From Acidobacteriota bacterium (lineage in GTDB: Bacteria > Acidobacteriota > Blastocatellia > Pyrinomonadales > Pyrinomonadaceae): a stretch of DNA of 39,276 nt. Positions 1-39,276 of the stretch are shown piece after piece (the first letter of the stretch is position 1; every line of letters begins with the position of its first letter). Position numbers and translations under genes: made by a program. Location of the stretch: contig JAIVJC010000014.1 in NCBI GenBank assembly GCA_020200235.1, forward strand, positions 1 through 39,276, in the 5' to 3' direction. Below the pieces are notes generated by a model, which ran no database searches, was not told the origin of the DNA, and was given only the letters and a program-made list of their open reading frames with translations.

Positions 1-2
1 CC

Positions 3-320
3 GCCGCGCCCGCGCCCGCCGCCGCCGCCGGGGGGCTGAAGATCAGCGTGCGCTCGAAGGGCGAGGACGTGTGGATCAGGACTTTGACTGACGGCGAGGC
101 ATCTAGTTCGTGGAACGGGATTTTGAAAGCTGAGCAGTCGAAAGAGATCGACGCCGAACAGAGTCTGAAAATCGAGTTCGCGCCGGTGAAAGCCTCCGCG
201 CTCGAGGTGATGATCAACGGTCGCCCGGCGGTCGTCGCTTCGGAGGCGAAGCCGGGCAGGTCTCTGGTCGAGATGCTCATTACGAAGGACGATTACGAGA
301 GACTGCTGCAACACCCCTGA
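3..320 (+). CDS. C-terminal part of a RodZ-like / DUF4115 domain protein (5' end outside the window)
   Basis: Frame is open from base 3 (AAPAPAAAAGGLKISVRSKGEDVWIRTLTDGE...), with a Pro/Ala-rich linker followed by a DUF4115-like beta domain; stop at 320. Confidence 0.5.
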   Translation, partial: AAPAPAAAAGGLKISVRSKGEDVWIRTLTDGEASSSWNGILKAEQSKEIDAEQSLKIEFAPVKASALEVMINGRPAVVASEAKPGRSLVEMLITKDDYERLLQHP

Positions 321-500
321 GTCCGTCGCGCAACCCGGCGTGCGCGCGAGTGGCGCGCGCCGGGCGTCGCCTTGCGGTGCGCCCCCACGCTTTGCTACCC
401 TCCGCCTTTCTTCCGAACCGCGCGTTCATTCCCACAGACAACCGCTCAGAGAGAGCCCCCGCGCTCCTGTTCGAGATTTTGGAAGGGAGTCATAATCTAA

Positions 501-1970
<1,470 letters not shown>

Positions 1971-2005
1971 CCGGAGGTTCTAAAGTGACTAAGAAGTTAA
2001 GCTAG

Positions 2006-2479
2006 TTAAGGTCGCCACTCGGCGACCCGTAGAAGATCAGGTGAGAGATCGGCTACCAATTTAAAGTCTCGTATGTTTCGCGTTGCGAGCCCATATCCAT
2101 GCGCCAGGACAGTTGCAGCTATGAACAAATCTCTCCAATGTTTTTGAAGTTGATGTCCGGTAAGACGCGGATAGATGTGTGCCGTGATTGCGGCTGCTTT
2201 CTGCTCCCAAGGTAAAACAATACAAGATTCACTTAATTCCTTGATTCTATCTTTATACTGCTGTGCTTGAATCTTCGTAATCTTAGCTTTCTTCTCTTCA
2301 TCCTCAATGCCCCATAGCGCTTCGAATATTGTCATTGATGTCAAAGCCGGAGGAGATTGTAGTCTTCTGAAATGTTCAGCAATCTCACGCAAAACATACA
2401 CTTGACCATTTCTCCAATGCGTGAAGATATCGTTATCGAGCGCAAGTGGGGTGTCAGAGAGAGCGGGTCCAATAGGCAT
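2006..2479 (-). CDS. PIN-domain (VapC-like) putative ribonuclease
   Basis: 157 aa; LALDNDIFTHW, TSMTIFEALWG and RDLFIAATVLAHGYGLATRNIRDF match the PIN acidic-residue layout. Confidence 0.7.
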   Translation of the reverse strand: MPIGPALSDTPLALDNDIFTHWRNGQVYVLREIAEHFRRLQSPPALTSMTIFEALWGIEDEEKKAKITKIQAQQYKDRIKELSESCIVLPWEQKAAAITAHIYPRLTGHQLQKHWRDLFIAATVLAHGYGLATRNIRDFKLVADLSPDLLRVAEWRP

Positions 2480-2508
2480 AAGTGAGTATTTGTGCCTTTT
2501 GTTTTCGG

Positions 2509-3564
2509 CTAGAAGGCTTTTTCGTCCAGTTCAGGGCGGGCTGTGATGGCGATTCTTTCTTCTTCTGTTAGTCCTTCCAAGGTGGAAGCTGCTAAAGCGT
2601 GATAGCGATTAACGAGAGCAGCGTCGAGTTGCGATTCTAATTCGACTAGTCGTTGAATATTTTGATTCCACAAGGTAGTCGGCGGATCGGGCACGCCGAA
2701 AAAGTCGTACCTGGCTTGACCGCTAGTTGAGCGAATAATCACTGGGACTTCTTGCCCGCCGCCCTGGCTGATCTGTTTGCAGGCTATTTCATAATTATCT
2801 ATGACTGCATCTTGGACGATTATGCCTCTTTGACCAAGATCAAATTTATGCCCGAACAACTCTAGGCGGAACGGGTCTGGGCCTATCGGGACTGATGTCT
2901 CCTGCTTAATGCGCGATATCTTGTCTGCCCACTCTTGAGTGGCGGGCAACTGCAACTCAATACTATCTATTGGCCAGAGAAACGAATGTTCCGTTATTGC
3001 GCGATACGCAAGCGTAATATCCCGCACCTCATCCCCGGAAATATCCGGCGGAAGCTGGAATTCGTGCTCGATAGTACGTTCAATCACCATTACGCGATAA
3101 TCAATCTGGCGGCGACGTAGCGTTTGGCTAATTTCTAATAGCGATTCAGAAAATCTTGCGGTCAAGTCAACACGCAGGCTAGGAATTTGCACATGCATCT
3201 GCTCGGCGAGTACTAATGCCGCTCTAATCGTTGATACGATAAAATCGGCGCGAGCAGTCTCAGCCAAAGCTTCGAGACGGATACTGACGCTCTCTATCCT
3301 GAAGGTATCTTCTTTTCTATTTAGTCTTCCATTTCCAGTAAGTATTAAGATGGCATCATCCTCAATCTTGCCTGTAAAGGTTGCGCGTCCAAACTCCAAT
3401 CCTGGTTCTACTTCTGTGATGGGTATCGTGAGTTGTAGCTGAAAGGTTGGGATACCAAAGAATAAAAATACGCCCTGTTCAATTAGTGGCAATGGAACAG
3501 GAAGAGCCACGGATAGCACATTTCTAGCCAACAACAAGTTACTTTCTAGAACGGCGGTGCTCAT
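2509..3564 (-). CDS. Hypothetical protein, likely co-transcribed with the downstream PIN gene
   Basis: 351 aa uninterrupted ORF on the minus strand; 29-nt gap to the PIN gene; local composition less GC-rich than the flanks. Confidence 0.6.
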   Translation of the reverse strand: MSTAVLESNLLLARNVLSVALPVPLPLIEQGVFLFFGIPTFQLQLTIPITEVEPGLEFGRATFTGKIEDDAILILTGNGRLNRKEDTFRIESVSIRLEALAETARADFIVSTIRAALVLAEQMHVQIPSLRVDLTARFSESLLEISQTLRRRQIDYRVMVIERTIEHEFQLPPDISGDEVRDITLAYRAITEHSFLWPIDSIELQLPATQEWADKISRIKQETSVPIGPDPFRLELFGHKFDLGQRGIIVQDAVIDNYEIACKQISQGGGQEVPVIIRSTSGQARYDFFGVPDPPTTLWNQNIQRLVELESQLDAALVNRYHALAASTLEGLTEEERIAITARPELDEKAF

Positions 3565-3722
3565 GTTTCATCACCTCCTGTCAAGTCTCCCACAACGACT
3601 CTGCGGTCGCAAGGTTTGCGACATGAATCGGTGTATAAGCACAGGTGCGGTTACAAACGGCGAAATGGCGAAGTAGCAGTTCGCTGCATCTAGCGGGGTT
3701 ACTCTGGGATAATGCTCGGCGA

Positions 3723-3761
3723 AAACGCGGCGCGGAGGTCAATTTCCTCTGCGCCGCGTTT
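3723..3761 (-). terminator. Strong intrinsic hairpin, possibly bidirectional
   Basis: AAACGCGGCGCGGAGG / CCTCTGCGCCGCGTTT, 16-bp stem with one G.U pair and a 7-nt loop; A-run on the left and T-rich on the right; lies just 3' of the minus-strand MBL gene. Confidence 0.75.
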
Positions 3762-3777
3762 GTTTATTTCGCGTGCG

Positions 3778-4701
3778 TCAGTGGTGCGTCGTGTCCCGCG
3801 CGCCCTTCTGATTCGACAGGCTCTTATAGACGGTCTCGATCCAGCGGTCGGTCTTGATGAAGCCCGTGCCCCACGTCTTCCACTCTTCGGGGAGACCGGC
3901 GGCTTTGATCTGTTCCATCGTCTTCCCCGCTTTGATCTGCCGGCGGACGATGTCGGTCGTCGCGAGCAGCATCCGGTGGTAGCTCTTGAGATCGTCGATG
4001 GTGGAGAGCGGACCGTGGCCGGGGATGATCTTCACGTCCGCCGGGACTTGCGCGACGATGTCGCCGACGTTCTTCGTCAAGCCGAGCACGTCGCCGCCGC
4101 TCGAGATGTCGACGAAGGGGAAGCGACCGGCGAAGAAGTCGTCGCCCATGTGGATGACGTTCGAGCGCGTGAAGAAGATGACCGAGTCGCCGTCGGTGTG
4201 CCCGTGGGGGAAGTGTACGACCTTGATCTCCTCGTCGTTGAAGTGGATCGAGACCGACCGCTCGTAGGTGATGACGGGCAGCGCCTCCCTGGGCGACGGC
4301 GCGACCTTCTCGCCGAGCACGTTCTGCTCGGACGCGAGCCGCTTGCGCACGTTGTCGTGCGCGATGATGGTCGACTCCTTGCCGAAGGCGGCGTTCCCGC
4401 CCGTGTGGTCGCCGTGGAAGTGCGTGTTGAGGACGAAGCGAAGCTGACCGGGGTTGAGCTCCTTGACGGCGGCGCGAATCTTGTCGGCGAGCGGCGCGAA
4501 CTGATCGTCGACGATGAGGACGCCGTCCGAGCCGACCGAGACGCCGATGTTGCCGCCCGCGCCTTCGAGCATGTAGACGTTCCCCGCAGCGCGCGTCGCC
4601 TTCATCTGCACCTTCGAGTAGTCCGGCTGCTGCGACCGCGTGCCCGCGGCGAGCGCGAGGCACGCGGCGACGAGACCTGAGACGAGTGCTGTACGTTTCA
4701 T
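3778..4701 (-). CDS. Secreted MBL-fold metallo-hydrolase
   Basis: Start taken at MKRTALVSGLVAACLALAAGTRSQ (signal peptide) rather than the longer ORF; NTHFHGDHTGGNAAFG and PHGHTDGDSVIFF motifs. Confidence 0.87.
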   Translation of the reverse strand: MKRTALVSGLVAACLALAAGTRSQQPDYSKVQMKATRAAGNVYMLEGAGGNIGVSVGSDGVLIVDDQFAPLADKIRAAVKELNPGQLRFVLNTHFHGDHTGGNAAFGKESTIIAHDNVRKRLASEQNVLGEKVAPSPREALPVITYERSVSIHFNDEEIKVVHFPHGHTDGDSVIFFTRSNVIHMGDDFFAGRFPFVDISSGGDVLGLTKNVGDIVAQVPADVKIIPGHGPLSTIDDLKSYHRMLLATTDIVRRQIKAGKTMEQIKAAGLPEEWKTWGTGFIKTDRWIETVYKSLSNQKGARDTTHH

Positions 4702-5047
4702 AAGATGTCCTCTCGCAAGTTCTCTTTGTATTCTTCGTAGTGAGCGGCGAAAGACAACGCCCCGCGCGCCGGGTCGCATCTTCAATGATCGACTGTCAAC
4801 GATTTCGGCACAGTAACCCGTCCGCGCGGCGCGCGTCAAACGACCGTTCACGCGCGAGGTGCGATAGCGGGGCGCGCCGACTTTGCCCCGCTAAGGATGG
4901 GCGGCGCAACTCGCGCAGGGATCGCCGGACATTTGTCGGAGCGCGCCTGCGTCTTCGGGCGCGCGGGCGTGATTCCGCGTTCGCGCTCGGGCGACCGGCG
5001 CGCGGCGCGGACGGCGGCGGCACTCCGCTTGCAACTTAATTTAACCG

Positions 5048-6001
5048 ATGACGATCCCTAACAGGCGCAGCGTTATTCTGATCGCGAACCCGAACGCGGG
5101 TCGCGGCGGGCGCAGCCGAGAGAGAGAGATCGAGCGCTTCCGCGCGCTGCTCGAAGCGCGCGGCGTCGAGAGCGAGCTCGCGCTCACGCGCGCGCCCGAA
5201 GACGCGACGCGCCTCGCGCGCGAGGCGATAGGGCGCGGCGCGAGGGAGATCGTCGTCTCCGGCGGCGACGGCACGATCAACGAGGCGTTGCAGTCAATCG
5301 TCGGGACGGGCGCGCGACTCGGCATCCTCCCCTCGGGCACGGCGAACGTCCTCGCGCGCGAGCTGAAGATCCCCTTCGACGCGGGGCGCGCCGCCGAAGC
5401 GATCGCGCGCGGCGCGACGCGCAGGGTCTACGCCGGGCTCGCCTTCTCGGAGGCGACGCGGGTGGCGCGATACTTTTTGCTGATGGCGGGCGTCGGGCTC
5501 GACGCCTCGATCGTCAAGCGCGTGCGCCCGCGCCTCAAGCGCAGGGTCGGCGAGGCGGCGTTCTGGGTGTCGGGGCTCTCGCACCTCGCGAGCTGGGAGC
5601 CCGTGCCGTTCCACGTCGAGGTGGACGGCGAGAGGTTCCCCGCCACCTTCGCGGCGATCGGCAGGGCGGCGCACTACGGCGGCGAGCTCTCCATCACGCC
5701 GCGCGCGCGGCTCGACGCGCCGGAGTTCGAGCTCTGCCTCATCAACTCGCGCAGCCGCCTGCGCTACCTCCAACTCCTGACGGGCGCGATGCGCGCCGAC
5801 GGCATCAAGGGCGACCGGCGGGGCGTGCGCTACCTCACGGCGACGCGCGTGCGCGCCGCGGGCGACGGCGTGATGGTGCAGGCTGACGGCGAGCTGATCG
5901 GCGAGCTGCCGATGACGTTCGAGATCGTCGCCGCGCCGGTCGAGCTGATCGCGCCGCCCGCCGAGAAGCCGAAGCGGATCGGCTACCAGCATTTGCGCTG
6001 A
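5048..6001 (+). CDS. Diacylglycerol kinase family lipid kinase (YegS/DagK-like)
   Basis: ILIANPNAGRGGRS, VSGGDGTINEALQSIVGTGARLGILPSGTANVLAREL. Confidence 0.92.
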   Translation: MTIPNRRSVILIANPNAGRGGRSREREIERFRALLEARGVESELALTRAPEDATRLAREAIGRGAREIVVSGGDGTINEALQSIVGTGARLGILPSGTANVLARELKIPFDAGRAAEAIARGATRRVYAGLAFSEATRVARYFLLMAGVGLDASIVKRVRPRLKRRVGEAAFWVSGLSHLASWEPVPFHVEVDGERFPATFAAIGRAAHYGGELSITPRARLDAPEFELCLINSRSRLRYLQLLTGAMRADGIKGDRRGVRYLTATRVRAAGDGVMVQADGELIGELPMTFEIVAAPVELIAPPAEKPKRIGYQHLR

Positions 6002-6011
6002 GGGCGCGAAC

Positions 6012-6095
6012 TAAACGATGAAGTAGGAACGATGAACGATGAAGTAAGCATTATCGTCTTCACTTCATCGTTCATCGTTCCTACTTCATCGTTTA
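6012..6095. repeat. Perfect 34-bp inverted repeat with heptad-periodic arms
   Basis: TAAACGATGAAGTAGGAACGATGAACGATGAAGT (6012-6045) and its exact reverse complement (6062-6095), 16-nt loop; arms contain repeated ACGATGA. Confidence 0.95.
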
Positions 6096-6208
6096 ACTTT
6101 CTGCGTCTCCGCGATGAGTCTTGCTTTTTCGCCCACGTCTAACTGAAACTCCGCACACGTCTCAGCACGCGTTTTTAATTCCCCGCCCCTGCCCTATAAT
6201 TCCTCCCC

Positions 6209-7453
6209 GTGGGCACGACCGAGAGACTCTATTATTCAGACTCGCACCTGACGGAGTTCGACGCCGTCGTCGTCGCGGCGAACGAGATCGCGCCGGGTCG
6301 CGCCGGGTTACAGCTCGACCGCACGGCGTTCTACCCGACCGGCGGCGGTCAGCCGCACGACACGGGCACGCTCGGCGGCGCGCGCGTCGTCGATTGCATC
6401 GACCGCGAGGCGGAAGGCGTGCTGCACGTCGTCGAAGGCGCGGCTCCAGTGGTCGGCGCGCGCGTCGAAGGTCGCGTCGATTGGGCGCGCAGGCTCGAAC
6501 ACATCCAGCAGCACACGGGTCAGCACACACTCTCCCAGTCGTTCGTCCGGCTCTTCGACGCGCCGACGCGATCCTTCCGCATGCTGGAGCGCGTCTGCGA
6601 GATCGACGTGGAGTTGGAAGAGCCGTGCGACGAAAAGATCGAGCAGGCGGTCGATCTCGCGAACCGGATCGTGTGGGAGGATCGCGCCGTCAAAGTTCTG
6701 GACGTGACGCGGAAGGACGCGGCGCGGCTCCCCTTGCGCAAGGACTCGGCGCGCGAAGGGGGCTTGCGCGTCGTCGAGATCGAAGACTTCGACCTGAGCC
6801 CCTGCGGCGGCACGCACGCTAAGACGACGGGCGAGGTCGGCGTCATCCTCGCGCGCTCGTGGGAGCGCGCCAAGGGCTTGACGCGGATCGAGTTCGCCGC
6901 CGGTGTTCGCGCCGTCGCCGACTACCGCCTCGCCAACCGCGCGGCGCGCGCGGTCGCGGCGGCGTTCAGCGTCGCGCGCGAGGACGCGGCTGAGCAAGCC
7001 GCGCGCCTCGTCGAAGAGAACAAGGGGCTCGCGCGGAGCGTGCGCGCGCTCGAAGAGTCGGCGGCGAAGATGGAAGCCGCGGAGTTGATCGCGGAAGCGT
7101 CTCGCGCGGGCGGCGGCGCGGGGAGTGGCGGCGGCTCGAAGGTTGTCGCGCGCGTCTTCGAGGGGCGCGGCGCGGATTCCTTGAAGCGGCTCGCGTCGGC
7201 GATCACTTCGCACGAGGGCGCGGTCGCGCTCCTCGGCGCGCGCGAAGGCGGGGAGACTCGGCTCGTCTTCGCGCGGGCGGCGGACGCTTCCGGCGACATG
7301 AGCGCGCTGATGCGCGAGGCGTGCGCGGCGGTCGGAGGGCGCGGCGGCGGTCGCCCCGAAATGGCGCAGGGCGGCGGTCGCGGCGTCGAACAACTGCCCG
7401 CGGCAATCGAGGCGGCGGCGCGCCGCCTCGCCGAGACGTCGTCCGAAAGTTAA
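6209..7453 (+). CDS. AlaX-like alanyl-tRNA editing protein with C-terminal DHHA1-like domain
   Basis: GTG start; TAFYPTGGGQPHDTGTL, HIQQHTGQHTLSQSF, LSPCGGTHAKTTGEVG; C-terminal coiled coil and DHHA1-like region. Confidence 0.88.
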   Translation: MGTTERLYYSDSHLTEFDAVVVAANEIAPGRAGLQLDRTAFYPTGGGQPHDTGTLGGARVVDCIDREAEGVLHVVEGAAPVVGARVEGRVDWARRLEHIQQHTGQHTLSQSFVRLFDAPTRSFRMLERVCEIDVELEEPCDEKIEQAVDLANRIVWEDRAVKVLDVTRKDAARLPLRKDSAREGGLRVVEIEDFDLSPCGGTHAKTTGEVGVILARSWERAKGLTRIEFAAGVRAVADYRLANRAARAVAAAFSVAREDAAEQAARLVEENKGLARSVRALEESAAKMEAAELIAEASRAGGGAGSGGGSKVVARVFEGRGADSLKRLASAITSHEGAVALLGAREGGETRLVFARAADASGDMSALMREACAAVGGRGGGRPEMAQGGGRGVEQLPAAIEAAARRLAETSSES

Positions 7454-7540
7454 AAGTTCTTAGCCGGTAATGTAGTAAGGTGGGTGAAGGGATAAGTCTC
7501 GGCGGACGCCGAAGGGCCTTCCGCGGGGCGCACAACCGAC

Positions 7541-7888
7541 ATGGCACGAAGGGGGCGCGAGATGACGAGCAGCGACGAGATTCAGATGAAGGCGCAGCGG
7601 AGCCTGCAGGAGTATGAGGACGCGGTCGAGAACTTAGACCCGCGGTTCGCGGAGCTGGGGCGCTCGTGCGTCGCCGCGCTCGACGAGTTCATCGCCTACT
7701 GGAACGAGCGGCCCGAATCGCCCGCCTCGCGCGGGGCGCACGACTCGTCCGCCGACGAGGGCGGCGCGGGCGGAGAGAGCGACATGACGGAGTACGTCGA
7801 GCGGCAGCTCGAATGGGCGCGGCACGAGCGCGAGCGCGTGCTCTCGCAACTCTCGAAAGAGCCCGGCGGCACGGCGCCGGGACGCTAG
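7541..7888 (+). CDS. Small hypothetical protein
   Basis: 115 aa acidic ORF between alaX and tRNA; alternative start at 7562; no recognised family. Confidence 0.45.
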   Translation: MARRGREMTSSDEIQMKAQRSLQEYEDAVENLDPRFAELGRSCVAALDEFIAYWNERPESPASRGAHDSSADEGGAGGESDMTEYVERQLEWARHERERVLSQLSKEPGGTAPGR

Positions 7889-7931
7889 TCGACATCGCTG
7901 GCGCCGCCGATCCGACCGGCGCGTCGCGAGG

Positions 7932-7961
7932 TTGACACTGCGCCGCACCCTCTTTTATATT
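7932..7961 (+). promoter_or_regulatory. Sigma-70-type promoter for tRNA-Ala
   Basis: TTGACA (7932-7937), 17-18 nt spacer, TTATAT/TATATT (7955-7961), 12 nt upstream of the tRNA. Confidence 0.7.
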
Positions 7962-7973
7962 TCCGAGGGTTCC

Positions 7974-8046
7974 GGGGCAGTAGCTCAGTTGGCAGAGCGC
8001 CGCGTTCGCAATGCGGAGGCCAGGAGTTCGACCCTCCTCTGCTCCA
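7974..8046 (+). tRNA. tRNA-Ala (anticodon CGC)
   Basis: GGGGCAG...CTGCTCC acceptor; TAGCTCAGTTGGCAGAGC D-arm; CCGCG-TTCGCAA-TGCGG anticodon arm; AGGAG-TTCGACC-CTCCT T-arm; CCA not encoded. Confidence 0.93.
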
Positions 8047-8218
8047 CTTAGACAATCAACGACTTACGGCGGGACCCCTCCCCACGTTGAGAAGCCGCGC
8101 ACCTCTTTCAAAGGCTGCGCCACCGCGCCTTCCGCGGCGAGCTTTAACTTTCTCTCACCTCGTCAGGCTAGAGGATGCCGGATCGCAACTCGAAGGTTTT
8201 ACCGTCGCACGTACCCGT

Positions 8219-9928
8219 ATGCCCACGCTAAGGATCGCCCGCATCGTCCTTATCATCTCCCTTGCCTGCGCGCCCGTCATCGCGCAGGCGCAGGGCGCAG
8301 CGCCACGTTACGGCGGCAGCATCGTCGTGGCGATCTCGTCTGATCCGGGCGGACTGAACCCCGCCATCACGACGCAGGGCGGCGTGACGACCATCTGCGG
8401 GTCGATCTTCAGCGGGCTCGTCGCGCACGACTTCAGCCTCAACCCCGTGCCCGATCTCGCCGAGAGCTGGGAGGTCTCGCCCGACGGCCGCGCTTACACC
8501 TTTCACCTCGCCCCCGGCGCGGTGTTCCACGACGGCGCGCCCGTCACCTCCGAAGACGTGCGCTTCACCTTCGAGGAGTTGCTGTTGAAGTACCACTCGC
8601 GGACGCGCGCGTCTCTCGGCGACAACCTGATCCGCATCGAGACGCCCGACGCGCACACGGTCGTCTTCGAGTTCAAGAGGCCCTACGCCGCCTTCCTCCA
8701 ACTTGTTGACGTGACGAACGCCCCCGTCATGCCGAAGCACCTCTACGAAGGGACTGACCCGCTCACCAACCCGCACAACACCGCCCCCGTGGGCAGCGGG
8801 GCTTTCAAGTTCGGCGAATGGCTCAAGGGCGACCACCTCACGCTCGTCCGCAACGAAAACTATTTCCAAAAAGGGAAGCCCTACCTTGATCGGATCCTCT
8901 ATAAAGTCATGCCCGCCGCCTCGATGGCCGCCATCGCGTTCGAGGGCGGCGAGGTGGACTACCTGACGGGCGCCGCGCCGCTCGACCTCGTGCGCCTGAA
9001 GAACGCGAGCGGGGTCGTCGTCACCGACAAAGGTCGCGAAGGGTTCGCCACCGTCGAGACCTTGATCCCCAACCTCACGCGCGCGCCGCTCTCCGACCCG
9101 CGCGTGCGGCAAGCGATGGCGCACGCGATTGATAAGAGCTACATCGTCGATAAGGTCGCGTCCGGGATGGGCGCGCCCGCCACGGGTCCCGTCTCAAGCT
9201 CGCTCGCGTGGGCGTACAACCCGAACGTCGTCAGGTACGAGCACGACGCCGCGCTCGCCGACCGCCTGCTCGACGAAGCCGGATACGGACGCGACCGCAG
9301 AGGCGTGCGCTTCCGCCTGAAGTTCGTCCACGCCGCCTCTTACGCGAAGGTGGCGGAGGCTCTGCGCGACCAATTGCGCGAGGTCGGCATCGCGGTCGAT
9401 CTCAACACGATGGAGTTTGCCGCGGCGGTGGATGCCGTTTACGTTAAGAAGGATTTCGATCTCGCGTTCGCCTCTTTCGAGAACGGGCCCGACCCCGACA
9501 TCGGCGTCAAGCGCACGCTCGTCTCATCGAACATCGGCGCGATCCCCTTCTCCAACGGCGCGGGCTACCGCGACGCGAGAGTAGACGAGCTGTTCGCGCT
9601 CGCCGCGTCCGAGACAGACCGGCAGAAGCGCGCCGCCCTCTACTTCGAGGCGCAGGACATCGTTGTCCGCGACCTGCCGTACTTCTGGCTCTACGAGCCG
9701 AGGTCGGGCGTCGCCTACAAAAAGGGCTTGCGCGGGATGTACGAGTGGAGCGCGAAGTCGTCGGTCTATTTCGCGCGGGACGCCTGGTGGGCTGACGGCG
9801 GGCGACACCAGCACGGCGCGGCTGGCGCGACCGCACGACGCGGGCTTTACCTGCTCATCGCCCTTGCCGTGCTCGCCTCGCTCGGCGTCACGGCGGTCTT
9901 GTTGAATCGAAGAAGGCGGAGAGCGTGA
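8219..9928 (+). CDS. ABC transporter substrate-binding protein, family 5 (peptide/nickel), with C-terminal TM anchor
   Basis: Start taken at MPTLRIARIVLIISLACAPVIAQAQG (signal peptide); YGGSIVVAISSDPGGLNP, LAESWEVSPDGRAYTFHLAPGAVFHDG; C-term LYLLIALAVLASLGVTAVLLNRRRRRA. Confidence 0.88.
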   Translation: MPTLRIARIVLIISLACAPVIAQAQGAAPRYGGSIVVAISSDPGGLNPAITTQGGVTTICGSIFSGLVAHDFSLNPVPDLAESWEVSPDGRAYTFHLAPGAVFHDGAPVTSEDVRFTFEELLLKYHSRTRASLGDNLIRIETPDAHTVVFEFKRPYAAFLQLVDVTNAPVMPKHLYEGTDPLTNPHNTAPVGSGAFKFGEWLKGDHLTLVRNENYFQKGKPYLDRILYKVMPAASMAAIAFEGGEVDYLTGAAPLDLVRLKNASGVVVTDKGREGFATVETLIPNLTRAPLSDPRVRQAMAHAIDKSYIVDKVASGMGAPATGPVSSSLAWAYNPNVVRYEHDAALADRLLDEAGYGRDRRGVRFRLKFVHAASYAKVAEALRDQLREVGIAVDLNTMEFAAAVDAVYVKKDFDLAFASFENGPDPDIGVKRTLVSSNIGAIPFSNGAGYRDARVDELFALAASETDRQKRAALYFEAQDIVVRDLPYFWLYEPRSGVAYKKGLRGMYEWSAKSSVYFARDAWWADGGRHQHGAAGATARRGLYLLIALAVLASLGVTAVLLNRRRRRA

Positions 9929-9931
9929 AAG

Positions 9932-10813
9932 TCAGGCGGGCTTGTCGAGGTGTTCGATCCGCGCGCGCGGATCGAGCGCGCGGTTGAGCGCGTCGCCGAC
10001 GGCGTTCAAGGCGAGGACGAGCAGGGAGATCGCCGCCGCTGGAAAGAAGATCATCCACCAGGCGTCGCGCATGAAGTGCTCTCCGTTGTGCAGCATGTAG
10101 CCCCAACTGATCCGGCTGCTGTCACCGAGCCCGATGAACCCTAAGCCCGCTTCGACCAGGATCACCGCGCCCACCGTCAGCATGACGTGAGTGATGACGA
10201 CGGGCAACGCGCTCGGCATGATCTCGCGCAGCAGAATACGTGCGTGCGTCGCGCCCACGGCGCGCGCCGCCTCGACGAACATCTTCCCCTTAACGGACAT
10301 CACCTCAGCGCGGACGAGGCGCGCCGTCGTGCCCCAGTAGGTGACGGCGAGCACCGCGATGAGGGTGTAGAAGGTCGAGCCGAAGAGGGCGGCGGCGACC
10401 AGCGCGAGGAAGAAGCGTGGCGGGATGAGAAAAAGCTCCGTCAGCCTCATCAACAGATCGTCCGTGCGCCCGCCCGCGTAGCCCGCCGTCGCGCCGACGA
10501 TCACGCCGATCAGACCGCTTGAAATGGCGACGCCGACGCCGATCAAGATCGACACCCGCGCGCCGTGGACGACGCCGCTGAACACGTCCCTGCCGAGGTC
10601 GTCCGTCCCGAAAGGATTTTCCGCACAGGGCGCGCGCAAGGTTTGCCCCGTAGTCTTCTGCGGATCACGCGGCGCGATCAGATCGGCGAAGACAGCCGCG
10701 AGTAGAAAGAGTGAGAGCACGACGAGACCGAACACAGCCGTCCGGCTCTGCCCGAAGCTTCGCCAGACGACTCGCCTTTCCGCCGCGCGGATGTCGCTCG
10801 CCTCTCGACTCAT
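9932..10813 (-). CDS. ABC transporter permease (DppC/OppC/NikC family)
   Basis: NPFGTDDLGRDVFSGVVHGARVSILIGVGVA; ARAVGATHARILLREIMPSALPVV EAA loop. Confidence 0.92.
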   Translation of the reverse strand: MSREASDIRAAERRVVWRSFGQSRTAVFGLVVLSLFLLAAVFADLIAPRDPQKTTGQTLRAPCAENPFGTDDLGRDVFSGVVHGARVSILIGVGVAISSGLIGVIVGATAGYAGGRTDDLLMRLTELFLIPPRFFLALVAAALFGSTFYTLIAVLAVTYWGTTARLVRAEVMSVKGKMFVEAARAVGATHARILLREIMPSALPVVITHVMLTVGAVILVEAGLGFIGLGDSSRISWGYMLHNGEHFMRDAWWMIFFPAAAISLLVLALNAVGDALNRALDPRARIEHLDKPA

Positions 10814-11817
10814 CTCTTGGGGAGCCCGTAGCTGATGCGCGGGTCGAGCGCGGAGTAAGTCAGATCGGTGATGAAGTTGACGGCGACGACGCCCACCGAC
10901 GACATGAGGAACAAGCCCATCAGAACGGGATAGTCGCGCATGGCGAGCGCGTCGACCATGAGCCTGCCGAGCCCGGGCAGCGCGAAGACCGTCTCGGTGA
11001 AGACCGCGCCGCCGAGGAGCATCCCGAAGTCGTTGCCGACGACCGTCACGACCGGCAGCAGCGCGTTTCGCAGCGCGTGAGCGTAGAGCACGCGCCGCTC
11101 GCCCAAACCTTTCGCGCGCGCGGCGGTGATGAAGTTCTCGCCGAGCACGTTCAGCATCGACGTGCGCGTCAGCCGCATGATCTGCGCGAGGTAGACGATG
11201 GCGAGCGTCGCGACCGGCAGCACGAGGTGCCGGAGCACGTCGAGCGCGTAATCGGCTCCCGCCAACTCCTGATTCGAGGAAGACAAGTTCTGCGCCGGGA
11301 ATAAGCCGAGGCGGAGCGAGAAGACGATGAGCAACAGATGCCCGATGGAGAAGGAAGGCACGGAGTAGCCCACCAACGCGAAGGTGTTGATCGCCCGATC
11401 CGCGAACGAGTTCTCACGCCGCGCGGCTTCGACGCCGGACAATACCCCGGCGACGGACGACAGGATCAGCGCGCTCACTATCAGCAGGAGCGTCGCCGGG
11501 ACGCGGCTCGCGATGACGGCGGCGACCGGCTGCTGGTAGCCGAGCGAGTAGCCGAGATTCCCGCGCAGCACGCCCGACAGGTAAACCCAGAGCTGCGTCG
11601 GGAGCGATCGATCCAGACCGAACTCTGCGCGGATGAGCGAGAAGTATTTCTCGTCGCCGCTCTGACCCGCGAGCAGGTGGACGGGATCGCCCGGCGCGAG
11701 ATGAATGAGTGAGAAGTTGACGACGACGAGCAATAGGATCAGGAGTAGCGACTGGGCGGCGCGGCGAAGCAGAAATCTGCCGAAGGGGCGCGAGGGTGAT
11801 CTCAATCGAACCTTCAT
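10810..11817 (-). CDS. ABC transporter permease (DppB/OppB/NikB family)
   Basis: FLLRRAAQSLLLILLLVVVNFSLIHLAPGDP; ARAKGLGERRVLYAHALRNALLPVVT; 4-bp overlap with the downstream permease. Confidence 0.92.
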   Translation of the reverse strand: MKVRLRSPSRPFGRFLLRRAAQSLLLILLLVVVNFSLIHLAPGDPVHLLAGQSGDEKYFSLIRAEFGLDRSLPTQLWVYLSGVLRGNLGYSLGYQQPVAAVIASRVPATLLLIVSALILSSVAGVLSGVEAARRENSFADRAINTFALVGYSVPSFSIGHLLLIVFSLRLGLFPAQNLSSSNQELAGADYALDVLRHLVLPVATLAIVYLAQIMRLTRTSMLNVLGENFITAARAKGLGERRVLYAHALRNALLPVVTVVGNDFGMLLGGAVFTETVFALPGLGRLMVDALAMRDYPVLMGLFLMSSVGVVAVNFITDLTYSALDPRISYGLPKR

Positions 11818-12314
11818 GCCCGCCCCCCGCCGTTCAGGCTCTCGATCAGCGACTCGATCCGGCTGACGGCGATCCCCACGGCGCCTCGCACCGGCTCACT
11901 CAACTCCGCGCCCAACTCGTCGTAGCCTTCGGGCTGGCAGCCGACGACGAACAAGCGCGGCGGCAAAACTCCGAGCGCGCGCGCGAGCGCGAGCACCTTC
12001 GACGGCTCCGTGTAGTGCGCGTCGGCGAGAGACGAGTGGAGTGCGTGCGCGTCGATTGCCGCCTGTGCCGGCACTTCCGGCTCGATCACGTAGAGCGTGC
12101 CGGGCGCGCCCCCGCGCTCGACCGCGTCGATGATGATGAGCGCGTCGTAGCCGTCCATCAGCTCCTGCACGAGCGGGATGCCGGCGATCCCCGACTCCAT
12201 GATCGTCACTCCTTCGGTGAAGATGTCGGCGCGCAGGAGCGTCTGCGCGACCTCGACGCCGAAGCCGTCGTCGCCGCGCAGGATGTTGCCGACGCCGGCT
12301 ATCAGGATTCTCAT
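11814..12314 (-). CDS. [NiFe]-hydrogenase maturation endopeptidase (M52; HyaD/HybD-like)
   Basis: MRILIAGVGNILRGDDGFGVEVAQ; LIIIDAVERGGAPGTL; DAHALHSS retains the expected D/D/H nickel-binding positions; 4-bp overlap with the downstream permease gene. Confidence 0.9.
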   Translation of the reverse strand: MRILIAGVGNILRGDDGFGVEVAQTLLRADIFTEGVTIMESGIAGIPLVQELMDGYDALIIIDAVERGGAPGTLYVIEPEVPAQAAIDAHALHSSLADAHYTEPSKVLALARALGVLPPRLFVVGCQPEGYDELGAELSEPVRGAVGIAVSRIESLIESLNGGGRA

Positions 12315-12430
12315 GATGATCGCGTAATGCGGACTCGCGAAATGGAAGGTAAATTGTAGCTTCCCTGTCCGCGCCCACGCATTCTACAATCCGCTCTCGG
12401 TTAATCCGCAATCCGAAACCATATTCCGCG

Positions 12431-14743
12431 ATGATCGTGCGCGTCCAAATTTTAGTCCGCGGGATCGTGCAGGGCGTGGGCTTCCGCCCCTTCGTCTACG
12501 CGGTCGCGACGCGCGAGTCGCTGCGCGGCACAGTCTTCAACACGGGCGGGGGCGTGCTCGTCGATGTCGAGGGCGACGGCGACTCGATAGAGAAGCTGTT
12601 GAGCGAGATCGAGCTCAACCCCCCGCCGCTCTCGCGCGTCGAGTCGGTGCGGCGCAGCGACGGACTGCCCCTCGCGCACTACCGCGACTTTCGCATCATC
12701 GAGAGCAGCCGCGACGGTGAGCAGTCTGTCGCCGTCTCGCCGGACGTTGCCACCTGCGCCGACTGTCTGCGCGAGTTGTTCGACCCCGCGGATCGACGCC
12801 ACCGCTACCCTTTCATCAACTGCACCAACTGCGGGCCTCGCTTCACCATCGTCGAAAGCGTCCCCTACGACCGCGCGCGCACCACGATGCGCGACTTCGT
12901 AATGTGCGCCGCGTGCCGCGACGAGTACCGTAACCCGCGCGACCGGCGCTTCCACGCCGAGCCCACCGCCTGCACAGCTTGCGGTCCCCGGCTCACACTG
13001 AAGGACGTGCGCGAGATCACGCAAGGTGAGTCGCGCGAAGACGATGGCGGGCGCAGTGATGATGCCGTCGCGCGCGCCCGTGCGCTGCTGTCGGACGGAA
13101 TGGTCGTCGCTGTCAAGGGGATCGGGGGATTCCACCTCGCCTGCGACGCGCTCGACGCCGACGCGGTCGGGCGTCTGCGGCAGAGAAAGTACCGTGAGGA
13201 TAAGCCGTTCGCCCTGATGGCGAACTCGCTCGAGGTCGTCAAAAAATTCTGCGCCGTCTCGGACGAGGAGGCGGCTCTGCTTTCATCCGCGGGTCGCCCC
13301 GTCGTCCTCCTCGAAAGAAAGTCTGGCGCCGCTCTGCCCGCAGCGGTCGCGCCCCGCGTCGGCACGCTCGGCTTCATGCTGCCTTACTCGCCGCTCCACC
13401 ACCTGCTCGTAGAAAATTCTGACCGGCCGCTCGTGCTGACGAGCGGTAACGTCTCCGACGAGCCCGTCTGTTACGAAAACGAAGACGCGGCTGAACGCCT
13501 GCGCGCCGTCGCCGATTATTTTCTGACGCACGACCGAAGGATCGAGACGCGCGCCGACGATTCCGTCGCCCGCGTCTTCGCAGGGCGCGAGATGCTGCTG
13601 CGCCGCTCGCGCGGCTACGCGCCCGCCCCCCTCGGCGTCGGCTTCGAGTTCACCCGCGAGATTCTCGCCTGCGGCGCGGAGTTGAAGAACACCTTTTGCC
13701 TTGCGCGCGACAGCTCCGCCTTCGTCAGCCACCACATCGGCGATCTGGAGAATCTGGAGACGCTGCGCGCATACGAGCACGGCATCGAACACTTCAAGCG
13801 GCTCTTTCATCTGCGCCCCGAAGTCGTCGCCTACGACCTGCACCCCGAATACCTCTCGACGAAGTACGCGCTCGCGCTCGATGATATCCAGACGAAGATC
13901 GGCGTCCAGCACCACCACGCGCACGTCGCGAGCTGCATGGCGGATAACGGGATCGACGGCGAGGTGATCGGCGTCGCGATGGACGGCCTCGGCTTCGGCG
14001 CGGACGGCGCGTTGTGGGGCGGCGAGTTCTTCGTCGCCAACTTCAAAGATGCGGAGCGCGTCGCGCACCTCGACTACGTGCCGCTGCCCGGCGGCGCTCG
14101 TGCCGTCCGCGAGCCGTGGCGCATGGCTGCCGTCTATCTGCAACGCGCCTTCGGCGATAAATTTTTGGAGTTAGACTTGCCCTCCGTCCGCAACCTGGAC
14201 GCGCGCTCGTGGTCGGCGATGCGACGAATGATCGAGACGAACACGAACAGCCCCCGCACGTCGAGCGTGGGTCGGCTCTTCGACGCCGTCGCGGGCATTC
14301 TTTCTCTGCGTGGCGTCGCCAACTACGAGGGACAGGCGGCAATCGAGTTGGAGGCGCTAGCCGAACGCGACTGCGCGCGGGGCTACGAGTTTGAATTAGA
14401 CGGGGACGGGAGTACGATTAACGCCGACCCGGTCATCAGGCGGGCGGTCGAGGACGTGCTCGAAGGCGCCCCCGCGGGGATCGTCTCCGGGAAGTTTCAT
14501 CTCGGCGTCGCGCATCTGATCGCGTCCGTCTCGCGCAAAGTCAGGGACGAGCGAAAGCTCGACCGCGTCGCGCTCTCCGGCGGCGTCTTCCAGAACGTGC
14601 TTCTGTTGCGGCACGCCTGCCGTCTGCTCAAGGCTGACGGCTTCGAGGTCTTCACGCACAGCCGCGTGCCCGCGAACGACGGAGGCATCTCGCTCGGTCA
14701 GGCGGCGGTCGCAAACGCGCGAATAGTTTCAGGGAGAATCTGA
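12431..14743 (+). CDS. hypF: Carbamoyltransferase HypF
   Basis: 770 aa; GIVQGVGFRPFVYAVA acylphosphatase domain, paired CxxC zinc fingers, VKGIGGFHLACDA, HHHAHVASCMADN, ALSGGVFQNVLLL. Confidence 0.97.
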   Translation: MIVRVQILVRGIVQGVGFRPFVYAVATRESLRGTVFNTGGGVLVDVEGDGDSIEKLLSEIELNPPPLSRVESVRRSDGLPLAHYRDFRIIESSRDGEQSVAVSPDVATCADCLRELFDPADRRHRYPFINCTNCGPRFTIVESVPYDRARTTMRDFVMCAACRDEYRNPRDRRFHAEPTACTACGPRLTLKDVREITQGESREDDGGRSDDAVARARALLSDGMVVAVKGIGGFHLACDALDADAVGRLRQRKYREDKPFALMANSLEVVKKFCAVSDEEAALLSSAGRPVVLLERKSGAALPAAVAPRVGTLGFMLPYSPLHHLLVENSDRPLVLTSGNVSDEPVCYENEDAAERLRAVADYFLTHDRRIETRADDSVARVFAGREMLLRRSRGYAPAPLGVGFEFTREILACGAELKNTFCLARDSSAFVSHHIGDLENLETLRAYEHGIEHFKRLFHLRPEVVAYDLHPEYLSTKYALALDDIQTKIGVQHHHAHVASCMADNGIDGEVIGVAMDGLGFGADGALWGGEFFVANFKDAERVAHLDYVPLPGGARAVREPWRMAAVYLQRAFGDKFLELDLPSVRNLDARSWSAMRRMIETNTNSPRTSSVGRLFDAVAGILSLRGVANYEGQAAIELEALAERDCARGYEFELDGDGSTINADPVIRRAVEDVLEGAPAGIVSGKFHLGVAHLIASVSRKVRDERKLDRVALSGGVFQNVLLLRHACRLLKADGFEVFTHSRVPANDGGISLGQAAVANARIVSGRI

Positions 14744-14747
14744 GTCG

Positions 14748-15014
14748 ATGTGTCTGGCAATTCCCGGCAAGGTGGTCGAGATCGTCGACGCGGCGAACCA
14801 CATCGCGAAGGTCGATGTCGGCGGCGTGCGCCGCAACGTCAACGTGGGGATGCTCGAAGACGAGGGCGTTCGTATAGGTGATTACGTCCTCATCCACGTC
14901 GGGTTCGCGATGAGCAAGATCGACGAGCGCGAGGCGGAAGAGACTTTGCGGCTGCTCACGGAGATCGGTCAGTACGAGACGGAAGTGGATCAATTCAAAA
15001 CCTCCATCGAATGA
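14748..15014 (+). CDS. hypC: Hydrogenase assembly chaperone HypC
   Basis: MCLAIPGKVVEIVD N-terminus; HVGFAMSKIDEREAEETLRLL. Confidence 0.96.
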   Translation: MCLAIPGKVVEIVDAANHIAKVDVGGVRRNVNVGMLEDEGVRIGDYVLIHVGFAMSKIDEREAEETLRLLTEIGQYETEVDQFKTSIE

Positions 15015-15090
15015 TTGCGGAATACGGAATGCGGATTGAAAAACCGCGCCCGCTTTTCAATCCGCGATCCGCAATCCGCAATCCGCAATC
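15013..15090. repeat. Heptad-periodic imperfect inverted repeat between hypC and the SIS gene
   Basis: GATTGCGGAATACGGAATGCGGATTGAAAA (15013-15042) pairs with TTTTCAATCCGCGATCCGCAATCCGCAATC (15054-15083), 4 mismatches in 30; one further heptad to 15090. Confidence 0.9.
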
Positions 15091-15093
15091 GGC

Positions 15094-15789
15094 ATGACCA
15101 AGACGGCTGACGATTTTTCGCGCACCTTCTACCCGTTCCTGCACGGCGACGAGAAACAGTCGCGTGAGCTGACGGAAGGCTTGCGCTTCTCGCTCGCGGA
15201 AAAGGTGCGCGAGAGCGTAGGCGTGAAGTCGAAGTTCTTCGAGGAGAACGCGGACGCCATCCTCGCCGCGTCGCTCGCGATGGCGAAGGCTTTTCGTCGC
15301 GGGCGCAAGCTCCTCGTGTGCGGCAACGGCGGCTCGGCGACCGACGCGCAGCACATCGCCGTCGAGTTCATGCACCCCATCGGCGTGGGTCGCAAAGCCC
15401 TGCCCGCGATCTGCCTGGCGAACGACATGGCGATGGTCACGGCGGTCGCCAACGACGTGGGCTTCGACGACGTTTTCACGCGCCAGATCATCGCGTTGGG
15501 TTGCGAGGGCGACATCCTCCTCGGCGTCTCGACGAGCGGCAACTCCGAAAACCTGCTGCGCGCCTTCGCGACCGCGCGCCGGATGGGTCTCACGACCGTC
15601 GGGCTCGCCGGCGGCGACGGCGGCAAGATGTCAGAGATGTGCGCGCAGGGGTCGAGCGACTTCTGTCTGACCGTGCCCACGCCGAGCGTCCACCGGATTC
15701 AGGAGACGCACGTCGCGCTCTACCACATCATGTGGGACTTAGTACACGCCTTCTTGCAGCACGAGCCTTCGGTCGGCGGCGGCGAATAG
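15094..15789 (+). CDS. SIS-domain phosphoheptose isomerase-like protein (GmhA-like)
   Basis: LLVCGNGGSATDAQHIAVEF, LGVSTSGNSENLLRAFATARRMG, HRIQETHVALYHIMWDLV. Confidence 0.92.
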   Translation: MTKTADDFSRTFYPFLHGDEKQSRELTEGLRFSLAEKVRESVGVKSKFFEENADAILAASLAMAKAFRRGRKLLVCGNGGSATDAQHIAVEFMHPIGVGRKALPAICLANDMAMVTAVANDVGFDDVFTRQIIALGCEGDILLGVSTSGNSENLLRAFATARRMGLTTVGLAGGDGGKMSEMCAQGSSDFCLTVPTPSVHRIQETHVALYHIMWDLVHAFLQHEPSVGGGE

Positions 15790-15807
15790 GCGGGGGGCAT
15801 TCGGCGG

Positions 15808-16926
15808 ATGAAGTTCATCGACGAATACAGGAGCGGCGACACCGCGCGCAAGCTCGCGGGCGAGATCGCCCGGCTCGCGACGCGCCCGCTCAAGATCATG
15901 GAGGTCTGCGGCGGGCACACCCACACGATCTTCAAGTACGGCATCGAGGACTTGCTGCCCGACTCCGTCACGATGATCCACGGACCCGGCTGCCCCGTCT
16001 GCGTCATCCCGCTGGGGCGGGTTGACGACGCGATCTCGATAGCCTTGCAGTCCGGCGTCGTCTTCACCACCTTCGGCGACATGATGCGCGTGCCCGGCTC
16101 GAAGACGAACCTGCTCGACGCGAAAGCCAGAGGCGCGGACGTGCGGATGGTCTATTCGCCGCTCGACGCGCTGAAGATCGCGAAGAAGAACCCCGACAGG
16201 CAGATCGTCTTCCTCGCGCTCGGCTTCGAGACGACCTCGCCCTCGACGGCGTTGACCGTCCTGCAAGCGGCGAAAGACGGCGTGGAGAATTTCAGCGTCT
16301 TCTGCAACCACATCATGATCGTGCCCGCCCTGAAGGCGCTGCTCGACTCGCCCGACCTGCAACTCGACGGCTTCGTGGGTCCCGGTCACGTCAGCACGGT
16401 CATCGGCACGCGCCCCTACGATTTCGTCGTGCGCGAGTACGGCAAGCCGGTCGTCGTCTCCGGCTTCGAGCCGCTCGACGTGTTGCAGTCGGTTTACATG
16501 GTCGTCAAACAGACGGTCGAGGGGCGCGTCGAAGTCGAGAACCAGTACGCGCGCTGCGTGAGCCGCGGCGGGAACCTGAAAGCCCTCGAAGCTCTCTCGG
16601 AGGTCTTCGAGCCGCGCGACTATTTCGAGTGGCGCGGACTTGGCTCAATCGCTCACAGCGGGATGAGGCTGAAACAAAAATATGCGCGGTTCGACGCCGA
16701 GCGACGCTTCGACGTGCCGGGTCTTCGCATCGCCGACCCGAAGGCGTGCCAGTGCGGCGAGATTCTCAAAGGCGTGAAGAAGCCTTGGGAGTGCAAAGTC
16801 TTCGGCACGGCTTGCACGCCGGAGACGCCCATCGGCTCGTGCATGGTCTCTTCGGAGGGCGCGTGCGCGGCTTACTACAACTACGGGCGGCTGTCGAAGA
16901 TCGCCGGGCGCGCGGCGCAGACTTGA
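15808..16926 (+). CDS. hypD: Hydrogenase formation protein HypD
   Basis: MEVCGGHTHTIFKYGIEDLLP, HGPGCPVCVIPLGRVDDAI, GFETTSPSTA, C-terminal Cys-rich cluster region CQCGEILKGVKKPWECKVFGTACTPETPIGSCMVSSEGACAAYY. Confidence 0.97.
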   Translation: MKFIDEYRSGDTARKLAGEIARLATRPLKIMEVCGGHTHTIFKYGIEDLLPDSVTMIHGPGCPVCVIPLGRVDDAISIALQSGVVFTTFGDMMRVPGSKTNLLDAKARGADVRMVYSPLDALKIAKKNPDRQIVFLALGFETTSPSTALTVLQAAKDGVENFSVFCNHIMIVPALKALLDSPDLQLDGFVGPGHVSTVIGTRPYDFVVREYGKPVVVSGFEPLDVLQSVYMVVKQTVEGRVEVENQYARCVSRGGNLKALEALSEVFEPRDYFEWRGLGSIAHSGMRLKQKYARFDAERRFDVPGLRIADPKACQCGEILKGVKKPWECKVFGTACTPETPIGSCMVSSEGACAAYYNYGRLSKIAGRAAQT

Positions 16927-16960
16927 TCCGCGTCCGGCTCAGACGCCCCGCCGAGAATTC

Positions 16961-18088
16961 ATGACCGAGACATTCACTCCCAGCCCGCTCTTCCAGAGGG
17001 TCGAGCGCGCGCGCAGGAGAAAGCCGAACGTCAGGGACACGCACGTCACGCTCGCGCACGGGAGCGGCGGCAAGGCGATGCACGAGCTGATCGAGGGGGT
17101 GTTCCTCGAATATTTGGGGAACCCGATCCTGGATCGGCTCGAAGACCACGCCGTCCTGGAATTTTCACGCGCGGGCGGCGCGACCGACCGTGACGCTCCC
17201 GTCCGCCTGGCTTACGCGACGGACTCTTACGTCGTCACACCCATCTTCTTCCCCGGCGGCGACATCGGGCGTCTCGCCGTCAACGGCACGGTCAACGACC
17301 TCGCCGTGAGCGGCGCGCGCCCGCTCTACCTCTCCGCCGGCTTCATCCTCGAAGAAGGCTTCCCCCTCGAAGATTTGCGGCGCGTGCTCGCCTCGATGCG
17401 CGACGCCGCCGCCGAGGCGGGAGTGCAAGTCGTCACGGGCGACACCAAAGTAGTGCAGCGCGGCGGCGCGGACAAACTCTTCATCAACACTTCGGGCGTC
17501 GGCGTCATCGAGTCGCCCGTGCGGCTCTCCGCCTCGGGCGCGCGGGTCGGCGACAAGGTCATCCTGAGCGGCACGCTCGGCGATCACGGCACGACGATCA
17601 TGATCGCGCGCGGCGAGCTCGAACTGGAGACGGAGATCGAGAGCGACACCGCGCCGCTCGGCTCGCTCGTCCGCGACATGTTGGACGAGGCCTCGCGCGT
17701 CGCGTCGCTGGACGCGGTTCATTGTCTGCGCGACCCGACGCGCGGCGGCGTGGCGACGACCTTGAACGAGATCGCGCTCGCCTCCGAGGTTTGCATAGAG
17801 ATTCGCGAAGACCGCATCCCCGTGCGCGAAGAGGTGAGGGGCGCGTGCGAGATTCTGGGGCTCGAGCCACTTTACGTCGCGAACGAGGGCAAGCTCGTCG
17901 CCATCGTCTCCGCGGGAGTCGCCGACGCGCTCGTCGCGCGCATGCGGCAGAACGCCTACGGGCGCGACGCCCGCGTCATCGGCGAGGTGACGGCGGAGCC
18001 GCGGGGCATCGTCGCCCTCCGCACCGGATTCGGCGGCACGCGCATCGTGGACATGCTGGTCGGCGAGCAGTTGCCGCGCATTTGTTGA
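16961..18088 (+). CDS. hypE: Hydrogenase expression/formation protein HypE
   Basis: LAHGSGGKAMHELIEGVF, LAYATDSYVVTPIFFPGGDIGRLAVNGTVNDLAVSGARPLYLS; C-term GTRIVDMLVGEQLPRIC with the terminal Cys. Confidence 0.97.
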   Translation: MTETFTPSPLFQRVERARRRKPNVRDTHVTLAHGSGGKAMHELIEGVFLEYLGNPILDRLEDHAVLEFSRAGGATDRDAPVRLAYATDSYVVTPIFFPGGDIGRLAVNGTVNDLAVSGARPLYLSAGFILEEGFPLEDLRRVLASMRDAAAEAGVQVVTGDTKVVQRGGADKLFINTSGVGVIESPVRLSASGARVGDKVILSGTLGDHGTTIMIARGELELETEIESDTAPLGSLVRDMLDEASRVASLDAVHCLRDPTRGGVATTLNEIALASEVCIEIREDRIPVREEVRGACEILGLEPLYVANEGKLVAIVSAGVADALVARMRQNAYGRDARVIGEVTAEPRGIVALRTGFGGTRIVDMLVGEQLPRIC

Positions 18089-18174
18089 CAAGCCGTCGGA
18101 TCAAGAGGACACGGGTTGCCATGTCTCCGGAGTTAACCTCTTGCTAATGTAAATAGAAGTGAAGACGAAAAATC

Positions 18175-18203
18175 TTTTCACCAGATGGGGTTTGGGGTAT
18201 GCT
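18175..18203 (+). promoter_or_regulatory. Candidate sigma-70 promoter for the CooC-like/hydrogenase transcription unit
   Basis: TTTTCA - 17 nt - TATGCT within the 182-bp gap between hypE and the ATPase gene; weak consensus. Confidence 0.3.
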
Positions 18204-18270
18204 GGCGGCACGCTCCATTTAGACATTTTATGTTCGCTGCGATTTTCCCCGCTTACTTAAGGGACAATCC

Positions 18271-19068
18271 ATGAAGATTGCGATCAGCGGCAAAGGCGGT
18301 TCGGGTAAGACGACCATCTCGGCGACGCTCATCCGGCTCATCGCCCGGCGCGGTCTGTCCGTCCTCGCCATCGACGGCGATCCCAACCCGAATCTCATTC
18401 AAGCCCTCGGCGTCGGTCCCGGCGTGGAAGCCGAGTCGGTTCCGCGCAGCGTCGTCGAGCGGCGCGAGGACGAGACGGGCGCGACCCGCCACGTGCTGAC
18501 GCGAAGCATCGCGGACATCGTCAGTCAGTACGGGATGAAAGCGCCCGACGGCGTGACGGTCTTAGTCGGCACGAAGGTTGACCACGCCGGCGCGGGTTGA
18601 CTCTGCGGCGCACACGCTGCCGTGCGCAGCATCGTCGGCGAGATCGTCAACCACGCGGAAGGCGTGACCGTGATGGACACGGAAGCCTCCATCGAGCACA
18701 TGAGCCGTGGCACGGTCAGGTACGTCGACGCGCTGCTCGTCGTGCTCGAACCTTATTACCGCTCGATGGAGACCGCCGGGCGCACCGTGCCTCTCGCGCG
18801 GGGCCTCGGGATCGAGCGCGTCTACGGCATCGCCAACAAACTCCGCAGCCCGCAGGACGCCGAGGCGGTCGAAGCCTACTGCCGCAACCACGGTTTAGAG
18901 CTGATCGCAAAGATACCGTTCGACGAGAACGTGGTCGAAGCCGACCGGACGGGTCGTGCGGTGATCGATTACGACGCGACCTCTCCCATCGTCGAAGAGT
19001 TGTCGCAAACTGCCGATTTTCTGCTGCGCGAAGTCAGAGTCAACGGCGACCGAGCCGGAGGAGACTGA
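18271..19068 (+). CDS. CooC/MinD-like P-loop ATPase (putative nickel chaperone), interrupted by an in-frame TGA at 18598-18600
   Basis: MKIAISGKGGSGKTTISATLIRLIARRGLSVLAIDGDPNPN ... VGTKVDHAGAG-[TGA]-LCGAHAAVRSIVGEIVN...VMDTEASIEHMSRGTVRYVD. The downstream ORF (18622) is in the same frame as 18271 (offset 351 nt). Confidence 0.8.
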
Positions 19069-19069
19069 G

Positions 19070-19378
19070 ATGCTCAGAAACATGGACACCACGACGATCT
19101 GGACTTACTCGCTCATCGCGGGCGCGGTAGTCATCGTGATCGTCGCCGCCTTGCTCATCATGCTCATCGCGGCGGCGAACCGCGTGAACAAGAACGCGAG
19201 CCACATCTGGGACGCGGGCAAACAGATCGCGGGCAACACCGTCTCGATCTGGATGCTGAATGTCACGAACCGCGTCGCGGGGCAGATTCTGGAGACCGCG
19301 CAGTCGATCAACGCGCGCGCCGAGTCGATTGACAACAACATCGCCGCGCTTGGCAATGCGCTCGCGCCGAAGAGGTGA
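19070..19378 (+). CDS. Small single-TM / coiled-coil membrane protein, type A1
   Basis: 102 aa; TM SLIAGAVVIVIVAALLIMLIAAA then NTVSIWMLNVTNRVAGQILETAQSINARAESIDNNIAALG. Confidence 0.8.
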   Translation: MLRNMDTTTIWTYSLIAGAVVIVIVAALLIMLIAAANRVNKNASHIWDAGKQIAGNTVSIWMLNVTNRVAGQILETAQSINARAESIDNNIAALGNALAPKR

Positions 19379-19696
19379 GTGATGCGACTACTGACATGGC
19401 TGACGGTCATCTACCTCGTCGTGCTGGTGCTCGCGCTGGCGGTAAGCCTCATCACGATCTGCTACTACCTCTGGCGCATCGGCAGCGCGCTCGCCGAGGT
19501 CAAGCGCGGGCTGATTCAGGCGCGGGAGAACACTGCGCCTTTGGAGGGGCACCTGGAATTCATCAACGGCGGGCTGACCGGGGTCGGCGAAGGGCTCGGA
19601 TCGGTCGACGCGCACCTCGCCGGGGTTAACGAGAGCCTGGAAGCGGTAGCGGCGCACCTGGGGATTGCGGAATTCGGATTGCGAATTGCGGATTGA
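19379..19696 (+). CDS. Small single-TM / coiled-coil membrane protein, type B1; C-terminus encoded by a repeat arm
   Basis: 105 aa; TM VIYLVVLVLALAVSLITICYYLW then LEFINGGLTGVGEGLGSVDAHLAGVNESLEAVAAHL; tail GIAEFGLRIAD is repeat-derived. Confidence 0.78.
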   Translation: MMRLLTWLTVIYLVVLVLALAVSLITICYYLWRIGSALAEVKRGLIQARENTAPLEGHLEFINGGLTGVGEGLGSVDAHLAGVNESLEAVAAHLGIAEFGLRIAD

Positions 19697-19744
19697 AAAG
19701 ACGACTGCCTACTTCTTGAATCCGCAATCCGAATTCCGCAATCC
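19662..19744. repeat. Heptad-related inverted repeat overlapping the 3' end of the B1 gene
   Basis: GGATTGCGGAATTCGGATTGCG (19662-19683) is exactly complementary to CGCAATCCGAATTCCGCAATCC (19723-19744). Confidence 0.9.
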
Positions 19745-19759
19745 GCAATGGAGGGAGCT

Positions 19760-20065
19760 ATGGACACCGCAATCATCGTCGTCTGGTGGGCGACTCTGCT
19801 AGTCGCGCTCGTCCTGACGGCGGTCATCCTGAAACTCGTGTTCCTGATCGTGCGGACGGAACGCGACATCTTGCAGCTCGCTTCGACGACACTCGCGGCG
19901 GCTCAAGGCATCGTGCGGAACACCGCGTTGATTTCGGAGTTGGAGACGACGCGGGGCGTGGCGGGGAAGATTCTCTCCGTCGCCGGGGCGATTGACGCGG
20001 GGTCGGCTTCGATAGAGGGGAAGCTGCGTTCAGTCGGGGGCGCGCTCACCGGGGGGAGGTCGTAA
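19760..20065 (+). CDS. Small single-TM / coiled-coil membrane protein, type A2
   Basis: Start at MDTAIIVVWW preferred (GAGGGAG RBS; the ATG at 19748 abuts the repeat); NTALISELETTRGVAGKILSVAGAIDAGSASIEGKLRSVGGAL resembles A1. Confidence 0.78.
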   Translation: MDTAIIVVWWATLLVALVLTAVILKLVFLIVRTERDILQLASTTLAAAQGIVRNTALISELETTRGVAGKILSVAGAIDAGSASIEGKLRSVGGALTGGRS

Positions 20066-20067
20066 CG

Positions 20068-20358
20068 ATGGCTCTGCTGCTGACGATCCTGACGGCGCTG
20101 CTCGCCGCGGCTCTGGTGATCGCGTTAGTCGTGTCGCTCTTCATAATTTTGCGGACGCTCCAATCGGTGCGAAGGCACATCGAGAAGATCAACTGGGGCG
20201 TGCGCGCGATCGAGAAAGAGACCGAGATGCTCGGCGGGGTGGCGACCTTGAACGGCGGCTTGACGGCGCTCGCGGGCGGGCTGGAATCCGTCGCCACGCA
20301 CTTCACCAACGTGGATCGTAACGTCGGGACGGTTGGCGAAGCTCTGCTACGTGGATGA
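20068..20358 (+). CDS. Small single-TM / coiled-coil membrane protein, type B2
   Basis: 96 aa; TM LLTILTALLAAALVIALVVSLFIIL then LNGGLTALAGGLESVATHFTNVDRNVGTVGEAL resembles B1. Confidence 0.8.
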   Translation: MALLLTILTALLAAALVIALVVSLFIILRTLQSVRRHIEKINWGVRAIEKETEMLGGVATLNGGLTALAGGLESVATHFTNVDRNVGTVGEALLRG

Positions 20359-20387
20359 CGCTTGGGGTCGGTGAGAGGGAACACACG

Positions 20388-21770
20388 ATGGGCGAGATTC
20401 CTGAGAAACACGTCGGCGAAGCCGGTCATCACAAACAGCGCGAATCCTCGACGATGGGGCTGCCGGATCAGGTGGGCAACGTCGCGCGCCGCACGATGGA
20501 AGAGCTGGCGGAAGACATCTGCGCCTCGCAGGGCAAGAGTAAATTCAGTCTCGGCCCGTTGGAGAAAGTCTACGTCTTCTGGCTCGCCGGGATGAGTTGC
20601 GACGGCTGCACCGTCTCAGTCAGCGGCGCGACGGAGCCCGCGCTCGAAGACCTGCTGACCGGCTCGATTCCCGGCGTGCCGCTCGTCGTGCTGCATCATT
20701 ACGTCCTCCAACTGGAATCCGGCGATCACTACATCCAAACCTTAATCAACGCCGAGCAGGGCAAGCTCGACGGCCCTTACGTCTTGGTTTACGAGGGCTC
20801 GATACCGGACGAGAACTTGACCGTCGGCGGCGAGCCGTTCGCCGGCGAGGGATCGCTCCCGCTGTGGGCTCCGAGCGACGAGCGCAGGCGCGTCTCGACC
20901 GCCGAGTGGATGAAGCGGCTGGGACCCGGCGCGGCGGCGTCTATCGCCATCGGGACGTGCGCGACGTGGGGCGGCATCCCGGCGGCTTACGGCAACATCA
21001 CCGGCTCGATGAGCCTGATGGATTGGATGGGCAAGGATTACCGCAGCGCGCTGGGGCTGCCCGTCATCAACATTCCGGGCTGCGCCCCCGTCGGTGATAA
21101 CTTCACCGACGCGGTGCAGGCGATCCTACTTTTTCTGCAAGGCTTGGGACCGCTGCCGGAGTTTGACGAACTGGGTCGCCCCGCGTGGCAGTTCTCCGAG
21201 ACGGTGCACACGCACTGCGTCCGCGCGGGCTTCTACGAGGAGGGCACTTTCGCGAAAGAGTACGGCGACAAGGAATGTCTGGTCGAGATCGGCTGCTGGG
21301 GCCCGGTCGTCAACTGCAACATCACGGAGAAGGGCGCGATCTCGCACATGGGCGGGTGCATGAACTCCGGCGCGCCCTGCATCGGCTGCACGATGCCCGG
21401 CTTCCCCGACAAGTTCTCGCCGTTCTACAAGGCGCCGCCCGGCTCGCTCGTGTCGAGTAATGCCTCGCGCCTGCTCGGCTCGGTCGTCCGCAACCTGCGC
21501 CGCATCAGCCAGCGCGAGCGCAACCGCGAGATACGCTGGCATGACACGGTGCCCTCGGGCTGGGCGATGGAACGGGGCGGCACGTCACTCACGCACAAGA
21601 TTCTCGAAGTCTTCTACGAGGCGATGCAGTTTCAGGGCGGGAAAGCTCCCGAACGAGACCCGCAGAAAAAGTTTCCAACGGGGTATCAGAGTTTGCCTGA
21701 TCGCGTCTACACCAAAGACTATCAACAACTGCCTGAGGATCGTGTGCTGAAGACGGAGAAGAGGGTGTAA
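20388..21770 (+). CDS. hhyS: [NiFe]-hydrogenase small subunit, group 1h-like
   Basis: VFWLAGMSCDGCTVSVSGATEP, IGTCATWGGIPAAYGN, INIPGCAPVGDNF, GCMNSGAPCIGCTMPGFPDKFSPF; no Tat signal; start 20388 chosen over 20355 because of a GAGAGG RBS. Confidence 0.93.
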   Translation: MGEIPEKHVGEAGHHKQRESSTMGLPDQVGNVARRTMEELAEDICASQGKSKFSLGPLEKVYVFWLAGMSCDGCTVSVSGATEPALEDLLTGSIPGVPLVVLHHYVLQLESGDHYIQTLINAEQGKLDGPYVLVYEGSIPDENLTVGGEPFAGEGSLPLWAPSDERRRVSTAEWMKRLGPGAAASIAIGTCATWGGIPAAYGNITGSMSLMDWMGKDYRSALGLPVINIPGCAPVGDNFTDAVQAILLFLQGLGPLPEFDELGRPAWQFSETVHTHCVRAGFYEEGTFAKEYGDKECLVEIGCWGPVVNCNITEKGAISHMGGCMNSGAPCIGCTMPGFPDKFSPFYKAPPGSLVSSNASRLLGSVVRNLRRISQRERNREIRWHDTVPSGWAMERGGTSLTHKILEVFYEAMQFQGGKAPERDPQKKFPTGYQSLPDRVYTKDYQQLPEDRVLKTEKRV

Positions 21771-21775
21771 CGGTA

Positions 21776-21985
21776 ATGACTTTCCAAGTGGTATTAGAGC
21801 CGGGCGAGGACAACTGGATTGTGGCGGAATGCCCGGCCTTGCCCGGGTGCGTAAGTCAGGGGCGCACGGAGGAAGAGGCCGTCAGCAACATCCGCGAGGC
21901 GATAGAACTCTGGTTAGAAACTGAATTAGAGAAGCATCTGGAGACCCTGCCGCCAAACGCCAAACTTCTTGAGGTAACTATCTGA
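21776..21985 (+). CDS. hicB: HicB-like antitoxin
   Basis: MTFQVVLEPGEDNWIVAECPALPGCVSQGRTEEEAVSNIREAIELWLE. Confidence 0.85.
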   Translation: MTFQVVLEPGEDNWIVAECPALPGCVSQGRTEEEAVSNIREAIELWLETELEKHLETLPPNAKLLEVTI

Positions 21986-22251
21986 TGGCAACGCTGCCCG
22001 TCATCTCAGGCGAGGCGGCACTTCGTGCTTTTGAACGCGCAGGTTGGAGTCGCGCCCGGCAAAAAGGAAGTCATGTTTCAATAGTCAAGCCCGGAGTCGA
22101 TTACACTGTCCATCTCGCTAACGACGTGATCGCCTTCCTCCTGCAAGCCTTGATCGTGCTACCGACGCTCATCGCCTGCGGCTTCCGGCCGGGTCTGGGG
22201 CTTCAAGGCAAAACAATGAACGCGGCTCGCAAAGGAGAGCAATTAAAATGA
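21985..22251 (+). pseudogene. hicA: HicA-like toxin, C-terminally replaced/truncated
   Basis: LPVISGEAALRAFERAGWSRARQKGSHVSIVKPGVDYTVHL is HicA-like; the following ANDVIAFLLQALIVLPTLIACGFRPG... does not look like a HicA C-terminus; 1-nt overlap (TGATG) with hicB. Confidence 0.7.
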
Positions 22252-25200
22252 AGCTCGACATGAGAAAGTTATTGGCAGTCGCCTTGTGGTGTCTCACCGC
22301 GGCAACGCTCGGACAGGCGCAGTCCATCAACGGCAGAATTGTGGGCACGGTCACCGACGCGAACGGCGCGGCTATCCCGAAGGCCGCCATCACCGTCACG
22401 AACGAAGGGACGGGCAGCGAACGGCGCGTCGAGGCGGATGAGGACGGCACATATGTCGTCGCCGAATTGCCCGTCGGGTTGTACACGATCAAGATCGAGG
22501 TCCCGAATTTTGCCGCGACGAACAGACCGCACGTGAAGGTGGATGTCGGGGCGGAGACGCGCGTGGACGTGCCCCTTTCGGTGCAGGGCGTGGCAGTCGG
22601 CGTCACCGTGCAGGATCAAGCGCCGGTGTTGCAGAGCGACAGCAGCGCGTTGGCGGAGGTCATCAGCACACGGCAAGTGCTGGAACTGCCGATCAATGGG
22701 CGCGACTTTCGGCGCTTGACGACGATCACGCCGGGCGCAGCGCCGCGTTCGCAGCGCGGCTCTCTTGGTTCGTTCACGGTCAACGGGCAGCGCGAGAAGT
22801 CGAACATTTTTTTGATCGACGGCGTGGATAACAACGACTCGTTCCGCAACCAGCCGTCGTTTAATCAGGGCGGCGTGACGGGCGCGCCCGCGACGCTCTT
22901 CCCCGTGGACGCACTGGGCGAGTTCAGCATTCAGACGCAAGGAGCCGCCGAGTACGGGCGCAACTCCGGCGCGGTGCTCAACATCGTCGTCAAATCCGGC
23001 ACGAACGAGTTTCACGGCAGCGCCTACGAGTTTCTGCGCAACGACAATTTCGACGCGCGGAATTTCTTCGAGACGAAGCGGAATGAGTTCAAGAATAATA
23101 ATTTCGGCGGCGTCCTCGGCGGCCCCCTGGTGCCGAACCGCACGTTCTTTTTCGCCGGCTACGAGGGGCAGCGCGAGACCGTCTTCTCGCCTTTCGCCGT
23201 GCGTGTGCCTTCCGCTCTGGACATCGCCGCCGCCCGCGCCGCCAACGCCGCCGCCGGCCGCGCCGAGAATCCGTTGAGCACACGCCTGCTCGCCCTCTTT
23301 CCAACTGAAAACAGCGCCGCCGCCACCGGCAACAACTACTCTTTCGGCGCGCCGAACAGCAACCGGAGCAACAATTTTCTGGCCAAGATCGATCACAGCA
23401 TCAACGACAAGTTGAACATGAGCGGACGCTACATCTTCGGGCAGGGCACGCAAATCTTTCCGCTCACAAGCGGTAACGGGTCGCCGCTCCCGGCCTATCA
23501 GACGGTCGTCCCGACGCGGATTCAACTCGTCGGTTTGAACCTGCCCTACATCGTCACGCCGAGCGTGATTAACGAACTGCGGCTGAGTTACAACCGCTTC
23601 ACGCAGGGGTTCACGACGCTCGATGGCAGCTTCGATCCGACGAGCGTCGGCCTCAACACCGGCCTGACGACGGGCGGGCTGCCGACGATCTTGGTCAGCG
23701 GTTTCGTCCCGCTCGGCGCGCCGAATAACATCCCGCGCTCGCGCGTCAGCAGCGCCTATCAGGTGGTGGACAACGTGACGTGGACGACGGGCGCGCACAC
23801 ATACAAGTTCGGCGCTGAGTACCGCCGCCCGCTCGTTAATTCCGTCAACGATACCTTCAAGCGCGGGCAGATCAACTTCACCAGCCTCGCCAACTTCCTC
23901 GCCGGCAGCCCTTCGCCCGGCAGCACCGTCATCCTGCGCGGCGGGACGCGCCGCGACACCTACACGCACAACGTCGGCCTCTTCGTGCAGGACGATTGGA
24001 AAGTTAATCCGCGCCTGACGCTCAATCTGGGCTTGCGCTACGAGTACACCGGCGTCTTCGCGGACGCGCACAAACGCATCTCGAACTTCGTGCCGGGCAC
24101 GGGGCTGGTGCAGGTCGGCGATGCCAAGCTGCCTCGTCTCTACAACCGCGACCTGAATAACTTCGCGCCGCGTCTGGGCTTCGCATATGATCTGACCGGC
24201 AAGGGCAAGACCGTGCTGCGCGCCGCTTACGGCATCTATTACGATGCGCCGTCGCAGGACTTCTTCCTCGCGCACAGCTTCCAGAACGGCGGCCCCGGCA
24301 GCGTCGGCAACAACTTCCTGCCCGCCATCGGCACTTTCAACGTCACGTTCCCCTCGACGGCGACAGTGCCGTTCGGTCCCGGCGTCGCGATCTTCCCCGG
24401 CACGACCGCGCCGCCCACGCCCTTCCCCATCTTCGGCGCTGATCTAAACCTGCGCACGCCTTACGTCCAGAGCTACAACGTCAACCTGCAACACACGTTG
24501 AGCGCCGCGACGGTCGTGCAAATCTCTTACGTCGGCTCGTTGGCCCGGAAGTTGTATCGTGTGCGCGACATCAATCAGGCCGTGCCCGGCGCGGGCAGCG
24601 CGCAGAGCCGGCGGCCCTTCAACGCGCAATTCCCGCAGTACAGTTTCATCAACTATTTCGAGACCTCGGCCAACTCGAACTACAACGCCTTCCAGACCTA
24701 CCTCCGGCAACGCATGTCGCGGGGCTTGACCCTGTTCGCTTCCTACACCTGGTCGAAGTCCATTGACGACGCCTCGAACGGCATCTACGGCGGCACGCGC
24801 GGCGTCTCTTTCCCGCAAGACAGCTTCAACGCGCGGGCCGAGCGGGCGCTGTCGAGTTTCGACGTGCGCCACCGGCTCAGCGTCAACTTCGTTTATGATC
24901 TGAAATTTCTCCCGCACGCGCTCGAAAGTCTGCCGCAGCGTTTGACGGAGGGGTGGCAGTTGAGCGGCATCTTGACATCATCGAGCGGCATCCCGATCAC
25001 GCCCTTCATCAGCACGGACGTGAGCCTGACGGGTGAACTGAACGACCGGCCCAACGTCATCGGCGACATCTACGCGGGCGGGCGCACGGTCGCTGCGTGG
25101 ATCAACCCCTGCGTCCTGAGCGCCACCGGCGCGCGGCTAAGCGGTTGCCGGCCAGGCGATATACCGGCGTGGCAGATTCCTGCCGCCGGCACGTTCGGTA

Positions 25201-25472
25201 ACGCCGGGCGCAACATCATCATTGGGCCGCGCTCCAACATCTTCGACTTCTCGGTCAACAAAAACACGAAGCTCAACGAGCGCGTCACGGTGCAGTTCCG
25301 CTCCGAGTTCTTCAACATCTTCAACCATCCGAACTTTGCGCTGCCGAACGTGCAGGCGAACGCCGCCACCTTCGGCGCGATTGGCACCACGCCGGACGTT
25401 GACGCCGGCAACCCGCGTCTGGGCGACGGCGGGCCGCGCGTCATTCAATTCGGCATCAAGGTGATCTTCTGA
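22248..25472 (+). CDS. TonB-dependent receptor / Oar-like outer membrane protein with N-terminal carboxypeptidase-regulatory-like domain
   Basis: 1074 aa; signal peptide, GRIVGTVTDANGAAIPKAAITVTNEGTG, plug VLELPINGRDFRRLTTITPGA, FLIDGVDNNDSFRNQ, C-terminal VIQFGIKVIF; RBS AAGGAG. Confidence 0.92.
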   Translation: MKLDMRKLLAVALWCLTAATLGQAQSINGRIVGTVTDANGAAIPKAAITVTNEGTGSERRVEADEDGTYVVAELPVGLYTIKIEVPNFAATNRPHVKVDVGAETRVDVPLSVQGVAVGVTVQDQAPVLQSDSSALAEVISTRQVLELPINGRDFRRLTTITPGAAPRSQRGSLGSFTVNGQREKSNIFLIDGVDNNDSFRNQPSFNQGGVTGAPATLFPVDALGEFSIQTQGAAEYGRNSGAVLNIVVKSGTNEFHGSAYEFLRNDNFDARNFFETKRNEFKNNNFGGVLGGPLVPNRTFFFAGYEGQRETVFSPFAVRVPSALDIAAARAANAAAGRAENPLSTRLLALFPTENSAAATGNNYSFGAPNSNRSNNFLAKIDHSINDKLNMSGRYIFGQGTQIFPLTSGNGSPLPAYQTVVPTRIQLVGLNLPYIVTPSVINELRLSYNRFTQGFTTLDGSFDPTSVGLNTGLTTGGLPTILVSGFVPLGAPNNIPRSRVSSAYQVVDNVTWTTGAHTYKFGAEYRRPLVNSVNDTFKRGQINFTSLANFLAGSPSPGSTVILRGGTRRDTYTHNVGLFVQDDWKVNPRLTLNLGLRYEYTGVFADAHKRISNFVPGTGLVQVGDAKLPRLYNRDLNNFAPRLGFAYDLTGKGKTVLRAAYGIYYDAPSQDFFLAHSFQNGGPGSVGNNFLPAIGTFNVTFPSTATVPFGPGVAIFPGTTAPPTPFPIFGADLNLRTPYVQSYNVNLQHTLSAATVVQISYVGSLARKLYRVRDINQAVPGAGSAQSRRPFNAQFPQYSFINYFETSANSNYNAFQTYLRQRMSRGLTLFASYTWSKSIDDASNGIYGGTRGVSFPQDSFNARAERALSSFDVRHRLSVNFVYDLKFLPHALESLPQRLTEGWQLSGILTSSSGIPITPFISTDVSLTGELNDRPNVIGDIYAGGRTVAAWINPCVLSATGARLSGCRPGDIPAWQIPAAGTFGNAGRNIIIGPRSNIFDFSVNKNTKLNERVTVQFRSEFFNIFNHPNFALPNVQANAATFGAIGTTPDVDAGNPRLGDGGPRVIQFGIKVIF

Positions 25473-25670
25473 ACCGGGGGCGGCAAGCAAAATTTGGTGT
25501 GGGTGACTAACCCGCGCGGCGCGGCGGTAAGGCTTTGCACAAAAATTAGCTCAGCATGACAATATCTTGAGAGTGACAATTGGTGAGGCCCAACATCCTG
25601 CCGTCACGTTGAATTATTGCGCAAAGCCGCTTAGTAAAACAAGCCGCTAATAGAATGAGGAATCGATAGA

Positions 25671-27527
25671 ATGTGCTTCAAGAACCTTCCGGTCGAGTTT
25701 GACGCTCAGGGCAACGCGCACCTCAAAGGCGGGGTCGTTGACCCTTACGCTTACAAGCCGCGAGAGATCAAGCGCGACAAATTAGAAGAGCTGCTCGCGC
25801 GCAACGGGCACATCAAGGACGTGAGCATCTCGCCGGTGACGCGCGTGGCGGGTGCGCTCTCGTTCCACGCCGTGGCGGATTTGCAAGAGCGGAAGTTTCT
25901 CGAAGCCAACTCGGTCGCGACCATCTTCCGCGGCTACGAAGTGATCCTCAAAGGGCGCGACCCGCGCGACGCCATCTACATTTCGAGCCGCGCCTGCGGC
26001 GTGTGCGGCGGCGTCCACTCGACCGCCGCGTGCGAAGCCATCGAGATGGCTTTCGGGATTTCGCCGCCGCCACTCGGCACCGTTTTGCGCAACCTCGCGC
26101 TCGCGCTCGACTTCCTCTACGACCACCCGCTGCACCTCTTCCTGCTCGCGGGTCCCGACTACTCGCAGGTCGTCGTCCAGGCGACGAGCCCCGCGATGTG
26201 GGAGAAGGCTACGCGCACGGAAGCCCCGAACGCCGAGGTTCACCAGTTCAAGACCATCGGCGACATCATGAAGGGGCTCAACCCGCTCTCCGGCAAGTTG
26301 TACCTCGACGGGTTGAAGATGACGCGCACGCCGCGCGAGGCATACTCCGTGCTCTTCGGCAAGTACCCGCACCCGCAGACGGTCGTGCCCGGCGGTATGT
26401 CTTCGACGGTGACGATCACTGACTTCAACGAGACCTACACGCGGCTCCAGAAGATGATCGACTGGACGAAGCGGATGATCCTGCTCTGGGACGATCTCAC
26501 CGAGTTCTTCTACGAGTACAACCCCGAATACAAGAAGGTCGGCGCGCGCGCGGCGAACATGATCGACCTCGGCATGTGGGACGACGAGAACTCTTACGAC
26601 GCCAGTTATGCGCGCTGCAACGAGTGGGGCGAGAAACGTTCGGTCATCGACGGCCAACTCGTCACGACGAAGCTACAGCAACTCAACCTCGGCCTCGAAG
26701 AGTTCGTCGAACACTCTTACTACGAAGACTGGAATCAGAACGGCAAACAGCGGTTCGCGACAGACCCTTCGGGCGCGCCGCTCTCGCCGAACCACCCGTG
26801 GAATAAGGAGACTCTGCCGAAACCTTCGAAGGAGAGCTGGAAGGATCGCTACACTTGGGACACCGCGCCGCGCTGGGACAGGCAGGTGGTCGAGGCCGGG
26901 TGCTACGCGCGTATCTGGACGACGGCCGCCGCCGGGCTGATGCCGAAGAACGAGTTTCTCGAATCCACCGGCCACAGCCTTAAGTTTCACATGCCGAAGA
27001 CGATGCTGCGCGCGATGGACTTCGAGTGGAAGATTCCCACGTTGTGGAACGCCTTCGAGCGCAACCGCGCGCGCGCCTACTGCATGGGCTACAACCTGAT
27101 GGTCGCCTACACGATGGTCTTGAAGGCGTTCGATCTCTTGCGTAAAGGTGAAGACAAAGTGAGCACGAAGTTCGAGGTGCCGATGGGCGAGCGGATCGGC
27201 GTCGGCTTCTGGGGCGCGGGGCGCGGCTACCTCTCGCACCACCTGACGCTCGACAAGGGCGCGATCACGAACTACCAGATCGTCACGCCCTCGACCTTCA
27301 ACGCCTCGCCGAAAGACCCGTTCGGCAACCCCGGTCCCTACGAGGAGGCGGTCTTGAACACGCCGATCCTCGAAGACTTCGACAAGCCCTCGGACTTCAC
27401 AGGCGTCGACATGCTCCGCGCCATCCGCAGCTTCGACCCCTGCATGCCCTGCACGACGCACATCTACGGCGGCGAGCGCGAGATCGTGCGCGAGGTCAAC
27501 ACCTGCGCCTGCTCAGCCGAAGGCTGA
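25671..27527 (+). CDS. hhyL: [NiFe]-hydrogenase large subunit, group 1h-like
   Basis: 618 aa; ISPVTRVAG, SSRACGVCGGVHSTAACEAIEMAFG (L1), FDPCMPCTTHIYGGEREIVREVNTCACSAEG (L2 plus tail). Confidence 0.95.
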   Translation: MCFKNLPVEFDAQGNAHLKGGVVDPYAYKPREIKRDKLEELLARNGHIKDVSISPVTRVAGALSFHAVADLQERKFLEANSVATIFRGYEVILKGRDPRDAIYISSRACGVCGGVHSTAACEAIEMAFGISPPPLGTVLRNLALALDFLYDHPLHLFLLAGPDYSQVVVQATSPAMWEKATRTEAPNAEVHQFKTIGDIMKGLNPLSGKLYLDGLKMTRTPREAYSVLFGKYPHPQTVVPGGMSSTVTITDFNETYTRLQKMIDWTKRMILLWDDLTEFFYEYNPEYKKVGARAANMIDLGMWDDENSYDASYARCNEWGEKRSVIDGQLVTTKLQQLNLGLEEFVEHSYYEDWNQNGKQRFATDPSGAPLSPNHPWNKETLPKPSKESWKDRYTWDTAPRWDRQVVEAGCYARIWTTAAAGLMPKNEFLESTGHSLKFHMPKTMLRAMDFEWKIPTLWNAFERNRARAYCMGYNLMVAYTMVLKAFDLLRKGEDKVSTKFEVPMGERIGVGFWGAGRGYLSHHLTLDKGAITNYQIVTPSTFNASPKDPFGNPGPYEEAVLNTPILEDFDKPSDFTGVDMLRAIRSFDPCMPCTTHIYGGEREIVREVNTCACSAEG

Positions 27528-27530
27528 AAC

Positions 27531-27631
27531 GATTGCGGAATGCGGAATGCGGATTGCGGATTAGCCGGCTGAAGAATATTTCTGTTCTTATGTCTCTTCA
27601 ATCCGCAATCCGCAATCCGCAATCCGCAATC
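27531..27631. repeat. Heptad-periodic inverted repeat between hhyL and the M52-like gene
   Basis: GATTGCGGAATGCGGAATGCGGATTGCGGATT (27531-27562) versus AATCCGCAATCCGCAATCCGCAATCCGCAATC (27600-27631): 2 mismatches in 32, 37-nt loop. Confidence 0.95.
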
Positions 27632-27634
27632 CCT

Positions 27635-28123
27635 ATGGTTCTGGTTTCGGGCATCGGCTACTCCAACATGAGCGACATGTCCTTCGGTCGCGTGTTGTAC
27701 GGCAAGATGGCTGAGATGAGTTGGCCCGCCCACGTCCACGTCGAAGACCTCAACTTCGGTCCCGTCATGATCTACCAGTGGCTCGAAGAGTTCCCCGTTA
27801 AATTCGACAAGGTCGTACTCGTCAGCGCCGCCAACCGCGGGCGCGAGCCGGGGACGCTGGAGGTGTACGCCTGGGACGGGAAGATGCCCGACGAGGCTGG
27901 CATACAGGCGTGCGTCGGAGAGGCGATCACCGGGGTCATCAGTCTGGAGAACCTGTTGATCGTCTGCAAGCAGTTCGGCGTGCTGCCCGACGATGTGACG
28001 ATCATTGAGATCGAGCCTCAGAACGAGGAGTACGGTTTGGGGTTCAGCCCCGTCGTCGCCGCCAAGGTTGACGAGGCGATTGAGCTCGTCAGAAGTGAGA
28101 CGATGAAGGTTGGCAGCCGATGA
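27635..28123 (+). CDS. M52 hydrogenase-protease-like protein lacking expected nickel ligands
   Basis: True start MVLVSGIGYSNMSDMSFGRVLYG; the upstream 34 aa of the called ORF are repeat-derived (QSAIRNPQSAIP). VVLVSAANRGREPGTLEVY aligns with IIIDAVERGGAPGTLYV of the first protease. Confidence 0.8.
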   Translation: MVLVSGIGYSNMSDMSFGRVLYGKMAEMSWPAHVHVEDLNFGPVMIYQWLEEFPVKFDKVVLVSAANRGREPGTLEVYAWDGKMPDEAGIQACVGEAITGVISLENLLIVCKQFGVLPDDVTIIEIEPQNEEYGLGFSPVVAAKVDEAIELVRSETMKVGSR

Positions 28124-29061
28124 GCGAAGTGTTAGCTGGAGAGCACGACGCGGAGGAACTCCTCGGGCAGTTGGGCTCGCTCGTCGCGGAGCTTGAACAA
28201 CACCCGGACGCGGAAGTGCGCGAGAAGGCGCTCGACCTCGTGCAGATCATCGTCAAACTCCACGGCGAGGCGCTGCGTCGCATCCTCGCGACTTTCGAGT
28301 CGCTGCCGTTGAAAAGCGACATCTACGCGCGGATGCTGGGAGACGATGTCATCCGCGCCATCCTGACCGTCCACGATCTTCTGCCGGAAGAGTTGGAAGC
28401 GAGGGTGGCGAAGGCGATTGAAGAGTTGCGCCCCTTTTTAATTTCACAAGGCTGCGACGTGAAATTTCTCGGCGTGGACGGCGGGCGCGCGCAACTTCGT
28501 TTGATGCGCAGCGGCAAGGGCGCCCCCCCCGTGGCGGCGCTGAAGCTGGAAATCGAGAAGGTGCTCGACGTGGCCGCGCCCGACCTCCTCGGCATCGACA
28601 TCGAAGGCATGACCGAGATGAACGAAGCCGCCGCGAAAGCCGCGGCGATGTTGGGTGCGATGATCGCGCCGCCGCGAACCGAGGCGCCGCCGGCGCCCGC
28701 CAAGCTCGTGCAAATTAAAAGACCGCGCCCGGACGCGACGAACGTGGACGGCACTTGGGTGTCGATCGTCCGCGCGCTGGGCTTCGAGGACGGACAGTTC
28801 AAAGTGATCAGTTATGAGGAGATCAACTTGCTGGTCTGTAAACTCGGCGGGGAGTTCTACGCCTACCGCAACGCCTGCGCCGAGGGCGGGCGGCCGCTCG
28901 GCGGCGCCCTCTTCGAGTCGCCGATGCTCACGTGCGCGTGCCACGGCTATGTTTATGATCTCCGGCGCGGGCTGTGTGTGGGGAAGCCGGGTTTGCGGCT
29001 TGCCTCGCTGCCGCTGAAGGTCGAAGATGACAAAGTGAAAGTCGCACTGCCGCGGGGTTGA
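28120..29061 (+). CDS. NifU C-terminal-like / Rieske-like fusion protein
   Basis: FLISQGCDVKFLGVDGGRAQLRLMRSGKGAPPVAALKLEIEKVLDVAAPDL (NifU-like) and VCKLGGEFYAYRNACAEGGRPLGG...LTCACHGYVYDL (Rieske-like). Confidence 0.82.
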   Translation: MSEVLAGEHDAEELLGQLGSLVAELEQHPDAEVREKALDLVQIIVKLHGEALRRILATFESLPLKSDIYARMLGDDVIRAILTVHDLLPEELEARVAKAIEELRPFLISQGCDVKFLGVDGGRAQLRLMRSGKGAPPVAALKLEIEKVLDVAAPDLLGIDIEGMTEMNEAAAKAAAMLGAMIAPPRTEAPPAPAKLVQIKRPRPDATNVDGTWVSIVRALGFEDGQFKVISYEEINLLVCKLGGEFYAYRNACAEGGRPLGGALFESPMLTCACHGYVYDLRRGLCVGKPGLRLASLPLKVEDDKVKVALPRG

Positions 29062-29067
29062 TGAGTC

Positions 29068-29466
29068 ATGTCCGAACGTGAAGAGAATTTAGGCGACCCG
29101 CTTGATCGCGTTTACTGGCGCGACGAGGTCTTGCAGGTCATGTACTGGATGACGGGCGAGGGCTTCGGGCAGGAGTTCGCCGCCGAAGACCTGCGGAAGT
29201 TTCTGAGCGCGCGTGCCGAACTGCTGGCGGAAGTCCTGGAAGAGATGGCTGGTGGCGGGCTGCTCGAACGCGCGGGCGCGGGTCGCTACGCCTTGACGGC
29301 GGCGGGGCGGAAGGAGGGTGGTCGCCGCTTCGCGGACGAGTTCGAGCAGATGCTCAAACCGGGACACTTCGAGTGCGACGAGCCGGACTGCGACTGCCAC
29401 GACCCCGGTGCGGACGGGGCGGCGTGCAAGCACTTTTTGAGCGAGCCTTCGACGCACACGCACTAG
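29068..29466 (+). CDS. Small winged-helix-like protein with Cys/His-rich C-terminus
   Basis: 132 aa; FLSARAELLAEVLEEMAGGGLLERAGAGRYALTAAGRKEGGRRFADEF then CDEPDCDCHDPGADGAACKH. Confidence 0.65.
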   Translation: MSEREENLGDPLDRVYWRDEVLQVMYWMTGEGFGQEFAAEDLRKFLSARAELLAEVLEEMAGGGLLERAGAGRYALTAAGRKEGGRRFADEFEQMLKPGHFECDEPDCDCHDPGADGAACKHFLSEPSTHTH

Positions 29467-29481
29467 AGGACGGGTTAAGAC

Positions 29482-30069
29482 ATGGGCGACGGCAGACGAG
29501 GAGCGGAAGGGCGCGAAGGCGACTTGTTGAAGGGGCTGGCGGCGGGCGTCGCCGGGGGGCTCGTCGCCTCGCTCGTGATGAATCAATTCCAGGCTCTGTG
29601 GAGCAAACTGTCGGAAGGCGAAGAACGCTCGCACGGCGCTCAGTCTTTGCAACGGGGATCGTCGGGGCACGGCGTCGCGCAGCAGTTGCAAGAAAGCGGC
29701 GGTGACGAGGAGCAGGACGACGCCACGATGCGGATCGCAGACGCCATCTCCGAAGGCGTCTTCGATCACGAAATGACGCGGGGCGAGAAGCAGGCGGCGG
29801 GCACCGCCGTCCACTACGCCTTCGGCATCACGACCGGCGCGATCTACGGCGCGTTAGCCGAAGCGTTGCCGCGCGTGACGGCGGGCGCGGGCGCGCCCTT
29901 CGGAGCGGCGGTCTGGCTCGCCGCGGACGAAGGCGTGGTTCCGCTCCTGGGCTTGTCGAAGTCGCCCGCGGAGTACCCGCCCTCAACCCATGCTTACGCG
30001 CTCGCGTCCCATCTGGTTTACGGGCTGACGACGGAAGTCGTCAGACGTGCGGTGCGCCAAGCACTATGA
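29482..30069 (+). CDS. DUF1440 / YagU-like membrane protein
   Basis: LLKGLAAGVAGGLVASLVMNQFQALW; AVHYAFGITTGAIYGALAEALP; ASHLVYGLTTEVVRRAVR. Confidence 0.65.
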   Translation: MGDGRRGAEGREGDLLKGLAAGVAGGLVASLVMNQFQALWSKLSEGEERSHGAQSLQRGSSGHGVAQQLQESGGDEEQDDATMRIADAISEGVFDHEMTRGEKQAAGTAVHYAFGITTGAIYGALAEALPRVTAGAGAPFGAAVWLAADEGVVPLLGLSKSPAEYPPSTHAYALASHLVYGLTTEVVRRAVRQAL

Positions 30070-30091
30070 CGGGCGGGGGCCGATCGGCAGG

Positions 30092-30467
30092 ATGGCGACT
30101 CTGAGTTTACCCGAAGAGAATGCGTGCGGGTGCGAAACCACCGCCCCCGGCGCGGACCACGGCTGCATCTGCTGCGCCACCGCGCTATTGCAGATCGCCT
30201 CAGCGCAGGTACGCGCTGAGGCTGCTCTTCGTCATCGGCGAGCGCGGTCCCGTCCGCTTCGGCGATTTGCGCGGCGAGATGGACGACGCGAGCACCTCGA
30301 CCCTCTCGATCAGGCTCGATGAACTAGAAGGCGCGGGACTCGTCCGCCGCCGGACGTTCAACGAAACCCCGCCCCGCGTCGAATATACCCTCACACGGGA
30401 AGGCGATGAGTTGCGGAAGAGGCTCTTCGCCCTCTCCAAATTCGCCGCGCGCAAACTGGATGACTGA
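30092..30467 (+). pseudogene. Cys-rich HxlR-like winged-helix regulator split by a frameshift near 30198-30221
   Basis: MATLSLPEENACGCETTAPGADHGCICCATALLQIASA in one frame, then RRYALRLLFVIGERGPVRFGDLRGEMDDASTSTLSIRLDELEGAGLVRRRTFNETPPRVEYTLT in another. Confidence 0.65.
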
Positions 30468-30539
30468 AGTTTGGCTTCCGACGCCAGCCGGCAATGCCGA
30501 CCGGCGTCGCCCCGTCCTTAATTTAAGGAGATTCATAAC

Positions 30540-32003
30540 ATGCGACCGCCACGATTCGGATGGCTCCCGTGCCTTCTACTCTCCGCGTTCTGCGCCTCCG
30601 TCTCCTGGGCATCCGACGGCGGGGGGAAGATGACCGCGACGACGCAATCGGAAAAGGCGCGCGCCCTCTTCGAGCAGGGCCTTGCGAAGTACGACCGCGC
30701 GCGCCCGAAGGAGGCGACCGCACTCTTCCAGCAGGCAATCGAAGCCGATCCGAAGTTCGCTCTCGGACACTTGTTCCGCGGGCTGGCTGGGGACACGAAC
30801 GCCAGCATTCGACGGGCGGCTGAGTTGTCCCCGGGCGCGAGCGAGCCGGAGCGGCTGTTCATCGCGGGCTGGAAGGCGCAGCTCGACAGCCAACTCCTGA
30901 AAGCAGTCGAGTACACGGAGCAGGCGGTTAAACTCCTGCCGACGGACGCGCGCCTGCGCACGCGCCTCGCGCAACTCTACAACGCGACCAGCCGGCGCGA
31001 AGAGGCGCTCGCCGAATTCAAGCGCGCCGCCGCGAGCGATCCGAAATTCGCGCCCGTTTACGGCGCGCTCGGCGAGTACCACGCCGCGCGCGGCGAGTTC
31101 TCCGAGTCGCTCGCCGCGCGCGAGACTTACGCGCGACTCCTGCCCGGCGAGGCAGAGCCCTACCAGCAGATCGCGCACACCTATCAACAGATGCAGCGCT
31201 TCGACAAGGCGGTCGACTACTACACGCGCGCCCTCAAGATCGATCCCGACTACATCAACGTCTACCGGCGGCGCGGCGACGCGCGCTTCTTCTCCGGCGA
31301 CGTGGCGGGCGCGCGCGCAGACTACCGCGCCGGGCTGGAGCGCGCGAAGGGGGCGGATCGCCCCGGACTCCTCTTCGCCGCAGCGTTCACCTACGTCCAC
31401 GAGGGTCAGATCGACGAGGCGGCGAAATACTACGGGCAGGCTATCGCCATCGCCGAGGCGGAGCACGAGTGGGTCATGATCAATTCGGGATGGGACGCGC
31501 TCGGTCGTTCCTACCTCGAGGCGGGTCGGCTCGTCGAGGCGGCGGACGCCTACCGCAAGGGCTACGAGGCGTCGAAGCGCTCGCCCGACTACTCCGAGAC
31601 GGACAAGCTGCTCTGGGAGGGACGCTACCGCCACGCGCGCGGTCGCATCCTGGCGAAGATCGGCGAGTTCGACGCGGCGATGCAACACGCCGAGTGGATT
31701 CGCGCCGAGCTTGAGAAGGCTGGAAACCCGAGCCCCGCCTACACTAAGAGCTACCACTACCTTGTCGGCTACATCCTGCTCGAAAAGCGCGACTACAAGG
31801 GCGCGCTCGAACATCTCAAACAAGCCAGCACCGACGACGTGTTCATCAAGCTGCTGACGGCGCGGGCTTACGCGGGCTCGGGCGACCCCGCAGCCGCCGG
31901 AAAACTGATGAGGGAGATCGCCGGCCACACGCTCGGCTCCGTCCCCTCCTCCATCGCGCGCCCGCAGGCACTGCGCTGGCTGAAGGATAACGGCGTTAAG
32001 TAA
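30540..32003 (+). CDS. Secreted/periplasmic TPR-repeat protein
   Basis: Signal peptide LPCLLLSAFCASVSWAS; multiple TPRs (KATDYYTRALKIDPDYINVYRRRGD-like units). Confidence 0.85.
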   Translation: MRPPRFGWLPCLLLSAFCASVSWASDGGGKMTATTQSEKARALFEQGLAKYDRARPKEATALFQQAIEADPKFALGHLFRGLAGDTNASIRRAAELSPGASEPERLFIAGWKAQLDSQLLKAVEYTEQAVKLLPTDARLRTRLAQLYNATSRREEALAEFKRAAASDPKFAPVYGALGEYHAARGEFSESLAARETYARLLPGEAEPYQQIAHTYQQMQRFDKAVDYYTRALKIDPDYINVYRRRGDARFFSGDVAGARADYRAGLERAKGADRPGLLFAAAFTYVHEGQIDEAAKYYGQAIAIAEAEHEWVMINSGWDALGRSYLEAGRLVEAADAYRKGYEASKRSPDYSETDKLLWEGRYRHARGRILAKIGEFDAAMQHAEWIRAELEKAGNPSPAYTKSYHYLVGYILLEKRDYKGALEHLKQASTDDVFIKLLTARAYAGSGDPAAAGKLMREIAGHTLGSVPSSIARPQALRWLKDNGVK

Positions 32004-32035
32004 AAGGTCATCAGGCGGGTTGGGTTGAATGAGTT

Positions 32036-32042
32036 GTTAGGC
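32036..32042 (-). other. Terminal half attC-like site (GTTAGGC with flanking GGGTTGAATGAGTTGTTAGGC)
   Basis: AGGCGGGTTGGGTTGAATGAGTTGTTAGGC resembles one attC arm; no complementary arm found on the other side. Confidence 0.5.
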
Positions 32043-32059
32043 GCGCCGTTGCTTACCAT

Positions 32060-33694
32060 TCACTGAATGAGACCAATGTCGCGTATTAAATTATCAAACC
32101 GCGGGTCTGAGCGAATGTTGTCGAACATTGGTTCCACTTTGAGAGATACAAGCCAACTGGAGCGTTCGTCGTAAGCCTTGTCAATCCATTCAAATGCTCG
32201 ATCCGTCTCGCCGAGCCCGACGTAGATCATTGCTATGTTCAGAGCCGGAACATACCGCCGGCTCGATTGCTCTTTTAATTCGTTGATCGTCTTGATTGCC
32301 TCTTCACGTTTTCCCGACAGCGCACGGGCGTGTCCGAGCAAAGACGTTAAGACCGTGCCGCCTCCCGATATGTCAATCGCCTTCTGGTACTCCGCGATGC
32401 CCTCCTCATACAGCCCCTTCTGCACGTAAGCCAGCCCCAGGTAGAAGTGCGTCCGGACGAAATTCGGATCCAACTCGAGCGCTTTCTGGTACTGCTCTAT
32501 GCTCTGATCCAGCCGGCCCGCGTAGTAAAGTATCGTCCCCACGTTCTTGTTAATAATCAGCGAGAGGGGATCGATCTCCTGCGCCCTGATCTCTTCCGCA
32601 AGGGCTTCGCGGTGCCGCCCCATCGCTGCCAGGTAGAGGGCGTACCAGTGGTGAGAAAATGCGTAATCCTGGTTGAGTTCAATCGCCCGCTTAAACTCTG
32701 CTTCGGCTCCCGCCCAATCCCAGTCGTAGAACGCTCTAACATGCGCCAGCGTGGTTTGAGCTTCGGCAAGCGTGGGATCGATTTCCAGCGCCTTCAGCGC
32801 CGCCGCCTTCGCTTTGGGCATCGCCTCTTTCGGAGGTAGGAGTCCGTATTCGGCGATGCCGGGCAGTGCGTAGGAGTCTGCCAGACCTGCGTAGGCCAAA
32901 GCGTAGCAGGGGTCAATGTCCACCGCCTGCTGGAAGTATTGCGTACTTCTTTTCAGCCCGTCTTCCGTCCTTTTATTCCAGTAGTAGCGCCCTTTCAAGT
33001 AAGCTTGATATGCTTCGTGGTTCACCGTGTAGCGTTTGTTCAATCGCCTCTTCTGCTCACTGGTCAGCCTGAGCCGCAATTTCTCGGTGATCTCGTGGGC
33101 GATCTCTTCCTGCACGGCGAGGATGTCTGCCATCTTCCGCTTGTAATGTTCGCCCCACAGTTGCGCGTCATTCACCACGTCTATCAAGTCCGCCTGAATC
33201 ATCAGGGTGTCGCCCACCTGACAGACTCTCCCCGTCAACACGGCGCGGACACCCAACTCCCGCCCGACTACTTGCGGATCCGCCTCCCGCCCCTTGAAAC
33301 GGAAGACCGTACTGCGCGGCACGACGCGCAGTTTAGGTAATTGCGAGATGCTGTTGATGAGGCTTTCGGTGATCCCATCGCTGAGGTACTCGCCGCTCGG
33401 ATCGGCGCACGCATTAGCGAGCGGCAAGATTGCAATCGAGTCTATGGATTTGCGGGAGCCTTGCTTGCGCCTGCTTGCCGGCAACGTGATTGTCGGCAGT
33501 GAATTGGTCGATGCCGCATGAGGCGACAAGATTTCTGTCGGAGCTAAATCGTGGTCGCGCTGAAGTACCCTAACTGACGCCGCCTGGGAGTCGGAGGGAG
33601 AAGGCAAATCATCCGTGAGAGGAGTACCGTCAGTTCGGCAGAAGTTTAGCGACGCGTCTGTATAGGTAATCCGGCATGTCGGACAATGTTTCAT
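32060..33694 (-). CDS. TolB-like/FlgO-like N-terminal domain plus TPR protein with zinc-ribbon-like N-terminus
   Basis: MKHCPTCRITYTDASLNFCRTDGTPL; IDSIAILPLANACADPSGEYLSDGITESLINSISQLPKLRVVPRST; multiple TPRs. Confidence 0.88.
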   Translation of the reverse strand: MKHCPTCRITYTDASLNFCRTDGTPLTDDLPSPSDSQAASVRVLQRDHDLAPTEILSPHAASTNSLPTITLPASRRKQGSRKSIDSIAILPLANACADPSGEYLSDGITESLINSISQLPKLRVVPRSTVFRFKGREADPQVVGRELGVRAVLTGRVCQVGDTLMIQADLIDVVNDAQLWGEHYKRKMADILAVQEEIAHEITEKLRLRLTSEQKRRLNKRYTVNHEAYQAYLKGRYYWNKRTEDGLKRSTQYFQQAVDIDPCYALAYAGLADSYALPGIAEYGLLPPKEAMPKAKAAALKALEIDPTLAEAQTTLAHVRAFYDWDWAGAEAEFKRAIELNQDYAFSHHWYALYLAAMGRHREALAEEIRAQEIDPLSLIINKNVGTILYYAGRLDQSIEQYQKALELDPNFVRTHFYLGLAYVQKGLYEEGIAEYQKAIDISGGGTVLTSLLGHARALSGKREEAIKTINELKEQSSRRYVPALNIAMIYVGLGETDRAFEWIDKAYDERSSWLVSLKVEPMFDNIRSDPRFDNLIRDIGLIQ

Positions 33695-33834
33695 CAGGTT
33701 GCTTAGTCACCGCCATCTACAAGAGGCTCTGTCAATCGATCTAACACGCTCATTTTATCTGCGTTCTGCCGAATGCGCTAGAGTATCTAAAATTCCGTGC
33801 AGCGGGCCTTTACCGTCACACATCAGCCGCGCGC

Positions 33835-33920
33835 GCCTAACGCCCGGCATCACCCGCGCCCCAATTCAACTAACATGAGAGGCGCGCAGATGGGGCGTCG
33901 GGTGCATGCCGTTGTTGGGC
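33835..33920 (-). other. attC-like integron cassette recombination site
   Basis: GCCTAAC ... GTTGGGC outer boxes; inner arms CGGCAT-CACCCG-CGCCCC versus GGGGCG-T-CGGGTG-C-ATGCCG with extrahelical bases. Confidence 0.85.
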
Positions 33921-34037
33921 GGCGCGTTGAAGGCCCAATCGATTGTAATCACCATAACGTTTGATCTGGCACAGATCTTTCCGGCGCCCCCTCTCTGCCC
34001 GTGTTAGTGCCGGAATGCCCGCCCCCATTCACCGGGA

Positions 34038-35000
34038 TTAGCGCAGGCCCCCGTCACGGTGCCAGGGCTTCTTGAAACGCAGGAGGTTGGCAACGCTGCG
34101 CGTCGGGTTGAGGATCATGCGGCTGGTAATCTTCAGATAGAAGCTTCCCGAATTACGCTCAATCTTCCGGATGAGGTGCTCGTCCAAGGCGTCTTCCATC
34201 AACATCAGCGCGAAACCGGCTGTCGGCGTGATAACCAGGTCGACGTAGGTCTGTTTGCCGTGCAGGCCCACGTTACCGATGGACGCTTGACTGACGGGGC
34301 CGATCTCAAATTGCGTACTCCATGCGGCTGACCAGGCCAGGGCCTTCAGGCGGCTCTGCCAGTAAGCGCCCGACCTACCGAAGCGCCGGCTTGTGCCTCG
34401 CGGGTCGTTCTGAACTTGAATGAACCCGAGAAGTGAGCCCTGCATCGGGTGCGCAACGTAGTTCGTAAAAAAGCGCCCCCCGTCCTCCCACCCGTGCAGC
34501 GACTTGACCGAGCGGAGATAGTCTTTGAAGAAAGGGCCGTGTAGGTCGCGCCGAGTTTTCGGCTGTGTCATGGCATAGCCGTGCTGCACGCCGAGAAAGA
34601 ATAAAGATTGTTTGATCGCCGGCGACCAATGAAATTTCATGCCGCCCGCAGAGCCCTTGCCGGCTTCCCCCTGCAGATCTGCAGCCGTGCTATCGCGCGG
34701 GGGGGCAACCGCATCGTGCCCGTCACCGTGCGGTGTCAGAAAAGTCGTGGACGACGAGCAGTCAGGGCCGGTGTTTAACTGGCTTCCAGCGGGCTCGGGC
34801 GTCCGGCGTTGCGCAGCGCACGGTGTTCCCGTCCGCGCGACGGCCAAGAATGCAGGTACTCGTGCTCGGCTCTTTTCGCCCTCGGAGATCGAAGTTGGAG
34901 TGGTTGATGCGTCATCGCTTCTAACCGACTTATCCTGAGCTTCAGCGGCCACACCGGCCGCCGCAATTAGTGCCGCGCACAGCGCGAGGGACTGTTTCAC
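34038..35000 (-). CDS. Hypothetical exported protein (cassette gene)
   Basis: GTG start VKQSLALCAALIAAAGVAAEAQ preferred over the TTG at 35048, which lies inside the neighbouring attC. Confidence 0.65.
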   Translation of the reverse strand: MKQSLALCAALIAAAGVAAEAQDKSVRSDDASTTPTSISEGEKSRARVPAFLAVARTGTPCAAQRRTPEPAGSQLNTGPDCSSSTTFLTPHGDGHDAVAPPRDSTAADLQGEAGKGSAGGMKFHWSPAIKQSLFFLGVQHGYAMTQPKTRRDLHGPFFKDYLRSVKSLHGWEDGGRFFTNYVAHPMQGSLLGFIQVQNDPRGTSRRFGRSGAYWQSRLKALAWSAAWSTQFEIGPVSQASIGNVGLHGKQTYVDLVITPTAGFALMLMEDALDEHLIRKIERNSGSFYLKITSRMILNPTRSVANLLRFKKPWHRDGGLR

Positions 35001-35042
35001 CCTGATCTTACCCCCGATCGCTCGACGATTTATTACCCGGCA

Positions 35043-35144
35043 GCCCAACGCCCGGCATCACCCGCCGCGCACGCAACCTGATGAGCGGCAAGTTCACGAT
35101 GACATCCAAGCTGATTCGCGGTCGGGTGCATGCCGTTGTTAGAT
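35043..35144 (-). other. attC-like integron cassette recombination site
   Basis: GCCCAAC ... GTTAGAT outer boxes; arms CGGCATCACCCGC / GTCGGGTGCATGCCG as in the 33835 site. Confidence 0.85.
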
Positions 35145-35159
35145 TGCGCGGATTCATAT

Positions 35160-36215
35160 ACTAACTGCAACACACTTCCCTCAAGTGGAGGTGACCCAGG
35201 ATACTGACGAAGATTCTCGACTACCAGGAAAAGGATATTCGCCATGAGCTATCACCAGATCACCCCCGCAGAGAGGTATATGCTCGCCGCCCTGAGAAGG
35301 CAAGGCTACAACCAGTCGCAGATCGCACGCGCGCTCGGCCGCCACCGCTGCTCCACCGTCTGCCGCGAACTTCGCCGCAACAGCACCCGCTCGGACGGCC
35401 GCTCCCGCGCTACTACGGTCCAGGAAAGAACGAACGGCCGCCGCTCCCGCTCGCGCCGCAACCAGCGCTTCACCGCCCGGGACTTCGCACTCGTCGAAGA
35501 GCTGCTGTGCCGGCAGTGGAGCCCCGCGCAAGTGGCCGGGCAGCTACGCCGAACAGGGCGGCTCGCCATCAGTCACGAGACCACCTACCGCCGCGTCTGG
35601 CGGGACAAGCGCGAGGGCGGGACACTCCACACCCACCTGCGCGGCGCTCGCAAGAGGCGGCGTAAGCGCGACCGCAGATACGACAGCCGCGGCCGTCTCG
35701 CCGGCAAGCGCATCATCTCTGAACGCCCCTCAGCAGTGGAGATGCGCCAGGAGATGGGGCACCGGGAGGCCGACACCGTAATGGGCTCAGGCCGCAAGGA
35801 CTGCGTTGTGACACTGGTCGAGCGCAAGACCGGCTGACTCTTCATCGGCAAGCCGGAGGATCGCACTACGGCGTCACTGAATCGACGCGTCATCGGGATC
35901 ATCCGGCGACATCAAGGGGCGTTCGAGACCGTGACGGCTGACAACGGGACCGAGTGCCACGACTACCGACGCATCGAAGCGCGCACGAAGGCGCTCTTTT
36001 ACTTCGCCAGGCCGTACCACTCGTGGGAGCGCGGCAGCAACGAGAACGCCAACGGCCTCATCCGCCAGTACCTGCCGAAGGGCGTGAGCATGGCCGGCTT
36101 AACTCAGCACCAATGTAACGCCATCGCTAGAAAGCTCAACACGCGGCCCCGGAAGCGGCTCGGCTTCCGGACGCCGCTCGAATGCTATAACGAGTCCTAG
36201 TCAGTGTTGCACTTC
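35160..36215 (+). mobile_element. IS30-family insertion sequence (approximate ends)
   Basis: IS30-like transposase ORF pair; TGCAACAC near the left end and GTGTTGCA near the right end as candidate terminal inverted repeat cores; exact ends not determined. Confidence 0.7.
35244..36200 (+). pseudogene. IS30-family transposase with an in-frame TGA at 35835-35837
   Basis: MSYHQITPAERYMLAALRRQGYNQSQIARALGRHRCSTVCRELRRN ... GHREADTVMGSGRKDCVVTLVERKTG-[TGA]-LFIGKPEDRTTASLN...VTADNGTECHDY...RPYHSWERGSNENANGLIRQYLPKG; both parts are in the same frame. Confidence 0.9.
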
Positions 36216-36245
36216 AAACTTGATGTCAGGCGGCCCGCGACGTAG

Positions 36246-36827
36246 CTAACTGCCTTGCGGCATGCCGATTCGCGCCAATGCCTCTGCCTGCGTACCCTGA
36301 TGATACAGCCTTGCGAGTTCGTCAGGGTCGAAGTCGTAGCCGAAGGGCGGCCTGCCGATTTCCGCCATCTCTTCCCCCCTGACGAAAGCACTACACTCAT
36401 CTTTAGTGGGGAAATTATCTACGCTCAACTCCACCTCGTTGCCGTCCGGGTCATGGTAGTAGAGCGAGGTCGTGAACCTGTGATTCAATTGTGCGAACGG
36501 CATGATGCCCTCAGCCTTAAGGCGCTCGTAGGTCTCGATCAGATCACCGAAGCTCGCCAATCCGTAGCCCACATGATCGACCCCGGCTGCGGTCGCGGGC
36601 TTTTCCACGGTCTCCGGGTCTTCAAAAATCACCAGCCGGTGGTGTTCTTCGTCGAAGGTCATGAAGGCGAGGAATTCGTTCTCATGCTGAACCCTCGCCC
36701 GGAAGACGGCCGCGTACCACTGAATCATCTCCCTGAAGCGTCGCGCGCGGATGCCGTAGTGCGAGATGTAAACGGACTTTGCACCTGCGCCTGCCGAGTT
36801 ACTTTCGAGTGGTTTCGCATGACTCAT
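36246..36827 (-). CDS. VOC-family (glyoxalase/extradiol dioxygenase-like) protein (cassette gene)
   Basis: YISHYGIRARRFREMIQWYAAVFRARVQHEN; GVDHVGYGLASFGDLIETYERLKAEGI; SLYYHDPDGNEVELSVD. Confidence 0.88.
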   Translation of the reverse strand: MSHAKPLESNSAGAGAKSVYISHYGIRARRFREMIQWYAAVFRARVQHENEFLAFMTFDEEHHRLVIFEDPETVEKPATAAGVDHVGYGLASFGDLIETYERLKAEGIMPFAQLNHRFTTSLYYHDPDGNEVELSVDNFPTKDECSAFVRGEEMAEIGRPPFGYDFDPDELARLYHQGTQAEALARIGMPQGS

Positions 36828-36864
36828 GAAGTTCTCCTCCTCCGAAGATTCAATTAGGTCGGCC

Positions 36865-36951
36865 GCCTAACGCTGGAGATAACCGGCGCGCTGAGCCGAT
36901 GATTGATAAAAGGCCAGCTAATTGCGCGTCCGGTTGAGCGACTTGTTAGGT
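36865..36951 (-). other. attC-like integron cassette recombination site
   Basis: GCCTAAC ... GTTAGGT; inner AACCGG-CGCGC pairs with GCGCGTCCGGTT with one extrahelical base. Confidence 0.85.
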
Positions 36952-36992
36952 GCGGCGTTCGCATCAACCAAGAACCTATCATCAGAGTAACT

Positions 36993-37721
36993 TCACTTTA
37001 GTTTCGGGACTGTTACTCTTTGCCCCTCCTGATTGATGATTAGCTTTGTCACCCGTCCCGTGTCATCTCGGACAAAGACGAACTGTGCGGTAAATCCCTT
37101 GATGAAAAATTCAATTTCCGATTCGGGCAACAACTCCATCTTCGGCTGTCCGGTTGTTTGGCTCATCAGTTTGTCGCCCTCCTTAGTAACGCTAAAGATG
37201 ACGTTCGGGGCAACCTCATATTGACCGACGTAAGCGTCGTAGAATTTAGAATCTAAACTGATCGCCTTGCGTGCGGTAGGAATCCGACTGTAATGCCGGG
37301 AGACAACCTGCCAACGCCCCCCGCGCTTCAAGAGAGTGTCGGTGAAGCGTGATTGAAAACTCAGATTGTCCTGAACCTTAGAAACAATGCGCCCCGTGAC
37401 AACAGCCGCATTTCCATAAACGCGCACTTGCATATCTTCGTTAGTGAGAGATGCTTTGACAGAAGCAGGCGGAGCTTGAATGAGTGCTTTCTCTTCGGCT
37501 TTAGTAGCAAACTTGCCGCTTTCATCCGTTCTGGTGAAATCATCGGCAACAATCCGGTCAAACGCCTGTTTGTCGCCGCGTAAATAAGAATTAAGCCACT
37601 CGTCTTCGAGCCGCTTTAATTCTTGCTCGACGTTACCTTGTGCGGAACCTTCGTTTTTCATTTGACCGGGAGCGAAAGAAAATATCGCGAATAAAATTAC
37701 GCCCGTAAAAACTAATTTCAT
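36993..37721 (-). CDS. Exported DUF4440/SnoaL-like protein with C-terminal DUF3471-like domain (cassette gene)
   Basis: Signal peptide MKLVFTGVILFAIFSFAPGQ; ELKRLEDEWLNSYLRGDKQAFDRIVADDFTRTDESG; YDAYVGQYEVAPNVIFSVTKEGDKLMSQTTGQPKMELLPES. Confidence 0.85.
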   Translation of the reverse strand: MKLVFTGVILFAIFSFAPGQMKNEGSAQGNVEQELKRLEDEWLNSYLRGDKQAFDRIVADDFTRTDESGKFATKAEEKALIQAPPASVKASLTNEDMQVRVYGNAAVVTGRIVSKVQDNLSFQSRFTDTLLKRGGRWQVVSRHYSRIPTARKAISLDSKFYDAYVGQYEVAPNVIFSVTKEGDKLMSQTTGQPKMELLPESEIEFFIKGFTAQFVFVRDDTGRVTKLIINQEGQRVTVPKLK

Positions 37722-37754
37722 ACTCTAGCTCCTTACACATTACAACCCGATAGC

Positions 37755-37861
37755 ACCTAACGCTGGCCTTCAGCTGCGGCGCGCGATCAGCATCCAGCCT
37801 GATTGAAAAGGTTACTTGAGAAACATGCTATCGCGCCGTCAGCTGCAAGGCTTTGTTATGC
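37755..37861 (-). other. attC-like integron cassette recombination site
   Basis: ACCTAAC ... GTTATGC; inner GCCTT-CAGCTG-CGGCGCG versus CGCGCCG-T-CAGCTG-C-AAGGC, with extrahelical bases. Confidence 0.85.
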
Positions 37862-37963
37862 GCCGCTCACCGATATACCGGATTTCGTTGGTTCAGGTGC
37901 GCACTAAACTCCTTAAAAGGAATTACAACGGTCCGAGCGCCATGATTGATTGGGCGGCCCACT

Positions 37964-39202
37964 TCATTGGCGCAAAACGTGCGTCTCCGTGCTGCCCGAC
38001 CCCGTGCCGCTCTTCTTGATGGCGAACACGTCACGGTTCGACGCGATCCCGAACTCGAACGTCACATCCGTTTCGTGAAGCGCCGTCCCGGTATGCAGCG
38101 AGAACTGCTGGTACTCGCTCGCCGCCGACAGCACGTGGATCTCCGTGCTGCCCGAATCCGTGCCGCTCTTCTTGATGGCGAACACGTCACGGTTCGACGC
38201 GATCCTGAACTCGAACGTCACATCCGTTTCGTGAAGCGCCGTCCCGGTATGCAGCGAGAACTGCTGGTACCCGCTCGCCGCCGAGAGCACGTGGATCTCC
38301 GTGCTGCCCGAATCCGTGCCGCTCTTCTTGATGGCGAACACGTCGCCGTTCGCGGCGACCCCGAACTCGAACGTCACATCCGTTTCGTGAAGCCCCGTAC
38401 CGGTCTGCAACGAGAACTGCTGGTACGGATTCGTCGGAACACCCACCCCAGGAAAGAAGAGGGGCTGGAAGAAGCACCACACTTGGGCACCTTTCGACTC
38501 GGTTACCACTGTCGTCTGTTCCGGATTTCCAATATTGAGGGACATTGTAACGGTGTCATCATCTGGATAGTTGGGGTCATAGATGCGAATCACCAGATCA
38601 TTACCATTCAAATCGTATCCATAGGCTAGGACTTGGTGGTTTTGACCCATTTGCATGGGATCTGATGACTTGATCCTGATTTGAGCAATCGGAGAAAGGC
38701 GGCCGTTATCGATATCTGTCTTGATCTGCTGCCATGCAACATTGACCATCATCCATGCTCTTCCGCGAGGGGCAAAGAGTGCATTGCTCGCTATCGTTTC
38801 GTGATCAGGCAAAGTCGGGTTCATTAGCCACATATACGATGCTGGCCCAGGGCCGAAAGGGGGAACAGGATAGAATACGAACATGGGAGCAAAGGGGAAC
38901 CCGAGATGGGGCGGGTTGGGAGGAGGAGGAGGAAGAAAGAGATTGAAGCTGCCATACAGTCTTGCCACTATGTAGTCAAACAAAGATCCTGATGAAGGAC
39001 TGGTCGTGTCAGGTGGTATGGGGATACCTGCTTCAAAGTAGTCGCGAGCGGCAAACACCATTCCGCCACACAGTCCATTACTGGCATCGCCAATAGGTAT
39101 CTGCGCAAGTCCCACGTTAATTGTTATATGGGGTACAGAGGGGAATGCGTTTGGAAAATGGAAGCCTGATGTGCTTGGCAAGAAACCCGATACATTTGGC
39201 AT
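37964..39202 (-). CDS. Putative papain/C39-like cysteine peptidase fold with three C-terminal 52-aa repeats (cassette gene)
   Basis: ASNGLCGGMVFAARDYFEAG (candidate Cys), NHQVLAYGYDLNGNDLVIRIYDPNYP (candidate His/Asp); C-terminal repeats YQQFSLHTGTALHETDVTFEFGIASNRDVFAIKKSGTDSGSTEIHVLSAAS. Confidence 0.65.
   Translation of the reverse strand: MPNVSGFLPSTSGFHFPNAFPSVPHITINVGLAQIPIGDASNGLCGGMVFAARDYFEAGIPIPPDTTSPSSGSLFDYIVARLYGSFNLFLPPPPPNPPHLGFPFAPMFVFYPVPPFGPGPASYMWLMNPTLPDHETIASNALFAPRGRAWMMVNVAWQQIKTDIDNGRLSPIAQIRIKSSDPMQMGQNHQVLAYGYDLNGNDLVIRIYDPNYPDDDTVTMSLNIGNPEQTTVVTESKGAQVWCFFQPLFFPGVGVPTNPYQQFSLQTGTGLHETDVTFEFGVAANGDVFAIKKSGTDSGSTEIHVLSAASGYQQFSLHTGTALHETDVTFEFRIASNRDVFAIKKSGTDSGSTEIHVLSAASEYQQFSLHTGTALHETDVTFEFGIASNRDVFAIKKSGTGSGSTETHVLRQ
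37966..38430. repeat. Three tandem 156-bp coding repeats
   Basis: GTGCCGCTCTTCTTGATGGCG recurs at 38004, 38160 and 38316 (exact 156-bp spacing). Confidence 0.93.
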
Positions 39203-39276
39203 TTTTATCTCCCTTCGGTGCTGCTAATGTTAATGACTGCGCAAGTCTCGTTTCATTTGATATTCACAGGTACGTA

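Follow-up and report, generated by a model that had tools for sequence, protein, structure and literature searches.

HypA and HypB are the usual nickel insertase of hydrogenases, and Ni-CODH is the usual client of CooC. In CooC1, the nickel chaperone of CO dehydrogenase in Carboxydothermus hydrogenoformans, the interface of the dimer has a site for Zn or Ni formed by Cys112 and Cys114, which takes one nickel per dimer with a Kd of 0.4 μM (PMC6006190). Among the 119 prokaryotic selenoprotein families and subfamilies catalogued in 2026, none is of the CooC type and none has a U-x-U motif (PMC13188914). Our literature search, which covered open-access papers only, so that others could still hold one, returned no selenocysteine (Sec)-containing CooC, no UxU motif and no group 1h selenoprotein. 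Here, a CooC-type gene with an in-frame UGA, cooC-U, is described from a [NiFe]-hydrogenase cluster; this apparently broken gene very probably encodes a new kind of selenium protein. Our preferred reading, to which we assign a probability of about 0.86 on the sequence evidence, is that cooC-U encodes a full-length selenoprotein, a SIMIBI ATPase of the CooC type with a Sec110-x-Cys112 site, that would bring nickel to the hydrogenase in place of HypA/HypB.

The window analyzed, that is, the whole stretch of 39,276 nucleotides, carried cooC-U at positions 18271–19068 of the forward strand. Its frame ran from an ATG at 18271 through a TGA at 18598–18600 (codon 110) to the next in-frame stop, a TGA at 19066–19068. 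Read through, it yielded a protein of 265 aa with ...DHAGAG-U-L-C-GAH... around codon 110, in which the putative Sec110 is followed by Cys112 (TGC, 18604–18606), identified by sequence and homologue comparison as the second residue of the U-x-C. Ordinary annotation would split such a gene or call it a pseudogene. Pfam placed the product among the P-loop ATPases of the CbiA/NifH type (CbiA and Fer4_NifH), with a deviant Walker A motif, GKGGSGKTT, encoded at 18289–18315. The best PDB match was Carboxydothermus CooC1 (3kje, E = 1e-28), which was also the top PDB match by fold of the AlphaFold model; the metal-site loop was the least certain part of that model (pLDDT < 50 for residues 106–110). 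The SIMIBI/MinD-type ATPase fold and deviant Walker A of the CooC family were both present, and the metal site was present as U-x-C, codon 110 aligning with the first Cys (Cys112) of the C-x-C in CooC1. These results bear out the first-pass annotation, which had placed an in-frame TGA at the first Cys of a CooC CxC motif. No NCBIfam model fitted the protein above its cut-off, and the HypB GTPase family (TIGR00073) was not among the families matched. Genome-wide reassignment of UGA was rejected, because cooC-U and its neighbor hypE both terminate with TGA.

The first-pass annotation had proposed either a selenocysteine candidate in a CooC-like ATPase or a precise nonsense mutation, and had raised the questions of whether homologues carry Cys at this codon and whether the source genome encodes Sec machinery. 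A nonsense mutation or sequencing error would have split a Cys-type CooC gene, leaving a dead protein or two fragments, and a single change of TGT or TGC to TGA would suffice. Damaged genes do exist in such bins: the copy in genome G021 (L030/L184) had lost ∼30 codons and was shifted in frame after residue 143, which points either to decay of this copy or to misassembly. Against this explanation, the same codon was TGA in 19 distinct copies from two phyla, Acidobacteriota and Chloroflexota. A search of the window's own genome and those of its relatives, 97 in all, found the gene in nine, where each copy covering codon 110 had one TGA there and identity ranged between 58% and 91%. Further TGA copies were found in GTDB genomes (L034–L039) of Acidobacteriota, one other bacterium and a Chloroflexi bin, and a survey of 400 Chloroflexota genomes added five carriers of U-x-C along with three close relatives that have C-x-C. 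Nearly all UGA carriers were metagenome bins; the same TGA recurred in many independent assemblies, which takes the place of a re-call of the codon from raw reads. No relative was detected in the viral contigs searched.

Distant homologues in GTDB genomes of Bacteroidota, Gammaproteobacteria, archaea, Deltaproteobacteria and others had TGC or TGT, i.e., Cys, at exactly this position. In the tree, the hydrogenase-linked clade was supported and separate from other CooC, and the Sec and Cys states interchanged at least 4–5 times. Values of dN/dS were mostly 0.1–0.25 both 5′ and 3′ of the TGA, which indicates that purifying selection acts on cooC-U downstream of the UGA; synonymous-codon conservation 3′ of the UGA was only suggestive (eight sequences, p = 0.03). 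Barring one artefact common to all assemblies, this conservation refutes damage to the gene, an explanation that we regard as extremely improbable. The nonsense mutation is thereby excluded, and the selenocysteine candidate is supported by the conserved TGA, the distant Cys homologues and the Sec machinery.

A candidate apical hairpin of a bacterial SECIS element was found at 18616–18630 of the forward strand (GCUGC-CGUGC-GCAGC), with a 5-bp stem (18616–18620/18626–18630) and a 5-nt loop, CGUGC (18621–18625), that starts 20 nt after the UGA. Its loop, stem and spacing agree with published bSECIS rules (PMC13188914). Chloroflexota versions read GCCAC-CGUGC-GUGGC or GCCGC-CGUGC-GCGGC, and the loops GGUUC and GGUCC also occurred. 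Across 18 distinct sequences, 96.7% of cells were paired and two pairs had changed on both sides (16 cells), while none of 500 shuffles was as good and positions slid along the alignment paired at 10–49%. RNAalifold, run unguided, predicted exactly the hairpin at 18616–18630. Homologues without the TGA were the better control, because related sequences can exceed such shuffles: the full stem with a GU loop occurred in 16 of 19 UGA copies vs. none of 83 comparison homologues without TGA, a set that includes a few degenerate or shifted stretches of the L185 locus. In the other three UGA copies, not all five pairs were formed at this site. That the covarying hairpin is confined to TGA copies is a second argument against a mutated or misread Cys gene.

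Constrained folding of the 45 nt gave −8 to −26 kcal/mol across copies and −16.9 for the window's own; folded freely, the latter favored a different hairpin by 2 kcal/mol. Single-sequence folding against shuffles revealed no excess stability of the hairpin and was uninformative here. The first-pass annotation had noted a weaker hairpin at 18608–18613/18622–18627 and no canonical SECIS loop. The former does exist in the window sequence; it was not conserved, with 71% of cells paired and zero compensatory changes, and was rejected as a SECIS. The latter statement is superseded by the conserved hairpin at 18616–18630.

Most of the Sec machinery was found in the window's own genome, namely SelA (E = 7e-132), SelD (349 bits) and a tRNA-Sec with a TCA anticodon (69.6 bits). 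SelB was not found in this bin (87.6% complete, 258 contigs) and was present in a genome of the same genus. The SelD gene of the bin (L017, G000:C226, 509–1492) had an in-frame UGA of its own (NCAG-U-AAK), and is thus a second selenoprotein of the same bin; SelD with Sec is a known selenoprotein type. Among the 14 UGA genomes tested, SelB was detected in 12 and tRNA-Sec in 13 (SelB was missing also from G059, and tRNA-Sec from the L038 genome), and all five genomes tested with only the Cys form lacked both, these counts leaving out the Chloroflexota carriers G203, G168, G232, G243 and G323 and the Chloroflexota Cys genomes. Machinery was also present in four relatives without cooC-U (G001, G003, G008, and G009), so the Sec trait predates this gene and is more widespread.

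This distribution also bears on whether the UGA is a true stop, with a polypeptide of residues 1–109 and a second one restarted at the GTG at 18622 assembling as a split ATPase. A GTG codon does lie 21 nt past the UGA. It is also part of the SECIS loop, which accounts for its conservation. Such a split would leave the metal site without either of its ligands, every distant homologue listed has Cys where codon 110 lies, and across genomes the UGA goes with the Sec machinery. We therefore consider a split ATPase very unlikely. Under the selenoprotein reading, a ribosome reaching UGA 110 would find SelB, recruited with its Sec-tRNA(UCA) by the hairpin at 18616–18630, and Sec would be inserted.

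Two loci carried TGA at both Cys positions, which is difficult to reconcile with chance damage to a Cys codon. These copies, in L054 (8891–9775, G-U-T-U-G) and L055 (9337–10149, G-U-N-U-G), came from two different Chloroflexi, were 75% identical to each other, and each stood behind a C-x-C paralogue; both genomes had SelB and tRNA-Sec. The tandem CxC and UxU paralogues lay within Chloroflexota hydrogenase clusters (L054, 8001–9775; L055, 8001–10149), and in L055 a gene for a MerR-like regulator apparently stood between them. A mixed CxC/UxU dimer is possible. A third case was a U-P-U-C copy in L185 with a strong hairpin of its own, CCCGAGC-AGUU-GCUCGGG. This locus (7900–12720), from one Chloroflexota genome, held four CooC-like genes. 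Besides the UPUC copy with its hairpin there were one with UTC, one lacking CxC and, on the opposite strand, one with ULC that appeared to be frameshifted.

The window's cluster was ordered hypF, a SIS-domain gene, hypD, hypE, cooC-U, four small ORFs, the small subunit, a TonB-type protein, the large subunit, a protease and a NifU/Rieske gene. The maturation genes, on the forward strand, were hypF (12431–14743, Pfam HypF domains), hypD (15808–16926, PF01924, 538 bits) and hypE (16961–18088, AIRS/AIRS_C), with the SIS-domain protein (15094–15789, forward), a conserved neighbor, recognized by domain search and locus comparison. Downstream on the same strand, the four small ORFs (19070–20358) were conserved in relatives and had no Pfam match above cut-off, one of them weakly resembling DUF948. 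They were followed by the [NiFe]-hydrogenase small subunit (20355–21770) and large subunit (25671–27527), a maturation protease of the HycI type (27533–28123, by domain search) and the NifU/Rieske-domain protein (28120–29061, by domain search and locus comparison), all forward. Hydrogenase genes adjoined cooC in nearly all loci, in UGA and Cys forms alike.

Both subunits were closest in the PDB to Ralstonia HofGK, a group 1h enzyme (5aa5; HofK, E = 8e-98; HofG, E = 1e-146). Translation gave Cys, not Sec, in the nickel motifs of the large subunit. The small subunit, which has a long C-terminal extension, had CDGC where the Ralstonia enzyme has CDGD, a Cys for Asp in the proximal cluster motif. 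The group 1h operon named at first pass is thus matched in its closest structure and departs from it at this residue, so that the 1h assignment is tentative. The TonB-dependent-receptor-like outer membrane protein between the subunit genes (22248–25472) looks inserted in the window, because the subunit genes are adjacent in L177, L178, and L184. Upstream of hypF, an extracellular solute-binding protein (SBP_bac_5) and two Opp-type permeases (8087–11817) are possibly a nickel or peptide importer. Contigs of equal length, carrying the gene at identical coordinates, occurred in two bins that belong to different genera (G000:C250 and G002:C339) and were identical over the stretches compared; G002 held a second cooC-U copy, 91% identical. 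One of the two bin assignments is likely wrong, which makes the genus of the window's host uncertain.

Twenty-one of the 27 carriers, and the window's own genome is one of them, had no match to HypA or HypB above the cut-off, so that what had been noted from the window, namely no visible hypA or hypB, holds for the entire assembly. Likewise, Ni-CODH (TIGR01702) had no match in 26 of the 27, again including the window's; cooC-U is therefore a CooC-type ATPase by sequence, and not a CODH maturation factor. Both the HypA/HypB pair and Ni-CODH being missing from most carriers, and a CooC-type ATPase standing in the hydrogenase cluster, nickel insertion is its likely job. The simplest reading is that the cooC-U clade loads nickel into [NiFe]-hydrogenase.

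A genuine selenoprotein might instead handle Zn, Cu or an Fe-S metal, or have a redox or regulatory role in the cluster. Zn is a competitor for the CooC site, tight Ni binding is not common to all CooC (PMC6006190), MinD/NifH-like ATPases are functionally diverse, and some carriers do have HypA/HypB: both coexist with the gene in G006 (∼11 kb away), G026, and G232, so their replacement is not universal. However, this clade has no Ni-CODH to serve and sits beside genes for a nickel enzyme, and most carriers have no other known nickel insertase for their hydrogenase. We judge such another task unlikely, though less so than a split or damaged gene.

In the preferred reading, a nickel-loading selenoprotein, two monomers would dimerize around one Ni(II), held as in CooC at the interface, here by two selenolates and two thiolates. 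ATP binding or hydrolysis would then hand the nickel over to the large subunit of the [NiFe]-hydrogenase from the same cluster, after HypD, HypE, and HypF have built the Fe(CN)2CO part, and the product of cooC-U would stand in for the missing HypA/HypB pair. Selenium may confer a benefit such as recovery from oxidation. We lean slightly towards selenium being a nickel ligand of a dedicated hydrogenase insertase that displaces HypA/HypB, with the UxU proteins of some Chloroflexota either building an all-selenolate site or pairing with the neighboring CxC protein in a mixed dimer.

We rate cooC-U as a candidate new family of selenoproteins that falls within an established group, the CooC-type ATPases. 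The class of metallochaperone ATPases would gain a selenoprotein family in which Sec would coordinate the metal being carried, and UxU, with a single residue between two Sec, would add a motif missing from the 2026 catalogue. The cluster is that of a hydrogen-oxidizing enzyme, the UGA was seen likewise in many related bacteria, and the findings point to HypA/HypB-independent nickel loading of [NiFe]-hydrogenases. The protein resembles CooC1 (3kje) in its fold, deviant Walker A and C-x-C ligand spacing at the dimer interface (PMC6006190), and differs in that its first ligand is predicted to be Sec rather than Cys, and in standing beside a [NiFe]-hydrogenase and hyp genes, CODH being missing in 26 of 27 genomes. 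It probably does the job of the HypB/HypA pair, at the same step of the pathway; unlike HypB, it is an ATPase of the MinD/NifH type and not a GTPase, and hypA/hypB are absent from most carriers. A UGA at a conserved Cys with a bSECIS behind it and, in the genome, most of the Sec machinery is shared with the SO_0444 Cu/Zn transporter (UxC), the CobW-related selenoprotein (UxxC) and SelD. A proposed selenium ligand for nickel in a hydrogenase system recalls the [NiFeSe] hydrogenases; in those, Sec is in the active site of the enzyme itself, whereas here the large subunit has Cys and the Sec would reside in the chaperone.
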